Source: Sphingobacterium arenae | GTDB lineage: Bacteria > Bacteroidota > Bacteroidia > Sphingobacteriales > Sphingobacteriaceae | Direction of reading: 5' to 3' | Length of the DNA stretch: 64,000 nucleotides | Assembly: GCF_014692505.1 (NCBI RefSeq) | Contig: NZ_JACNYK010000002.1 | Coordinates: 434,001-498,000 of the forward strand | Part shown: positions 1 to 64,000 of the stretch, in pieces | Numbering within the stretch: position 1 is the stretch's first letter | Layout of the letters: every line of letters begins with the position of its first letter | The notes under the pieces: model-generated | What the model saw: the letters and a program-made list of their open reading frames with translations, nothing else | Databases searched by the model: none | What the model was told of the DNA's origin: nothing | Position numbers and translations under genes: made by a program

Positions 1-71
1 CCTATACACAATAGGCTTAGCAAAAGAAATCTCAAAATTAAAAATCGAAAATGGTGTATGAGCATCTGACG

Positions 72-1631
72 TTAATTGTTTAAGGTGATCTGGTTCAACT
101 GCGTCCGGTCGATAGCCACCTCTGCATGGCTTGCTTCTTGGCTAACCAAGTTTGCATAAGCGTCTTCTACATAGGCTTCTTTTACTTGACATGTAAAATC
201 TTTGAGTTTGTACTTCTCCTCCTGATAAACGGTTTGTTGCATCTTTTCAAATTTGTTTTCCATATCTTGCTGCGTAACCGTAATGATACTATCATTCAGG
301 AGTTTATATTTCAATTGGATAAGGGCGTTATGGAATCGGTAATCAAAAAAGGTTTGTTCATTAAATGTAACCGGTCCATATATCACTTGATTATCGGCGA
401 CCATATGCTCCCGTTTATGATTATTTTGCTCCATATCTGTCAAAAATTCTTGATAATTTTTGTAAGGCCAGATATCTCGCTCCATCAACATCTTTTCCTG
501 CACTTTAAGGATCTTCAAGGACGTAAGCGCTCTTTCCCGAAGGAGGTCAACAGCATTCGCTCCTTTCCTCTCCCGGTTTACCGACCGATATACCTCGGCA
601 CGGTATTTCCGCATCTCACGCTGCAGTTCCTCTTTCGTTATTTCGATTCCCGCGATGGTACCAATCGTTTGGGCTTTCTTCTGATTATCCTTCGATACAG
701 AAGAACCATCCGAAACCAGGACTTTTCTTAGAAACTTCACAATCTCGTCCGTTTTTTTCGCCGTTATATAATTGTAAATCGCATGCCCTTTCCCCGCAAA
801 AACATGGGTTTCAGACATGCTGTTTCCTGTTTCTTTCATTTTCTTCTCCAAATCATAGGCATAGTCTACATGGATCAGTTTATCTTGATCACCGTGGTAA
901 GTAAGTAATGCTGGTGCCCCACTTTTGATATGGTTTGAATTCTCCAAACCTCCCCATAAATTGACTACCGCTTGGATGGGCAGTATTGTCTGGTCCGAGG
1001 CATAAGCAGTGTACAAGGCGGTCATTGCACCGGCAGATCCTCCCGATATAACAACCGAAGATAGGTCAAGTCTATAGGTGTCCGTATTGTCTTTTATCCA
1101 CTGAAGTGCCAATTGCGCATCGCTGGAAGCATTTTTAACCGCTTCTTGCAATTTTGGATGAAAGCCTTTTGTCGGCAGTCCCTTGGACATATTGGCGGTA
1201 CAACTGACTCCAGCAGTTTTCTCGTGCTTTAGCGTGAGGTAATAATTGATAGAAATCACTGCAAATCCATGCTTAGCAAGCTTTGTACAAAAAGCCTGTG
1301 TACCCGCATTGCCCTTATCGCCACCAGCAAAACCACCACCGTGCACAAACATGAAAACGGGTAATTTACCCTCTCTTTCTTCCGGCAAATAGAGGTCTAA
1401 CGTCCTGTCAGAAGTCGTATCCTGTCCAATTCCCTTTGGTTTCTCCCCGTATCGTAGATTCCTATGAACCTGAATACCCTCGCCAGTAGTTTGGGTCTGC
1501 CAGGCAGCGGTCGTCGCTACGGAGAAGTAGCATAAAATTGCCAAACTCAAAAATGCAACGAGATGTCTCTTTCTACCAGCTCTTTTTTTGTCTATATAAT
1601 ATCGTCTCATCTTCCTAAATTTATCTTCCAT
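72..1631 (-). CDS. Secreted alpha/beta-hydrolase (carbohydrate esterase-like) fused to a SurA-like domain
   Basis: The N-terminal half is an alpha/beta-hydrolase of the BD-FAE/acetylxylan-esterase type. It has an HGGGFAGG oxyanion loop (about residues 97-104), the nucleophile in GGSAG (Ser199), a probable acid Asp250 and His283. A basic stretch followed by a hydrophobic segment (about 20-43) looks like a signal peptide or anchor, so export is likely. Residues about 325-519 are not hydrolase. They begin GIEITKEELQREM and are helical and charged, resembling the N-terminal region of SurA-type peptidyl-prolyl isomerases. The ATG overlaps the TAA of the upstream DUF2264 gene by one base (TAATG), which supports this start and translational coupling. 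It is the last gene of the uronate-glycan operon seen here. Likely role: removing ester groups from an oligosaccharide. The C-terminal part is an inference from pattern only. Confidence 0.8.
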   Translation of the reverse strand: MEDKFRKMRRYYIDKKRAGRKRHLVAFLSLAILCYFSVATTAAWQTQTTGEGIQVHRNLRYGEKPKGIGQDTTSDRTLDLYLPEEREGKLPVFMFVHGGGFAGGDKGNAGTQAFCTKLAKHGFAVISINYYLTLKHEKTAGVSCTANMSKGLPTKGFHPKLQEAVKNASSDAQLALQWIKDNTDTYRLDLSSVVISGGSAGAMTALYTAYASDQTILPIQAVVNLWGGLENSNHIKSGAPALLTYHGDQDKLIHVDYAYDLEKKMKETGNSMSETHVFAGKGHAIYNYITAKKTDEIVKFLRKVLVSDGSSVSKDNQKKAQTIGTIAGIEITKEELQREMRKYRAEVYRSVNRERKGANAVDLLRERALTSLKILKVQEKMLMERDIWPYKNYQEFLTDMEQNNHKREHMVADNQVIYGPVTFNEQTFFDYRFHNALIQLKYKLLNDSIITVTQQDMENKFEKMQQTVYQEEKYKLKDFTCQVKEAYVEDAYANLVSQEASHAEVAIDRTQLNQITLNN

Positions 1632-2860
1632 TATTTATTTCGCAATGCTTTGTCTATTGGTGCATATTTCCCTTTGTAAACCGACTTTGAGGTCCAGTCT
1701 ACATTTTCACCCGTCCAAAAAATATCTGAAGAAGGAAGTCCCAAAACGAGAAAAGCTTGCGAACATAAATATAAACTACCCGTACAGATATAATTTTCAG
1801 CCAATTCCGGTTGATGTCCGTAAAACCCGATCTGTAACCAGCCGTCTTTGTCAAATGTACCAGGAGCCTCTATTTGTTTTTTGATAACTGTGTAAAGCGC
1901 ATACCTCACTTGCTGGGGTGTAACGTTCGCAGGAAGAAACTGTAAATGTGCAGCTTTAGACAACAGCTGAAAGGCCCCAAAGCGATAAGGTATCGAACGG
2001 CCTAGCAAGGGATAGGTGCCTTCGGGGGATATCAACCTTTCTTGTACTGCCGCATACCTGCTCGCTCGCTTTAATACGAGATCATAATTATTTTCTGGAT
2101 CAAGATCGTTGTCTTTCAGCACCTGCAGAATCTCTAACAGCATCGGTTGAATAACGAAACTATTATAATAATCCCAGTGAAATTCCGGACCGTCCCCATA
2201 GATACCGTCCCCCTTATACCAAGCCAACATTTGCCTAACACCATAATCTATTCTCATCAGATCCCCCGAACGGTCAAATTGTTGTAATGCAGCTTCAATA
2301 ATACCACTGAACAATATCCAGTTATTGTATCCCGGTGTGATTCCCCTCGTTGAACGCAAAGCATTTAAAACATTCTCTTTCGTACCCTCCGTCAAATTGT
2401 CCCATAATTGATGAGGAGCCCGTAACAGCGCCTGGGCCAAAAAAGCCGCATCTACCAAAGGTTGTTTTCCTTCGGTAAAGTTCATAAAATCACGAGATTT
2501 TGGATCGGTTGCATTATGAATTCCTCTCAAGGAAAGATCTATGTACTTTTTGCGTAGCTTGCCCTCTTCTGTATCGTCAGGACCTAACTCCAGCCAAGGT
2601 GCCATCCCAGCCAGTAGCCGACCAAAAGCTTCCAAATGCATGAAATCTCGACGCGTATCTGGATATTTAGCTTCCAGAGGCATCCTTTTTTTTAATTCAT
2701 TCTTGCTCAATGCATCCAATACGGGATCTGCGATATGCACCAAAGTTTGCACATAATAATCTCGCTGCGCTTTACCATCTGGCATATCATCCTGCCCATA
2801 CGAATGGCAGGGACCCAAAAGAAAACAAAAAATAACTATCCACAAGACGCTCTTCATCAT
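1631..2860 (-). CDS. DUF2264 family protein (GH154-type, probable beta-glucuronidase)
   Basis: A 409-residue protein with a signal peptide (residues about 1-23, ending SYGQ) and a full-length DUF2264 domain. DUF2264 proteins are predicted (alpha/alpha)6 barrels and include CAZy family GH154, in which beta-glucuronidase activity is known. Recognisable family stretches are RRDFMHLEAFGRLLAGMAPW near residue 70, GYNNWILFSGIIEAAL near residue 178 and YGDGPEFHWDYYNSFVIQP near residue 221. It lies between the GH88 and esterase genes in the same orientation, 32 bp after GH88 and overlapping the esterase start. The context (GH88, esterase, SusCD) fits stepwise removal of uronic acids from an imported oligosaccharide. 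Linkage and substrate cannot be read from the sequence. Confidence 0.85.
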   Translation of the reverse strand: MMKSVLWIVIFCFLLGPCHSYGQDDMPDGKAQRDYYVQTLVHIADPVLDALSKNELKKRMPLEAKYPDTRRDFMHLEAFGRLLAGMAPWLELGPDDTEEGKLRKKYIDLSLRGIHNATDPKSRDFMNFTEGKQPLVDAAFLAQALLRAPHQLWDNLTEGTKENVLNALRSTRGITPGYNNWILFSGIIEAALQQFDRSGDLMRIDYGVRQMLAWYKGDGIYGDGPEFHWDYYNSFVIQPMLLEILQVLKDNDLDPENNYDLVLKRASRYAAVQERLISPEGTYPLLGRSIPYRFGAFQLLSKAAHLQFLPANVTPQQVRYALYTVIKKQIEAPGTFDKDGWLQIGFYGHQPELAENYICTGSLYLCSQAFLVLGLPSSDIFWTGENVDWTSKSVYKGKYAPIDKALRNK

Positions 2861-2892
2861 AACTTTTTTTTTAAAAATACTATGGTCTTCTA

Positions 2893-4146
2893 TTATTTCG
2901 GTAAGTTTTTATATCTCAACATGGCTTCGGTATAATAATAATCTGCATAGGAAAGCGGAACGTCTACTTCCCTTTCTTTCGTGAGATTCCCTACGCTATG
3001 CATTAATATGAAACCGCCATTTTCCTTCAGAGGCGATGTGTATGCCGGAGAAGCGAGCGATTTAATCATCGTTTCCGCTGCATGTAAATATTTATTAGCT
3101 TTTTCTTTATCTGAATAGCTCGAAAGCTCAATCAGTGCTGAGGCTACCAATGCACCGGCGGAAGCATCTCTCGGTATTATCGGGTATTTTGATGCGTCGT
3201 ACACCCAGCTGGAGGGAAAATTCGGTTGACCGGCATTAAAATCCCAGTACGGTATCTTGTCCTCCGGTAAATTTTCATGGTTGAGAAAAAAATCTGCCAT
3301 CCCCTGCGCTGTCTTAAGAAAACGATCGTCTCCTGTTTCCCGGTATACCATCGTAAACCCATATATCCCCCAACCCTGCCCTCTGGCCCAAGTAGAATTA
3401 TGCGCAAAACCTTGATAGGTTTGACGGCTTTCCACCGCTCCAGTTTCCGGATTGTAGGCCACCACATGATACGAGCTATAATCTGGTCGCACATGATTTT
3501 TCATGGCTGTTTCAGCGTGCTTAACGGCGATGTCCTTAAAACGAGCATCGCCCGTACTCTTGGATGCAAAAAACAGCAATTCCAAATTCATCATGTTATC
3601 AATAATAACTGGGAAATCCCAATATTCGTCACTGACAAAAGACTTGATACGGTCCCAAGATTGAATACTACCGACTTTAGGATTGTATCGGCTAGCCAAT
3701 GATCTAGCCGACTGCACGAGAATGTCTTTGTATTTTTCATTCTGTGTAAGGCGATAAGCATTGCCAAAACTGCAATACATCATAAACCCCAGATCGTGCG
3801 TTCGTTTATTGTCTTTTTGGCTTTCCAAAGAAGTCAATTTATTTTCGATCTCATGAAATAATTCCTTGTCTTGACTATATTCATACAGATAGCATAATGT
3901 ACCGGGATAAAAACCGCTCGTCCAGTCTCTCGCACTACTTGTCACTAAACGTCCGTGTTCATAATTTTTAGGAAATCGATCTTCGTCCGTCAATGACTTC
4001 ATGTATTTATACTGACTTACGGCTTGCTGCAAACCGTTGTCTATGATCTCCAATAAGTGTGGATCTGCTTTTACTAAGCTTTTCTTTTGTGCACAAGAAA
4101 CGGAAAGAATTAGGAGGATGGCCGACATACTAAATAGTCTCTTCAT
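2893..4146 (-). CDS. GH88 unsaturated glucuronyl hydrolase, lipoprotein
   Basis: Family GH88 removes the 4,5-unsaturated uronic acid that polysaccharide lyases leave at the non-reducing end of glycosaminoglycan, ulvan or gellan fragments. The two catalytic-site aspartates of the family are visible: Asp118 in RTHDLGFMMY and Asp183 in FPVIIDNMMNLELL. The active-site tryptophan-rich segment FAHNSTWARGQGWGIYGF is also present. The N-terminus has a lipobox (LSVSC, Cys18), so the protein is probably a periplasm-facing or surface lipoprotein. Length (417 aa) is normal for the family. It is co-directional with SusCD upstream and the DUF2264 protein downstream. No polysaccharide lyase gene is present in the window, so the lyase expected to make its substrate must be encoded elsewhere or beyond the left edge. 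Confidence 0.92.
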   Translation of the reverse strand: MKRLFSMSAILLILSVSCAQKKSLVKADPHLLEIIDNGLQQAVSQYKYMKSLTDEDRFPKNYEHGRLVTSSARDWTSGFYPGTLCYLYEYSQDKELFHEIENKLTSLESQKDNKRTHDLGFMMYCSFGNAYRLTQNEKYKDILVQSARSLASRYNPKVGSIQSWDRIKSFVSDEYWDFPVIIDNMMNLELLFFASKSTGDARFKDIAVKHAETAMKNHVRPDYSSYHVVAYNPETGAVESRQTYQGFAHNSTWARGQGWGIYGFTMVYRETGDDRFLKTAQGMADFFLNHENLPEDKIPYWDFNAGQPNFPSSWVYDASKYPIIPRDASAGALVASALIELSSYSDKEKANKYLHAAETMIKSLASPAYTSPLKENGGFILMHSVGNLTKEREVDVPLSYADYYYTEAMLRYKNLPK

Positions 4147-4196
4147 TTTATATTGTATTTTTCTTTATTTTTTAGTTATTGATTTTACACAAACGA

Positions 4197-5693
4197 TTAC
4201 TGGACAGTGACCGAAACCGGTAAAAGTTCCTCGTAAACACCACCAATATAATCCAGTGCTTTCAGTTGGAAGCTATCACTACCACCTTCATTGTGTACAT
4301 ATTTTATAGCACCGCGGGCTAATTCTTGCTGGGTAAATTGCGTAAACTTTTTCATTGGAAGTCCATATTTTGTCAACGTACCATTAGCCGGGACCTCCAT
4401 CAGCGAAAAAAGAATATTGTTATCAGAGTACTTATATGTTGATGATTGCAGGCTTGCCATACTAAAATGATCCTTTGTGAGTATCGTTATACCGTTGTTA
4501 GAAACAACAATTGGCTCATTATGACGAAGTATCAATTCACTTGGAATCGGCCCCATCAAGCTAATAAATTGCGTATAAATACCATTGGAGGCCTCCGTAT
4601 TCCTTATTTGCACGCTGGATGAAGTGATATTTTGGCCATTAAGCAGTTGAAGTCCTAAAGAAATGACCGGCTTTTCATCTTTATAGACGTTTTGCATGTA
4701 GCCTGTTAGATTAATCTCATTCCAATTCAAGGCAAGCTCCGCTGTTACTAGCTCTGGCCCAAATCCAGGCATCGTATTATAGGTCAAAGTCGGTGCCGTC
4801 CAATTGTCATCTGTCGTTTCATGCACCGCGCAGAAAGGAACAAAATTCGATCCGTTGATGGTATTGACAAAGAAGTGTAGCTTTGCAGATGTCAGGTCAT
4901 CCACATAATCAATAGGAAGTGTATTAAATTTAAAGAAGGTGTACCGATACTGACCAGATCTGGAGACCAACTGGTTAACACCAGAATTGTAATTATTATT
5001 CGCACCTCCCCTATACGCATGGGCTTCATCCGTTACCCATATGGTATCTTTCTGTGCTTCACTGTAATCCACATCATCTGGAACGGAATCCGTCGGTGTC
5101 ATAAGCTGTTGATAGGTCGGAAAATAATCCACCACATGCGCTACACCATCCATAAAAACATAATCCTGCCGAATAACATCAATAGGCGGTGTCGCTAATT
5201 GATTGGAGCCATTCACCACGACGCGATATTGGTCTGTCGAAGAAGTAAGTCGTGTTAGGTATAAGGGCTCGCCGGTATGTGTTTCCCCTTCAACTGTTTC
5301 ATTCTCATCCAAGTCAATAGACCGAAATGTACCTGAAAATATCAAATAGGAAAACAGCCCTTTAACGACATTGGGAGACAGATCTCTTATATTTGATATT
5401 CCGGCAGATGCCAACAGTGTCCTAATTGCATTATTCGTCGGTACGACCCTAGTCTGTTCACCTTTAGCGATTAGTTCGGTGAGACCGGCGTACTCGATCG
5501 CCTCCGCATATAACGTCAAACTGGTATCCCGCCCCTGCTCGATATAATCCACTAGCGTCATGGTCTTCAAGAAATCAGGATTTGTATCCAACTCATAGTC
5601 CTTGATCAGGTCTTGACAACTCCACATGCTAGTGACACCTAGCACCAACATTAAAATAAGTTTGTTAGGCATTTTTAAGGGTAATTTTTTCAT
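4197..5693 (-). CDS. Lipoprotein with fasciclin, CBM96/DNRLRE-like and CSPG-type cadherin-like domains
   Basis: A surface-type lipoprotein (lipobox near residue 26, SMWSC) directly after susD (8 bp), in the position usually occupied by an accessory glycan-binding protein (SusE/F-like). Three segments are visible. Residues about 35-195 resemble a fasciclin domain, with an LYAEAIEYAGLTELI helix, a VVPTNNAI motif and the closing VMDGVAHVVDY-like pattern. Residues about 215-385 resemble the DNRLRE/CBM96 carbohydrate-binding fold (YRYTFFKFNTLP, then a domain ending in an LTGYMQN strand). Residues about 390-498 resemble the CSPG/NG2 repeat (PANGTLTKYG, FTQQELARGAIKYVHNEGG, DSFQLKALD). No catalytic site is seen. 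Most likely it binds the polysaccharide at the cell surface. Domain calls are by eye. Confidence 0.75.
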   Translation of the reverse strand: MKKLPLKMPNKLILMLVLGVTSMWSCQDLIKDYELDTNPDFLKTMTLVDYIEQGRDTSLTLYAEAIEYAGLTELIAKGEQTRVVPTNNAIRTLLASAGISNIRDLSPNVVKGLFSYLIFSGTFRSIDLDENETVEGETHTGEPLYLTRLTSSTDQYRVVVNGSNQLATPPIDVIRQDYVFMDGVAHVVDYFPTYQQLMTPTDSVPDDVDYSEAQKDTIWVTDEAHAYRGGANNNYNSGVNQLVSRSGQYRYTFFKFNTLPIDYVDDLTSAKLHFFVNTINGSNFVPFCAVHETTDDNWTAPTLTYNTMPGFGPELVTAELALNWNEINLTGYMQNVYKDEKPVISLGLQLLNGQNITSSSVQIRNTEASNGIYTQFISLMGPIPSELILRHNEPIVVSNNGITILTKDHFSMASLQSSTYKYSDNNILFSLMEVPANGTLTKYGLPMKKFTQFTQQELARGAIKYVHNEGGSDSFQLKALDYIGGVYEELLPVSVTVQ

Positions 5694-5701
5694 CTTAAAA
5701 C

Positions 5702-7147
5702 TTATCTATAGTATTCATTCTGTTCTACTCCTTCACCTCTTCTGATCTCCTCGATATGAATTGGCCATACCAGACTTAAGGGGTGAATATCAATTCCTAC
5801 CCGTTCTTTAACTATCTCAATAGCTTTGCCATTGCGAACCAGATCAAACCAACGTTGTCCTTCATAGGTAAGCTCAAACTTTCTTTCTTCCAATATAAAA
5901 TCTTTCAAATATTCCGGATAGAAAATATCCCGATCAAGATATTCGGATTCTGGTATTTCAAAATCTACACCTCCGGCTCTATTACGAATTTGATTAACCA
6001 AATCCATTGCGGCCCTTCGGTCATCATCTGTATCTCCTAAATTAACGATGGCTTCAGCTTTCAATAGATACAGGTCTGCTAGTCGTAATAGGACAATGTT
6101 ACGCGTGTCTACGTCAGAGCTGAAACCGATTGTAAATTTGGTTACGGTATAGTTACCGCTCGAATTGAACCTGTGTGCTATGATGGCGCGCCAGTCTAGA
6201 TCATCAAACGTTTCTGCGTATTCTGGATGAGGTCTTACGATAGGGAATCCACCCGAGAGATAACTTGTCAAATATTGGTTATCGTCTCCGTCATCCAAGC
6301 TAAATGCCAGTTCAAATATTGATTCCTTGCTTCGTCCGTTATTGAATATCCCAGCATATTCAGTGGCTTGTACTCGCTCTACAAAATTGGGATCGTTCAC
6401 ACTTATCGCCGTGTTATATAGTGATGTAAGCGAGTAATTGGAATTGCTCAAAACCAAGTCTATTCGTTCTATGACCTTTTCATAATCATGTTCCCAGGCA
6501 TAGGCATGTGCATCAATAGCGTAAGCCGCAGCTCGCGTAAACGCAGTACGGTTCGTTCCTGAAGCAGGAAGCATAAGAGCTCCCTCTTCGAGATCACGGT
6601 GTATTTGCTCAAAAACCTTAGTTTGTGATTCGCGGCCATGCGGTACCAAATCATTGTTTGAAAGAAACGGCTCCGTGACAAGCGGCACATCTCCCCATAT
6701 CCGTACGAGATAAAAATAGGTATACGCTCTTAGAATATAAGCCTGTCCCATCAGATCGTTGGCTACAGCCTCTGTAATGATACGCTGCTCCAATAACTCG
6801 GGGGTATATTTCAGAACGATATTAGCTTGTTTAACCGCCTCATAAAATGTCCTCCAAGAAGCAAGTGACATACCGTTGTCCAATCTATTGGCAACGACTT
6901 TGTCGATGTTGACATTGAAAGCATTATTAAAATAAACCTCTGAACGCATATCGCCATACACCATGAAATTTACACGCAGAGCGGCCTGAAGTCGACCGTA
7001 GCCACCGTATAACACACCATAGAGATGCGCTTCTTCTGTAGGCAAGTTTGCACCAGTCCACGAGGTTGTCGGTTCAATTTCCAATATATTACAAGAGGAT
7101 ATCGTCAAACTTGCACCGAGAAAGAGATATAAAATAAATTTTTTCAT
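5702..7147 (-). CDS. RagB/SusD family nutrient-uptake outer membrane lipoprotein (PUL 1)
   Basis: SusD proteins cap the SusC channel at the cell surface and bind the target glycan. This one has a lipoprotein signal (LTISSC, Cys19), TPR-like helices with YILRAYTYFYLVRIWGDVPL (typical SusD core) and the C-terminal signature of the family: DLYLLKAEAIVNLGD, an NQIRNRAG segment and FILEERKFELTYEGQRWFDLVR. Length (481 aa) is normal. It lies 20 bp downstream of its susC partner and 8 bp upstream of the fasciclin/CBM lipoprotein, so the three are almost certainly co-transcribed. The glycan bound is not predictable, but downstream GH88 and DUF2264 genes suggest a uronic-acid-containing polymer. Confidence 0.95.
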   Translation of the reverse strand: MKKFILYLFLGASLTISSCNILEIEPTTSWTGANLPTEEAHLYGVLYGGYGRLQAALRVNFMVYGDMRSEVYFNNAFNVNIDKVVANRLDNGMSLASWRTFYEAVKQANIVLKYTPELLEQRIITEAVANDLMGQAYILRAYTYFYLVRIWGDVPLVTEPFLSNNDLVPHGRESQTKVFEQIHRDLEEGALMLPASGTNRTAFTRAAAYAIDAHAYAWEHDYEKVIERIDLVLSNSNYSLTSLYNTAISVNDPNFVERVQATEYAGIFNNGRSKESIFELAFSLDDGDDNQYLTSYLSGGFPIVRPHPEYAETFDDLDWRAIIAHRFNSSGNYTVTKFTIGFSSDVDTRNIVLLRLADLYLLKAEAIVNLGDTDDDRRAAMDLVNQIRNRAGGVDFEIPESEYLDRDIFYPEYLKDFILEERKFELTYEGQRWFDLVRNGKAIEIVKERVGIDIHPLSLVWPIHIEEIRRGEGVEQNEYYR

Positions 7148-7167
7148 CTTTATATTTTTGATATATG

Positions 7168-10100
7168 TTAGAATTGAACCCTCACACCTAAATTAAATGA
7201 TCGACTTTTTGGAAAAGAACCGTTATCCACGCCCGACACAAACGGATTCGTCGACGAGTTGACCTCTGGATCGTAGCCACTGTATTTACTCCACGTAAAT
7301 AGGTTTGTACCTGAAATATAAGCACTTGCCGACCGGATAAATAAACCTTTGAGATAATCCGAAGGTACACGATAAGTCAAGGTAATTTCTTTCAGGCGAA
7401 CAAAGGATCCGTCTTCCATATTAAAAGTAGATGGTCTGAAATTCTGCATGGAATCACCATAGCGTACCATTGGAAAATTGGTCACATCGCCCTGTTGCCG
7501 CCAACGATTCATAGCATCCTGCCCCAAGTTCCCAGTAAATGTCATCTGGTTTCTACGCCGTCTCAACTCATTCATCACCATGTTTCCCTGTGACCAATAA
7601 AAAATCATATTCAACGAAAAGCTTTCATAGGATAATTTACTGGTAAAGCCAGCGATGAAATCCGGATTGGGATCTCCGATAATTAATCGATCGTAATCAT
7701 CAATAACACCATTATTATCTAAATCTGCCCAGATCATATCACCGCCTTTGAAAACCTCCCCTGTCGCAGCACCTCTCCGGTATTGACCTTGCGTGCCATC
7801 CGGCGCGAAGTATACGTTACTCTCGTCCCGATCATAGACACCGAGTGCCTGATGCGCATAAAACACACCTATAGGCTGCCCTATTCTACCCAGTGCGTAC
7901 TCATTGACGAGGATATCATCCCCGTTGGGTAGCTCCGTAATCTTATTACGGTTCAAACTGATATTGAAACCTGTTTCCCAACGAACTTTTTTATCGATGT
8001 TTACGGTCTCGATTAGAAATTCCAGCCCTCTGTTTTCTATACTTCCAAAATTTGTCGCTACCGAAGTAAACCCTGTATAATAGTTGATCGGAAAATCAAA
8101 CAAAAGATCTTTACTGCTTTTAAGATACGCATCGGCAGTGACGTTGATTTTCCCTTTCAAGAAAGTTAAATCCAATCCTGCATTGTACTGCGTGGTCGTC
8201 TCCCAACCTAAATTAGTATTCATCAGACTGGCGTGGTTAATAATCACATTTCCATCATATCGGTTAGAAGAAGCTGAATATTCCCCCTGCCAAGCATAAT
8301 TGGAAATACTCTGATTACCCGTTATCCCCATACTGGCACGCACCTTACCATCCGTCAAAAAGGATCTCCTAATATTGCGCATAAAGGGCTCGTGGGAAAA
8401 ACGCCATCCAGCGGAAGCCGACGGGAAGTACCCAAACCGCTTATCGCTACCAAACCGGGATGATCCATCAGCTCTAAGTGTAAAAGACGCCAAATATTTA
8501 CTGGCATAATTATAATTTGCCCGCCCAAAAAAGGAAAGTAAGATACGTTCGGATTCCGTTCTTGATATAGAGGTAAAACGTGCTGCTGTTTGTATAGGCG
8601 TTACTTTCGAATCAATATGATTTTCACCCTCTAAACGGATATTTTCACTAAAATCCCGTTCTATAGCTTGTCCCAATACAACGCCAATACGATGCTTATC
8701 TATCTTTTTGTCATATGACAACGTATTTTCATTCACAAATTTATTTACGTCTCCCTGCCTAAACTTACCAAAATCTCTTCGTGGAGTAGCCGAATCGAAG
8801 GTCTTTGGCTGGAAACTGGATTGCTTTGTCTTATCAAAACTCATATAGAGACTTGTCCGAAGCGTCAAACCCTCCATCAAATCTGCCGAGACAAACTGGT
8901 TCAACGTTATTCTGTCTTGGAAGAAGTTAATCGGAACTTTCTCGGCCATGGCCAATGGGTTTCTCATTTCCCGCTGTCCTAACCAATCTACTAGTTCGCC
9001 CGTGACAGGATCATAAGGGGAAAAAACCGGATTTGTAAATAAAGCGGCCCGCAAGGCACTGTAGTTATTGCTACTCGAGGAAAGTATACGGTTGTAATCC
9101 ACATTGGTATACGACACCCTAGTTCCCGCAGATATCCGATCGGTTAATTTATAGGAGAAATTTCCCCGCATATTAAGTTGCTTATAGCCGGTAGCGACCA
9201 TGACCGGGTCGAGGTCGCGATAGCCGATGGACACTCCATAGGAGAAGGTTTCCGAGCTACCCTGCAAACCAAGGTCGTGCCGACTTTGATAGGCCGGTCT
9301 AAAGATCACATCCTGCCAATCGGTGGTACGATTATAATATGGATGATGGGGGTTGGTTACCCATAGTTGGGTAATATCCTGCCCGTTGTTGGTTCGTGCT
9401 TCCGTATAAGCTGTTCGGAATTGGTCTCCATTCATCACATCTAGCTTTCTCGATACGGCTACTAAGCTCGACGTATGGTCATATGTTACTCTCGGACGAA
9501 TTGCACCAAATTTATTCCCACCTTTAGTCGTGATGATCACCACTCCATTTGCAGCGCGCGATCCATAAATGGCTCCTGAAGCCGCATCTTTCAACACCTC
9601 TATAGACTCAATATCGTTAGGGTTTAGACTGGCAATGGGGCTAAACGTCGCATCACCATCAATGGATGAAATATTGGAAGATTCCATCGGTACCCCGTCG
9701 ATAATATAAAGCGGTTCGCTACCGCCGTTGATAGAAGAAGCACCTCTAATCTTGATGTTCGAACCCGATCCCGGCTCTCCTGAAGTTGTCACAATCTGCA
9801 TACCCGGTATCCTCCCCTGCAATGCAGAGTTGATCGTAGCTCCAGGGTTTGTTTCCATGTCTTCGGCCGAAATCGATGTAATGGCCCCCGTGACATCCCG
9901 TTTCTCTTGTGTACCATACCCGATAACAACGACCTCGTCAAGGTTACTTGCTGTTTCCCGCATTTCAACGTTCAGCGTGGTCTGGCCATTAAGTGCCACC
10001 TCTTGTGTCTCTCTTCCTAAGAAGGAAAAGACAAGAGTAGCATTCTTGGGAACACCTGACAGCGAGAAAGCACCGTCTTGGTTGGTAACGGTCGTAATTA

Positions 10101-10248
10101 CCGTTCCCTTTACGGCTACGGAGGCTCCCACTATAGGTTCACCAATCCTAAAGTCGGTAACTCTACCCTTTACCGAGAGGGATTGCGCTTGAAGAAGTAT
10201 TGGCGACAAAAGAAGTAAACACAAGATAATTTTTATCTGTAATTTCAT
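7168..10248 (-). CDS. SusC/RagA family TonB-dependent outer membrane transporter (PUL 1)
   Basis: A 1026-residue TonB-dependent transporter. It has a signal peptide ending LLQAQS, a carboxypeptidase-regulatory-like domain (VKGRVTDFRIGEPIVGASV, about residues 25-105), the TonB-box region EVVVIGYGTQ, a plug with the SusC motif DIESIEVLKDAASGAIYGSR, and a C-terminal barrel ending in an aromatic residue (GVRVQF). It lacks an N-terminal STN domain, so it is not expected to signal through FecR. This agrees with the hybrid two-component regulator encoded upstream. It imports oligosaccharides with the SusD partner encoded 20 bp downstream. The gene follows the phosphodiester glycosidase gene after 51 bp and probably shares its promoter. 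Confidence 0.96.
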   Translation of the reverse strand: MKLQIKIILCLLLLSPILLQAQSLSVKGRVTDFRIGEPIVGASVAVKGTVITTVTNQDGAFSLSGVPKNATLVFSFLGRETQEVALNGQTTLNVEMRETASNLDEVVVIGYGTQEKRDVTGAITSISAEDMETNPGATINSALQGRIPGMQIVTTSGEPGSGSNIKIRGASSINGGSEPLYIIDGVPMESSNISSIDGDATFSPIASLNPNDIESIEVLKDAASGAIYGSRAANGVVIITTKGGNKFGAIRPRVTYDHTSSLVAVSRKLDVMNGDQFRTAYTEARTNNGQDITQLWVTNPHHPYYNRTTDWQDVIFRPAYQSRHDLGLQGSSETFSYGVSIGYRDLDPVMVATGYKQLNMRGNFSYKLTDRISAGTRVSYTNVDYNRILSSSSNNYSALRAALFTNPVFSPYDPVTGELVDWLGQREMRNPLAMAEKVPINFFQDRITLNQFVSADLMEGLTLRTSLYMSFDKTKQSSFQPKTFDSATPRRDFGKFRQGDVNKFVNENTLSYDKKIDKHRIGVVLGQAIERDFSENIRLEGENHIDSKVTPIQTAARFTSISRTESERILLSFFGRANYNYASKYLASFTLRADGSSRFGSDKRFGYFPSASAGWRFSHEPFMRNIRRSFLTDGKVRASMGITGNQSISNYAWQGEYSASSNRYDGNVIINHASLMNTNLGWETTTQYNAGLDLTFLKGKINVTADAYLKSSKDLLFDFPINYYTGFTSVATNFGSIENRGLEFLIETVNIDKKVRWETGFNISLNRNKITELPNGDDILVNEYALGRIGQPIGVFYAHQALGVYDRDESNVYFAPDGTQGQYRRGAATGEVFKGGDMIWADLDNNGVIDDYDRLIIGDPNPDFIAGFTSKLSYESFSLNMIFYWSQGNMVMNELRRRRNQMTFTGNLGQDAMNRWRQQGDVTNFPMVRYGDSMQNFRPSTFNMEDGSFVRLKEITLTYRVPSDYLKGLFIRSASAYISGTNLFTWSKYSGYDPEVNSSTNPFVSGVDNGSFPKSRSFNLGVRVQF

Positions 10249-10299
10249 ATACTTACTGTTTATAGTTGCTAGTTATTGGTTTATTCATGTTTAAAGATA

Positions 10300-11712
10300 T
10301 TATTTCACGTATACCACGCTCCTCACCGCCCGCTGAGAACCTCCGCTCGGGAGATTGACAAGGCCGTTGGTGCCAAACCCTTGGGCAAACATCGTTGTCG
10401 AACCTCCGCCATCGAAATTCATGCCGCTAGCGGCTCCCAAAGCCTCTAAAATCAAGCCTAACTGTGGTGTGGTCACCCCCGTTACGCCATTGCCCGTATC
10501 CACGGTCACCATAATGACGCGTTTGCCATCTGCACTAACACCTAATCCGGTTCTGGCCGTAGAGGACGTATTATGGGGATTATCATCCTGTTGGATATGA
10601 TTATGGTCGACGAAAAGTATGGGGCCGCAGACAATAACGTTTTCAGCTTCGGAGAACGGGATTTGTGCAGCCTGTAGATTCAAATTGCTGCTTCCGGTGA
10701 GATGGCGTACCGATGCGATATTATTGTTTATGGTCAACGCTGCATTAACAAAACGCGTAGAAACACTGTTCAAGGTGCCCTCCTGAACTTCAATCCCGTC
10801 TATTCTGATATACGGATCTTTGTCTACCGCTCCGGACATCGGAAAATATCCTGCATTAATACCTGCTATTCCTCCTAAACCAGCAATCATGTTTACGGTA
10901 GAGGCATTAGTCGTAGAAAAACCTATCGCCAGTTCATTGGACTGGTCCAGCGTTACATCCAAGACATTTATTCTTCGTTGAACATCACCGAATAGTGCAA
11001 ATGTACCCGTCTTATGGATTATCCCGCTTCTAACTTGAGTAGCAGCCCAATCATATTTAGCAATTGTATTCTGATCCAGATTAACATCTATTCGCATGGC
11101 GTTAGAAACCAGATCAGCTTTAGATACTGTAATATCTGTAGAAGTTACATCACCCAAATCGGGCACTAAAACTGTTAAGGATGTTTCACTCGCTTCGGTA
11201 ACTGTTGCTTCGACGTCACCAAACTTTACGATATTTTCTTCTGCTACTGGGCTAAAGTTTATACCGGAAATAACCAATACGGCATGATAGAAAGTAGTGG
11301 CTGGGATGGCGGTGATTTCTGGTCGAAATCTTTCTATATAATAAAACTGTGCATATCGGGAAGGAAGGAGCTGATCCGACACAAACACCTGAATATTTAC
11401 CGCTTTATCTGAAAACCCACCAGGTGCTTTTACTTTAATTTCCGTATCCGAAACGGATAATATTTCCGCCGCATCAGTAGTATTATCAAACCGGACCCTC
11501 ACCTTCGTGGCGTCTGTTCCAAATCGGACACCGGCAATGGTGATAACTGTGCCGGACTCCCCGGTCTCCGGAAGCACGGAGGTAATCTCGGGTTTTAATG
11601 CTGCTGGAGAAACATTCTCTAGATCGCTCCAGCAAGATGTAGTCAACCAAGGTGTAGTTATGAAAACGATCCATACATAACACAGATAATGCAACTTCTT
11701 TTTCATGAGCAT
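10300..11712 (-). CDS. IPT/TIG-domain phosphodiester glycosidase (NAGPA family) lipoprotein
   Basis: A lipoprotein (lipobox LTTSC near residue 27) with two consecutive IPT/TIG immunoglobulin-like domains (about residues 40-125 and 128-210; for example ITSVLPETGESGTVITIAG and LVISGINFSP). A C-terminal phosphodiester glycosidase (NAGPA/DUF2233) domain follows, with the family landmarks GGIAGINAGYFP and GLILEALGAASGMNFDGGGST. Enzymes of this family hydrolyse sugar-1-phosphodiesters; the mammalian member uncovers mannose-6-phosphate by removing GlcNAc. It is the first gene of the SusCD operon, an uncommon place for this enzyme. A second in-frame ATG lies at 11706. The shared TACGTA-centred operator sits 37-51 bp upstream. 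Catalysis on a phosphodiester-linked glycan is inferred from family membership. Confidence 0.85.
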   Translation of the reverse strand: MLMKKKLHYLCYVWIVFITTPWLTTSCWSDLENVSPAALKPEITSVLPETGESGTVITIAGVRFGTDATKVRVRFDNTTDAAEILSVSDTEIKVKAPGGFSDKAVNIQVFVSDQLLPSRYAQFYYIERFRPEITAIPATTFYHAVLVISGINFSPVAEENIVKFGDVEATVTEASETSLTVLVPDLGDVTSTDITVSKADLVSNAMRIDVNLDQNTIAKYDWAATQVRSGIIHKTGTFALFGDVQRRINVLDVTLDQSNELAIGFSTTNASTVNMIAGLGGIAGINAGYFPMSGAVDKDPYIRIDGIEVQEGTLNSVSTRFVNAALTINNNIASVRHLTGSSNLNLQAAQIPFSEAENVIVCGPILFVDHNHIQQDDNPHNTSSTARTGLGVSADGKRVIMVTVDTGNGVTGVTTPQLGLILEALGAASGMNFDGGGSTTMFAQGFGTNGLVNLPSGGSQRAVRSVVYVK

Positions 11713-11991
11713 AAATTATATTTATTAATTATTGTTTAATTGGGCTAATGGTTACGTACCCGATTCAAGCAAATTAAAAAGTACTCTATTCCACTTCTCC
11801 TATAAGAAACTATTATCTGCTTAGGTTTACAACGATAAATGATTTCATCATTATCTATAATTTAGTTTCTTCGTGATAATCAAAGATAATCAACTTTTTC
11901 GTTAACAAAAATACAACATGTTTGTATCAAAAACACATGACAGATGTATCAATTTTACATGTTATATCCGAAGTTATCTCTTACAATAACA
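11713..11991 (-). promoter_or_regulatory. Intergenic control region between the hybrid regulator and PUL 1
   Basis: A 279-bp AT-rich gap with no plausible gene. It carries the TACGTA-centred operator (11749-11763). Further upstream of the operon start is a direct repeat GTATCAA at 11924-11930 and 11946-11952, 22 bp apart. A repeat with about two helical turns of spacing, 200-240 bp upstream of a SusCD operon, would suit a dimeric AraC-type output domain such as that of the adjacent hybrid regulator. The repeat is short, so this is only suggestive. Confidence 0.3.
11749..11763 (-). promoter_or_regulatory. TACGTA-centred operator in front of the PUL 1 operon
   Basis: On the minus strand this reads TCGGGTACGTAACCA, one of four intergenic copies of TCGKKTACGTAMMCA in the window. 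It lies 37 bp upstream of the phosphodiester glycosidase start, just downstream of a possible -7 box (TTAATTTG, minus strand, about 11770-11777). The position at or after the transcription start suggests repressor binding. The regulator is not identified. Confidence 0.6.
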
Positions 11992-14900
11992 TTAGATCTC
12001 TTCCGAATTAATGTACTCTCTTGGGGTCCTGCCAAATTCTTCCTTAAAACATCGACGAAAATAATCAACATCAGTAAATCCGACACTATAAACGACTTCG
12101 TTCACATTCATTTTCTTTTGTCGCAGTAATTGTGCGGCTCTTTTCATTCTGATACTGCGAATAAATTCTATTGCCGTTTTTCCCGTAAGGGTCTTAATCT
12201 TGCGGTACAAAGCACTCCGTCCCAAGCCCACTTCTTTTGCCATTTTTTCTACATTTAATGCGGGTTCAGAAAGATTATTTTCGATAAAGTCCATAAGTTT
12301 CGCAATAAATATCTCATCGGGAGAAGTCAAGTCAACATTTTGGGGTTGTGTACTCAACTCTGTTTTATATTGTGCGATTATTTTATTACGCGACGAGATC
12401 AGATTATTGATTCTGGCTTCGAGCACATCCATCCTGAAAGGCTTGGTGATGTAATCATCCGCTCCTATCTCAAACCCTTCAATTTTATATATAACCGGAG
12501 TTCTTGCCGTAAGTAAAATAAAAGGAATATGGCTTATACGGACATCCGATTTCACTTTCTTACAAAACTCGATCCCGTTCATTACAGGCATCATTACGTC
12601 ACTAATAATAATATCTGGTACAATTTCTTTTAACCGACACAATCCTTCTTTTCCATTGACAGCAGTATGGACCGTAAACCGCTCTGAAAAAGAAGTCATC
12701 ATGAACTCCAGTAAATCTATATTATCTTCGACGATCAGCATGGTTATATTTTCGTCCAGATTATATCTTATAACTCGACTTTGTTCTGGATCAGCGATCA
12801 CACCTATATTTTCTATAAGTTCTTCTTCCTTTCTTGTCTCTATATCCTGCTGGCACAAATATTTTCGAATGAGTGGAAGCTTAATGGTGAAACATGTATA
12901 TCCAGATTGATTGCTTTTCTCTCTGTTGCTTTTAACGGTCAGATCCCCTCCCAACAGTTCTGCCAGACCTTTGGAAAAAGCAAGGCCAATGCCGGTACTG
13001 TTTATATTGGTCTCGTTACTATGCTGGAATTGGTCGAAAATAGTATCCATATTCTCTTCTGAAATCCCTATGCCATTATCTTCTATGTCAATGTTTATAA
13101 AATCATTATTGGTTTCATCTGGTTTTATTTTCACCTGTATTTCTCCCCCATCTTTGCTAAATTTCACCGCATTGGACAACAGATTGTACATTATTTTTTC
13201 CAGTTTATCTTCATCAAACCATAAAGGTAGATCGGTGTACTCCGCATATAATTTTAGCTGGATATTGTGCTGGGCGGCATAACTTTCGAACACCACACAT
13301 ATCTCCTCGATAAATTTCACCAAATCGTTTTCTGTATTTTTCAGCAACATATGACCCGATTCAAATTTCCTAAAATCGAGCAATTGGTTGATCAATTTGT
13401 TTAATCGTTCTCCATTCCGTTGCATCATGACCAGCTGAGGTTTCAGCTTGCTGCCTTCTCTGCTGCTCTTAAGCATTTTATCCAACGGAGCTAAGATAAG
13501 TGTTAAGGGCGTTTTAATTTCGTGGGATATATTTGTAAAGAAGTTTATTTTTTGTTCGACAAGTGCCCTATCCTTCTCGTTGCTCAAATGCTTGTAATGA
13601 AGTTCATTTTTAAGTTTAGCTGTTTTCAGTGAATAATAATAAAACAGGTATATTAATCCAAACCCCAAAGCGATATAAATACAATAAGCCCACCAAGTCC
13701 TCCAAAATGGGGGGAGGACAATCACTTCTACCGTACGGACATAATCGCTCCATATACCATCGTTGTTTGTCGCCCTCATGCTAAAACGATATTTTCCCGG
13801 AGCAAGGTTAATAAAAGTTGCTGTACGCTGGTTTGCTCCTAAATAGTTCCATTCCTTGTTGCCTCCGCCTTCCAGACGATAGGCATATTCATTTTTCTCC
13901 GGAGCGACAAAGTTAAGGGCAGCAAACTTAAAAGATATGGAGCCGTGGTCATGTGGCAGTGTGATTGCATCGTCATAAATACTGGGATATCTGTCATTTT
14001 CTGATGGCAAAGCCCCCTGTATCTCCACATTAGTCAATACAATGTTAGGCATCAATTTGTTGCGCTGGATTTTTTCTGGAAAAAACCAATTGATCCCCTT
14101 TATTCCTCCAAAGAACAGCGCGCCTTTCCGAGATTTCATGACCGCTCCTGTCGAAAACTGATTACTTTGCAGACCATCGCCCATGACATATTTAGATATC
14201 ATCAGGCTATCGCTGGGAATGAAAACGCCTTTTCGTGTCGGTCTAATTCTTGACAAGCCTTCGTTGGTACTTATCCATATACTGCCGTCAGAACCTTCGC
14301 CAATTGCACGCACCACTCTATTCCCCCGTTCGGATCCCGTAATGCTGTGAAACCTACCTGTAAGAGAATCGAACATATCCAGACCAGCCCCATCTGTTCC
14401 AATCCATAAATTTTCTTCCGAATCAATAAAAACCGATAAAATAGCATTACTGTTTAAGCTATATCCTTTATTTGGAGTATCTTTGTATGTCCGTATTTTT
14501 TTAGTTTTCGTATCAAAATAATTCAGGCCATTTCGAGTTCCTATCCAAAGATTGCCCCGCTTGTCCTGCACCATAGTCCGTATATGATTTGTGCCAATAC
14601 TATGAGGTTGATTAGGATGGTGTAAGAAAGTTGACACCTTGCCCTCTGCATCCATAAATCGTAACCCACCTCCATTCGTACCTATCCATAATCCCTCTTC
14701 TGTATGGACAAGCGCAGAAATCTGATGACTTCCAAACAGTTTATCGTCTCCCACGACATAACTTCGATAAGTTTTGTCTCTAATGTCAAAAAGATGCAGT
14801 CCATAAGAGGTCCCTATCCATATATGACTACTGTCTTTATACGTCAGCGCCTTGACAATATTTTTGAAGAATTTGTCTTCTCCCCCCGACAAGCCAAAAG

Positions 14901-16113
14901 AATAATAAGAGAATGAATCACTATGCTGGTCATAGTAATTAAGTCCGCCCCCCTCGGTGCCGATCCATAATCCTTGGTTTTTGGCTTCCAATATACTGCT
15001 GACCACAGGATGGTTCAGCCCACGATTTCCAGCTTTCTTTCCAGCAATCGTGTGGAACTGTGCACGATTAGGAGAATAGATATTTACCCCACCGGCAAAT
15101 GTCCCCAACCAGATATTACCGGCGTTATCTTGCATGAAATTACGTACAGAATTATAGCTGATCCCATGTTGGTTATTAGGATCGTAGACATGTCTACTGA
15201 CTGTACCACGCTCCAGATCGATGATGCCAAGCCCTTCCAGTGTACCCACCCATACTTCTTTATTTGATTTGAAAAAGATACCTCTCACCGTATTGCTCGG
15301 CAAAGAGTTTTTAATACCCAATCCTCTTTTCTCATAATGAATACAAGTTTCATGTGTCGAATCGTAAACAAATAAGCCATTGGATTCAGAACCAAACCAT
15401 ATCCGACCGATACTGTCCTGCTGGATTGCCCTAACGTAATAGCTAGCCAGCTGCTGGATGGGCTCTGGAAGTGGCAACCGTTGACCATTTTTGGAATCAA
15501 ACAGCGATAACCCCGAGGTGGTACCTATCCATATTTTTCCCGAACGGTCTTTGAGGATCGTATGTGCTCTGTTGCCATGTACGACACCTACGTGTTTTGC
15601 AAAATCATAGAGGTGCTTTTCCTGGAGATCGTATCTTTTCAGTCCTTCTTTCGTACTGATCCATACATTGCCGTCATCATCGGAAAACAACGCATGGATG
15701 AAATTCCGGGTGTAAGGCTCTGCGGTAGATGAAGTGGTGTTGATACACTCAAAGACATCCGCTTTTTTGTCATAGACATTCAACCCATCTGCAGTCGCCA
15801 CCCATAAATGGCGGTCTCCGACTTCAATAATGGCATTGATAAAATTATTACTGATTCCTCCGTCTTTACGATGATTTCGCTTATAATGTTTAAACTCATA
15901 ACCGTCATATCTATTCAGTCCATCTTCCGTTCCGATCCATACAAACCCCTCTCTATCCTGCAACATGCAAAACACATTGTTTTGAGAAAGGCCATCATTG
16001 ATATCCAAGTGCCTAAAAGAAAACAATTGTTGTGCATCTGTATTTGTAGGGAAATACAGTAGATAAAATATAAACAAAAAGAATAATGAATACTTATTCT
16101 GAGCAACTAACAT
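11992..16113 (-). CDS. Hybrid two-component system sensor/regulator (HTCS) with propeller sensor and AraC output
   Basis: One-protein two-component system that senses a glycan fragment in the periplasm and activates a polysaccharide operon. In order it has: a hydrophobic signal/anchor (SLFFLFIFYLLYF); fourteen or so two-component-propeller repeats of the VWIGTxxGLNRYD type; a Y_Y_Y domain; a transmembrane helix near position 13650; a histidine kinase (NISHEIKTP, phosphorylatable His codon at 13522-13524) with ATPase domain; a receiver (IISDVMMPVMNG, Asp codon at 12598-12600); and a C-terminal AraC helix-turn-helix ending FGRTPREYI. The reading frame is open to 16218. I chose the ATG at 16113 because it sits right before the signal sequence, and 16143 is an alternative. 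Its probable target is the SusCD operon that follows in the same direction. Confidence 0.93.
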   Translation of the reverse strand: MLVAQNKYSLFFLFIFYLLYFPTNTDAQQLFSFRHLDINDGLSQNNVFCMLQDREGFVWIGTEDGLNRYDGYEFKHYKRNHRKDGGISNNFINAIIEVGDRHLWVATADGLNVYDKKADVFECINTTSSTAEPYTRNFIHALFSDDDGNVWISTKEGLKRYDLQEKHLYDFAKHVGVVHGNRAHTILKDRSGKIWIGTTSGLSLFDSKNGQRLPLPEPIQQLASYYVRAIQQDSIGRIWFGSESNGLFVYDSTHETCIHYEKRGLGIKNSLPSNTVRGIFFKSNKEVWVGTLEGLGIIDLERGTVSRHVYDPNNQHGISYNSVRNFMQDNAGNIWLGTFAGGVNIYSPNRAQFHTIAGKKAGNRGLNHPVVSSILEAKNQGLWIGTEGGGLNYYDQHSDSFSYYSFGLSGGEDKFFKNIVKALTYKDSSHIWIGTSYGLHLFDIRDKTYRSYVVGDDKLFGSHQISALVHTEEGLWIGTNGGGLRFMDAEGKVSTFLHHPNQPHSIGTNHIRTMVQDKRGNLWIGTRNGLNYFDTKTKKIRTYKDTPNKGYSLNSNAILSVFIDSEENLWIGTDGAGLDMFDSLTGRFHSITGSERGNRVVRAIGEGSDGSIWISTNEGLSRIRPTRKGVFIPSDSLMISKYVMGDGLQSNQFSTGAVMKSRKGALFFGGIKGINWFFPEKIQRNKLMPNIVLTNVEIQGALPSENDRYPSIYDDAITLPHDHGSISFKFAALNFVAPEKNEYAYRLEGGGNKEWNYLGANQRTATFINLAPGKYRFSMRATNNDGIWSDYVRTVEVIVLPPFWRTWWAYCIYIALGFGLIYLFYYYSLKTAKLKNELHYKHLSNEKDRALVEQKINFFTNISHEIKTPLTLILAPLDKMLKSSREGSKLKPQLVMMQRNGERLNKLINQLLDFRKFESGHMLLKNTENDLVKFIEEICVVFESYAAQHNIQLKLYAEYTDLPLWFDEDKLEKIMYNLLSNAVKFSKDGGEIQVKIKPDETNNDFINIDIEDNGIGISEENMDTIFDQFQHSNETNINSTGIGLAFSKGLAELLGGDLTVKSNREKSNQSGYTCFTIKLPLIRKYLCQQDIETRKEEELIENIGVIADPEQSRVIRYNLDENITMLIVEDNIDLLEFMMTSFSERFTVHTAVNGKEGLCRLKEIVPDIIISDVMMPVMNGIEFCKKVKSDVRISHIPFILLTARTPVIYKIEGFEIGADDYITKPFRMDVLEARINNLISSRNKIIAQYKTELSTQPQNVDLTSPDEIFIAKLMDFIENNLSEPALNVEKMAKEVGLGRSALYRKIKTLTGKTAIEFIRSIRMKRAAQLLRQKKMNVNEVVYSVGFTDVDYFRRCFKEEFGRTPREYINSEEI

Positions 16114-16235
16114 TATATTCCGGAAATGTTTGAACCATCTCATAAAGTCATTACTATTATACAGCTTGAAAAAACAGTTTCGCAATTTGGATAAAATCGA
16201 TAGCCAGCTGTTGGTCAAGGAGTAAATATAAGCTT

Positions 16236-16508
16236 TTACCTTTTCATCTCATACTGAATTTTTTCCAATTTATTTCCACAGCTGTGTCCCGTTGTCAACG
16301 GAATATCTTCTGCCACGCTCCGTGGTCTAGACAGCATGAAACCAGCTGCCAGAACAATGTTTTCATCGCCCTTGGCAACGAGCTGAACGTACAAGGATAA
16401 AAACGGATGCCTTCCAATAATTCCTCGCGTTTGGTGTTGCGTAAACGGATCGCCAGCATATCGCGGTATGTAGCATCAACGCATGAAAAATAACATGCAA
16501 CATACGAA
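16236..16508 (-). pseudogene. Frameshifted gene remnant (Bacteroidota FN3-associated protein type)
   Basis: A 354-bp gap (16219-16572) precedes the hybrid regulator gene. On the minus strand, 16508 to about 16397 reads as protein-like sequence containing VDATYRDMLAIRLRNTKREE and LLEGIRFYP. From about 16395 a different frame continues with YVQLVAKGDENIVLAAGF and MLSRPRSVAEDIP, ending at TAA 16236-16238. The joined product has the pattern ...YVQLVANGD...AGFxLSKPR..., which I associate with small Bacteroidota proteins that carry an FN3-like domain. No start codon and no intact frame are present, so this looks like a decayed fragment, not a working gene. The family call is from memory of the pattern and is uncertain. 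The promoter of the hybrid regulator must also lie in this gap. Confidence 0.4.
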
Positions 16509-16572
16509 TGTTATTGTATTTGGGTTTATGAAATTAGCTTTTTTCATCATACTGTTCTTTATCGTTTATAAT

Positions 16573-19266
16573 TCATTTAACTCTTGGGTATAAAGTGGAT
16601 CCCGTTTCTAACAATTCCATCGACCATAAGGCACTTAGTGCGGCATATTTAGCGGCTGCCAGTGATTCTCCATGTACAGGCTTTGGAAACGTTGGCGAAA
16701 GGAATCCCATAGCAGACATCGATGTGTTGGCCCCAAAGCTCCATATATACTTCAGCAGAACGGCACGGTTGCTAGCCGTGTTACGTATAAATTGCTGATA
16801 ATAAAGTAAAGGCAGGGCTCGTAAAGTGGAACGAGACCCCAAATCATACATATCGTTTAATTTCCCTTGATAGAGCGGTGGTAAGAAAGACAAATCTAAG
16901 TTTTCACGGATTGTCTTTTTGATCGTTTTGTCATTTGTTGTCAACCAGACCCAAAACAACGCTTCTGCCTGGTAATATCCAGCTGCAGAATATCGTGCAT
17001 TTATATAGAATTTAACGTTTCGATCTGCGATTTTCTGGTACAGCTCATTGTTAGGATGGTCGTCGATATAGGCTGCGTAAACTTGTGCGGCCAGGATATC
17101 AGCGAGGACCCATGACGGTCCTGTTTCCTGACGACTGCGCCCAGCCTGTCCAAGACCGTACAAACCAGCGGCGGCATTCCCCTTCGTATATTCCTCCGGT
17201 ATGCTTACTTTTAAAGAGTCAGATTTAGTCTCGCTAATATAGAATGTCTCCGCCCAGTCTAGAAAGCGATAGCAGACATCCAGATAGGCCTTTCTCTTCA
17301 TTTCATCTTTTACATAGCGGGACAGCTGGAATAAAGCCAATGCCATCTGCCCTCCATCGGCTACGTTGTAGCCACAGGCATGTTCGGAGTAGCCCATCGG
17401 AAGAGCGCCACTGGGCTGTTGTCTTTCGACAAGCATGTCGCAAAAGCGGATAGCACTTTCCAGGATGTCGTTTGGAGATATCTTTGCCCAGAGGTCCGTA
17501 TTCTTCGCCAGATGTTCAGGGTTTCTTTCCAGAAAATCCAAATAGGCTAACATGGCCCGAACGCCATACGCGTCTCCAAAATAGTGGTGACTATAGCGAC
17601 CGTCGGGATATTTTTTCTGTGCGTTAACAAGGTGAATGAATGCCTGCAACATGGAACGCTCCACATCTACTGTTTCATTTATGCGGTCATGAGAATCAGG
17701 AGTTTCCAGCTCAATGCTCCAATCAAACTGCTGGAAGGAAAAGCCCGTCGGCACCTCCCCGAATTGTATAATTCTGTCAAGTGTCTCTCCCGGTGAAATT
17801 TCTACATCTACCTTCTTTTGGGGTATACCCTCGATATGCAAAGAAAGCTTTCCTTTTGCCGTTTTTGCAGTAGGGTTTTGAAGAGTAATGACAAACTTAG
17901 GAACAACACTTTCCTTGTTCTTTTGAATCGTTGTATTGATCGTTGTTTTCAAAACACGGGGTGTATGCAGGATATAATCTGCGACGCCGACCAATGTGTT
18001 TCGTAACTGCGGCTGTGCGACGATGCTTTGGGGGCTAAAACCAAATACGGCAATCGAGGAATGTTTATAGGGTCCACCCGCATGGATATCGAGACGGGCC
18101 ACTATGTTTCCATCGTCGGTTGTCAAAAGCGGAATAATGCGTTTTTCTCTATCCATACGGTGATCATAAGTACTTTTGGTATCCGTTCCATTCAATGATC
18201 CGGGAAATTCGGCAAGTGTATTTGCCAAGATGGTGACATCCTGAACGGTCTGTTGTGCTATCTCTCCGAAAGGAGAACCTTTGGCCGAGATGATGTGTAC
18301 AGCGTCCTTTATAGACATGGATTGGAAAAAGGGATCTATAATCCATTGCGGTAAAATGGTTTCGTTCTCCTGAAAGGGTAGCGACAAGGGGCTAAGCGCT
18401 GATGTGGGGGCATATATATCGGTCTCATTTTCACAGAGGGAAACATCCGCAATGGCAAAGACCATGCCTTTTTCCCGCCAGACAGTCATTAAGTTAGTAC
18501 CCATTGCCAGCGAATCTATACGGGAAGGGTCGAGTAAAGGGTACACCATGTCTGTCGCGTGCCAACCTTCTGGTAGAAAATCAGCCAGCGAAACGGTGTA
18601 ATCTTCCCACCCCAGAGATAACGGAACAAATGTGATCCATTTTTTGTTATCGCGATCTTTAATTTGTAGCGATAACAGATCCATATAATGGTTACCTTTC
18701 GCTTTAAAGGTTAATACCGACCTTTTAGGGGCAGCCTCTTTTACTATAGAAAACTGTGCATATATATCACGCATTCCTCTTTTCTCTGTAGCGAATTCTA
18801 ACCCTTTCCCGGTGCTGTTTGGAAGATCTACGGTCTGGATAGTCGGCTTGTCCATGGATGCTAGCCTCGGTGTCCTTGGCGGTTCGATTATCTGGTAATC
18901 ATCGATATTTTTGAAGTCAACTACAACCACAGGATTCACAGGTTCAGGCCTATAATCAAAGCTAGCTGAACCGACAACGATGATATTTCCTCCGTTTGCG
19001 AGATACTTACTGATGGTTGGTCGGCTTTCCGATGGGCAGGGAGTATCGCTACCTATTAACAGGAGGCGTCCTTGATCAACGGAGATGTTCAATAGGCTGT
19101 CAGCTGTTATATTCCGTACCTCCATTTTTTTTTCTGCTAACTCTTTTTTCAATGCTGTAGACTGGTTTAATATTTCTCCAAATACCATTATGCGCTCTTG
19201 CGCAGACAGCACTAAGGGAAAACATATAAACATCGACAGATACGCCAAATAAACGTGCTTCAACAT
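16573..19266 (-). CDS. Large secreted multidomain protein of unknown function, possible glycosidase or lyase
   Basis: An 897-residue protein with a signal peptide (ending VLSAQE). I do not recognise it as a named enzyme family. Residues about 25-105 look like a Rossmann/glutamine-amidotransferase-like fold (RLLLIGSDTP, YLANGGNIIVVGSASF). Residues about 140-290 have the look of a jelly-roll carbohydrate-binding domain (FKAKGNHYMDLLSLQIKD, WEDYTVSLADFLPEGW). Residues about 300-440 return to an amidotransferase-like pattern, and 440-550 to an Ig-like strand pattern. Residues about 550-890 are helical with YPDGRYSHHYFGDAYGVRAM, GYNVADGGQMALALF and GPSWVLADILAAQVYAAY, like an (alpha/alpha)6 toroid of glycoside hydrolases or lyases. 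It is the last gene of the second SusCD operon, 57 bp after susD, which is where the dedicated enzyme of a locus often sits. Confidence 0.75.
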   Translation of the reverse strand: MLKHVYLAYLSMFICFPLVLSAQERIMVFGEILNQSTALKKELAEKKMEVRNITADSLLNISVDQGRLLLIGSDTPCPSESRPTISKYLANGGNIIVVGSASFDYRPEPVNPVVVVDFKNIDDYQIIEPPRTPRLASMDKPTIQTVDLPNSTGKGLEFATEKRGMRDIYAQFSIVKEAAPKRSVLTFKAKGNHYMDLLSLQIKDRDNKKWITFVPLSLGWEDYTVSLADFLPEGWHATDMVYPLLDPSRIDSLAMGTNLMTVWREKGMVFAIADVSLCENETDIYAPTSALSPLSLPFQENETILPQWIIDPFFQSMSIKDAVHIISAKGSPFGEIAQQTVQDVTILANTLAEFPGSLNGTDTKSTYDHRMDREKRIIPLLTTDDGNIVARLDIHAGGPYKHSSIAVFGFSPQSIVAQPQLRNTLVGVADYILHTPRVLKTTINTTIQKNKESVVPKFVITLQNPTAKTAKGKLSLHIEGIPQKKVDVEISPGETLDRIIQFGEVPTGFSFQQFDWSIELETPDSHDRINETVDVERSMLQAFIHLVNAQKKYPDGRYSHHYFGDAYGVRAMLAYLDFLERNPEHLAKNTDLWAKISPNDILESAIRFCDMLVERQQPSGALPMGYSEHACGYNVADGGQMALALFQLSRYVKDEMKRKAYLDVCYRFLDWAETFYISETKSDSLKVSIPEEYTKGNAAAGLYGLGQAGRSRQETGPSWVLADILAAQVYAAYIDDHPNNELYQKIADRNVKFYINARYSAAGYYQAEALFWVWLTTNDKTIKKTIRENLDLSFLPPLYQGKLNDMYDLGSRSTLRALPLLYYQQFIRNTASNRAVLLKYIWSFGANTSMSAMGFLSPTFPKPVHGESLAAAKYAALSALWSMELLETGSTLYPRVK

Positions 19267-19323
19267 ATTATTTTTCTCATAACTTTTCCTGATTGCTTTT
19301 TTTGTTAAATCACCTCTTATCTC

Positions 19324-20847
19324 TTAAAAAGTATAATGCGGATTCTGCTCTAATGCTTTGTTTCTATCCCAAGCATCTCTAGGGATAGGGAATAATATCG
19401 GCTGTGTTTGCAACCATGGTTTTTGATGTACGTTTAAACTCGGAAAATTAGGACGTTCTGCTTCAATAAAGTCAAGAAACCGTCCTCTCCTATTCAGATC
19501 GGAAAATCCTCCCGTCGGCTCCCATATAAATTCCATCCTTCGCTCTTTAAAAATCGCATCTAAAGTCTCTGTTTTTGATAAAGTAAGAGGTAAGTCAACC
19601 AGACCTGCCCGATCTCTGATCTTATTCACCTGAACTATAGATTCTTCTGTGCGGTCTCTTTCATTCAAAGCTTCGGCATAGTTTAGCACTATTTCGGCAA
19701 ACCGAATCACTGGTGCATTGACGCCAGAATTATTCAGCGTCGGTTTTTGCCAATATTTGGTCATAATATATCCAGAATGTGACCAGCCAGCCGGCACATT
19801 ATCGGGCATCACAAAAGCTGACATATCTTGGTGACGTTCACCCGGACCAATAATTGTTGCCCAATATCTTTTGTCAATGATTCTTCCGGAACCGTCTGTT
19901 TCATGCGCATCTACCCAATGCTGCTGTGGCACAAAGTTACTCCATGCAGCACCACCTGTAAACTCAGCAGGTGCACCTCTAGGTGCTGTACGTTTCACAA
20001 GATTGTTTCCTTCAGCATCCACGCCTTCCCTAAATTGAGTAGAAAACAATATCTCCGCATTATTCTCATTTTCTTCCATAAAAACGGAACGGTAATCCGG
20101 CAATAATGTATATACTTCTTCTTCAAAAAGCGATTCTGAAATGGCAATTACATCATCAAACTTTTCCTGCCACAAGTAAGCTTTATTCAATAAAGCCTTG
20201 CAAGCTCCCGAAGTAACCCTTCCAACATCATTTCCCGTCCATGTAGCCGGTAACAAATCTTTCGTCTCATTTAGATCATTTTCTATTTGCTGCCATACCG
20301 CTTCTGCTGTAGCACGAGGTATCTGTAAATCGGAATTAGCATTTAAAGGCTCCGTAATCAATGGCACACCACCGAAATATGTTACCAAGCGATAGTAGAA
20401 CAATGCCCGAATAAATTTCGCCTGTGCGATAATTTGTTTTTTTGTTTCCTCTTCGCCTTCTTCCATTCCGACAACTTTTGCAATGACTACGTTAGCTCTG
20501 CTTATCCCTTGATATGCGGCGGAATAAACATCCCTAAGAATTGTATTTGTAGACGGTAATGCCAAGGAATGCAATTCGATCCGATTTGCACTACCATCCA
20601 TCTCGTACATATCACCCGATACGGCCCATTCAATATCGGCGGCATCCCGTACGTTAGAAAAAGCTTCCTCTTTTTGAAGCGTGGCATAGACACCTGTCAA
20701 CGCAGCTTCCGCATCGGATATATTTAGAAAAAACTCATCTTCAATCAATGTATCCTTTGGTGACAAGGACAAAAAATCATCGCTACATGCTAAGCATAGC
20801 AACGTAGCTAAAAATAAAAAAGTGTTATGTATGTATTTCATGATCAT
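19324..20847 (-). CDS. RagB/SusD family nutrient-uptake lipoprotein (PUL 2)
   Basis: SusD-type glycan-binding lipoprotein. The lipobox is LLCLAC near residue 21. The family core is visible (FIRALFYYRLVTYFGGVPLI) and so is the C-terminal signature (VIRFAEIVLNYAEALNERD, QVNKIRDRAG, TLDAIFKERRMEFIWE, DLNRRGRFLDFI). The C-terminus ends in the usual IPxxxxDxNKALEQNPHY pattern. The length of 507 aa is typical. A second ATG lies six bases inside (20841). It is 12 bp downstream of its susC partner and upstream of the 897-residue unknown protein, all on one strand. The substrate is unknown. The shared operator in front of the operon links it to nagA and hence to amino-sugar metabolism. Confidence 0.95.
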   Translation of the reverse strand: MIMKYIHNTFLFLATLLCLACSDDFLSLSPKDTLIEDEFFLNISDAEAALTGVYATLQKEEAFSNVRDAADIEWAVSGDMYEMDGSANRIELHSLALPSTNTILRDVYSAAYQGISRANVVIAKVVGMEEGEEETKKQIIAQAKFIRALFYYRLVTYFGGVPLITEPLNANSDLQIPRATAEAVWQQIENDLNETKDLLPATWTGNDVGRVTSGACKALLNKAYLWQEKFDDVIAISESLFEEEVYTLLPDYRSVFMEENENNAEILFSTQFREGVDAEGNNLVKRTAPRGAPAEFTGGAAWSNFVPQQHWVDAHETDGSGRIIDKRYWATIIGPGERHQDMSAFVMPDNVPAGWSHSGYIMTKYWQKPTLNNSGVNAPVIRFAEIVLNYAEALNERDRTEESIVQVNKIRDRAGLVDLPLTLSKTETLDAIFKERRMEFIWEPTGGFSDLNRRGRFLDFIEAERPNFPSLNVHQKPWLQTQPILFPIPRDAWDRNKALEQNPHYTF

Positions 20848-20859
20848 TATCTTAACAAA

Positions 20860-23800
20860 TTAAAAACCTACTTTCACGCCAAACATATACGTTCTGGGCA
20901 TCGGGTATACGCCATTGTCTACACCACTCGCCAACGGGTTTGTATCTCCAATTTCGGGATCAAACCCCGAATATTTTGTAAACGTGAACAAATTCTGTAT
21001 CGACGTATACACTCGCAGCCGTTTGAGCATATTTGTATTCTCAAATAATCCTTGTGGCAATGTATATCCCAACGTAAAATTCCGCAGACGTAAATAGGAA
21101 CCATCTTCGATATAGAATGACGATAGGTTGGCGTAATTACCGTTTAAATCCGTGTATTTCAAAATAGGTACGGTATTTCCGCCATTTTCCGGCGTCCACC
21201 TGTCTAATACATCCGCAGAAGCATTGATAACACCACTTCCACCAAAATATTTAATTGGATATGTACTGAATTTATTGACATGGAAAATATCATTGCCTGA
21301 AACTCCTTGAAACATGAGGTTCAAATCAAAATTCTTATAAGACAGGTCTATATTCATACCATAAGTAAGTTTTGGCCAAGGAGAGCCTAACATAACCCGG
21401 TCTTCGTCTGAAAGCACATTATCGCCGTTGACATCCCTGAACTTAAAATCTCCAGCAGAGGCATTCGGTTGAAATGTCTTATCAACCTCCTCATCTGATT
21501 GGTAGATTCCTTCTACAACATACCCCCTAAAATATCCAATTGGCAGTCCCACTTCGGTATAAGAACTATTCATGCTCGTAAACCCGACAACGGGTCCGCT
21601 GATCGGATTTCCGGCACCTAATGACAGCACTTCATTTTTCAAGGTAGAAAGATTGACACTGACATCATATTGAAATGCATTTCCTGCACCATAGCCTACT
21701 AGCAATTCGAAACCTGAATTTCTGATTCGACCGCCATTCACAGAAGGTGCTGATTCAAATCCTGCTTCCAACGAAACGGGCAAACTTACCAACATATCCC
21801 GTGTATCTTTAACATAGTACTCGGCAGTCAAGTACCCTCCTCCGTTCAAAAATGTCGCGTCTACACCGAAGTTCCACTGCTCGCTGGTTTCCCACTTCAA
21901 ATCCGAATTACCCGGACGTATCATGCCTGCCCCCGTAATCAGACGTTGGTCTGTCCCGAGAATATAGTTATCAGCCACGCGGCCTAAACCAAATGTGCTA
22001 GAATAACCAAATGCGCCGATAGCATCATTTCCTAATTGTCCCCAACTGGCACGCACTTTCAAGCTATTGATTGCTCCGTCAGCATTAAAAAAAGACTCTT
22101 CAGAAATATTCCAACCGGCGGATACTGACGGGAAATTCCCCCATTTGTAAGAGGGCCCAAAATTAGATGAACCGTCACGACGAATACTTGCCGAAAACAG
22201 GTATTTATTATCAAATGAATAGTTTACCCTTCCCAAGTAAGAAGCTAAGGTATACATTGAGCCTGTACCCGTTCCCCTTCGTTCTGACTCAGAACTCGTG
22301 TTGATTACACGGATGGTTTCATTTTGAAATTCACGTGCTGTAATCGAAATCCAATCATTTGTATTTTTTTGTGCCGTTTGTCCGACAATGAGAGAAAGAT
22401 TATGCCTGTCAAACGTCTTATTATAACTCAGCGTATTTTCAATCAACCAGTTGAGTCCCTGATCCTGCCTTTCGCTCAACACGGCCTGAGGGTTACTGTA
22501 AAAACCACGTTGTATTTTGGGTTGCCAAGTCGTCCCTCGATTAGATAGGAAATCTAAACCAATACTACTTTTGAATTTTAAACCTTCCATAATCTCGAAT
22601 TCACCAAAGGCATTTCCATAGAGACGGAGATTATTCAAGTAGTTTTCCATCGACTTCGCTCTCAAATAGGGATTATCGCCCTGCGTGGAGTAAAATGCAG
22701 ATGAGCCGCTGACAACATCCTCTCGTCCCAGAGTCGGGTAGAACTGCTGTGCAAGGTTGAAAATACCTAGTCTAAAATCTTCATTCCGTTGTCCCTTACC
22801 CTGTATATAAGAAAAAGCCAAGCTACCTCCGAAGTTCAGTCTATCTGTCGCTGTAAGATCTACATTGGCACGTCCGGTATAACGTTTATTCCACGTTTCC
22901 ATTAAAGTGCCTTGTTGATCTCTATACCCTAGTGACAAGGCATTTCTTATTTTTTGGTTTCCACCCGTCAGCGACAAGTCCACATTATACATGGGTGCTG
23001 TACGAAATACTTCATCTATCCAGTTCGTTCCATGCCCGAAGCTACTTGGGTTTTCCCATTCGGGATTGGTTGCCATATTAGAGTTTTGATACAGCTCATT
23101 TGCCAATGTGGTAAACTGCTCCGCATTCAGAAATTTAGGCTGTCTCCATAAGTTCTGGAAACCGGTATAAGCATGTAAGTCCGCTGTGGTAACACCCTCT
23201 TTTCCTCTTTTAGTGGTAATGAGGATCACACCGTTTGCAGCGCGAGCTCCGTAGATAGAAGCAGCTGCCGCATCTTTTAATATCTCGATTGATTCAATAT
23301 CATTGGGGTTGACGATCGACATACCGTCAATATTGTCTGTACTCCCGTTAATGGCTATATTCGATCCTCCGACCGGGAACCCATCGATGACATACAGCGG
23401 CTGATTTCCTCCTGTTGTCCCCACCCCTCTGATGCGTACAGAACTCGCCCCACCTGGTGCTCCTGTCGTTTGGTTAATGGTCACACCAGGCACTTTTCCC
23501 TGTATCGCACTAGTAAAGGATGAAGCAGCCACCTTTTCCAAGTCCGAAGATTTCACGGAAGATATAGATCCTGTCATTTCTGAACGGCGTTGGGTACCAT
23601 ATCCAACCACCACCACTTCGTCAATATTGCCTTGCTGAGTCGTCATCACCACGTGAAGTGTTTCAAGATTGGAGATTAGCATCTCATTTGGTACGTACCC
23701 AATATAAGAAAAAGAGAGTGTATCACCAATATTTACACCGACAACCTCAAATATTCCTTCCTGATTTGTTAAACCTAAGGATCTGCCATCTTTTGCAGAC

Positions 23801-23970
23801 ACCGTAACACCCGAGATCGGTTGTCCCGAGGTATCCACCACCCTTCCTTTTAATCTTTGTTGTATGGACTCCGACGTCCACCTGAATTTCACTATTTCCC
23901 CCGCAGCAAACACTATCTTCGCTAGTGCAAAAAACAATAAAATACATGTTAAACAGATTTTTCTTCTCAT
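20860..23970 (-). CDS. SusC/RagA family TonB-dependent transporter (PUL 2)
   Basis: TonB-dependent oligosaccharide transporter. The frame is open up to 24186, but the upstream 72 codons run through a transcription terminator and a promoter, so the start is the ATG at 23970 (MRRKICLTC, giving a signal peptide ending VFAAGE). Domains: a carboxypeptidase-regulatory-like domain with LKGRVVDTSGQPISGVTV, TonB-box region EVVVVGYGTQ, a plug with NDIESIEILKDAAAASIYGAR, and a barrel ending in an aromatic residue (FGVKVGF). There is no STN domain. It is first in an operon with susD and the unknown 897-residue protein. A TACGTA-centred operator and a promoter-like TTG-N21-TATATTCG pair precede it. Confidence 0.95.
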   Translation of the reverse strand: MRRKICLTCILLFFALAKIVFAAGEIVKFRWTSESIQQRLKGRVVDTSGQPISGVTVSAKDGRSLGLTNQEGIFEVVGVNIGDTLSFSYIGYVPNEMLISNLETLHVVMTTQQGNIDEVVVVGYGTQRRSEMTGSISSVKSSDLEKVAASSFTSAIQGKVPGVTINQTTGAPGGASSVRIRGVGTTGGNQPLYVIDGFPVGGSNIAINGSTDNIDGMSIVNPNDIESIEILKDAAAASIYGARAANGVILITTKRGKEGVTTADLHAYTGFQNLWRQPKFLNAEQFTTLANELYQNSNMATNPEWENPSSFGHGTNWIDEVFRTAPMYNVDLSLTGGNQKIRNALSLGYRDQQGTLMETWNKRYTGRANVDLTATDRLNFGGSLAFSYIQGKGQRNEDFRLGIFNLAQQFYPTLGREDVVSGSSAFYSTQGDNPYLRAKSMENYLNNLRLYGNAFGEFEIMEGLKFKSSIGLDFLSNRGTTWQPKIQRGFYSNPQAVLSERQDQGLNWLIENTLSYNKTFDRHNLSLIVGQTAQKNTNDWISITAREFQNETIRVINTSSESERRGTGTGSMYTLASYLGRVNYSFDNKYLFSASIRRDGSSNFGPSYKWGNFPSVSAGWNISEESFFNADGAINSLKVRASWGQLGNDAIGAFGYSSTFGLGRVADNYILGTDQRLITGAGMIRPGNSDLKWETSEQWNFGVDATFLNGGGYLTAEYYVKDTRDMLVSLPVSLEAGFESAPSVNGGRIRNSGFELLVGYGAGNAFQYDVSVNLSTLKNEVLSLGAGNPISGPVVGFTSMNSSYTEVGLPIGYFRGYVVEGIYQSDEEVDKTFQPNASAGDFKFRDVNGDNVLSDEDRVMLGSPWPKLTYGMNIDLSYKNFDLNLMFQGVSGNDIFHVNKFSTYPIKYFGGSGVINASADVLDRWTPENGGNTVPILKYTDLNGNYANLSSFYIEDGSYLRLRNFTLGYTLPQGLFENTNMLKRLRVYTSIQNLFTFTKYSGFDPEIGDTNPLASGVDNGVYPMPRTYMFGVKVGF

Positions 23971-24037
23971 AGTAGTGTTTATTTGATTTCGTATAAATAT
24001 ATGTAACCCCATAATTTTGTTTATAAGTTTCACATGA

Positions 24038-24052
24038 TGGGTACGTACACGA
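24038..24052 (-). promoter_or_regulatory. TACGTA-centred operator and promoter in front of PUL 2 susC
   Basis: The minus strand reads TCGTGTACGTACCCA and overlaps the end of a -7-like element TATATTCG. A TTG lies 21 bases further upstream, which fits the Bacteroidota promoter layout (TTG, about 20 bp, TAnnTTTG with one mismatch). The site is 68 bp before the susC ATG. Binding here would block transcription initiation. The same 15-bp pattern precedes the phosphodiester glycosidase gene, the Gfo/Idh operon and nagA. Confidence 0.65.
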
Positions 24053-24090
24053 ATATACATACCCCAATTGTAAAAAACCAATTTTACTTT

Positions 24091-24136
24091 AAAGAAAAAA
24101 CGGCTCGCTATCTGTAACACTACAGACAGCGAGCCG
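24091..24136 (-). terminator. Rho-independent terminator after the Gfo/Idh-MFS operon
   Basis: A strong hairpin with 16-base arms (24101-24116 and 24121-24136, a single mismatch, 4-base loop) is followed on the minus strand by TTTTTTCTTT (24100-24091). It lies 81 bp after the stop of the lipoprotein Gfo/Idh gene and just before the PUL 2 promoter, so it separates the two transcription units. Confidence 0.85.
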
Positions 24137-24216
24137 GCTCTCTTGTCATCTACTTTTACCAATGTTTTGATGAGATTTGTGATCAAAAAAACACATGGGT
24201 TATCTTCTCGATGACT

Positions 24217-25605
24217 TTAATTACTCTCCTCCTCTATCGTTTTAGCTTCCTCTAGTGCCTTGGTAGTCAAATAATACTTCGCCAGTATAAACGATTTTTC
24301 CCATGCAGGTAAAACACCGTCCTTCCGATATTGTATGAATCCGTCCAATACCTTTGCGAAATGATCTTCATGGCTAAGGTACAGGTTTTCAGGAATGACA
24401 ATTTTGTAAGCTTCGGATACTTTTTCTGCCGTTAAACCCGGCAGACCGTCCATTGCTCGCAAAACATCTCCCAACTGGCTTGCAAAGTCGCCCGTATCCT
24501 CTTTCGACGTGATAAAAACAGCTGTTTTACCCTTTTCATCAGGTTTAATCTCTATTTTCAACCGATTAGTTAGAAAGTGTGCATAAAACTGATCTCCTCT
24601 CCCATCCAACGACTCCGCGTGCCATCTCACATCAATGGAAACCGGCACTCCTTTAAAGGTATACTCCATTCTTCCATTGCTAAAAACATCGATACGGTCA
24701 TTGTCAACCACATGCTTTTGCAATACAGATGGAAAGACGGGTAATCCAGTCGACTTTTGAAACTGTTCCTTCGACAGGCTAGTTTTCCATCGTTGTGAAC
24801 TAGTAAGTTTCACCTCTTGATTGACGTCGATAACCGTTTCTGATGATAACATCCATTGTACCAAATCGATATAGTGTGTCGTGACATCGACAAGCCCCTC
24901 GCCTTGCTTTTCCGTATCAAAAAATAATGCCGGACGTAAAAGTGGCTTACCGGAAACATCCTTGATAAAGTGATGCACACTTTGGAATAGAATCGCCACC
25001 TTATCATCCTCCCCCATTAATAATCCACCCGAAAACTCTTCGTTATTCAGCAGCGATTTGACAATTTGGTTTTTTACATCGTATCGTTCTGTCATCATAT
25101 CGTAAACCAATACCTGCTCTTTCTCTCCATCCCCTTCTATCAAAGCCTTCAGTTTACGATAACCGGCAGCATCGATGACCAAGGGCTTGTCAGCAAAAAC
25201 ATCTCGCCCGTGCTGAACAGACTTTTGGATGTAATCTATCTTCCGCTGATTATCCCCAGCCAGCACGACAACATTCCCTGCTGTTGGATCAAATGCTTTT
25301 TCCAAAAAGTCCGCGCCAAAATAATCGATAATCTTCCATTGTGTCGGCTCACTCTCCCGCGTATTATATTGCGTGATCAGTTGTTTATATCCTTCCACTG
25401 CGGCACTGGAATCTGCAAATAAATGCACGACTGAATCGATACCAGGATGAATATGTTTCTGCACTAAAGCCGCATGAAAATGCTGCGGGTCGATAACTGT
25501 CAATTTCGCTTTCTCTTCCTTTTTTTTGTTAGAAGGATTTTCACCGGCACATCCAACTCCGCAAAGCAGGATTATTAGTAAAGAAAAATAGCTTAATGTT
25601 CTCAT
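24217..25605 (-). CDS. Gfo/Idh/MocA-type oxidoreductase-like lipoprotein
   Basis: The mature protein has the two-domain layout of the Gfo/Idh/MocA family (NAD(P)-dependent oxidation of sugars). In place of a clear GxGxxG dinucleotide motif at the start it has LTVIDPQHFHAALVQK, a pattern seen in putative oxidoreductases with a C-terminal domain of that family. VFADKPLVIDAAGYRKLKAL matches the usual EKPxxxxxxE/K segment, and THYIDLVQWM the substrate-domain helix. A lipobox (LLCGVGC) gives a membrane-anchored protein. The frame is open to 25716, but the ATG at 25605 gives the lipoprotein signal and starts one base after the TAA of the MFS permease gene, which indicates coupling. It is the last gene before a strong terminator. 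Enzymatic activity is uncertain because the nucleotide-binding motif is atypical. Confidence 0.8.
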   Translation of the reverse strand: MRTLSYFSLLIILLCGVGCAGENPSNKKKEEKAKLTVIDPQHFHAALVQKHIHPGIDSVVHLFADSSAAVEGYKQLITQYNTRESEPTQWKIIDYFGADFLEKAFDPTAGNVVVLAGDNQRKIDYIQKSVQHGRDVFADKPLVIDAAGYRKLKALIEGDGEKEQVLVYDMMTERYDVKNQIVKSLLNNEEFSGGLLMGEDDKVAILFQSVHHFIKDVSGKPLLRPALFFDTEKQGEGLVDVTTHYIDLVQWMLSSETVIDVNQEVKLTSSQRWKTSLSKEQFQKSTGLPVFPSVLQKHVVDNDRIDVFSNGRMEYTFKGVPVSIDVRWHAESLDGRGDQFYAHFLTNRLKIEIKPDEKGKTAVFITSKEDTGDFASQLGDVLRAMDGLPGLTAEKVSEAYKIVIPENLYLSHEDHFAKVLDGFIQYRKDGVLPAWEKSFILAKYYLTTKALEEAKTIEEESN

Positions 25606-25606
25606 C

Positions 25607-26926
25607 TTACAAACTCCATTTTCTAATTTTATGCCCATAAACTGCATAATACACGAGATATAGATAGCAAGGAAATAATACCCAATACGCTTCGCGTAAA
25701 CCATACCCATCGGCAAAATAACCGTAAATCATAGGTAAGATAGCGTTACCACACAGCCCCATGATCATCAATGATGCACCGACTTTGGTAAACCTGCCGA
25801 GTCCATCCAGAGCTAACGGCCAGATCCCCGCCCAAGTTAGTGAGTTAGATATGCCCAGCAAGGTAATGAACCAAATAGAGATATCTGCAGTATGTCCCAA
25901 AAACGTAACCTCTCCTTTGGCATAAACAATAAGCAAAGAAAGTACAGCACCTAATACCGTAACAATCCTCAGTAGCGTCGTTTGACTGATGTATCTCGGT
26001 GTAACAGCTATTCCCAAGAAATAACCTATAATAGCCATGGCCAATGTATACGAGGGAAATACTTTAGCCTCCACAAGAGAAATGCCCATGGATCCCGCAT
26101 AATTAATAATAGTATCGATAGAGATAACCTGTGCACCCACATGGATAAAGATAGCTACCGCCCCCAGGACGAGGTGTGGAAACTGAAAGATACTAGTTTT
26201 ACCATTATTCGTCTCCGCAACTTCTTCACTCTCTTCATCTGTATTGATCTCGGGGAGTGGTGAATACCGAACACCGAGACCAATTAATAGCATGGCACAA
26301 CCCACCACCGCATACGGGACAATAACCCGACGAATCAATTCATCAAGTGCAGCACTTCGATCTGTATCTGTCATTTCAGCAAGACTATCAAACATAGCTT
26401 GATCTGTTGGGCGCAGTACCGCGGCGGCAAACAATAACGGGGCTAAAATCCCTGCAAATTTATTACAGATTCCCATAATACTGATCCGTTGTGCAGCACG
26501 TTCCTTGGGGCCCAAAATCGTTATATAAGGGTTTGCAGCTGTCTGCAGAATAGCCAGTCCCACGCCGATGGTAAATAGCCCCATCAGAAACAACTCATAT
26601 GTACGGGTCATCGCCGCCGGTATAAATATAAATGCACCAACCGCCAATGCAAGAAACCCAACCATCATACCTTTCTTGAAACCAACAGCTTTTAAAAGAT
26701 AGGAAGATGGTACAGACATTACAAAGTAAGCAATGTAAAAAGCAAATGCTACCAAATAAGATTGGAAGTGTGTCAATTCACAAGCAATTTTAAAATACGG
26801 TATCAGAATGGCGTTTATCCACGACAAAAAACCGAAAATAAAGAATAACAGAGCAATAATACCAATAGAAATATTTGTTTCCTTTTTGGTTAAGCTTCCC
26901 ACTGTTTTTAAAGTTGTTGCGCTCAT
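25607..26926 (-). CDS. Sugar MFS transporter (FucP/NagP-like)
   Basis: A 439-residue permease with about twelve hydrophobic segments. It belongs to the fucose/galactose/N-acetylglucosamine branch of the major facilitator superfamily: ILQTAANPYITILGPKE corresponds to the ETAANPY signature of FucP-like symporters, and INAILIPYFKIACELTHFQS is the typical first loop. It would carry a monosaccharide or a small product across the inner membrane with protons. It is co-transcribed with three Gfo/Idh proteins (7 bp after one, 1 bp before another). The nearby nagA gene shares the operator in front of this operon, which makes an amino sugar a reasonable guess for the cargo. Confidence 0.9.
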   Translation of the reverse strand: MSATTLKTVGSLTKKETNISIGIIALLFFIFGFLSWINAILIPYFKIACELTHFQSYLVAFAFYIAYFVMSVPSSYLLKAVGFKKGMMVGFLALAVGAFIFIPAAMTRTYELFLMGLFTIGVGLAILQTAANPYITILGPKERAAQRISIMGICNKFAGILAPLLFAAAVLRPTDQAMFDSLAEMTDTDRSAALDELIRRVIVPYAVVGCAMLLIGLGVRYSPLPEINTDEESEEVAETNNGKTSIFQFPHLVLGAVAIFIHVGAQVISIDTIINYAGSMGISLVEAKVFPSYTLAMAIIGYFLGIAVTPRYISQTTLLRIVTVLGAVLSLLIVYAKGEVTFLGHTADISIWFITLLGISNSLTWAGIWPLALDGLGRFTKVGASLMIMGLCGNAILPMIYGYFADGYGLREAYWVLFPCYLYLVYYAVYGHKIRKWSL

Positions 26927-26933
26927 CCTTTAT

Positions 26934-28283
26934 TTATATTTTAGGTTCCCAGCCTTTAGCATATTCCCTTGACCAAAACTCCTGCATGATTTTTTTGTCA
27001 TTAAGTATATGGCCATTAGATGGGTCTATTTCCAGCTGCTTACCAGAGCGCAAAGCGATATTACCCAATTGTACCAAAAGCGTACTCTGATGACCGCTAA
27101 CAATATCCGAATTTAGATTTCCTCCGTTGTTGATAGCCGAAAACATATTCTGTATATGAATCGCGTCCAATTGCTGAGAAGGGTTTGTGAGACTGGTCGT
27201 ATCAATCGGTCTTGAGTCTTTTACTTCTTTTACCAGTTTTCCCTTTACGTCAAATATTTTATAGGAGTTGGCCCCGTCTATCTGCAAAGAACCATTAGAT
27301 CCATAAAACATAACACCAACATTCGATCCTTCCGTTGGAGTCCTATTACAACTTCTACCTTCCCATGTAATTAATTTATCCGGACCAAACTCGATACTGA
27401 TTACTTGAGTATCCGGGGTCTCCCAATCATCTTGATATGCGTAGCGCCCACCGTTCGAACTCACCCGAGTCGGGTAATCAACCTGTAGCCCCCAACGTGC
27501 TAGATCCACCATATGTGTACCATTATTCAATGCTTCACCCGTACCCCAATGCCAAAACCAGTGCCAGTTATAATGGATGAGGTTATCTTGAAAATCTCTT
27601 CGCGGAGCAGGTCCTTGCCATAGATCAAAATCGAGCCACTCCGGGACAGCCACTTTCTTCCCGACACCTATAGACGGACGATCATTGGAATACCATGTTT
27701 TAGCATAAAACACCTTTCCAATTGTGCCATTGTGTACTTCTTGGATACCCTTTACCACATTTGGCCAGGACCGCCGCTGGTTACCCATCTGGATAACGTT
27801 TTTATGCTTATTTACCGAATTAATCAGCAACTCACCCTCTCTCGGATTGTGTCCGCATGGCTTTTCTAAATAAACATGCTTTCCGGCCTGAGAAGCCAAG
27901 AGAGCAGCTGGAGCATGCCAATGGTCAGGAGTAGCAACGACTAGCACGTCTACATCCTTACTTTCCAGCGACTTTCTGAAATCCGAAAACCCCTTTGCAG
28001 TGGTTTGCTGGTATTTTGCCAGTCCCTTTATACACTTATCTATGGCGCGGCTATCCACATCGCACACATGGATGATTTCGCTATTAGGCTGGGCGGCAAA
28101 ATTTTGCGCTAACGCATTTCCTCTCGCATTAACTCCCATCATCGAAATGCGTAACCTATTATTCGAGCCAATAATGTTATTATAGCTTTTCGCACTAAAT
28201 GCAGGCAATACACCTCCTACACCAATCGCTGCCGACGCAATCAATGTCTTTTTAAGGAAATCTCTTCTTGAATTATTATTCAT
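26934..28283 (-). CDS. Tat-exported Gfo/Idh/MocA family oxidoreductase
   Basis: Begins with a twin-arginine signal (SRRDFLKKTLIASAAIGVGG), so it is probably exported folded to the periplasm with its cofactor. A Rossmann domain follows (RISMMGVNARGNALAQNFA, then VCDVDSRAIDKC), with VYLEKPCGHNPREGELLI containing the EKP lysine of the family. The C-terminal substrate domain contains HWFWHWGTGEALNNGTHMVD, whose final HxxD is typical of this branch. It is 449 aa. The gene lies 6 bp after another Gfo/Idh gene and 7 bp before the sugar permease. Family members oxidise or transiently oxidise sugars or inositols with NAD(P). Some exported Bacteroidota members act in 3-keto-glycoside cleavage, which would be a reasonable role here but is inference. 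Confidence 0.9.
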   Translation of the reverse strand: MNNNSRRDFLKKTLIASAAIGVGGVLPAFSAKSYNNIIGSNNRLRISMMGVNARGNALAQNFAAQPNSEIIHVCDVDSRAIDKCIKGLAKYQQTTAKGFSDFRKSLESKDVDVLVVATPDHWHAPAALLASQAGKHVYLEKPCGHNPREGELLINSVNKHKNVIQMGNQRRSWPNVVKGIQEVHNGTIGKVFYAKTWYSNDRPSIGVGKKVAVPEWLDFDLWQGPAPRRDFQDNLIHYNWHWFWHWGTGEALNNGTHMVDLARWGLQVDYPTRVSSNGGRYAYQDDWETPDTQVISIEFGPDKLITWEGRSCNRTPTEGSNVGVMFYGSNGSLQIDGANSYKIFDVKGKLVKEVKDSRPIDTTSLTNPSQQLDAIHIQNMFSAINNGGNLNSDIVSGHQSTLLVQLGNIALRSGKQLEIDPSNGHILNDKKIMQEFWSREYAKGWEPKI

Positions 28284-28289
28284 AACAAA

Positions 28290-29288
28290 TTATTTTATAA
28301 TATGATTTAAGTCAATTGAACGGCCATTAGAAAACTTACTGACATCTGCTGCCTCAATAAATGCACAAATTTCTAACGTCTCTTTGCTATCAAAGGGTAC
28401 AACTTTGGTGTCAAAAAATTCGACAATTCTCTCCAATAACGGGTTATAACCGTTAAATGCTCCCAACGCTACTGTAGCCTTTTCACAGTAAACCGTACCA
28501 CCGTATGCATTTTTACCTTGGCGAGTACCACGAACTACACCGATACGACTGTCCTCCCATACACCAACAATAATGTCCGAACCCGCTGTATGTGTTCTAG
28601 ATAAAGATTTACATCCTATTCCCATGGCAGCAAAAAGCATTTCCACGCCGTGGATACCATACCAAAAAAAGTCCGGATGACTCGGATCTAACGCCGCTGG
28701 GCTATATACATCCGCACCCAACACTTTACCGTATTTACCCTCGATAACATCTTGCATTCCATCTATGTATCGGAGAGACGACGACGAAAAGAACGGCGTT
28801 TTATACTGTTCGGAAAGCTCGAAAATTCGTTGTGCATCGGCATAGGAAGCAGCTAATGGCTTATCGATGAAAAGTACTTTGTTGGCTTTCAATACTTCCT
28901 CCGCCTGTTCCAGATGAAGGCGTCCATCGTTCGTCTCCAGCAAAACGAAATCTACCTGCTTCAACAACTCTTTAATAGACTTTGTAATCTTGACCCCATG
29001 TGTTTTGATATCTTCCGTAAATTTCGGTATACGATCTGTGGCAGATGGAATAGTCTTCGTACCATAGGGGTAAGCAGCGACTACCTTATATCCTCTATAC
29101 TGTTCGGGATTCGAATTAATAGATTTTGTAAAAGCTACCGAATGAGAGGTATCCAATCCAATAATACCTATGCGCTTTCTGCTTTGAGAGGTTGTCGATA
29201 GGGAAAAAGCGGAAGCTTGATTTGCGGCTAGCCCCAACATCGCTAAGGAGCTTGCTCCTATGAAGTCTCTTCTAGTAAGGTTTTTCAT
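28290..29288 (-). CDS. Tat-exported Gfo/Idh/MocA family oxidoreductase, short form
   Basis: A 332-residue protein with a twin-arginine signal (TRRDFIGASSLAMLGLAANQ). KRIGIIGLDTSHSVAFTKSI replaces the ordinary GxGxxG, a variant seen in one Bacteroidota branch of the family. The cofactor-domain segment KVLFIDKPLAASYADAQRIF carries the expected lysine. The substrate domain contains FFWYGIHGVEMLFAAMG. It is first in the operon with a second Gfo/Idh gene, the MFS permease and the lipoprotein Gfo/Idh. The TACGTA-centred operator lies 40 bp upstream of the ATG. Several related oxidoreductases in one operon suggest that they act on successive or alternative sugar substrates in the periplasm. Confidence 0.88.
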   Translation of the reverse strand: MKNLTRRDFIGASSLAMLGLAANQASAFSLSTTSQSRKRIGIIGLDTSHSVAFTKSINSNPEQYRGYKVVAAYPYGTKTIPSATDRIPKFTEDIKTHGVKITKSIKELLKQVDFVLLETNDGRLHLEQAEEVLKANKVLFIDKPLAASYADAQRIFELSEQYKTPFFSSSSLRYIDGMQDVIEGKYGKVLGADVYSPAALDPSHPDFFWYGIHGVEMLFAAMGIGCKSLSRTHTAGSDIIVGVWEDSRIGVVRGTRQGKNAYGGTVYCEKATVALGAFNGYNPLLERIVEFFDTKVVPFDSKETLEICAFIEAADVSKFSNGRSIDLNHIIK

Positions 29289-29327
29289 GTCAACGGTTTA
29301 TCTTGTTATTGTATAAATATATAAAAT

Positions 29328-29342
29328 TGTGTACGTAACCGA
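29328..29342 (-). promoter_or_regulatory. TACGTA-centred operator in front of the Gfo/Idh-MFS operon
   Basis: The minus strand reads TCGGTTACGTACACA, directly after a -7-like element TATTTTCG, and 40 bp upstream of the first Gfo/Idh start. It is one of four matching sites. The spacing to the promoter element is the same as at the PUL 2 susC promoter. Confidence 0.65.
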
Positions 29343-29411
29343 AAATATTTTTAAAAAATTGATTCATTTTATTTTCTCTCGTTCTTTTTCTGCGGTTGCT
29401 TTCTCGCGGCG

Positions 29412-30617
29412 TCATTCAGTATGTCTTCTATATACAATCTTCCCTTTCACCATCGTATATTGGACCTGAAAACTATTGTCTAAGATAACAATATCCGCAT
29501 CTTTTCCGATATCGATAGATCCCTTCTCTTCCTCGACCTTCATCACCCGTGCTGGATTCATCGTGATCATGCGGATAACTTCTATCAAAGGGATATCCCC
29601 TAAATTTAACATCGTCCTAACTAATCTATCTGTAGTGGCCACACTTCCCGCAAATGCAGTTCTATCTTTAAGTTTAGCTACGCCGTCTTCCACAAGCACC
29701 TCTATACCATCGTCGTAGCTCCCGAGTATTGATATTGTATCGTCGGTTCCGGCCGCACGCATGGCATCCGTTATCAATACCATTTTTTCTGGTCCTTTTA
29801 TTTTATAGATCAATTTCAATAATGGATCAGGAAGATGCACACCGTCCGCAATAAGTTCGACATCAAAATCGTCAATTAAATAGCCTGCTTCTACAACCCC
29901 AGCATACCGAAAAGCATCCCGCCTCGTAACCCCAGACATAGCTGAATAAAAATGGGTCATCAGATTATATCCCACCTGATGCGCCTTCTCTACATCTTCG
30001 TAAATGGCATCCGTATGGGCGATGGCGGCAATGATATCATTCGCGACCAAGTATTCTCCAAATGCCAATGCCCCCTCCAATTCTGGGGCCGCACTCCATC
30101 GAACGATACTTTTGTACTTATCTATCAAAGCTTTATATTCATCTGGATCAGGATTCCGTATATATCTGGGATCCTGTGCTCCTCGCTGGCTTTGTGCAAA
30201 ATAGGGTCCCTCTAGATGAATACCCAATAAGTCTGCCCCATCCTTAGCGTATTTTTTTACGCTTTCATAGCTCTGTAATGTCTCTTCCAATCGGTCTGTC
30301 GTCGTTGTCAGCGTAGTGGGAACAAGGGAAGTTGTGCCAAATCGCGCATGAGTTTTTGCTATTTGAATAAAAGCTTTTTCTGTCCCATCCATAAAATCAT
30401 ACCCACCTCCACCATGGATATGGATATCAATAAAACCTGGAGAAAGATATTGCTGATTCACATCAATCTGCGTATATCCGTCATATTTATCCAGATATAA
30501 AAGCTCATATGCTGGAATTACAGACTTGATTTTACCATTCTCTACTAACACTCCGCCATCTATTATGGTCTGTTGTAAGATTATTTTTGCATTATAAAAT
30601 AACGTCGGTTTCGCCAT
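29412..30617 (-). CDS. nagA: N-acetylglucosamine-6-phosphate deacetylase
   Basis: NagA removes acetate from GlcNAc-6-phosphate, giving glucosamine-6-phosphate for NagB and glycolysis, in the cytoplasm. Family landmarks are present in order: the metal-site HxH in FIDIHIHGGGGYDFMDG (about residues 62-78), HLEGPYF with the metal-binding Glu, the AIAHTDA histidine, LMTHFYSAMSG (usually THLFNAM), LIADGVHL and the catalytic Asp in LITDAMRAAG. The 401-aa length fits. It is a single-gene unit with its own operator 22 bp upstream. The same operator in front of two glycan operons suggests that they are induced by an amino-sugar metabolite. No nagB or nagK is in the window, although a ROK kinase is encoded at 42911-43789. 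Confidence 0.95.
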   Translation of the reverse strand: MAKPTLFYNAKIILQQTIIDGGVLVENGKIKSVIPAYELLYLDKYDGYTQIDVNQQYLSPGFIDIHIHGGGGYDFMDGTEKAFIQIAKTHARFGTTSLVPTTLTTTTDRLEETLQSYESVKKYAKDGADLLGIHLEGPYFAQSQRGAQDPRYIRNPDPDEYKALIDKYKSIVRWSAAPELEGALAFGEYLVANDIIAAIAHTDAIYEDVEKAHQVGYNLMTHFYSAMSGVTRRDAFRYAGVVEAGYLIDDFDVELIADGVHLPDPLLKLIYKIKGPEKMVLITDAMRAAGTDDTISILGSYDDGIEVLVEDGVAKLKDRTAFAGSVATTDRLVRTMLNLGDIPLIEVIRMITMNPARVMKVEEEKGSIDIGKDADIVILDNSFQVQYTMVKGKIVYRRHTE

Positions 30618-30638
30618 TTTAGGTTTATTTTTATTTCC

Positions 30639-30653
30639 TGTGTACGTACACGA
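30639..30653 (-). promoter_or_regulatory. TACGTA-centred operator in front of nagA
   Basis: The minus strand reads TCGTGTACGTACACA, containing the perfect 12-bp palindrome GTGTACGTACAC. It lies 22 bp upstream of the nagA ATG and about 7 bp after a -7-like AAAATTTG, so it covers the likely transcription start. This is the most symmetrical of the four copies and is the best clue to the ligand of the regulon, since NagA handles GlcNAc-6-phosphate. Confidence 0.65.
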
Positions 30654-30807
30654 AGGTACAAATTTTTTCTATTTATCAAAATTTAACCTAAAAAAGTTAC
30701 ATTTTTTTCATTACCTCCTAGCTATCGATAGCTCCTGTATAAATCCGTAGTTTAGAGTTTTGTCAATCCTACACTTAAATAACGTAAAGATTCCTATTTT
30801 TGCCGTT

Positions 30808-31017
30808 ATGACAACAATAGCGGAATTGAAGGAAGAACTTTTAGGGAAAACCTACCCCGAACGGGTAGAGATTTCACAGGAACAAATCGTGGTAAATACG
30901 GACACCTTCCTAAAGATACAATTTCTCGAAGTAGAAGCTTGGAAAAAAGATTTAGAAAAATGTCCGGCTTATTTACGACTTATCAAATTCCGGGAAGCCG
31001 TAAAACAGTATAAATGA
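30808..31017 (+). CDS. Small cytoplasmic protein, DUF6965-like
   Basis: A 69-residue acidic/charged protein (MTTIAELKEELLGKTYPERV...) without signal or membrane segment. An upstream ATG at 30760 is in frame, but the promoter-like TATTTTTG (30795-30802) lies between the two, so 30808 is preferred. If that box is used, the transcript would begin at or within a few bases of the ATG. The pattern (an N-terminal short helix, TYPERVEISQEQIVVNTDTFL, then PAYLRLIKFREAV) resembles the small Bacteroidota family DUF6965, from memory. No function is known. It is divergent from nagA and convergent with the DUF4091 gene (2-bp gap). Confidence 0.6.
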   Translation: MTTIAELKEELLGKTYPERVEISQEQIVVNTDTFLKIQFLEVEAWKKDLEKCPAYLRLIKFREAVKQYK

Positions 31018-31019
31018 CG

Positions 31020-32819
31020 TCATTTTGATTGCACTAATTGAAGCGAAAGCTCATTCAGGAGTGCTTTTGCATCGTTGAGATCCTGATTCCAAGTCTCGTT
31101 ACGCTGCGTAATTTTCAATTTCTGAATACTCTTTTCTAACCGATCCAAATTTACTTGATCAGCTTTACCCTCTAGCGCTTGTTTTACAACCTGAATCTTC
31201 GCATAGTCTTGAAGTCCTTCTAATAAACGCTCGTAACGAATCGAGCTTCTGGCATTTGGATATACGATATAGGTATCTCCTGCCGGCCAAGTACGGAACC
31301 GAGAGTCCACCAATGGATTTTCTACCCACGAGTTAAACGCCCAACGCAGCATACCATCAAAATGCGCAGCTTCAGCAAACCACGCCACAAGGACAGATTC
31401 CGCGGGGTCTGAAAATGTAAATTGATTAGGAAACGCATTACCGCAATAGATATAAAACGTCGTATTCAATCCCCGTGATTGGCGGTCTTTAAGATCCTCT
31501 TCCGAAAACGGGTGACCCATTGCAATACTAACGTCATCGCTATTCGGATAACGTTGATAAGTTTTCTGATTATCAGCATACGAAACGCCCAATTCTGGAG
31601 ATACTTTTTGTAATAACGATAAAGCACCATCCACTTCTTCCCTCGTTCGTTCATCAATGGCAATATTCGTTTTTTCCAACCACCCTTTTTCTCGGAGATG
31701 CGCTACGAAATCCTTTAAGAATGGTGTCCATAACTCCTCAAATACAGGCGTACCCGGTTTCGCTTCCACATTGACCAATTCGCCAATCGCCTCATCTCGA
31801 TAATGGATCTCATTATTCCACGGAATAATAGAATAACAATTGATCATCTTGTTAACTCCTAGATCCATCATCAACTGCACCCATTTATCAAACACACTGT
31901 AGTCATATTTCCATGAGCCGTCTTTTTGCTTTGCCCAGACAATCATATCCGCATACGGGTCGAATGTTTGCACATTCCATGGATCTTTATTAAGTGTTGC
32001 TGTAATTACCTTTTGTCCTATATCTGCCAACATCTGCATCTGCGGTTTTAACGCCTCAAAATGTTCTTCAGACCACATTTCTAATCCTTCTACACGTGCC
32101 ACTGCCGAGGGGTGTTGCCACTGGTCCAAATGGTAAGTCCATTCTGATGGCTTTGGTAAGAGTTGATCGATCACGTGCAGAGAAAGTCCCAGTTCCTGTG
32201 TGGGTGACTCAAGCCCCTCTACTAGCACTTTTGCTGTATAGTTTCCTGGTTTCGCGTCCTCTGGAATACGGATCGTTATCCAAACAGGCCGTACTTTCTT
32301 AGCTTCCAGATTGAAAGAAGTTAAATTATCCAACATATCGGCAGAAAGCGAAGCGGCAAAATCTTCCGGCTTACGATGACCACATCCATCCGCAAACTCA
32401 TCAGTCATCACGTAACGGACAAAACGGGCAGAGGTAACATCAGCAGGCAGATCAGCACCGTCCTCGGTGCGAAATTCTGTTATTGCCACTTTTACGTCCG
32501 CAATTTCCGTATTTGTCCACAACAACAATTGAGCGGAAACACGTTCTCCCCGCCATCCTGTCAAAGACTCCTGCTTTTCGAGCGCAAAGTCTGGCGCTAT
32601 CGATTTCGGGAAACGCTTGTCAATCGTCACGAAAGACGTCTGTAATCCGTTTTTTACGTTAGACCAGTCAGACAATGTATCTGCCGTCGGATCAGGCAAT
32701 TCTTCAAAATCAACCAACTCGAAAGGAGTTTTACGCGTCTCATCCGGTTTATTTTCCGCGCAGGCAGAAACCATGATCAATAAGATAGTATGGTATAAAA
32801 TAGTTTTTAACGTCCTCAT
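31020..32819 (-). CDS. GH123-like (DUF4091) glycoside hydrolase lipoprotein
   Basis: A lipoprotein (VSAC lipobox after MRTLKTILYHTILLI) with an N-terminal beta-sandwich (GWRGERVSAQLLLWTNTEI; GNYTAKVLVEG) and a C-terminal barrel containing DUF4091. GH123 enzymes are exo-beta-N-acetylgalactosaminidases that use an Asp-Glu pair and substrate assistance by the N-acetyl group. A matching IAIDER motif is present (Asp and Glu codons at 31650-31655). Other family landmarks are YPNARSSIRYERLLEGLQDY at the end of the barrel and DGMLRWAFNSW. I chose the ATG at 32819 because it opens the lipoprotein signal; 32834 is also in frame. It stands alone between a small gene and the ABC-F gene. Amino-sugar specificity fits the neighbouring nagA regulon, but no shared operator was found here. 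Confidence 0.82.
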   Translation of the reverse strand: MRTLKTILYHTILLIMVSACAENKPDETRKTPFELVDFEELPDPTADTLSDWSNVKNGLQTSFVTIDKRFPKSIAPDFALEKQESLTGWRGERVSAQLLLWTNTEIADVKVAITEFRTEDGADLPADVTSARFVRYVMTDEFADGCGHRKPEDFAASLSADMLDNLTSFNLEAKKVRPVWITIRIPEDAKPGNYTAKVLVEGLESPTQELGLSLHVIDQLLPKPSEWTYHLDQWQHPSAVARVEGLEMWSEEHFEALKPQMQMLADIGQKVITATLNKDPWNVQTFDPYADMIVWAKQKDGSWKYDYSVFDKWVQLMMDLGVNKMINCYSIIPWNNEIHYRDEAIGELVNVEAKPGTPVFEELWTPFLKDFVAHLREKGWLEKTNIAIDERTREEVDGALSLLQKVSPELGVSYADNQKTYQRYPNSDDVSIAMGHPFSEEDLKDRQSRGLNTTFYIYCGNAFPNQFTFSDPAESVLVAWFAEAAHFDGMLRWAFNSWVENPLVDSRFRTWPAGDTYIVYPNARSSIRYERLLEGLQDYAKIQVVKQALEGKADQVNLDRLEKSIQKLKITQRNETWNQDLNDAKALLNELSLQLVQSK

Positions 32820-32990
32820 ACTTAAGTTTATCATATATAAATTAATTTAAACCTAACGAAATTGCCGAGTACATGCAAGCGTTGTTGCAACACAATCGAT
32901 TGCTTAAAAAATGTTAAGAACCACAGCGACGAGATTTTGGATCCGTGGAGATGCTCATCCATACCATTAGAGACGAATACCAATGACTAA

Positions 32991-34658
<1,668 letters not shown>

Positions 34659-34690
34659 GAACGATATCATCAGCGCTTTATCTAGCATAA

Positions 34691-34726
34691 AAAATAAGGG
34701 GGAATGTACGTTTCCCCTTATTTTTT
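34691..34726 (+). terminator. Rho-independent terminator after the ABC-F gene
   Basis: The arms AAATAAGGGGG and TCCCCTTATTT enclose a short loop, followed by a T run (34719-34726). It starts 33 bp after the ABC-F stop codon and ends 35 bp before the next start. The A-rich left arm means it could also work on the minus strand. Confidence 0.75.
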
Positions 34727-34760
34727 AGTACTTTGGCTTTCTAAACTTATAAAAGAAACC

Positions 34761-35657
34761 ATGAGACTAAACACATTGTCCTCGCTAATATTGTTAGCGG
34801 GAATTGCTTTTTTATCTTGTTCGTCTGGAACAACTTCGTCAACCACACAGGTAGAAGACACCCTTCAGGATACCCTTGGTTATCCTGAAGAACATTTAAA
34901 CTGGAAATTAGGCGCACAAGCCTACACCTTTAGATTGTTCACATTTGCTGAAGCATTAGATAAGATCGACAGCGCTGATTTACGGTTTGTTGAAGCTTTT
35001 CCAGGACAAATTGTGGGAGCTGGAAATGAGGAAAAGTTCACGTATACGCTCTCGGAAGAAGGACGTGATCTCGTACGGAAACTCTTAGCCAGCCATAATA
35101 TTACATTACATGCTTTTGGTGTAGTTAACGGCAAAGATGCGGACGAATGGGAACAGATTTTTGCATTTGCCCAAGACATGGGTGTGAAGGTGATTAACTG
35201 TGAACCTAAAGAGGAACATCTGGATATTGTATCCACCCTGTGCGACAAATACGACATCTACGCTGCGATTCATAACCACCCAGAACCTAGTACCTATTGG
35301 AAACCCGAGGTCATTTTAGCGGCATTGGAAGGAAGAAGTTCAAAAATGGGCGCTGCAGTCGATGTTGGTCACTGGATGCGCTCGGGGTTGGATCCCGTGG
35401 AGTGTCTACAAAAATTAGAAGGCAAGATTATACATTCGCATTTTAAAGATTTAAACACTTTCGGCGATAAAAAAGCACACGACGTACATTGGGGAACAGG
35501 TAAACTTCCTATTAATGAAGTTATCGAAGAACTAAAAAGGCAAAACTTTGACGGGATGCTTTCTGCAGAATACGAATACAACTGGGAAAATAATCAAACC
35601 GATGTTGCTCAGAGTATTCGTAATTTTCGTGAGCTAATATCAGCATCGGCTAATTAA
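34761..35657 (+). CDS. Sugar phosphate isomerase/epimerase-like TIM-barrel lipoprotein
   Basis: A xylose-isomerase-like TIM barrel preceded by a lipoprotein signal (AFLSCSS). The frame is open from 34704, but that would place the terminator of the ABC-F gene inside the coding region. The ATG at 34761 starts the signal (MRLNTLSSLILL) and is used here. Candidate metal ligands of the family are visible: Glu in VINCEPKEEH, His in YAAIHNHPEP, the Asp/His pair in AAVDVGHWMR, and Glu in LSAEYEYNW. Related exported proteins are found in Bacteroidota together with Gfo/Idh oxidoreductases in keto-sugar pathways. Here the nearest such genes are about 6 kb away, so the link is only suggestive. It ends overlapping the convergent M14 gene by 8 bp. 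Confidence 0.85.
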   Translation: MRLNTLSSLILLAGIAFLSCSSGTTSSTTQVEDTLQDTLGYPEEHLNWKLGAQAYTFRLFTFAEALDKIDSADLRFVEAFPGQIVGAGNEEKFTYTLSEEGRDLVRKLLASHNITLHAFGVVNGKDADEWEQIFAFAQDMGVKVINCEPKEEHLDIVSTLCDKYDIYAAIHNHPEPSTYWKPEVILAALEGRSSKMGAAVDVGHWMRSGLDPVECLQKLEGKIIHSHFKDLNTFGDKKAHDVHWGTGKLPINEVIEELKRQNFDGMLSAEYEYNWENNQTDVAQSIRNFRELISASAN

Positions 35658-37149
35658 CCCAGTTCTTATAAAAATTTTCCTGCGGTGGTCGACTTAAATC
35701 GATAAGATAGCCGTTGACCACCGCATATTTTAACATCGTTCCATTTCCTAGAAAGAAATTGCTGGTTCCTGTCAGTACGATGGAAGGAGTAGGTATAAAT
35801 TCACTATGGGCAGAAACCACCAAAGGAAGCGTATGTAAACGGTCCTTTCCTCTGGATGCGACCTGGATAGCAATATAGCCCTCTTTCAACAACTCCCAGG
35901 CCCTATCATTATTCATATCGTCAACCGTTCGGAGAACCTGAGGATAAACTTTTCCCTGCACGAATTTCAATCCGTCAGCATCCAATTCGTCATAACCAAA
36001 CGTACCTTCCAAATCGCCTATATCTTCTATCCAACCCCGTACACAATAATCCCGTTCCACAGTCAATTCGGCCCGGCGGATAGCAATATCTGTCTTTAAC
36101 GGTATACTATCCGTTCCCAGATCGATCTGACGGATGATCACATCATGCAGTTGAGAAGCATTGAAAGGTATATCATCATAGGCTTTATAATCGTACTTTT
36201 TATACGAATCCTGCGCTATTTCCAACAAAGCGTTTAAGATAATAGCAAAATTAAACCGTCTTATTTCCTGTTTTTCAGGATCGCCCTTTAAGCCGCCTGA
36301 TTCAATTAACACCGTACTCGCTCCCCATGCTTGGAAATTGTCACCAAAACCACGTGGCGAATGCGTATCATCATACTTCGCAACTGCGTCAGGAATGTAT
36401 TGCTGCAAGAGGTTATTCATCCCCACAATCAACTGCATAGCTCCTTTCCGAACATCGTTCACGTCCCTTTCTGTGTTATACGCCGGAGCAAGCACCGCTA
36501 TCGTTACCGGATTTTTCGTTCCGGGCACATTATAATATATGCTCTGGTCGTGTAGGTTAAACCCGTAATTTGGCTTAATCTCTTCCGCCATTCGTCGCAA
36601 GAGTCTCGCCTCTACTGTCTGATTGGCGCGTGCATCGCGATTCAAATCAATGTATTGCGCATTTCGTCGTATAAAACGTTCCGCACCGTCGGGATTAAGC
36701 ATGGGAATAAAATGAATAGTCAAGTTATCCTTAAGGCAGTCGCGGATAGAATCAAAACCATCATCCTCGCCTTCCAAGAAATTGAAGATGTCAAACAAGG
36801 CCATCGTTGCAGTAGGTTCATCACCGTGCATCTGCGACCACAGCATCACTTTTTTCTCTCCGTTGCCATATTGTAGTTTATATATTTCTCGGTTTTCCAC
36901 CGATTTTCCTATTTCATCTACCTGCAACGTCCCTGCCCCATCATGCACTTCTACTAAATCTACAATATCCTGATGCTTAAAACGCCTATGCGTTAAAACA
37001 GTTTCTTTATACTTTTTATGTAAACTGTTATAGTCAGTCGTATCCAACGTCATGCCCTCTGCATATCTATTTGATTCATCCGTCATCGCGGTCTGATTAC
37101 AAGACTGGAGACATAGGAGTATACCTAGAAGAAATAGCACTCTTTTCAT
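35650..37149 (-). CDS. M14 family zinc carboxypeptidase lipoprotein
   Basis: An exported metallopeptidase (lipobox CLQSC) of the carboxypeptidase A family (M14). The zinc site is visible as HxxE in MLWSQMHGDEPTATMALFD, followed by the substrate-binding stretch MLNPDGAERFIRRNAQYIDLNRDA with NR/R residues, the third ligand in FNLHDQS, and the catalytic Glu in STVLIESGG. A further domain of about 180 residues follows (about 320-499), unassigned but containing the GTFGYDELDADGL segment. It cleaves C-terminal residues from peptides or processes peptidoglycan-like peptides; the substrate cannot be told from sequence. It is convergent with the TIM-barrel gene and downstream of, and in line with, pyrC's opposite end; no operon partner is clear. 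Confidence 0.9.
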   Translation of the reverse strand: MKRVLFLLGILLCLQSCNQTAMTDESNRYAEGMTLDTTDYNSLHKKYKETVLTHRRFKHQDIVDLVEVHDGAGTLQVDEIGKSVENREIYKLQYGNGEKKVMLWSQMHGDEPTATMALFDIFNFLEGEDDGFDSIRDCLKDNLTIHFIPMLNPDGAERFIRRNAQYIDLNRDARANQTVEARLLRRMAEEIKPNYGFNLHDQSIYYNVPGTKNPVTIAVLAPAYNTERDVNDVRKGAMQLIVGMNNLLQQYIPDAVAKYDDTHSPRGFGDNFQAWGASTVLIESGGLKGDPEKQEIRRFNFAIILNALLEIAQDSYKKYDYKAYDDIPFNASQLHDVIIRQIDLGTDSIPLKTDIAIRRAELTVERDYCVRGWIEDIGDLEGTFGYDELDADGLKFVQGKVYPQVLRTVDDMNNDRAWELLKEGYIAIQVASRGKDRLHTLPLVVSAHSEFIPTPSIVLTGTSNFFLGNGTMLKYAVVNGYLIDLSRPPQENFYKNWVN

Positions 37150-37201
37150 AACATTTCAATAACGTTATACTTTGTACATCGAGACATGCCTCCATGTGTT
37201 T

Positions 37202-38536
37202 CTATCGATTAAACAATAACCGATGTCCCGTACCCACCTCAATAATCTTGCCATCTGTATAGGCCATATTTCCAGATACGATGGTATGCCTTATGGTGGA
37301 CGAAAACGTATGCCCTTCGAACGGCGACCAACCGCACTTAGATAGGATGTTACCTTTAGAAACCTCATAAGGTTGATTCAAATCCACTAACACCAAATCT
37401 GCCCAATAACCCTCTCTGATAAAGCCCCTATTTTCCACCTGAAACACCTCAGCCGTATTATGAGCCGTTTTTTGCACCACTTGCTCTAATGTAATTTTAC
37501 CCTGTTTTACAAGATCCAACAACGCTTGGAGTGCGTGCTGCACCAACGGACCGCCCGATGGCGCCTGCGCATAAGGTTTCGATTTTTCTTCGAATGTATG
37601 AGGGGCGTGGTCGGTGGCAATGACATCAATATGTCCATCTAATACAGCCTGGAAAACGCCATCCCTGTCGGCGGCTGTTTTCACCGCCGGATTCCATTTA
37701 ATAAAATTTCCCTTTTCTACATAATCCGCATCAGAAAACCAAAGATGATGTATACAAGCTTCGGCGGTAATTTTTTTCTCCCTTAAAGGCGTAGAACTAA
37801 CAAACAATGCTGTCTCTGCCGCTGTCGAAATATGCAATATATGAAGACGGGTATCATGCTTTTTGGCAAGTTCTACCGCTTTAGAAGAAGAAAGATAACA
37901 AGCCTCTGCTGTCCGGATCAGCGGATGCATAAATGGCCGGAGACCATCTTCTCCATATTTTTCCTTAAAGGCTTGAAGATTGCGCTGTACAGTTGCTTCG
38001 TCTTCACAATGCACGGCAATCAATGTCGGTGCTTCCGCAAAAATCTTCTCCAGCGTTGCCTCATTATCAACCAGCATATTACCGGTGGAGGAACCCATAA
38101 AAATCTTGATTCCACATACATCACGTGGGTTTGTTTTTAAAACCTCGTCTAGATTGTCGTTGGCTGCTCCCATAAAAAACGAATAATTTGCCAACGATTT
38201 TTCGGCAGCAATATCGTATTTTTCCTGTAACAATTTTTGGGTTAACGTATTAGGAATAGTATTGGGCATTTCCATAAACGACGTCGTTCCTCCCGCAACC
38301 GCAGCCCTACTTTCATGCCAGATATCCGCTTTATAGGTCAGTCCTGGTTCACGAAAATGTACCTGGTCGTCGATCAATCCTGGCAACAGGTGTAAACCTT
38401 GCGCATCTACCGTTTGTTCAGCAGCATGATTAATTTCCTCCGCGATCATTTCGATCCGTCCGTTACGAATATACACATCGCCCAAAAAAGTCTTTCCTTC
38501 GTTGACAATTTGTGCGGATTTTATAAGAATTGACAT
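37202..38536 (-). CDS. pyrC: Dihydroorotase
   Basis: A cyclic amidohydrolase catalysing the reversible closure of carbamoyl-aspartate to dihydroorotate in pyrimidine synthesis. Metal-site motifs occur in order: PGLIDDQVHFREPG (HxR, near residue 54), FMEMPNTIPNT, CGIKIFMGSSTGN, AVHCEDE, LHILHIST and IATDHAPHTFEEK with the catalytic Asp. The length (444 aa) and FMGSSTGNM favour dihydroorotase of the longer class over allantoinase. It is the last gene of a short-spaced minus-strand run pdxH-nuoC-nuoD-pyrC, 22 bp after nuoD, which is an unusual grouping. Confidence 0.92.
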   Translation of the reverse strand: MSILIKSAQIVNEGKTFLGDVYIRNGRIEMIAEEINHAAEQTVDAQGLHLLPGLIDDQVHFREPGLTYKADIWHESRAAVAGGTTSFMEMPNTIPNTLTQKLLQEKYDIAAEKSLANYSFFMGAANDNLDEVLKTNPRDVCGIKIFMGSSTGNMLVDNEATLEKIFAEAPTLIAVHCEDEATVQRNLQAFKEKYGEDGLRPFMHPLIRTAEACYLSSSKAVELAKKHDTRLHILHISTAAETALFVSSTPLREKKITAEACIHHLWFSDADYVEKGNFIKWNPAVKTAADRDGVFQAVLDGHIDVIATDHAPHTFEEKSKPYAQAPSGGPLVQHALQALLDLVKQGKITLEQVVQKTAHNTAEVFQVENRGFIREGYWADLVLVDLNQPYEVSKGNILSKCGWSPFEGHTFSSTIRHTIVSGNMAYTDGKIIEVGTGHRLLFNR

Positions 38537-38558
38537 GTTTATATCTATGAGTTATAAA

Positions 38559-39749
38559 TTACCTATCCACTTCGCCTAGCACAATATCGATAGAGCCTAG
38601 TATCGCGATTAAGTCTGCTATAAGCTGCCCTCTTCCTAACTCCGGCAAAACCGAAAGATTATTAAAGCTAGGACCTCGCGCTTTCACCCGTCGCGGCACA
38701 TCCGTTTTCTCTTGCGTTACAAAGTGAAATCCGAGTTCTCCTTTCGGGTTTTCCGCCCGAATGTAATATTCCTGTGCTTTCAAGTTCACCTTTTTCGGAA
38801 CTAATCCGCGGGGGTCGAAATCCGGCGTCCGTTTAAAATCTGTCTGAAGCCTACGCAGACATTGTTCGATTATTTTTACAGACTCCGTCACCTCGTCAAC
38901 CCGAACCTTATATCGATCCCAACAATCCCCAAGCGTTCCCATCTCTCCTTTTCCAATTGGAATTTCAAACTCTAGTTCCGGGTAAACACTATAACCATCC
39001 ACCCTACGCAAATCCCACTTGATACCAGAGGCGCGTAACATCGGCCCGCTGCAACCATAATTAATCGCTACATCAGCAGGCAGAGCTCCAATATTTGCTG
39101 TCCGCGAAATAAATATCTGGTTATTGGATAACAAATCATCCAACTCCACCAATTTAGGTTTAAAATAATCTACAAATTCCTGACAGCGCTCTTCAAATCC
39201 CACGGGCAAATCATAAAATAAACCACCCACCCAAATATAATTGTAGAGCATACGTGACCCTGAAGCCCACTCTAACATATTCATGATATGTTCTCGATCC
39301 CGAAAACACCACATAAAAGGTGTAAACGCCCCAATATCTATACCATAAGTACCAATGGCGATTAAGTGCGACGCAATACGGTTAAGTTCACAAACCAACA
39401 CCCGTATATACTCTACCCGCTTAGGCAATTTATCTTCTATCTTGAGCATCCGTTCCACCCCCATCACGAACGCATGACTATTGTTCATGGACGATAAATA
39501 ATCCAATCGGTCCGTAAACGGAATAGCCTTTCCATAATTCATTGATTCCGCGTGCTTGTCAAAACAGCGATGCAGATAGCCGAGATGCGGAATAATATCT
39601 CTAACAACCTCTCCATCTGTAATAAGTTCCAAACGGAGCACACCATGTGTAGAAGGGTGTTGAGGTCCCATATTAATGACCATCTCTTGGGGTGTTATTG
39701 CGGCAAGCTTCTTCTTATAATTTTCCAGTCCTTCAGTATAACTTGTCAT
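38559..39749 (-). CDS. nuoD: NADH-quinone oxidoreductase subunit D (complex I, 49-kDa subunit)
   Basis: The 49-kDa subunit of complex I, which with NuoB lines the quinone site and sits in the peripheral arm on the cytoplasmic side. It is full length (396 aa) with the conserved N-terminal [16 protein letters not shown], the [18 protein letters not shown] stretch, the [18 protein letters not shown] segment and a C-terminal LGELGFHF-type region ([13 protein letters not shown]), all intact. It follows nuoC after 6 bp. The rest of the usual nuo operon (nuoA, B and E-N) is absent on both sides. Either the operon has been split in this genome or this pair is a second copy. Confidence 0.95.
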
Positions 39750-39755
39750 CTCCTT

Positions 39756-40247
39756 CTATTTAATGGCTATTCCATGATAGGTATCCGCATCTTCGTAATC
39801 CTTACGTAAAGGATATCCCTGCCAATCGTCAGGCAGCAAAATACGTCTCAAATCCGGATGCCCCGTAAAAAATATTCCCATCAGATCAAACGCCTCTCGT
39901 TCGTGCCAATCAGCAGTACGCCAAACCGTAGAAACAGAAGGAATCTCCGGCAAATTGTCAAGTTGGCGGTCGTTCTCCATTTCTACTTTTAATGTTAACT
40001 GCGTTTGGTAGGGAATAGATGCCAAGTGGTACACTACACCAAACCGTTGTTCAGGGAAATAATCTACAGCAGAAATATTAGAAAGAAAATCAAAATAGTA
40101 TCCCTCCGTATCGCGCAGCAAAAAAGCAGTTTCCACTAGATCGTCCACACGGATAACCAAGACAGGTTGTAAGTGCTCTTCTTCCAGACGAACAATAGCC
40201 TGTTCGCCCATATTGGTAATGATTAAATCTTTTATTTTGCTTATCAT
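39756..40247 (-). CDS. nuoC: NADH-quinone oxidoreductase subunit C (complex I, 30-kDa subunit)
   Basis: The 30-kDa subunit of complex I, part of the peripheral arm beside NuoD. At 163 aa it is a normal stand-alone NuoC. The family signature is intact at residues about 113-150: DWHEREAFDLMGIFFTGHP, DLRRILLPDDW, GYPLRKDYE. The start codon lies 3 bp after the pdxH stop, and nuoD begins 6 bp after its end, so the three are probably on one transcript. The usual upstream partners nuoA and nuoB are missing. Confidence 0.95.
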   Translation of the reverse strand: MISKIKDLIITNMGEQAIVRLEEEHLQPVLVIRVDDLVETAFLLRDTEGYYFDFLSNISAVDYFPEQRFGVVYHLASIPYQTQLTLKVEMENDRQLDNLPEIPSVSTVWRTADWHEREAFDLMGIFFTGHPDLRRILLPDDWQGYPLRKDYEDADTYHGIAIK

Positions 40248-40250
40248 GTA

Positions 40251-40904
40251 CTACGGTGCTAATCGTTGTATAATCCAGTCTCCCTGCCGGAAGACATATT
40301 CGATTCGGTCGTGCAAACGGTTACTTCTACCTTGCCAAAATTCCATCCGCAACGGGCTGACCAAGTATCCTCCCCAAAAAGCAGGGCGCTCTATAGTGAC
40401 GTTATCAGCATATTCTGCTGTCAACTCATCTACACGTGTTTCCAACATTTTTCTATCTGAAATGACTTGACTCTGCGGAGAAGCAACCGCTCCAATACGA
40501 CTTCCTCTCGGGCGCGATGCAAAATACTCATCCGAATCTTCCGAAGGCAACTTCTCTGCCCAACCCTCAATGCGTACCTGTCTCTGCAGTTCGGGCCAAA
40601 ACAACAAAAGACTAACTTTCTTTTGCTTTGCCATCGCCTGTCCCTTTTTACTATGATAATTCGTAAAAAAGCTAAAGCCCGCAGGTTTTATATCTTTTAA
40701 AAGAACCACCCTCGAAGAAGGGAAACCGTCGTCGCCGATAGTAGCCAACACCATCGCATTTGGTTCGAGGACTTCAGCATGACGCGCTTCGTCAAACCAG
40801 CGTTGAAACTGCTCTATCGGATTGGATAGCACTTCGTTTTCATCCAATTTATATTTACAATAATCTTCCCTTATAGCTGCAATATCTTTATGGATAATGG
40901 ACAT
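40251..40904 (-). CDS. pdxH: Pyridoxamine 5'-phosphate oxidase
   Basis: An FMN enzyme that oxidises pyridoxine or pyridoxamine 5'-phosphate to pyridoxal 5'-phosphate. The sequence shows DPIEQFxxW-type NPIEQFQRWFDEA, PNAMVLATIGDDGFPSSRVVLLKD (the FMN-binding strand), FFTNYHSKKGQ, and the C-terminal PAFWGGYLVSPLRMEFWQGR followed by RLHDR. The frame is open from 40931, but the ATG at 40904 gives the standard 217-residue protein. A TAAGTTTG -7 box at 40929-40936 (minus strand) precedes it by 24 bp. It is first in the run with nuoC, nuoD and pyrC, and divergent from the YqgE/AlgH gene. Confidence 0.95.
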   Translation of the reverse strand: MSIIHKDIAAIREDYCKYKLDENEVLSNPIEQFQRWFDEARHAEVLEPNAMVLATIGDDGFPSSRVVLLKDIKPAGFSFFTNYHSKKGQAMAKQKKVSLLLFWPELQRQVRIEGWAEKLPSEDSDEYFASRPRGSRIGAVASPQSQVISDRKMLETRVDELTAEYADNVTIERPAFWGGYLVSPLRMEFWQGRSNRLHDRIEYVFRQGDWIIQRLAP

Positions 40905-40928
40905 GGGTAATATATGTTGATGCAAACA

Positions 40929-40936
40929 CAAACTTA
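40929..40936 (-). promoter_or_regulatory. -7 promoter box (TAAGTTTG) upstream of pdxH
   Basis: A perfect TAnnTTTG on the minus strand, 24 bp before the pdxH ATG. It would drive pdxH-nuoC-nuoD-pyrC with a short leader. No convincing -33 TTG was found at the expected distance. Confidence 0.45.
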
Positions 40937-41036
40937 ATCAAAAGCCATGGGATTCATAAGGTGTACGGTCAAAAAATTGCTTTTTCAGGAAAAACAACCT
41001 ATATTGAAACAAGTTTTAGATGAAAGGGTTCTTATT

Positions 41037-41603
41037 ATGTTTAATACGCACGCACCTCAAAAAGGAAGTTTACTACTCTCCGAACCGTTTATGCTTGACA
41101 ACAATTTCGAAAGATCTGTTATTTTACTATGCGAACACGACATCATTGAGGGTACGATGGGTGTTATCGTCAATAATCGTTCTTCTCTACTTTTATCGGA
41201 TGTTATACCCGATATAGAAAACGCGCAATTTCCTTTATATATCGGCGGACCAGTAGGCGTAGAAGCCTTATTTTTTCTGCACAAAGTTCCCGAAAAGATC
41301 GATGGCGGCATCGAGCTGGTCGATGGTATTTACTTTGGCGGAGCATTTGAACAGATACGGCTTCTGGTAAACGATCATCTTCTTCAGCCCGACGAAATTA
41401 AATTTATACTGGGGTACGCCGGATGGACGCCGGGTCAATTAGACGATGAAATAACCCAAAACAGTTGGGCTGTACACAATAAATTTCCTACAGATTTACT
41501 TTTACTCCAAGACGGCGAAGATCTATGGAAACAAGCGCTTATAAGCCTCGGCCCGAAATATGCCCACGTCGCCAATTTCCCCAAAAGCCCAGATTTAAAC
41601 TGA
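41037..41603 (+). CDS. YqgE/AlgH family protein
   Basis: A cytoplasmic protein of the UPF0301/DUF179 family (YqgE, AlgH), widely conserved but of poorly known function. Family landmarks are PQKGSLLLSEPFMLDNNFERSVILL (split here as two neighbouring motifs), GTMGVIVNN, PLYIGGPVG and the GYAGWTPGQLDDEI stretch. The frame is open from 40947, but the ATG at 41037 gives the usual 188 residues and begins right before the conserved part (MFNTHAPQKGS). It is divergent from pdxH and convergent with the MFS gene. Confidence 0.9.
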   Translation: MFNTHAPQKGSLLLSEPFMLDNNFERSVILLCEHDIIEGTMGVIVNNRSSLLLSDVIPDIENAQFPLYIGGPVGVEALFFLHKVPEKIDGGIELVDGIYFGGAFEQIRLLVNDHLLQPDEIKFILGYAGWTPGQLDDEITQNSWAVHNKFPTDLLLLQDGEDLWKQALISLGPKYAHVANFPKSPDLN

Positions 41604-41622
41604 GGATTTTTGGGAAGCCACC

Positions 41623-42879
41623 TTATTTATCAAAGGATGACTTCCCATGCTTTACTTTATAGAACTTCACGCCAAACAAAAATATAACGATATAGCTCAC
41701 TATGGGGAGATAGTAAGATACCGCTATATTTGTATCCGCAACCAAACCCATTAAAAACGGAAAAACTGCAGCACCAACAACCCCCATCGAGATAAACGAC
41801 GAGGCCTGTTGCGTATGTCCGCCTAAATTCTTGAGCCCTAAACTAAAAATCGTCGGAAACATGATGCTAAAGAAAAAGTTGATGGATAGCAGCGCGGCAA
41901 ACGAGACCCACCCCCAACCCTGCGCGACCAAGATACACATAAAGACATTGGCCAGCGCGAATATAGCTAATAGCTTATTTGCAGCAATATATCGCATCAG
42001 AAATGTACCTATAAAACGTCCTAACAACATGGTTCCCATAAAAAGCACGAGGTAGCTCCCCGCTTTTTCATCAGAGAAGCCCATGACCTCATGACCATAA
42101 TTAATAAAAAATGCCCACGTGCCTCCCTGTGCTGCCGCATTAAAAAACTGGGCGATCACAGCCCACACAAAATGCCTATGCTGGAAGAGCTTCTTATCTG
42201 GCGACACGTCCACATTAACAGCCTCAAGATCCACCGCTTCCTCGGATTTATGTGGATCCACCAATGTCGGAATTTTCACAAAAGAAAAGCACACGGCAAT
42301 TAATATAATCACAGCACCGATACCGATATATAAATTCTTAACCGAGTCCAGCCCCTCCGTGGGAATATTATAGCTTCCCCGTAGTAAAAAATACGTTCCC
42401 AGCGCCGGCCCGATCATGGTACCCACTGCGTTAAATGCCTGCGCAAAATTGACCCTTCTATCGCTGCTCCGCTGATCCCCTAAGGATGCCATGAAAGGGT
42501 GTGCTACGGTTTCTAATGTTGCCAAACCACATCCCAGCACGAATAGCGCTATCCGAAAAAAACCGAACGACTCCGCATCAGCAGCCGGTACAAAAAGAAA
42601 AGAGCCTGTCGCGAATAAGATTAGCCCCAAAAGCACCCCTTTTTTATAACCAAACCTTTTCATAAACATTCCAGCAGGAATACTCATAATAAAATACGCA
42701 CCAAATATAGAAAACTGAACCAGCCCAGAGTCCGCCTTGGAGACATTTAAAACCGTTTGAAAATGCTTATTAAGAACATCCCCCATCGTGATGGCAATAC
42801 CCCAAAACATGAATAACGAGGTAACGAAAATAAGCGTAATCATATACTTTTTTTCGGTAAAAGATATTGTCTCTTTCAT
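41623..42879 (-). CDS. Sugar MFS transporter (FHS/FucP-like), sugar uptake set
   Basis: A 418-residue permease with about twelve membrane segments of the fucose-proton-symporter branch of the MFS: FGAYFIMSIPAGMFMKRFGYKKG (two adjoining motifs), LATLETVAHPFMASLGD in the place of the ETAANPY signature, and FNAAAQGGTWAFFINYGHE. It lies 31 bp downstream of a ROK sugar kinase gene and in line with a LacI regulator gene, so uptake, phosphorylation and control of one hexose are encoded together. The sugar itself is not readable. It is probably co-transcribed with the kinase from the promoter at about 43800. Confidence 0.9.
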   Translation of the reverse strand: MKETISFTEKKYMITLIFVTSLFMFWGIAITMGDVLNKHFQTVLNVSKADSGLVQFSIFGAYFIMSIPAGMFMKRFGYKKGVLLGLILFATGSFLFVPAADAESFGFFRIALFVLGCGLATLETVAHPFMASLGDQRSSDRRVNFAQAFNAVGTMIGPALGTYFLLRGSYNIPTEGLDSVKNLYIGIGAVIILIAVCFSFVKIPTLVDPHKSEEAVDLEAVNVDVSPDKKLFQHRHFVWAVIAQFFNAAAQGGTWAFFINYGHEVMGFSDEKAGSYLVLFMGTMLLGRFIGTFLMRYIAANKLLAIFALANVFMCILVAQGWGWVSFAALLSINFFFSIMFPTIFSLGLKNLGGHTQQASSFISMGVVGAAVFPFLMGLVADTNIAVSYYLPIVSYIVIFLFGVKFYKVKHGKSSFDK

Positions 42880-42910
42880 TGTTTATTTTTTTGGTCTATA
42901 AAAATTCTGT

Positions 42911-43789
42911 TTAATTTGATTTAGCAAGTTTATCGTCCCAGAGATACGCCGCACCCAATAAAGCCGCATCTTCCCATAGCGCACTTTGATATAACGCTAC
43001 CTCCTTGTTTTCCATTTGGGTTTTCAGCTTATCGACAAATAAATCATAGCAGCGAGCGATATTCCCGCCTATGATAACAGCAGATGCCGATTCTTGCCGA
43101 GTAAAATCATCGAGAAAGATCGATAAATGCTCCGAAAACTCATTAAAAAGCCGATCTTTCCATGGATCGTCGCCGTTTGCAAGAGCTTCAACACTTTCTA
43201 GCTGCTCGCCGCACAATTCCTGATATCGATGCTTAAACCACCTCGATGATATATAATCTTCTGCTATTCCCTCTTTCATTGGTCTTATCGCTCGGAATAC
43301 ATCCCTGCACATTCCCTTGTCAGACACCGCAGAGCCCAGTCCCGTACCCAATGTGATACCAACGACCTTCGTGTCCGTCAAACCCGTCCTATATACTACC
43401 TCTCCTTGTAAAAAAGCCTCTGCGTCGTTCCTAAACAATATATGCTGCTGCGGAATACCCAACATTGTCGCCAGTTCCTTTTTAACGTTTACGCCATATA
43501 ATGCGTCATACTTATTCAGCTCTTTAATATAGGAAACCCCCTCCGCGTAATCAAAAGGCCCAGGCATAGCAATACCTATACAGATATTGTCTTTATTGGC
43601 TTCGTTTACAAAAGGAGAAAGAAAATTAGCCCAAGAACCAAGAATAACTTCCGGGGGCGCATGCGAATCCACTTTCATTCGGCTTTGAGATCCAACAAGC
43701 AGCTGTCGCTCATCCAACACAACCTTTCCTGCTGAGATATGCGAGCCACCGATATCCACTCCAATAACTTTCCGTTCGTTTTTGTTCAT
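42911..43789 (-). CDS. ROK family sugar kinase
   Basis: A cytoplasmic sugar kinase of the ROK family: the phosphate-1 loop GVDIGGSHISAGKV near the N-terminus, AMPGPFDYAEGV with the catalytic-region sequence, RNDAEAFLQGE, and the GITLGTGLGSAV glycine loop. The HxCxCGxxGCxE zinc site of most ROK proteins is absent; after DKGMCRDVFR the chain runs on without clustered cysteines, so it belongs to the zinc-free group. Its likely job is to phosphorylate the hexose brought in by the MFS permease encoded 31 bp downstream. A LacI-type palindrome lies 33 bp upstream of the ATG. Confidence 0.88.
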   Translation of the reverse strand: MNKNERKVIGVDIGGSHISAGKVVLDERQLLVGSQSRMKVDSHAPPEVILGSWANFLSPFVNEANKDNICIGIAMPGPFDYAEGVSYIKELNKYDALYGVNVKKELATMLGIPQQHILFRNDAEAFLQGEVVYRTGLTDTKVVGITLGTGLGSAVSDKGMCRDVFRAIRPMKEGIAEDYISSRWFKHRYQELCGEQLESVEALANGDDPWKDRLFNEFSEHLSIFLDDFTRQESASAVIIGGNIARCYDLFVDKLKTQMENKEVALYQSALWEDAALLGAAYLWDDKLAKSN

Positions 43790-43802
43790 AACTGTATTAG
43801 CT

Positions 43803-43834
43803 CAAATCGTTTTACAATTATATAAAACGTTTTA
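43803..43834 (-). promoter_or_regulatory. Probable LacI-type operator pair in front of the kinase-permease operon
   Basis: A perfect 12-bp palindrome, TAAAACGTTTTA (43823-43834), centred on CG as in LacI-family operators. A weaker copy, AAATCGTTTTA (43804-43814), lies about two helical turns closer to the kinase gene. Both lie between the LacI gene (ending 43864) and the kinase start (43789), so autoregulated control of the kinase-permease operon is likely. Confidence 0.6.
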
Positions 43835-43863
43835 GCAAAATCAAAAAAGAACTTAAAAATATT

Positions 43864-44886
43864 TTAACGAGTAGATGAATCTCGTTCTATAAAAGTAGTT
43901 TTCAAGACTATTTTTTGTACATCCTTGTCTATTTCGGTCGCTTTTTTGTTCAATCTAGACAATAATAAATTAATTGCATTTTCCGAAATAGATTCGATAG
44001 GCTGCGCTATACTGGTTATCGCTGGAGCATACATCTCGAAAAGTTCATAATCATCAAAGCTAACGACTGCTATATCTTTCGGAATACGTAAGCCAAGTTG
44101 TTTGATTGATTTGAGACCACTCACACAAATATAATTTGTCGAAAAAATAACAGCGTCTATACTGTTCCGCTTTCTTTTGAAAAAAGACAATAAATGTTTG
44201 TGCCTTTTAACGCTATCCTCGTGTGCAATTTCTTTTATAATCGGGGTCAACTTACTATCTTGTATAGCTTGCTCATACCCCGCTAATCTATCCAGCATTT
44301 GACTCTGCAATGAGTTCAGCGTAATAAACGCAATATTCTTATACCCTTGTTTAATAAGATATTGCGTTGCCGAATACACACTTTCATAATTATTGACCAA
44401 GACATGATCTGTTTCCACATTATGCAGATGGCGGTCTAGCACCACCACAGGTTTGCCCGATGCGCATAACGCATTTATCTTTTCCTCCACGCCTTCCGGT
44501 GGAACAATAATGTAACCATCTACATGCTTATCTTGATAGATTTCTATCAATTCTCTCGTTTTGACAGCATCATTCTCCGTGCTAGAATATATAATCCTAT
44601 AGCCATTTTTATAGGCATTCTCTTCTATCTCTTTCGCTATTGCCGAGAAAAAAGGAAAAGAAATATCCTCCACAATGAGCGCAATAATATTAGATTTTCC
44701 CGTTCGCAAGCTTCTGGCCAATGAATTGGGCTTATAGTCGATCTCTTCCACGTAATCCATAACTTTTTTCACCAATTTATCGCTGATTCGCTTCTCCTGC
44801 GCTTTTCCATTCAAAACAAAAGATACCGTTGTCGTCGATATCCCTAAATGTTTTGCAATACTCGTGATCGAAATTTTCTTACTCAT
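43864..44886 (-). CDS. LacI family transcriptional regulator
   Basis: A 340-residue repressor with an N-terminal LacI helix-turn-helix (ITSIAKHLGISTTTVSFVLN, residues about 5-24), a hinge (YKPNSLARSLRTGKSNIIAL) and a periplasmic-binding-protein-like ligand domain (FPFFSAIAKEIEENAYKNGY ... VVSFDDYELFEMYAPAITS). The ligand domain resembles those of sugar-binding members. The gene is directly upstream of the ROK kinase and MFS genes, and a CG-centred palindrome lies between. It most likely represses them in the absence of the sugar. It could in principle also be the regulator of the TACGTA sites elsewhere in the window, but its own neighbourhood palindrome has a different sequence. Confidence 0.93.
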   Translation of the reverse strand: MSKKISITSIAKHLGISTTTVSFVLNGKAQEKRISDKLVKKVMDYVEEIDYKPNSLARSLRTGKSNIIALIVEDISFPFFSAIAKEIEENAYKNGYRIIYSSTENDAVKTRELIEIYQDKHVDGYIIVPPEGVEEKINALCASGKPVVVLDRHLHNVETDHVLVNNYESVYSATQYLIKQGYKNIAFITLNSLQSQMLDRLAGYEQAIQDSKLTPIIKEIAHEDSVKRHKHLLSFFKRKRNSIDAVIFSTNYICVSGLKSIKQLGLRIPKDIAVVSFDDYELFEMYAPAITSIAQPIESISENAINLLLSRLNKKATEIDKDVQKIVLKTTFIERDSSTR

Positions 44887-45013
44887 TATTTACGCTCGTT
44901 ATTCCCGTATTCCGCTTGTCAATATACAGTGCTAAAATGATTTTTCCATCTATCTACAAACTTAGATAAATTTCTTTTACAAGCAATATGTCCTATTATC
45001 GCAGACGAACACA

Positions 45014-45415
45014 TTATGCTGGAATATCCTGTCGCTCCTGTTTAAACTGCTCGACAATACACTGTCGGTGTCGCGTTCCCCACGCCGCCAGACTGTTAAT
45101 AACCGGAAGCAACTCGATACAATAATCGGTAAGTTCATAAACAACCGATATCGGTTGCTCCGAGATCACCGTACGTTTTACCAATAGGTTCATTTCCATA
45201 TCTTTCAATTCCCGACTGAGCATCTTTCCCGAAATCCCCTTTACCTCCTTAAGTATTTCCGAATAACGTCGTTTGCCAAAACCCAACAAAGAGATGATGG
45301 TAATTTTCCATTTACCATGCAATACATCCATCGTATCGTGCACAGCCGCAATATGTTTGTCGCAGCTTGCGTGATCCTGTCTTTCACAAGGTATATTTTC
45401 TATTTTGTTTTCCAT
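45014..45415 (-). CDS. HxlR family transcriptional regulator
   Basis: A 133-residue winged-helix regulator: VLHGKWKITIISLLGFGKRR, YSEILKEVKGISGKMLSREL and VYELTDYCIELLPVINSLA are the standard HxlR/MarR-like landmarks. Two cysteines near the N-terminus (Cys9 and Cys19) could serve redox sensing, as in some HxlR proteins that respond to quinones or aldehydes. The gene is divergent from a nitroreductase gene with a 110-bp shared control region that contains repeated GTTAC elements, so it probably controls that enzyme and itself. Confidence 0.9.
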   Translation of the reverse strand: MENKIENIPCERQDHASCDKHIAAVHDTMDVLHGKWKITIISLLGFGKRRYSEILKEVKGISGKMLSRELKDMEMNLLVKRTVISEQPISVVYELTDYCIELLPVINSLAAWGTRHRQCIVEQFKQERQDIPA

Positions 45416-45428
45416 AAAATGTCACTTA

Positions 45429-45468
45429 GTTACCCGAATGTTACTATTACTTTTTGTCCCTTGGTTAC
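45429..45468. promoter_or_regulatory. GTTAC repeats in the HxlR/nitroreductase control region
   Basis: Three direct GTTAC copies at 45429-45433, 45440-45444 (11 bp apart) and 45464-45468. They sit between the divergent starts at 45415 and 45526, where the HxlR protein would be expected to bind. The elements are short, so the call is tentative. Confidence 0.3.
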
Positions 45469-45525
45469 AAATTTACACCAAATCATTGGATATTTGCATA
45501 GGTTTTATAAAAATTTAAATTACAG

Positions 45526-46155
45526 ATGGAATTACAAGACGCATTATCATGGCGTTACGCCGTAAAGAAATACAAAGAAGCCACCGTAGCGGACGACAAA
45601 ATCCGTCGCATTCTCGAAGCGACTAATCTCAGCGCATCCTCCGTAGGCATTCAACCTTATCGGGTTATCGTGGTCAAAGACAAAACGCTGCGCGCCGAAC
45701 TGGGAGCAGGCTCATTTAATACACAGATTGCCGACGCATCGCATTTACTTGTTTTCGCTGCCTATACCAATATTGATCAACATATGATAGAGGATTTTAT
45801 GGCACGTACAGCAGCGGCACGGTCCGTACCACTGGAACAACTTGCTGATTTCAAGCATAAACTAGATAGTTACCTTCTAGCACGCAGTGCCGAGGAAAAT
45901 CATCAGTGGGCCTCCCGTCAAGCCTATATTGGTCTCGGCACTGCCCTTATAGCTGCAGCAGCCGAACAAGTAGATTCTACGCCGATGGAAGGTTTCGATG
46001 CCGAACAAGTAGACCGCATCCTTGGGTTATCCGAAAAAGGATTACGTAGCGTAGTCCTATTGTCATTGGGCTATCGCGACGAAGAGCAAGATTGGTTGGC
46101 ACCTCTTAAAAAAGTTCGACTACCGGTTGACGAATTCGCCTTACAAGTTGGTTGA
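45526..46155 (+). CDS. Nitroreductase family NAD(P)H-dependent oxidoreductase
   Basis: An FMN-dependent enzyme of the nitroreductase family (NfsB-like, 209 aa): RYAVKKYKEATVADDKIRRI at the N-terminus with the FMN-phosphate-binding RYAVK, SASSVGIQPYRVIVVKD, QAYIGLGTALIAAAAEQVDS, and GLSEKGLRSVVLLSLGYRDEEQD near the C-terminus. Family members reduce quinones, nitro compounds or enones with NAD(P)H in the cytoplasm. It is divergent from the HxlR regulator gene, the usual arrangement for an inducible detoxifying reductase. A hairpin with a T-rich tail follows 25 bp downstream. Confidence 0.92.
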   Translation: MELQDALSWRYAVKKYKEATVADDKIRRILEATNLSASSVGIQPYRVIVVKDKTLRAELGAGSFNTQIADASHLLVFAAYTNIDQHMIEDFMARTAAARSVPLEQLADFKHKLDSYLLARSAEENHQWASRQAYIGLGTALIAAAAEQVDSTPMEGFDAEQVDRILGLSEKGLRSVVLLSLGYRDEEQDWLAPLKKVRLPVDEFALQVG

Positions 46156-46180
46156 GTAGAGTCCCACTTGTTTAATAAAA

Positions 46181-46219
46181 GAATCTCCCGGATCGCCAGG
46201 CGATTCAGGAGATTCTTCT
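46181..46219 (+). terminator. Probable terminator after the nitroreductase gene
   Basis: The arms GAATCTCC (46181-46188) and GGAGATTC (46208-46215) with a partly paired interior (GATCGCC/GGCGATT) are followed by TTCTA. The hairpin is clear, the T tract weak. Confidence 0.55.
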
Positions 46220-46277
46220 ACATCCTTATCAACAATTAAATTGAAATATCTACCGGAGTTTTTATTACTTTTACATC

Positions 46278-46517
46278 ATGAGCAACAATGATATCATGAA
46301 AAAGCTCCGCGTGGCTTTAAAATTCACCGACGATGACATCATCGAAGTACTATCCCTAGTCGATTTCAAGGTAACGAAAACCGAACTGGGTGCGATATTT
46401 CGCAAAGAAGACCACCCCAATTTTAAACCCTGCGGTGACCAGATACTCCGAAATTTTCTTAACGGGTTGATCATTTACAAACGTGGCCGCAGACCCGACA
46501 ATCGTCCGAAAGTTTAG
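46278..46517 (+). CDS. DUF1456 family protein, single-repeat form
   Basis: A 79-residue protein made of one DUF1456 (YehS) unit: MKKLRVALKFTDDDIIEVL, FKVTKTELGAIFRKEDHPNF, KPCGDQILRNFLNGLI. E. coli YehS contains two such units (about 156 residues), while this protein ends after the first with a basic tail (KRGRRPDNRPKV). Short one-unit versions are known in Bacteroidota, so this need not be a truncation. The function is unknown. It is convergent with the old yellow enzyme gene (17-bp gap). Confidence 0.75.
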   Translation: MSNNDIMKKLRVALKFTDDDIIEVLSLVDFKVTKTELGAIFRKEDHPNFKPCGDQILRNFLNGLIIYKRGRRPDNRPKV

Positions 46518-46534
46518 CGATATCCCATTTCCAA

Positions 46535-47599
46535 TTACCATCGTGCCCGTTCATATTGAACAGGCCACGCTATGTTTACCTTTAATTCATGAGCTGCCCT
46601 TAGTGGAAAATGCGGGTCCCTCAAAAATTCGCGGGCAATCATGATTAGATCGGCTTCCTCATTAACTAAAATTGATTCTGCTTGAACAGCATTCGTAATC
46701 AATCCTGCCGTAGAAGTCAGTGCACCTGTTTCCCGTTTTACTTTTGCTGCAAAAGGCGTTTGATAAGCCGGTCCAACAGTTATTTTTTGATGACTTACCA
46801 CACCACCACTCGTGACGTCCATCACGTCCACCCCTTTGTCTTTTAAAATTTGTGCAAGCGCAACAGCGTCCTGAGGTGTCCATCCACCTTCCGCCCAATC
46901 CGAACCTGGAATACGTACAAGTAACGGCTTTTCCTGCGGCAACACCGACCGTACGCCATCCAGCACCTCCAATAATAATCGAGTTCTATTTTCAAAAGTA
47001 CCACCATACGAATCCATACGTTGATTGCTTAAGGGAGACAGAAACTGGTGTAGTAGGTATCCGTGCGAAGCATGAATTTCGATAACATCAAATCCTGCCT
47101 TTAGCGCCCTTCCGGTTGCCGTCTTGAAATCCAAAATCACTTTTTGAATCCCCTCCATGTCCAATGCTACCGGTTTTGGGTAATTGTCTGCGTAAGGAAT
47201 CGCCATGGGAGCTACCGTCTGCCAGCCACCGTCTTCCAGCTTCACTGCATCACGGCCCACCCATGGAACCATGGTACTGGCTTTTCGACCTGCATGAGCC
47301 AATTGAATCCCCGGAATCGCGCCTTGCTGTTTAATAAAAGTATTAATTTGACCCAGCTTTTCCACGTGTTCGTCCTTCCACAGTCCTAGGTCCGAAGGTG
47401 ATATCCTTGCTTCAGGCGAAACACCGGTTGCTTCCACCAAAATCAACGCAGCGCCACCTACAGCAAAACTACCGAGGTGCACCAAATGCCAATCGTTGGC
47501 AAAGCCATCCAAAGCGGAATACTGGCACATCGGCGAAACGATGATTCTGTTTTTTAAAGTAATTCCTTTTATAGTAATCGGACTAAATAATTTGGACAT
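46535..47599 (-). CDS. namA: NADPH dehydrogenase, old yellow enzyme family (NamA/YqjM type)
   Basis: An FMN-binding TIM barrel reducing activated alkenes (enones, nitro compounds) with NADPH. Landmarks: KNRIIVSPMCQYSALDGFANDWH at the N-terminus (split motif with the Cys of the YqjM subgroup), GIQLAHAGRKAS, FDVIEIHASHGYLLHQFLSP with the catalytic His pair, LLVRIPGSDWAEGGW, and the C-terminal DLIMIAREFLRDPHFPLRAA. The length is 354 aa. Together with the nitroreductase nearby it forms a small electrophile-reduction neighbourhood, though it is on the opposite strand in a separate unit. Confidence 0.93.
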   Translation of the reverse strand: MSKLFSPITIKGITLKNRIIVSPMCQYSALDGFANDWHLVHLGSFAVGGAALILVEATGVSPEARISPSDLGLWKDEHVEKLGQINTFIKQQGAIPGIQLAHAGRKASTMVPWVGRDAVKLEDGGWQTVAPMAIPYADNYPKPVALDMEGIQKVILDFKTATGRALKAGFDVIEIHASHGYLLHQFLSPLSNQRMDSYGGTFENRTRLLLEVLDGVRSVLPQEKPLLVRIPGSDWAEGGWTPQDAVALAQILKDKGVDVMDVTSGGVVSHQKITVGPAYQTPFAAKVKRETGALTSTAGLITNAVQAESILVNEEADLIMIAREFLRDPHFPLRAAHELKVNIAWPVQYERARW

Positions 47600-47750
47600 A
47601 CGGGTTATTTTTAAACAATAAAATTCTTATGTTTCGTCAACATCCGAAGTTACAGACAAAGGGATTCTTTATCAAGACAAAATGTGGAAAGCAAGTCATA
47701 AAAAATCGTTCATCCAGCGTTGGTAAAACGAGAGACGACGTACTCCTAAC

Positions 47751-48659
47751 CTATGGTTGACTTAACCATTCTAATACATTTAGTAGCAAAAACACATGAT
47801 CTTTACCATCTGGATGATTCATTCCAACTTTTCTACTATTTATACCTTTTAACAACGCAGTAAAGGAAGAAGCATCGGCGAAAATACAAACCCGGCCTTT
47901 GCCACATTCGAGTAATGCGCCATTCGCAAGTTGCGTTCCGATTATATAAGGCATGTCGTTTCGGATACCCGTTTCCGTTTCTTCTATCTTGGAAGGTAAA
48001 TAAATACGGTACGCCGCATCTAATACCGCAAACACCTCTGCATCTTCAGGAGGAATAAAACCGCTACCTCCCCAAAAACGCAGTTGATGAACCTGCCTCC
48101 CTTTTCTATCCGTCACTGGCGAAGGAAGTAGATTTCCGATCTCTCTAGTGAACAGCTCTGGCTGCCCATCTACCCGATGGGTGAAACCATTGATCAAATT
48201 AAACCCAAATCGTGCAGCTAAACTACCTACCGCACCCGCACTCGGCATCTGATCTGTGATGATGAGCAAGCTTCCTCCCTCATCATGCACCCAGCGATAA
48301 AGCGCTTCTATTTCCTCTTCTCTATAGACGGAAGTATTAGGAAGATCCCACAGCGAAGGATGACTTAAGGCATTCACCGTTACAAACACTTTTGCTTGGG
48401 ATAAAACATCCCTTTCAATAGCTGCTTTATAAGCTCGCAATCGATAACCTTCTGCCTCTACGACATCTGCAAACCCTTTGTATTGACCTGAAAGAGAAAA
48501 GGCATTATAATGATATTGATCGTAGAGCAGCAATGGACCATTTTTATGCGGATACAATGGATACGTCAACTTAACCTTAAAATCAGGATCAGAGACTGTT
48601 TGTCCACCCGAATAAGATGGCGCAAAGATGAGCAATAAAATAAACGCTAAGACTGTCAT
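47751..48659 (-). CDS. Secreted amidotransferase-like (DUF4350-type) protein
   Basis: A 302-residue exported protein (signal peptide ending SYSGGQ). The body resembles a class I glutamine-amidotransferase-like fold as in DUF4350: GPLLLYDQYHYNAFSLSG, then RWVHDEGGSLLIITDQMPS (the nucleophile-elbow region, with no cysteine) and GKGRVCIFADASSFTALL. Without the catalytic Cys it is unlikely to be an amidotransferase; similar domains bind carbohydrate or act as structural units. It begins 2 bp after the end of the next gene upstream (48662-49303), so the two are co-transcribed. The function is unknown. Confidence 0.7.
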   Translation of the reverse strand: MTVLAFILLLIFAPSYSGGQTVSDPDFKVKLTYPLYPHKNGPLLLYDQYHYNAFSLSGQYKGFADVVEAEGYRLRAYKAAIERDVLSQAKVFVTVNALSHPSLWDLPNTSVYREEEIEALYRWVHDEGGSLLIITDQMPSAGAVGSLAARFGFNLINGFTHRVDGQPELFTREIGNLLPSPVTDRKGRQVHQLRFWGGSGFIPPEDAEVFAVLDAAYRIYLPSKIEETETGIRNDMPYIIGTQLANGALLECGKGRVCIFADASSFTALLKGINSRKVGMNHPDGKDHVFLLLNVLEWLSQP

Positions 48660-48661
48660 AA

Positions 48662-49303
48662 CTATTTTCCTGCTTTAACCCAACGATCATCTTGAAAACA
48701 CTGCATCTCAACTGTCTCTTTGGATTCGTCTGCATAAAAAGTAACAGGCATAGCCGCATCCGGATTTATAAATTCCCGATCTGTTATACAAGCAAGCGGT
48801 ATACGTTTTCCATCCCATTCTTGAACGAGCATTAAGCCATCGCTGTCAGGGAAAATCTTGATTACATACGTTTCGTCCCGTTGGAGATAATAATCCCCCT
48901 GATATAAATGAGCTAACGAATCGCTAAGTAACTTTCGCTGTGTAGGATCGAAATCCACTTTGATTAAGTCAACTCTTTCCAAAATCTTTACGGCAGTAGG
49001 TGGTAGGCCATTAAATGCCAATTTATATTCTTCCTCGATAGATTCAAAGGTCAAATTTCCAGTTCTTTTGAGCGAATAGCGGCGATCATCCCAGACCTGT
49101 CGAGCCTCCAACTGATCGTCTATGATCTCAAATTGAATATAAGCTACTCGATTCGGAAACCGGTAAAAACCCTCAAACGGTTGTAACGAAGTTTGCCCTG
49201 CAACACGATCAGCAAACGGATTACGATTGCCCATAGCAACGTGCAACCCACACAGCCCTATAAGAGCCACCAATACCCAAAGTTGTTTTTGTTTCTTTTT
49301 CAT
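48662..49303 (-). CDS. Secreted protein with two DUF3471-like beta repeats
   Basis: A 213-residue protein with an N-terminal signal or anchor (LWVLVALIGLCGLHVAMG). Two similar stretches are visible: FEGFYRFPNRVAYIQFEIID with QLEARQVWDDRRYSL (about residues 43-80), and YQGDYYLQRDETYVIKIFPD with MLVQEWDGKRIPLACI (about 133-172). Both have a G-x-Y-y-pattern and a short hydrophobic loop then a W-D-K/R-R, like the DUF3471 domain that follows some beta-lactamase-fold proteins. No catalytic motif was seen. It is followed by the amidotransferase-like protein gene after 2 bp. The function is unknown. Confidence 0.65.
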   Translation of the reverse strand: MKKKQKQLWVLVALIGLCGLHVAMGNRNPFADRVAGQTSLQPFEGFYRFPNRVAYIQFEIIDDQLEARQVWDDRRYSLKRTGNLTFESIEEEYKLAFNGLPPTAVKILERVDLIKVDFDPTQRKLLSDSLAHLYQGDYYLQRDETYVIKIFPDSDGLMLVQEWDGKRIPLACITDREFINPDAAMPVTFYADESKETVEMQCFQDDRWVKAGK

Positions 49304-49395
49304 CTGTATATAATTATCCTTGTTTTAATGAATGAGACAAGTATAAATAACACCTTATTTAAAAGCCTCCGTCTGGATAAATCTGTACAGAATTG

Positions 49396-50451
49396 TTATT
49401 GCTGCTGTAGGTATTGCTTTGGCGTCATGCCAACTATCTGTTTAAAAGCGGTATAAAATGTGGTTTTAGAATTAAATCCCGATCGGATGAAGATCTCCTG
49501 GATACTATAATCGTTTTGTGTATTTTCTTTTAACAACTTTTTCGCATAGCGAATACGGAAGCCATTTATAAACTGATAAAAATTCAGATCGACACCGGTG
49601 TTCAGCACATAAGAAAGCTCATGGACCGACAATCCGATCTTGTCGGCTAATAGCGGTAAGGTTAATGTCGAGTCCAAATAAGGCTTATCGCTATCCATCA
49701 AGGAAAGTAGCCTTTCCTTGAAAAACCCCACTTGTCCTGCCGTCAGTCGTTCCTTATCCTTACATAATATCGCTGCCTTTATAACGGGCACCTCCGAGTC
49801 TACGAGCTGATAAATTGCAGTTTGTGATAACGCATAATAACAAAAAGCTAATACGCCAACCAAATAAAACCCGTCCATCAGAGGCGATAGAGAAGGAACA
49901 AAACGGACAACCAGAGAACAAACGCCCAAGAACAACATCCCCCACCATATATTAAGCACCCATTGGAGATCCACGTCATGGACATCAGCGGAGATCTTTT
50001 TCAACAATGCGCGGTGTCTACGTAATAGCACATACGTCCAAATACCGTATAGAAGAAACTGAATATATAAAAAATAGCGTATTGTATAGACGACAAAATT
50101 AGGTAAGTCGTACCCGCCCGGGAGCAACAGAATAAGTAATAAGGTCGGTGTAAAGTGTAAAAAATATTTAAACGGCAACTGGTCGGGAGATATATATAGG
50201 TTTATAGCGACGAAAAAGCAAGGTAATATTGCCCATCTCCCAAACTCTAAAAAGTATAGCAGTGCCACCTGTTCTAACATGTTTACGCTTTCCAATAAGA
50301 GTTGAATAAATACACTCGACAGAAAAAAGCTACAGATTCCCAGAAACAGATTGGCTCCTTTATTAGCTTTGGGTTGATTGAACAAAAGGAGTAAAGCGAG
50401 TAGAAACAAGCTTCCACCGCATAGTCCATAAATTAAGATCTTGTATATCAT
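49396..50451 (-). CDS. Membrane-anchored AraC family regulator
   Basis: Residues about 1-225 hold around seven hydrophobic segments (for example LFLALLLLFNQPKAN, FLGICSFFLSSVFIQLLL), and the C-terminus is an AraC-type helix-turn-helix (LSYVLNTGVDLNFYQFINGF, then IQEIFIRSGFNSKTTFYTAF, ending GMTPKQYLQQQ). Such membrane-bound AraC proteins are common in Bacteroidota and are thought to sense signals at the membrane. The DNA-binding part is intact. The closest possible target is the pair of secreted proteins downstream (92-bp gap), which lie in the same orientation. The Gfo/Idh gene upstream ends 129 bp away, so this gene probably has its own promoter. Confidence 0.9.
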   Translation of the reverse strand: MIYKILIYGLCGGSLFLLALLLLFNQPKANKGANLFLGICSFFLSSVFIQLLLESVNMLEQVALLYFLEFGRWAILPCFFVAINLYISPDQLPFKYFLHFTPTLLLILLLPGGYDLPNFVVYTIRYFLYIQFLLYGIWTYVLLRRHRALLKKISADVHDVDLQWVLNIWWGMLFLGVCSLVVRFVPSLSPLMDGFYLVGVLAFCYYALSQTAIYQLVDSEVPVIKAAILCKDKERLTAGQVGFFKERLLSLMDSDKPYLDSTLTLPLLADKIGLSVHELSYVLNTGVDLNFYQFINGFRIRYAKKLLKENTQNDYSIQEIFIRSGFNSKTTFYTAFKQIVGMTPKQYLQQQ

Positions 50452-50579
50452 ACGTCTGTATAACCAATTAAAGATAAAAAGTTTAGACGAGATATTTAGC
50501 CATCTGTATCCATCCGGACTATAAATTTATTTCATCAACATACCACAAAGTTTATTCTACATTCCTCATAAAAATTTTA

Positions 50580-51794
50580 TCAAACAGCATATTCTGGTTT
50601 CCAATATTGTGTTTTTTCGGTCTCTATAGCATCTAACCCCATGCAAATAGCGATTGCAGAAACGCGACCTGTCTCCACATTGGATGCTGGTGTTTTACCA
50701 TTTACGATGCAATCTTGAAAATCAATCAAAGCACTTATCGTAGGTTCAACCATCTTCTCACCAGATGCTAGATATGGAATTTCTGTTTTTTCGCCCTGCG
50801 TCGCGTTTAAAATTGTTGCTCCCGTCACCCCGTCGACCGTACCCAATGTCCGTTTTGTTACTTCAGGATAGATATATGCTTTATTACGTTCTATTTCGAT
50901 CGTTGCTTTATTGCCTAATATTCTGATCTGATAACCATTAAATGCGTTAGACAATACCGAAGTATATGTTGCCTTTATACCCTTTTCATATTCATAGACC
51001 GTCCGTACATTATCATGTGTCTCTCTCCCATCTTTCCAATAGTCGATCCCTCCCAACCCGATCACTTTAGTAGGATGACTAGCCGTCATAAAGTTCACCG
51101 CATCGATCTGGTGAGCACACAGTTCAGATAAAGGTCCCCCACAAAGATCTTTATACATCCGCCAATTAATAACCTTTTCTAACGTTGGGTCTTTAACAGG
51201 GTATCTCCAGTCCGAGTTTCGATTATATTGGCATTCAAAACTGTATGTATCCCCTATCCATCCTTCGTTAATGACTTTCTTTACTTTGTGATATAGCTCG
51301 AAATTTCTGTACTGAAAACCCACTTGAAAAACCAATCTCGAATCTCTTACCCTTTTAACTAAGTCCAACGACTGTGCGATGGTAAAGGCCATAGACTTCT
51401 CGACATACACATGCTTATTAGCCGAAAGTGCCGCTACTGCCATGGCGTAATGCAGATACAACGGTGTCGCAATGATAACCGCGTCCAAATTTTTGTCCGC
51501 CAATAACTGTTCATAATCTGTATAGGCTTTCGCTTTTGGATCGGCTTTTGCCATGGCTACGCTTAGATTGTCAGGAATAATATCGCAGCATGCCACGACT
51601 TTCAAACCCGAAACTTTGCCTATTGTATTTATCAATCCCAGCCCACGTTTTCCCGTGCCGATAACGCCCACCTGAACGATATTTTCGCTGAAGGAGGTCT
51701 TTCCTAACAACGACGTTTTAGTAACCATCAAACCGCCCAGCGTTAAAACCGTACCGGACACAAATTTTCTTCTACTTATTAAGTTATCTGACAT
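50580..51794 (-). CDS. Tat-exported Gfo/Idh/MocA family oxidoreductase (PUL 3)
   Basis: A 404-residue oxidoreductase with a twin-arginine signal (SRRKFVSGTVLTLGGLMV), a Rossmann segment VQVGVIGTGKRGLGLINTIG with GxGxxG, VYVEKSMAFTIAQSLDLVKR (here EKS in place of EKP), and CGGPLSELCAHQIDAVNFM with the SxxxxHxxD pattern typical of the family's substrate side. It is the last gene of PUL 3, 20 bp after the DUF5017 gene. An exported NAD(P)-dependent oxidoreductase at the end of a SusCD operon suggests an oxidative step on the imported glycan. Confidence 0.9.
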   Translation of the reverse strand: MSDNLISRRKFVSGTVLTLGGLMVTKTSLLGKTSFSENIVQVGVIGTGKRGLGLINTIGKVSGLKVVACCDIIPDNLSVAMAKADPKAKAYTDYEQLLADKNLDAVIIATPLYLHYAMAVAALSANKHVYVEKSMAFTIAQSLDLVKRVRDSRLVFQVGFQYRNFELYHKVKKVINEGWIGDTYSFECQYNRNSDWRYPVKDPTLEKVINWRMYKDLCGGPLSELCAHQIDAVNFMTASHPTKVIGLGGIDYWKDGRETHDNVRTVYEYEKGIKATYTSVLSNAFNGYQIRILGNKATIEIERNKAYIYPEVTKRTLGTVDGVTGATILNATQGEKTEIPYLASGEKMVEPTISALIDFQDCIVNGKTPASNVETGRVSAIAICMGLDAIETEKTQYWKPEYAV

Positions 51795-51814
51795 TCTTCA
51801 ATTATTTATTAGTT

Positions 51815-52741
51815 TTACGGTTCCACGACCTTAATATCCACTTGCTTTACGATCTGCTTATCATTATACGCTGTTTTAGCCGAAGCAACGAAAGTAGCAG
51901 TGTACGTACCAGCCTCGGTATATACATGTCTAAATTCCTGCAGCGGCATATCAGCATATCCCTTTATCGGAATACTCCTGTCTACTCCCATATCAATTTC
52001 ATCCACTTGAAAGGATTTAGAGATTCCCCATTCTTCATACTCCAACCGATGTCCAGAAGTAGCCGCCAACAACAAAATTGTCGACGCGACAGTACTAGAA
52101 GATGTTAATAAGGTATCCTTTTTTACAAGCTTCCATCCCATCGATGCGTAAGAAGCTAAATCGACAGTATGACCATACTCCGTATTTACCCGAAGCGCAT
52201 GCGAACGAGTCCTCCAATTTCTGCTCGGAATAGCTCCCTCAGGTACCGGTGGCGCTACATATCGATAAGCGATAAAGAACGGCCGCCCCTCCTCCAGCAT
52301 ATCTACCAAACTCACTGTACCCGATGATTGCCAATTGGTTTGCCAAGGTGCAGGCGCTGCCCATTGAAATCGAGTGCTGAGATCATGCCATGTTGCCTCA
52401 CTTACATCTTCGTATTTATAAACGCCATTAAAATCTGTGGAGAACATCAACTGTACCTGTACGGCCTCCGTGGGCGTATTATGCGTATCAAATGTAAACA
52501 TCATATCTTTCACTTTATCAATTCGAGGCACATCCTTAAAGTCGTATGCATTGCCTACTTCACCCGAGTAGAAAGAAAGTTGTGCAGGGTCTCCTGTCAA
52601 GAGAAACTCAGCCTGTTCACCCGCCTTTATCGTTAAGCTTACTGGCTGTACAGAAAAAGTGGATATATCCTCAGCCTCTTCCTTTTCACAGGAATTCAAT
52701 ATGGCTAGGCATAATAATATGCCAATTAAACGAATTTTCAT
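51815..52741 (-). CDS. DUF5017 lipoprotein, probable SusE-like surface glycan-binding protein (PUL 3)
   Basis: A lipoprotein (CLAILNSC lipobox near residue 18) of the DUF5017 family, which occurs after SusCD in Bacteroidota operons. The sequence begins with a beta-sandwich pattern (VSLTIKAGEQAEFLLTGDPA, SFYSGEVGNAY) and ends with a PKD/Ig-like strand set (EFRHVYTEAGTYTATFVASA). No enzyme motif is seen. It is 308 aa and follows susD after 29 bp. It probably helps capture the glycan at the cell surface. Confidence 0.82.
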   Translation of the reverse strand: MKIRLIGILLCLAILNSCEKEEAEDISTFSVQPVSLTIKAGEQAEFLLTGDPAQLSFYSGEVGNAYDFKDVPRIDKVKDMMFTFDTHNTPTEAVQVQLMFSTDFNGVYKYEDVSEATWHDLSTRFQWAAPAPWQTNWQSSGTVSLVDMLEEGRPFFIAYRYVAPPVPEGAIPSRNWRTRSHALRVNTEYGHTVDLASYASMGWKLVKKDTLLTSSSTVASTILLLAATSGHRLEYEEWGISKSFQVDEIDMGVDRSIPIKGYADMPLQEFRHVYTEAGTYTATFVASAKTAYNDKQIVKQVDIKVVEP

Positions 52742-52770
52742 ATTGCTAAATTATATTTTTATCATATTTA

Positions 52771-54654
52771 TTACCAACCCGGATTTTGTGGCGTCAACCC
52801 TCTATTCAATGCCATTTCACGCGGTGAAAACGGCCACAACATATCACGCGGAGAAGCATTTTGAAAGCTGAGCACACCATAAGCGGTTGACGAAGAAGCG
52901 CGCGGTACTGGAAAATCGCCGTTGATAAAATCATTCTCTATACGCTTCATATTGATCATAAACTTACCCCAACGAATAAGATCGTGCTTCCTTAACGTTT
53001 CAAAACACAGCTCTCGAGCCCTTTCATCTTCAATCAGCTCTTGAAAACTCTCCTGAGTGGCTGTTTGGTCGTCCGTTAAATCGGCATTACTCGTTTGTCG
53101 CGTACTGAGTAATGTAATTGCCTCGGCACCAGATCCACCGCCACCTATCAACGAGATAACGGGAGTAGAAGTGTAGTTACTTCCTTCCTCTATTATTTTA
53201 ACTCTCGTTACCGTTCCATTCGCATTCACAAACGCCTTGCCCGTAGCTCCCGTGCCACCTCCACCAGTGATGGTTACCGTGGGCGCCGCCGTATAACCTG
53301 TCCCACCATTCATCATCTGAACCATGCGCACGGACTCATTCGGGAGAAATTTCCCATAAGCTCTCCTACGAACTCGATTTACCGCCGCGATTGCTTCATC
53401 GGACGGCGTCTGGGTAATCTTATTGTCTGCCTCAGCAAACATCAATAGCACATCCGAAAACCGCAGTAACGGAAAATTAATCGGTCCAGCATTCTTATTC
53501 TTGGGTGCAACCAGTTCTAACTCCCGACGCCATTTGCCACTTGTACGTTCATAAATCTGTGCCGTAGTAAACGGTATTTCTACAGCAGGTGTACCCGTTA
53601 TCCGATACGGAGCGATAGCCCACTCGCGTCTTTCATCAGACGAAAGCAAGTTGGCGGCGTCATCGTAGAGATGCCATAACCGTCCTGTAATCTGAAGAAA
53701 TCCATAACTATAACCATACGCTTCATCTTCTCCAGAATAAGCAATGCCATTATTGCTTCCTACTCGTCCATTTTCTTGGAAAGCATCCGCCGAATTCCCA
53801 TAAAACTCTACCTCCCATATGGATTCTTTGATATCATATCGATCTTGGCACATATTAATAAAAACTTGTTGATAAGACGGGTTGAGATCGTGCTGGAACC
53901 CATCTTCTGGAGCGGGATCAATTACCTTTTTAGCCCAATCTCTCGCTTCAATATATTTACCACTATCGTTGATCGGTTCGCCAGCCATATATAAACATAC
54001 ACGTGCTAATATGCCCCTTACTGCCGATTTGCTAACCCGTCCACCATGTCCTATTTCCGAAATCGTTTTCACCATGCCCTCCGCTTGTTTCATATCCGCG
54101 AGTATCTGCTCATATACTTCTCGCGCTGCAACGCGAGGCGCTACGGTTTGATCTGCCGAACTGATGGGTTCTAACATCAATGGCACGTCGCCCCAATTGC
54201 TCACCAATATCAAGTGGTAGAATGCGCGTAAAAATAAGGCCTCCCCTTTAATAGCTGCCAATTCTGTTTCGTCCATTTCTACTTTATCCGCATTTGCCAA
54301 TAAAAAATTAGCCCTATTAATACCATCGTACCAATGTTGCCAATTATTAGCAATGGGCGCGTCAGACGGGCCGGTGTTGTAAACCGATACCCCTACCCGC
54401 GCAGAAGTACGTGCATAGTAGCCCTCGTCTCCCTCCAGTCCCATACGGCCAAGCATTTGGTCACCAAACGTCTGCGGGCGGGCCATTCGATCATAAACGC
54501 CTGCCAGAGCCGATCGAAGCTGTGCTTCCGTTTCGTAATAATTTTCGGGAGATAACGCATCAATTGGCGTGGTTTCCAGAAAGTTTTTACACGCTGTAAA
54601 GTGGAGCAGCACCCCTATGATAACTATAAAATATCTTTTCTTCATGATTTTCAA
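52771..54654 (-). CDS. RagB/SusD family lipoprotein with glycine-rich insertion (PUL 3)
   Basis: A SusD-type lipoprotein (lipobox LHFTAC, Cys near 22; core ALFLRAFYHLILVSNWGDVPL; C-terminal DERARELCFETLRKHDLIRW). At 627 aa it is longer than usual. Between AAVNRVRRRAYGKFL and the ERARELCFE segment, where SusD proteins normally have a short link, lies an extra stretch of about 80 residues (about 440-522). It contains two copies of a repeat: GGTGYTAAPTVTITGGGGTG and EGSNYTSTPVISLIGGGGSG. This G-x-GY-x-x-x-P-x-[VI]-x-I-x-GGGG-x-G pattern is seen in phage and surface proteins as a beta-strand repeat. The frame is open throughout. It follows susC after 8 bp. Confidence 0.93.
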   Translation of the reverse strand: MKIMKKRYFIVIIGVLLHFTACKNFLETTPIDALSPENYYETEAQLRSALAGVYDRMARPQTFGDQMLGRMGLEGDEGYYARTSARVGVSVYNTGPSDAPIANNWQHWYDGINRANFLLANADKVEMDETELAAIKGEALFLRAFYHLILVSNWGDVPLMLEPISSADQTVAPRVAAREVYEQILADMKQAEGMVKTISEIGHGGRVSKSAVRGILARVCLYMAGEPINDSGKYIEARDWAKKVIDPAPEDGFQHDLNPSYQQVFINMCQDRYDIKESIWEVEFYGNSADAFQENGRVGSNNGIAYSGEDEAYGYSYGFLQITGRLWHLYDDAANLLSSDERREWAIAPYRITGTPAVEIPFTTAQIYERTSGKWRRELELVAPKNKNAGPINFPLLRFSDVLLMFAEADNKITQTPSDEAIAAVNRVRRRAYGKFLPNESVRMVQMMNGGTGYTAAPTVTITGGGGTGATGKAFVNANGTVTRVKIIEEGSNYTSTPVISLIGGGGSGAEAITLLSTRQTSNADLTDDQTATQESFQELIEDERARELCFETLRKHDLIRWGKFMINMKRIENDFINGDFPVPRASSSTAYGVLSFQNASPRDMLWPFSPREMALNRGLTPQNPGW

Positions 54655-54662
54655 TACTAAGT

Positions 54663-57600
54663 TTATAATGTAGCTTTAATCCCAAACACTACCGTACGCG
54701 CTTGCGGATAAGCGGAGTAGTCAAACCCAGGTGTAAGAACAGAGTGCTTAGAGGAAACCTCCGGATCAAACCCGGAATACGATGTCCATGTTAACAAGTT
54801 CTGTGCAGATGCCGTTAAGGTCAAATCCTGTATTTTCGCATGTTTAACCCACGACTTGGGAAGACTATACCCTAAGAACAAGGTTTTCAAACGTAGGAAC
54901 GAACCATCCTCTATTATTTTAGATGAATAGATACCATTCGGTCCCCACCCCCCTACACGATAATGTTCATTAGAAGGATTCTCCGGCGTCCACCGGTCCG
55001 CGTACGAAGCAAATTGATTTAAGCTTAATCTCGTTGATCCCTCAAAAATAAGCCTGTTTGCATTCATGATACTATTGCCATAAGACCACTGAAAAAATAC
55101 GCCTAGGCTGAATCCCTTATATGTAAAGTTATTGGAAAACCCACCAATATGGATAGGAATACCTCGACCGATCACGGTCAGGTCATATTGATTAATTACA
55201 CCGTCCCCATTCAAGTCTCTATATTTTATATCTCCAGGCTTCACGGTGATGTTCTGTCTATCATTATTATTGGTAGTTACATGGCTTTTCAATTCATACA
55301 CATTCGGTGAAACTTCATTGAAGTCGTCAAACTGATATATACCGTCCCAAATGTAGCCATACATCTGTCCCGCAGGCTGACCAATTTTCGATATATATGC
55401 TGGCGTGTTGTTAAACGCTGTTTCCCACGTTAAATTGCTAATGATGCTGTTTTCGCCCTCCGTTAGCGCTAAAATCTTGTTCTTATTAAAACTGATGTTA
55501 AAATTAGACTGCCAGCTGAAATCTTTCGTTTTTACATTCACGGTATTAAGAGTCAATTCGATCCCCTCATTTCGCACTTTTCCAACATTCTTATACACCC
55601 TCGTGAAGCCCGTGTGATGAGGCATATTAGCGTTTAACAGAAGGTCGTTAGTCGTTTTTCGATAGAGGTCTACCGTGAATTCCAGTCTGTTTTTCAGAAA
55701 AGAGACATCATAGCCGATATCTATTTGTTCCGTTGTTTCCCATTTCAATTTCGTATTCCCCAGACTAGATATATTCACACCTTGCGTCGGAATCTGGTTT
55801 CCGAAAGAATACGACGCGTTGTTATTCGGATCTACTAATGCAAATGCGGCAAAATCCGACACCCGGTTATTCCCCGTCAGGCCGTAACTGATACGTAATT
55901 TTGCGTCCGAAATCACATTTTGATTTTTCATAAACGGTTCGTTTATCATTCGCCACGCAAACGCTCCCGAAGGAAAAAAGCCCCACTTATTAGCCGTCAG
56001 AAATTTTGATGATCCATCTGCACGAAAAGACGCTGTGAACAGATACCGCGAATCAAAGTTATAATTAGCTCTTGCCAAATACGATTGCAATCTAAAAATG
56101 GAAGCTCCTCCAGTGGTTCCCAAAGGCGTACCTTGTCGTAGGCCATGAATCCCCAACGATTCATTCGGAACCAGTATAGCGGTATAACCACCTGACTCAT
56201 TTCGGCTTTCCTGCACACTATAAGCCCCCATCAAATTAAGTTGATGAACCTTGTTGATCGTCTTTTTATACGTCAGGATATTTTCGTTGGACCAAGCCAT
56301 ACGTTCACTGTATGATTTCGACCCCCACTGTCCACGCGAGTTGGAAGGCAAAAGAGGTGTCCCTCGGGATGTCAGCGAATTAAAAAAATTCTCCGACCTC
56401 GAATTAAGACTGTTCAATCCTCCTGTTACCTTAAAAGTCAATCCATCGATAATTTCATAAGAGAGGTAGGCGTTCGCAATAAGATTATTTCTTAAAACTT
56501 CACGGTATTCATTTTGTGTCGATATAATCGGGTTAATTCGGTAGTCTTCAAGCGGGTTTACATCCTCATCCATCATATCATCCGCTAAATCATCTAAAGA
56601 AAAATCCACACTCCCCGTGACCGGCCTATATCCCAATGTCGCGTAAAGCAAGTAACTGGTGGCCGAACCAGCGGAATTGGCAACAGATGCCTCCCTCCCA
56701 AATGCCGTTCTGCTGGAGTAATTCGCATCAAATCCAGCTTTTACCTTTTCGCTGAACGTCTGTTCTAATGAAAACCTTCCTTGATATCGATTACTTCCCG
56801 TATTAATAATAACCGCATCCGAATCAAAAACTGATGCCGATACCGAGTACTTTGTCCGATCATTCCCTCCTCTTGCCGCTACATTATGGATATTAGTAGC
56901 ACCTTTGCGAAAAAGTCTATCCTGCCAATCTATTCCTTGCACATCTCGATACGATTCGAGCGTAGTCGTCGAGTCGTCGAAATAACGGCTACCATTACCT
57001 CTGTCCGCCTGATATCGTACAAACTCATAAGCATCCATCATTTCCATGCGTTTGATAACTTCTTGAAACCCATAAGAGCCATTATAGGTTACAACCGGCG
57101 CCCCGATCTTGCCTCTTTTTGTTTCGATGATAACGACACCATTTGAGCCACGGGCACCATATATAGCCGTTGCAGATGCATCTTTAAGTACATTTATAGA
57201 CGCTATATCATCCATGTTTAGGGAGCCTGGATCAAAATCTTCAATAGGGAACCCATCTACAACATATAAAGGCGCATTACTTTGCGTTAGCGAGCCCGCG
57301 CCACGAATGACGATATTGATTCCTTCACTTCCCGGCTGCCCCTCGCTCGCCGACACCTGTACACCTGCGATTCTCCCGGCCAACGCTTGATCAAAAGACA
57401 CCACCGGCGCCTTTGCCATCTCTTCTACGTCTACTATTCCAATAGAACCTGTGAGGTCTTCTCGATTTACGGTACCGTACCCGACAACGACTACTTCATT
57501 TATTTCTCCCGACATGGGGTACAACCTCACATTGACTGGCGAGCTCCCTTTAAAAGAAACCTCCTGTTTATTGAATCCTATCATACTAAATACGAGCGTA

Positions 57601-58148
57601 TAATTTCCTTTGGGAAGATTCATACTATACGATCCTTTTTTGTTAGTCACCGTCGTTACCGATGCCTCTTTTGAGGACACCGTTACTCCTTCGAGGGGAT
57701 TACCTGCGTCATCTAAAACGAAGCCGGTTATATGAACAGTTTCTTGCCTGTTATATTTTTTTGTTGCGTTTGAATACCCAGGATCTGTTTTTTTTTCATT
57801 AATAACAATCACCTTATTCTTCAACGTCCAATTAAATGGTAAACCTGTTAGGATTTTTTCCATTGCCATTTCTAAAGGAACATCTTTCAACACCGCATTT
57901 ATTGTTACCGGTACTTTCGTTTTGGCATTCACGAAGAAGCGGTAACCCGTTTGTTCCTGTATATGGCGCATAGCCTCGTTCAGGGAGATGCCTTGAGCAT
58001 TCAGTGATATCCGCTGAGCATAACTATTTGGAGAGGCTTGCAATACGGTTATGCACGTCAATAATAATATCAATTTCATTCGTATCAAGATCCTTTTAGT
58101 CAAAAGCAGATCTATAAAGATGCTTTCGACTTTCTGATTAAAAATCAT
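54663..58148 (-). CDS. STN-containing SusC/RagA TonB-dependent transducer (PUL 3)
   Basis: A 1161-residue receptor. It has an N-terminal signal (LILLLTCITVLQASPNSYAQ) and an STN domain (ISLNEAMRHIQEQTGYRFF ... VPLEMAMEKILTGL, about residues 50-115), which contacts FecR in the periplasm. A carboxypeptidase-regulatory-like domain (VHITGFVLDDAGNPLEGVTV), the TonB box region EVVVVGYGTV, a plug with DDIASINVLKDASATAIYGAR and a C-terminal barrel follow. The long N-region before the signal is usual for this subfamily, so the ATG at 58148 is kept; 58079 is an alternative. It is downstream of fecR in the same orientation, giving a complete sigma-FecR-SusC relay. Confidence 0.94.
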   Translation of the reverse strand: MIFNQKVESIFIDLLLTKRILIRMKLILLLTCITVLQASPNSYAQRISLNAQGISLNEAMRHIQEQTGYRFFVNAKTKVPVTINAVLKDVPLEMAMEKILTGLPFNWTLKNKVIVINEKKTDPGYSNATKKYNRQETVHITGFVLDDAGNPLEGVTVSSKEASVTTVTNKKGSYSMNLPKGNYTLVFSMIGFNKQEVSFKGSSPVNVRLYPMSGEINEVVVVGYGTVNREDLTGSIGIVDVEEMAKAPVVSFDQALAGRIAGVQVSASEGQPGSEGINIVIRGAGSLTQSNAPLYVVDGFPIEDFDPGSLNMDDIASINVLKDASATAIYGARGSNGVVIIETKRGKIGAPVVTYNGSYGFQEVIKRMEMMDAYEFVRYQADRGNGSRYFDDSTTTLESYRDVQGIDWQDRLFRKGATNIHNVAARGGNDRTKYSVSASVFDSDAVIINTGSNRYQGRFSLEQTFSEKVKAGFDANYSSRTAFGREASVANSAGSATSYLLYATLGYRPVTGSVDFSLDDLADDMMDEDVNPLEDYRINPIISTQNEYREVLRNNLIANAYLSYEIIDGLTFKVTGGLNSLNSRSENFFNSLTSRGTPLLPSNSRGQWGSKSYSERMAWSNENILTYKKTINKVHQLNLMGAYSVQESRNESGGYTAILVPNESLGIHGLRQGTPLGTTGGASIFRLQSYLARANYNFDSRYLFTASFRADGSSKFLTANKWGFFPSGAFAWRMINEPFMKNQNVISDAKLRISYGLTGNNRVSDFAAFALVDPNNNASYSFGNQIPTQGVNISSLGNTKLKWETTEQIDIGYDVSFLKNRLEFTVDLYRKTTNDLLLNANMPHHTGFTRVYKNVGKVRNEGIELTLNTVNVKTKDFSWQSNFNISFNKNKILALTEGENSIISNLTWETAFNNTPAYISKIGQPAGQMYGYIWDGIYQFDDFNEVSPNVYELKSHVTTNNNDRQNITVKPGDIKYRDLNGDGVINQYDLTVIGRGIPIHIGGFSNNFTYKGFSLGVFFQWSYGNSIMNANRLIFEGSTRLSLNQFASYADRWTPENPSNEHYRVGGWGPNGIYSSKIIEDGSFLRLKTLFLGYSLPKSWVKHAKIQDLTLTASAQNLLTWTSYSGFDPEVSSKHSVLTPGFDYSAYPQARTVVFGIKATL

Positions 58149-58235
58149 AACTTTATTCTATGTTTTAGGGTTTATAATTTTATGTGCAGCCAGCTTTTTT
58201 AAGCAGCTGTATTATTCGAACCGCCCTAGGCACAC

Positions 58236-58262
58236 CTGGATAGTGTTCACAGCACTATCCAG
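58236..58262. repeat. Perfect 10-bp inverted repeat between fecR and susC (PUL 3)
   Basis: CTGGATAGTG (58236-58245) and CACTATCCAG (58253-58262) enclose a 7-base loop in the 219-bp gap between the FecR stop and the SusC start. No T run follows on the minus strand, so it is not a standard terminator. It could be an attenuating hairpin or a protein-binding site. Confidence 0.5.
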
Positions 58263-58367
58263 TTATGTATCATCCCGAAACTAGTCCTCATACTAAATCA
58301 GAAAAAACATGAATTTACCATACTTCTTTGCATTTCGTTAAACAATCTGTTAATTACTCCATTACTT

Positions 58368-59522
58368 TCAAGGCATAATGACCAATTTATGGGTCTTACC
58401 ACGTACCTCCAATTTAAAATTAAGACCGCTTTCCTTCAGTATATCAAGCACGGATGATAAATGGAGGCTTCTTTCAATTTCACCCGAAAAATATGTCACA
58501 GGAACAGCACCTCTATATTCAATCTCTATGTTATACCAACGACTCAGTTCCATCATCGCTGTCTTTAATTCCGTATTAGAAAACCTGAATAAACCATTTT
58601 TCCATCCGGTTGCCCGTTCAATATCCGCTATTTGGGTATATAACCGGTTGTCGGCCCATACAGATTCCTCTCCAGGCTTTAACCTAACAGACGATTGTCG
58701 CGCCGAAACATTGAGTGAACCATTAACCAGGGTAGTTTTCATTTCTTTTTCCTCTGGATAAGCCAAAACATTAAAAGCCGTCCCCAGTACGTTGATCTCC
58801 TGCCCGCCACAAAGCACCTTGAATGGTCGTTTGCTATCTTCTGCCACCTCAAAATACCCTTCCCCTTCTAATTCAATTGTACGTTCATTAGACGAAAATA
58901 CAGCAGGATATTTCAAGGAAGAAGCAGCATTAAGCCATACTTTAGTACCATCGGAAAGCACAACACGATACGTTCCCCCCTTTGGAATATTCAAAATCAT
59001 CAGTGAAGCGCTATCGTGTAATTCCTCGTTTATCTCGCCATTATTTGTATCTAACACAGGTCGTCCATCCGTATATGTAATTTCCTGGCCGACGACAATC
59101 CCTTCTTGGTCAGCGCTTAGATCCACAATGGTACCATCGGCTAGTGTGAGCATAGCTTTGTTCGTGCCTGGAGCGACATCCTCCAACTCGACAAAATGTA
59201 CACCCTCAACATTCCCGCCTGCTTTTTCATAAATAACACAATAGATACCGACGAACGAAGCCAAAAGGATCGCTGCGACCGCTCCGTATATCCGTATCCG
59301 CTTAGAACGACGTCTGATCTTTGCTTCTCTGTAGACCTTTTCCAACAACTTACGCCGGTGCATCTCTTTCGAAGAGGCAATATCCTCTTGGATATAGATG
59401 GGCGTTTCTGCAGAAATAGAAAACCATTCGTCAAACTCTTGTTGTTCCACTTCTGACAGACTGCCGTTTAGCCAACGGCTGGCCAAATCCTGCATACGTC
59501 TGTTCCGTTCGTTTTTTGCCAT
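58368..59522 (-). CDS. FecR family anti-sigma factor (PUL 3)
   Basis: Inner-membrane anti-sigma regulator. It has a cytoplasmic N-terminal region (DLASRWLNGSLSEVEQQEFDEWF), one transmembrane helix (IYGAVAAILLASFVGIYCVI, about 77-96), a periplasmic FecR domain (LADGTIVDLSA, YRVVLSDGTKVWLNAASSLK, FEVAEDSKRPFKVLCGGQEI, VLGTAFNVLAY) and a C-terminal DUF4974-like STN-binding part (ELSRWYNIEIEYRG, LHLSSVLDILKESGLNF). It holds back the ECF sigma until the STN domain of SusC signals. It lies 79 bp downstream of the sigma gene and upstream of susC. Confidence 0.95.
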   Translation of the reverse strand: MAKNERNRRMQDLASRWLNGSLSEVEQQEFDEWFSISAETPIYIQEDIASSKEMHRRKLLEKVYREAKIRRRSKRIRIYGAVAAILLASFVGIYCVIYEKAGGNVEGVHFVELEDVAPGTNKAMLTLADGTIVDLSADQEGIVVGQEITYTDGRPVLDTNNGEINEELHDSASLMILNIPKGGTYRVVLSDGTKVWLNAASSLKYPAVFSSNERTIELEGEGYFEVAEDSKRPFKVLCGGQEINVLGTAFNVLAYPEEKEMKTTLVNGSLNVSARQSSVRLKPGEESVWADNRLYTQIADIERATGWKNGLFRFSNTELKTAMMELSRWYNIEIEYRGAVPVTYFSGEIERSLHLSSVLDILKESGLNFKLEVRGKTHKLVIMP

Positions 59523-59601
59523 TTAGTTAGGTCCTTTATTAATAAGTACCCTGACCATGCCGAACCCTTCATTTTTTTTTAAAAAAAATTGATGATATAT
59601 T

Positions 59602-60201
59602 TTATACCAATAGATACAACGATAGAAACCGCTGTAATCCCGAGCGGAGAACTTTTTTAGCCCGCACAAGGTGGGCATCCACGGCCTTCTCGGTTATATC
59701 CAATTCCGAGGCAATTTCGCGATAGCTCATGTCTTCCTCTTTATTCATTCGATAAATCAATCTAGCTTTCTCGGGGAGATTGCCAACAAGCTGTTCAAGG
59801 CGGTCTTGTAATTCAACAAAGTCTAGATACTGTCGAGTGGAATCATCTAGTAAGTCTACCGAACTGCACCCTTCCTCGACGTAAACACGTCGGACTCGCT
59901 GGTGGTTCAGCACTTTAATTATTCGATATTTAACCGCTACCAATAAGTAATGTTGGAAGCTACCTGTTATATTTAATTCTTTTCTTCTTTTCCACAACGA
60001 CACAAACACATCCTGAACGATATTTTCCGCTTCCATAACATCATCTATTTTATGTATAGCTGTTTGAAGCAATTTATCCCAATAGCGGCTAAACAGCTCG
60101 CTAAAAGCTTGTTCCTGATCTTTTGTCATCAGGCATAATAAATCACTATCGGAGAGCTGTTTATAAGGTATCATATCTATAATATCAGCAGGTTTAGTCA
60201 T
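59602..60201 (-). CDS. ECF subfamily RNA polymerase sigma-70 factor (PUL 3)
   Basis: A 199-residue extracytoplasmic-function sigma factor: region 2 (AFSELFSRYWDKLLQTAIHK, EAENIVQDVFVSLWKRRKEL) and region 4 (LPEKARLIYRMNKEEDMSYR, EIASELDITEKAVDAHLVRA, then KKVLR). It directs transcription of the SusCD operon when released by FecR. It is the first gene of the set and is divergent from the endonuclease/phosphatase gene, with a 146-bp control region that includes a direct repeat. The start at 60201 gives a normal length. Confidence 0.94.
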   Translation of the reverse strand: MTKPADIIDMIPYKQLSDSDLLCLMTKDQEQAFSELFSRYWDKLLQTAIHKIDDVMEAENIVQDVFVSLWKRRKELNITGSFQHYLLVAVKYRIIKVLNHQRVRRVYVEEGCSSVDLLDDSTRQYLDFVELQDRLEQLVGNLPEKARLIYRMNKEEDMSYREIASELDITEKAVDAHLVRAKKVLRSGLQRFLSLYLLV

Positions 60202-60225
60202 CGATTCCTATTACACAAAGTTAGG

Positions 60226-60255
60226 ACATTAAATCCAAAACGACCGACATTAAAT
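60226..60255. promoter_or_regulatory. Direct repeat in the sigma factor control region
   Basis: ACATTAAAT occurs at 60226-60234 and 60247-60255, exactly 21 bp apart (two helical turns), between the divergent ECF sigma and endonuclease-family genes. Same-face spacing fits binding by a dimeric regulator. The repeat is AT-rich, so chance cannot be excluded. Confidence 0.3.
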
Positions 60256-60347
60256 TTAGTTGGAATCCAATTTCAATCGTCATTTCACATTTTTCGGCTA
60301 AATTTCTTACTTTTAAACATCGTTCATTTTCATTCAACATATTCACT

Positions 60348-61424
60348 ATGGTTACGACGCTCGCTGTTATCTCTATCCTCCTCATACTTTTAAGTGTCAT
60401 GCCGTTTATCCAACACCAGCATTGGCTATTCCGCGTTGCCGAATTCATTAAGATACAGCTTCTTATCCTACAAATCATTGTCTTCGGCATCACCATGGTA
60501 TATATACCGGAGACCCCTTGGCTTTGGAGTATACAGGTCGTTCAGTTTTCATTGGTTGTCTATCACGTCTACATTCTGATGCGATACACCAAATTCGGAA
60601 AAAAACAACACCCCGAAAAAACACTTTTTAGTTCGAATAAAATCAAGATTATTTCGTGTAACATTTACCAATTCAACCGTGAGCATCATCGGTTTATCGA
60701 ACTGATCAAACAAGAACAACCAGACATCTTTGTCACGATGGAGAGTAACGCCGATTGGGAAGAAGCGCTGCGCGGCCTGGAGAAGGATTACCCATCTCAA
60801 GAAAAAGTGACATTAGAAAACACTTACGGCATGCATTTTTACACAAAGCTAAAAGTTAAAAAAATAAAAACCCATTATTTTGTAGCTGATGATGTTCCCA
60901 GCATCGAAGCAGAACTCGAAACAAGCGACGGATATCGCTTTATTTTCTTTGCAGTACACCCACCACCACCCAGCCCGACCGAAGAAGAAAACTCCAAAGA
61001 GCGCGACGGCGACTTGCTATCCGTAGCGAAGAAAGTAAGAGATAGTGCCTTGCCCGTGTTGGTAACGGGAGATTTCAACAATGTCGCCTGGGCAAAATCT
61101 TCCATTTTGTTTAAAAAAACCAGCGAGCTGATCGATGCACGCATTGGGCGTGGCATTCTATCAACCTTTCATGCCAAATACTGGTTTTTCAGAGTTCCGT
61201 TAGACTTGTTGTTCCATAGTACGAATATTATTATCGACAAGCTGTTTATTTATCCATCCGTTGGTTCCGATCATTTTCCAATGGGCTGTACCTTCCACAT
61301 CGACGTTAATTCTAACCAGCAGGAAGAAGATGTCGAGCATCTGGAAGCAGGTGAAATGCAGGAAGTAAATGAACTGATTGAAGAAGGAAAAGCAGAAGAA
61401 AGTGACAACCGGCCGTCTGCTTAA
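60348..61424 (+). CDS. Endonuclease/exonuclease/phosphatase family membrane protein
   Basis: Two or three transmembrane helices at the N-terminus (LAVISILLILLSVMPFI, FIKIQLLILQIIVFGITMVY, IQVVQFSLVVYHVYILM) are followed by an EEP (DNase I-like) phosphodiesterase domain. Active-site motifs: the Asn in IISCNIYQFN, Glu in VTMESNADW, HPPPPSP (usually HxxPP), the TGDFNNVAWA Asp-Asn pair and the final SDHFPM Asp-His. Related Bacteroidota proteins are annotated as endonuclease/exonuclease/phosphatase family proteins; they may hydrolyse lipids, nucleic acids or other phosphodiesters. The C-terminal 35 residues are very acidic (EEEDVEHLEAGEMQEVNELI). It is divergent from the sigma gene and has no clear operon partner. 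Confidence 0.88.
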   Translation: MVTTLAVISILLILLSVMPFIQHQHWLFRVAEFIKIQLLILQIIVFGITMVYIPETPWLWSIQVVQFSLVVYHVYILMRYTKFGKKQHPEKTLFSSNKIKIISCNIYQFNREHHRFIELIKQEQPDIFVTMESNADWEEALRGLEKDYPSQEKVTLENTYGMHFYTKLKVKKIKTHYFVADDVPSIEAELETSDGYRFIFFAVHPPPPSPTEEENSKERDGDLLSVAKKVRDSALPVLVTGDFNNVAWAKSSILFKKTSELIDARIGRGILSTFHAKYWFFRVPLDLLFHSTNIIIDKLFIYPSVGSDHFPMGCTFHIDVNSNQQEEDVEHLEAGEMQEVNELIEEGKAEESDNRPSA

Positions 61425-61529
61425 ATCAATCGTATTTCAAAAAAAGTGAAAATTCTTATAGTAGACTTTAAACCTATTTACGTATTAACTAAAAATAGGA
61501 ACTAAGATTCTTACATCGATATAGTTAGT

Positions 61530-62507
61530 ATGGAGCAAGATCTACAAACGTTATTACAGAAATATTCACATTCAGCAATCAGCACCGACGAGTATCTGCT
61601 GCTTAAAAAGATGTTGGAAAACACATCCGATAAGCAAATAGAAGATGCCCTATCCGTACTATGGGAAAAATACGAAAACAAGGAACCCATTCCTCCCGGA
61701 GACTTTGACGAATTGGCGCGTCAACTAGGCATAAGCAAAAAACAACATATCCGATCTATTTTCGTACAAATCGCAAAAATAGCCGCCATTTTCACCCTAT
61801 TTCTTTTCGCTGGATATTACTTATTAAAAACCAACAGCCAAGATATCTTCTTGTCTGACAGTGCAGTGCTTGTCGAAGTAAAAAGCGGAGAAAAGGCAGA
61901 AGTAATGTTACCTGACGGATCAAAGGTATTCCTAAACGCAGCATCCTCCCTATCCTATGCTCCGGATTTCGGCCGTAAAAGCAGAGAAGTCACCATACAG
62001 GGGGAAGCTTACCTTGAAGTCGCAAAAGATGAGAAGAAACCATTTTTAGTGCATACCGAGTCCATAGAGATTGAAGTGTTAGGAACAAAATTCAATGTGA
62101 ATGCGTACGACGATTTAAACACGATCGAGACTACGTTATTGGAAGGCAGCGTCCGTCTGAAAACAAAAGGGAAAGACGTACTTTCCACCGTGATGACGCC
62201 TTATCACAAAGTCATATACGACAAAGAAAAACATGCACTGTCGGCCCGGCGCACCAACACTGAATTTGAAACAGCGTGGACTCGCGGAGAGTTGGTACTT
62301 CGTTCATCTACCTTAGTAGAGGTGATGAATAAGTTAGAAAAACGATATGGGGTCGATATTGACATCATTGGGGATTCTTCTCGTCTGGGCTCCTTTACAG
62401 GGAGTTTCAAAGAGGATAATATATATAAGATATTGGATATCCTAAGCCTTCATTACAACTTCACTATTCAACAATCGCAAGGGAAAATAAACATAAGGCT
62501 TCGCTAA
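61530..62507 (+). CDS. FecR family anti-sigma factor without an adjacent sigma gene
   Basis: A 325-residue FecR protein: an N-terminal helical part (STDEYLLLKKMLENTSDKQI), one transmembrane helix (IAAIFTLFLFAGYYLL, about 91-106), a FecR domain (KAEVMLPDGSKVFLNAASSL, GEAYLEVAKDEKKPFLVHTE, VLGTKFNVNAYDD) and a C-terminal DUF4974 part (MNKLEKRYGVDIDIIG, IYKILDILSLHYNFTI). It is shorter than the PUL 3 FecR. An STN-SusC gene starts 173 bp downstream, so this pair is a receptor relay. No ECF sigma gene is next to it: the gene upstream is the endonuclease-family gene, and the nearest sigma (59602-60201) is on the other strand and already paired. Confidence 0.93.
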   Translation: MEQDLQTLLQKYSHSAISTDEYLLLKKMLENTSDKQIEDALSVLWEKYENKEPIPPGDFDELARQLGISKKQHIRSIFVQIAKIAAIFTLFLFAGYYLLKTNSQDIFLSDSAVLVEVKSGEKAEVMLPDGSKVFLNAASSLSYAPDFGRKSREVTIQGEAYLEVAKDEKKPFLVHTESIEIEVLGTKFNVNAYDDLNTIETTLLEGSVRLKTKGKDVLSTVMTPYHKVIYDKEKHALSARRTNTEFETAWTRGELVLRSSTLVEVMNKLEKRYGVDIDIIGDSSRLGSFTGSFKEDNIYKILDILSLHYNFTIQQSQGKINIRLR

Positions 62508-62599
62508 TCGAGTCGTCCACAACAATTATCAAACTTAATACACAAAAAAAATGAAAAGTTAAACACGCTAACAAGGGAATGTCGCGCATATTCCTAACG

Positions 62600-62619
62600 C
62601 TACATTTAAAATAATGTAG
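62600..62619. repeat. Inverted repeat upstream of the right-edge susC
   Basis: CTACATT (62600-62606) and AATGTAG (62613-62619) form a perfect 7-bp inverted repeat with a 6-base loop in the 172-bp gap between fecR and susC, 60 bp before the susC ATG. Possibly an operator or leader hairpin. Confidence 0.35.
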
Positions 62620-62679
62620 ATCAAAACAAGGAATTTATTAATAAATGAACCTCTAAACTTAAATTATAAAAATAACCAT

Positions 62680-64000
62680 ATGATTGTAAACTATATTAAC
62701 ATAAACAATACATTTCGCGTATTATTCGCTTTATTTTTATACGCATCAGTATCACTACCAAATGTTGTTTTCGCTCAACAGCGGCATTTCGTTACACTCG
62801 AGATAACAAATCAGAATCTCAAAACCGTACTTGATTCTATTGAATCGAAAACAATTTACCGGTTTAACTATCGAGATCAGATTCTTTCTCGATCTAAAAA
62901 TATAACCATCAAGGCAGAGAACATGAAAATCGACGATTTTCTTCGTAAAATTCTGACAAATTCTTCGTTGACATATCGCAGAAATGGGAACATGTTCTCG
63001 ATCATATCTGGAGGTACTAAAGTAGAAGGCCACCTTCAACAATCCACTATGAATGTGAGCGGAGCGGTGTACGGTGGGAATAGACAGCCTCTAAGCGGGG
63101 CGTCAATAACCGTAAAAGGAACCACTGAGGCCACTTTCACTGATGAACAAGGTCATTTTTCACTATCTTGCCCACCCTTATCTACCTTGGTTGTATCACA
63201 TATAGGTCATACACCGCAGGAAATAAGGCTGGATGGTACTTCCGAAGTAAATATCAATCTGATACCCAATGACCAACTATTAGATGAAGTCGTGATCGTT
63301 GGTTACGGCACGCAGAAACGATCGAATGTGACCGGGTCAGTAGCCTCTTTACGACCTGCTGATTTCAACGATCTGAATATGAATGCCACGAATGCCATAC
63401 AAGGTCGAGTGGCTGGCGTAAATGTATCCAATGGAAATATTATTATTAGAGGAGCCGCATCTGTAAACGGTTCAGATCCGTTGTGGATTGTCGATGGCGT
63501 TCCAGGAACAGCTCCAAACATGAATGATGTCGAATCATTGGAAATACTCAAAGATGCTGCCTCAACGGCAATATATGGCGCTCAAGGAGCTGGCGGGGTA
63601 ATTCTAGTTACTACCAAACGCGGAACAGCAGGGAAGCCAGTAGTAAACGCACGTTATAACGCAGGTGTGGCTTTGCCAATAGATATTCCCAAATTATTGG
63701 AAACACCTGACTATATCGACAGGAAATTAGCGGCGGGGTTTACCAATAATCCCGATGCCGGATGGGACGATCCCTCTTCCCTACCTAATACAAATTGGGA
63801 AGAATACGTCTGGAGAAATGCCGCCGTTACACAAAATGTATTCGTCCAAGCTACCGGAGGAAGCGAGCACACAAACTATAATACCTCCGGTGAATTTGTT
63901 CGCAATCAGCGCATAGAGCAAGGATCACACGACATGGCCGGAAACCTGCGGTTCTCTTCACAAACAAAATTCAGCAATCGGTTTAAAATGACCGAGATCC
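62680..64000 (+). CDS. STN-containing SusC/RagA TonB-dependent receptor, partial (cut by the right edge)
   Basis: An uninterrupted frame from the ATG at 62680 to the end of the window (440 codons seen). It has a signal peptide (VLFALFLYASVSLPNVVFAQ), an STN domain (LEITNQNLKTVLDSIESKTI, MKIDDFLRKILTNSSLTYRR; about 37-107), a carboxypeptidase-regulatory-like domain (SGAVYGGNRQPLSGASITVK), the TonB box region DEVVIVGYGTQKRS, and plug motifs (NAIQGRVAGVNV, MNDVESLEILKDAASTAIYG). Most of the barrel lies outside the window, and a susD gene is expected to follow. The upstream FecR would receive its signal through the STN domain. Confidence 0.94.
   Translation, partial: MIVNYININNTFRVLFALFLYASVSLPNVVFAQQRHFVTLEITNQNLKTVLDSIESKTIYRFNYRDQILSRSKNITIKAENMKIDDFLRKILTNSSLTYRRNGNMFSIISGGTKVEGHLQQSTMNVSGAVYGGNRQPLSGASITVKGTTEATFTDEQGHFSLSCPPLSTLVVSHIGHTPQEIRLDGTSEVNINLIPNDQLLDEVVIVGYGTQKRSNVTGSVASLRPADFNDLNMNATNAIQGRVAGVNVSNGNIIIRGAASVNGSDPLWIVDGVPGTAPNMNDVESLEILKDAASTAIYGAQGAGGVILVTTKRGTAGKPVVNARYNAGVALPIDIPKLLETPDYIDRKLAAGFTNNPDAGWDDPSSLPNTNWEEYVWRNAAVTQNVFVQATGGSEHTNYNTSGEFVRNQRIEQGSHDMAGNLRFSSQTKFSNRFKMTEI

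Follow-up and report, generated by a model that had tools for sequence, protein, structure and literature searches.

An 897-residue secreted protein of Sphingobacterium arenae ends in a domain that is modelled as an (α/α)6 toroid, matches no existing family, concentrates its conserved loops on one face and is encoded in a glycan-utilization region. On balance, we favour the interpretation that this is a probably periplasmic multidomain enzyme, of an uncatalogued toroid family, acting on a glycan of glucuronate and N-acetylhexosamine. More tentatively, it may be the founding member of a new CAZy-type (α/α)6 family that has an inserted CBM-like/GATase-like N-terminal half and an undescribed uronate/amino-sugar specificity. 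The features of the protein, and of the 64,000-nucleotide stretch of DNA that was analysed as a whole (the window), are collected in Table 1.

Table 1. Positions in the window of the gene, its domains and candidate residues, and neighbouring genes.
Feature	Position	Strand	Basis
Whole gene, 897-aa secreted protein	16573..19266	(-)	ORF list, relatives, dN/dS
Signal peptide, residues 1-23, SPI type, no lipobox Cys	19198..19266	(-)	Read from translation
GATase-like α/β part A, residues 24-135, no conserved Cys	18862..19197	(-)	Model secondary structure, profile matches
CBM-like β-sandwich, residues 140-282	18421..18849	(-)	Foldseek
GATase-like part B, residues 283-435	17962..18420	(-)	Model secondary structure, sequence-pattern inference
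Ig-like β-sandwich, residues 436-534, directly before toroid	17665..17961	(-)	AlphaFold2 models, alignments with GH9 structures spanning the region
(α/α)6 toroid, residues 535-897, presumed catalytic domain	16576..17664	(-)	Model, VIA-align, hhalign, loop conservation
D565, invariant, loop H1-H2, candidate catalytic acid/base	17572..17574	(-)	Five-way alignment; putative role
D637, invariant VADGG motif, start of H4, candidate catalytic residue	17356..17358	(-)	Alignment; putative role
DUF2264 protein, GH154-type glucuronate dehydratase	1631..2860	(-)	Nearest solved structures: glucuronate dehydratases, formerly GH154
GH88 unsaturated glucuronyl hydrolase	2893..4146	(-)	Family match
CBM96/fasciclin/cadherin-like protein, conserved with SusCD 5702-10248	4197..5693	(-)	Families, gene order
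SusC and SusD, conserved partners of the 897-aa gene	5702..10248	(-)	Gene-order comparison, families
Hybrid two-component sensor (HTCS), just downstream of the 897-aa gene	11992..16218	(-)	Family match
SusD and SusC immediately upstream of the 897-aa gene, adjacency not conserved	19324..24186	(-)	Gene order
NagA (29412-30617) and GH123 (31020-32834)	29412..32834	(-)	Family matches

Sequence relatives and family searches

The open reading frame is intact at exactly these coordinates and runs for 897 codons from an ATG start. Its translation begins with the signal peptide LSMFICFPLVLSA/Q, in a region of which residues 2–19 form a helix in the AlphaFold2 model. Codon comparisons give a dN/dS of 0.12 against the gene of Sphingobacterium SGR-19 and 0.08 against that of S. 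chuzhouense, indicating that the gene is under purifying selection and thus encodes a functional protein. The description of the product in the initial annotation, a secreted protein of 897 residues, is borne out by these results.

No Pfam or NCBIfam profile matched the protein at E ≤ 1, and PDB sequences yielded nothing meaningful (best E of 0.45 with the single sequence and 0.19 with a profile). Relatives were sought in whole genomes and in one genome per species. The close relatives share 91% (SGR-19), 76% (S. chuzhouense), 67% (SGG-5) and 46% (Parapedobacter SGR-10) identity, and a distant relative of similar length and the same architecture, from another genus of the same family, shares 22%. 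An even draw of the order's genomes contained a match in 6 of 400. Searches of viral contigs and of plasmids returned no relatives, the search of the phylum returned, besides the gene itself, only weak matches to the N-terminal domain, and the search of the distant homologue's own genus returned only that homologue. The scan of genome contigs was restricted to two peptide patterns, and the family may therefore be wider than found here. Within the available parts of the literature on glycosaminoglycan loci, no description of this architecture was found. The toroid protein is rare and, judged by its sequence, matches no existing family, as the initial annotation had it.

The SGR-19 copy (L005 10001-12691) is a mosaic. 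Over most of codons 120–660, it is 91–99% identical to the window gene; over codons ~660–840, it is 88–89% identical to the S. chuzhouense gene and 72–82% identical to the window gene. This pattern suggests recombination within the toroid.

Domain architecture of the N-terminal half

AlphaFold2 was run with five sequences, giving a mean pLDDT of 57 for the full length and 63 for residues 432–897. At this modest confidence, the models and fold searches delineate a GATase-like domain, a CBM-like β-sandwich that is apparently inserted in it, an Ig-like domain and a C-terminal toroid, in agreement with the amidotransferase-like, CBM-like and helical-toroid parts named at the outset. In the CBM-like part, Foldseek aligned CBM11 (1v0a, TMt 0.60) and CBM4-2 (1k42, TMt 0.58), and the Parapedobacter relative shows a weak CIA30 match (E 0.076). 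Residues 26–106 gave weak profile matches to other proteins, one of which reads like a cellulase-type glycosidase. Across six sequences, the GATase-like domain contains no conserved Cys. Class I glutamine amidotransferase activity was rejected because the nucleophilic Cys is not conserved. A GATase-like stretch is also present in the C-terminal half of a GH2 protein that the same genome encodes just beyond the window (L042 14191-17136; contig C12 428191-431136), as judged by eye from the 97% identical homologue of SGR-19.

A toroid outside the known families

The (α/α)6 pattern that had been noticed in the C-terminal third corresponds, in the model, to a toroid of twelve helices spanning residues 535–886. 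VIA-align comparisons of this domain gave a Z of about 20 to cellobiose 2-epimerases (AGE), GH9 exo-glucosaminidases and GH76, a value that exceeds the baseline given by the tool for models made of helices but that, being tied across unrelated toroid families, identifies the fold rather than the family. With hhalign, the toroid scored 93% over 287 columns against two generic toroid proteins of 401 aa, which had first been retrieved by a search with this same toroid profile; the reversed profile scored 0.1%, and the match dropped to 35% without the distant relative. These two, G884 and G971 of the class search, themselves weakly match several toroid families. Homology to complement TED domains and alpha-2-macroglobulin was rejected, since the thioester motif (CxEQ) is absent from the translation.

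The toroid showed no significant similarity to the profiles of GH9, GH88, PL8, PL35 or GH154. Membership of GH88 was rejected given the lack of a PF07470 match and hhalign P values of 0.036 and 0.14, which are not significant; membership of the GH154 glucuronate dehydratases was rejected given the lack of a PF10022 match and of significant profile similarity.

The GH9 family requires separate consideration, as a highly divergent GH9-type inverting glycosidase would be a special case of the reading that we favour, with D565 serving as the base after helix 1 and E867 as the acid before the last helix. The protein has the GH9-type order of an Ig-like domain followed by a toroid, as seen in the models and with VIA-align. 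The structures 3h7l and 6gdt align over both domains with a Z of 18.1 and 17.6 (376 and 373 residues, 16% identity), a second VIA-align comparison gives a Z of about 20 to GH9 exo-glucosaminidases and, by eye, the spacing of the acidic residues is like that of GH9. However, the position aligned with the DAGD motif of nine GH9 sequences reads HYFGD, and the Z of about 20 is equalled by unrelated toroid families. The distant relative has a Glu opposite E867, near the C terminus, only after alignment by hand, in a region where the alignment is uncertain. GH9 membership itself was rejected on the absence of a PF00759 match at E ≤ 1 and on hhalign P values of 0.03 to 0.07, which are not significant; a search of the S. 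arenae genome gave no PF00759 match over the cut-off. We regard a GH9-type mechanism as quite improbable.

Conservation of one face of the toroid

No other domain of the protein is as well conserved as the toroid. Among the four close sequences, the invariant fraction in loops 1–2, 3–4, 9–10 and 11–12 of one face is 0.93, 0.68, 0.74 and 0.54, and in loops 5–6 and 7–8 of the same face it is 0.48 and 0.38; the long loop 5–6 is poorly modelled. On the opposite face, the corresponding fractions are 0.44, 0.33, 0 and 0, with the exception of loop 8–9, which consists of three residues. Residues that remain invariant in the five-way alignment with the 22% relative include D534, Y562, F563, D565, G568, R570, Q616, MGY 624–626, VADGG 635–639, W719, YQAE 765–768, G810 and R812. 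This distribution looks like that of an active site. The initial annotation had pointed to conserved-looking aromatic and histidine residues in RYSHHYFGDAYG; Y562, F563, D565, G568 and R570 are indeed kept, but the histidines are not family-wide, as H560 is Asn in two relatives and the distant relative reads KFSGVYFVDSRG at this site.

The location of the conserved residues bears on whether the protein could be a non-catalytic glycan-binding or scaffold protein with a degenerate toroid. Such a role would suit the CBM-like and Ig-like domains and a GATase-like domain without its Cys, and purely binding toroids exist, TED domains being among the top Foldseek matches of the protein. Yet conservation is strongest in the toroid, in loops that carry invariant acidic residues, and not in the CBM, and the signal peptide lacks the lipobox for surface display. 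We consider this explanation unlikely.

Genomic context

Gene order was compared across five genomes. The SusCD pair at 5702-10248 has counterparts near the gene in SGR-19, S. chuzhouense and SGG-5 (59–97% identical), as does the CBM96/fasciclin protein in all three. The adjoining pair at 19324-24186 is 96–97% identical in SGR-19 and S. chuzhouense but lies 20–25 kb from the gene there. That these proteins are so similar yet displaced, while the 897-aa protein is only 76–91% identical, indicates that gene sets have been shuffled between loci. By gene order, the gene is last in a SusCD operon in this genome, as initially described, although that SusCD is displaced in SGR-19 and S. chuzhouense; the pair that stays near the gene in the three other Sphingobacterium is 5702-10248, and the distant relative also clusters with a SusC and a SusD. 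The accompanying statement that the operon has no other enzyme was misleading, as genes for GH88, the GH154-type dehydratase, GH123 and NagA all lie within about 15 kb. Because the adjoining SusCD is not the conserved partner and the locus holds several enzymes, we discard the argument from position that this is the main degradative enzyme.

In SGR-19, a PL35-like lyase is encoded directly downstream on the opposite strand, where the window has the HTCS (L005 12778-14745 / L035 12886-14853). In Parapedobacter, the neighbour of the gene encodes a PL8 lyase, most similar to chondroitinase ABC, and the locus includes a GH88 74% identical to that of the window. Genes for SusC, SusD, a Gfo/Idh protein and a DUF6259 protein form a cluster with the distant relative, all on one strand. 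Enzymes of the PL8 or PL35-like type and GH88 relatives occur, nearby or elsewhere, in six of six genomes, so the 897-aa gene is not needed to explain depolymerization. S. chuzhouense and SGG-5 have a compact cluster of a DUF5017-α/β hydrolase, the 897-aa homologue, DUF5017, SusC, SusD, the CBM96 protein and a SASA esterase. As these clusters otherwise encode esterases and binding or transport proteins, the homologue is the only candidate there for an enzyme other than an esterase.

Several further genes of the window were noted. Between the HTCS and the conserved SusCD, 10300-11712 encodes a protein that combines a phosphodiester glycosidase (NAGPA) domain with two TIG domains. Upstream of the 897-aa gene, at 24217-29288, a NagP-like transporter is surrounded by three oxidoreductases of the Gfo/Idh/MocA kind, of which one or more have a TAT-like signal; the nearest PDB entries to the 449-aa oxidoreductase are 8tdf/8tdh, not GH109. 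A third SusC/SusD/DUF5017 set, at 51815-58148, is related to the set near the gene in Parapedobacter and SGG-5 (SusC and SusD 47–54%, DUF5017 protein 30–33%).

Proposed function

In the favoured reading, catalysis would take place in the C-terminal toroid, in an active-site cleft built from the conserved loops at one face. D565 and D637 are candidate acid/base residues, R570 and R812 may bind a uronate carboxylate, and the CBM-like and GATase-like domains may hold the substrate or support oligomerization. The soluble signal peptide suggests a periplasmic location and action on imported oligosaccharides. The neighbouring genes point to a substrate of acidic oligosaccharides from a glucuronate/N-acetylhexosamine polymer, which would be glycosaminoglycan-like and probably O-acetylated. 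Imported by the conserved SusCD, this polymer would be processed by the 897-aa protein alongside GH88, the GH154-type dehydratase and lyases. The activity of the GH154-type family is that of a glucuronate dehydratase (PMC12269599). The early guess of a glycosaminoglycan-like, amino-sugar substrate fits with GH88, the GH154-type dehydratase, GH123 and NagA in the window and with the PL35-like and PL8 lyases of the relatives.

Alternatively, the toroid might be a uronate lyase or epimerase, in which Y562, Y626, R570 and R812 neutralize the carboxylate and abstract the C5 proton, and the resulting unsaturated ends feed GH88. GH88 requires unsaturated substrates (PMC12269599), and invariant Tyr and Arg residues are found in the cleft loops; furthermore, the distant relative has a sub-threshold C5-epimerase match (E 0.006), and a 52-column stretch is weakly similar to PL35 (P 0.0021). 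However, the PL8 and PL35 glycosaminoglycan lyases carry a β-sheet domain after the toroid (for PL35, see PMC12269599), whereas here the Ig-like domain comes before the toroid and nothing follows it. The role would also be redundant in the two relatives that already have a PL8 or PL35-like lyase beside the gene. We hold a lyase or epimerase to be rather unlikely. Given the lyases beside these relatives and a domain order unlike that of PL8 and PL35, we give a glycosidase some preference over a lyase and slightly favour hydrolysis over elimination and epimerization.

The initial suggestion of a new hydrolase or lyase family, or of a binding protein, thus survives in its emphasis on an uncatalogued toroid with active-site-like conservation in a glycan locus, but without the argument from position. 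If catalytic, the protein would represent an additional family among the glycan-degrading enzymes of environmental Bacteroidota, and it could fill a gap, or bring a specificity of its own, in the breakdown of glycosaminoglycan-type polymers. This is testable in the compact loci of S. chuzhouense and SGG-5, where the gene is accompanied by esterases only.

Comparison with known systems

The GH9 exo-β-D-glucosaminidases (3h7l, 6gdt, 5dgq), which are among the top VIA-align rows, likewise have an Ig-like domain and then an (α/α)6 toroid; the 897-aa protein differs in its extra GATase-like and CBM-like domains and in having neither PF00759 nor DAGD. Cellobiose 2-epimerases/AGE (4z4l, 5zig) have the toroid fold in common (Z about 20), with no sequence similarity detected, and are single-domain enzymes. 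The PL35 and PL8 glycosaminoglycan lyases also contain a toroid, are encoded beside relatives of the gene and probably share its substrate class, but the 897-aa protein has another domain order and no match to either family. GH88 belongs to the same toroid fold class and is encoded in the same locus, with a profile match that is not significant.

The closest described system is PUL25 of Bacteroides caccae, which comprises PL35, GH88, GH109 and GH154 (PMC12269599). The likeness lies in the GH88 and GH154-type dehydratase of the window and the PL35-like lyase of SGR-19; the available portion of the PUL25 description includes no protein with the 897-aa architecture, and GH123 and NagA are found near the gene in place of the GH109 of PUL25. 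It is plausible that the 897-aa protein, a candidate enzyme, represents a family that is new, in a type of system that is itself well known, a region for the utilization of a glycosaminoglycan-like glycan.
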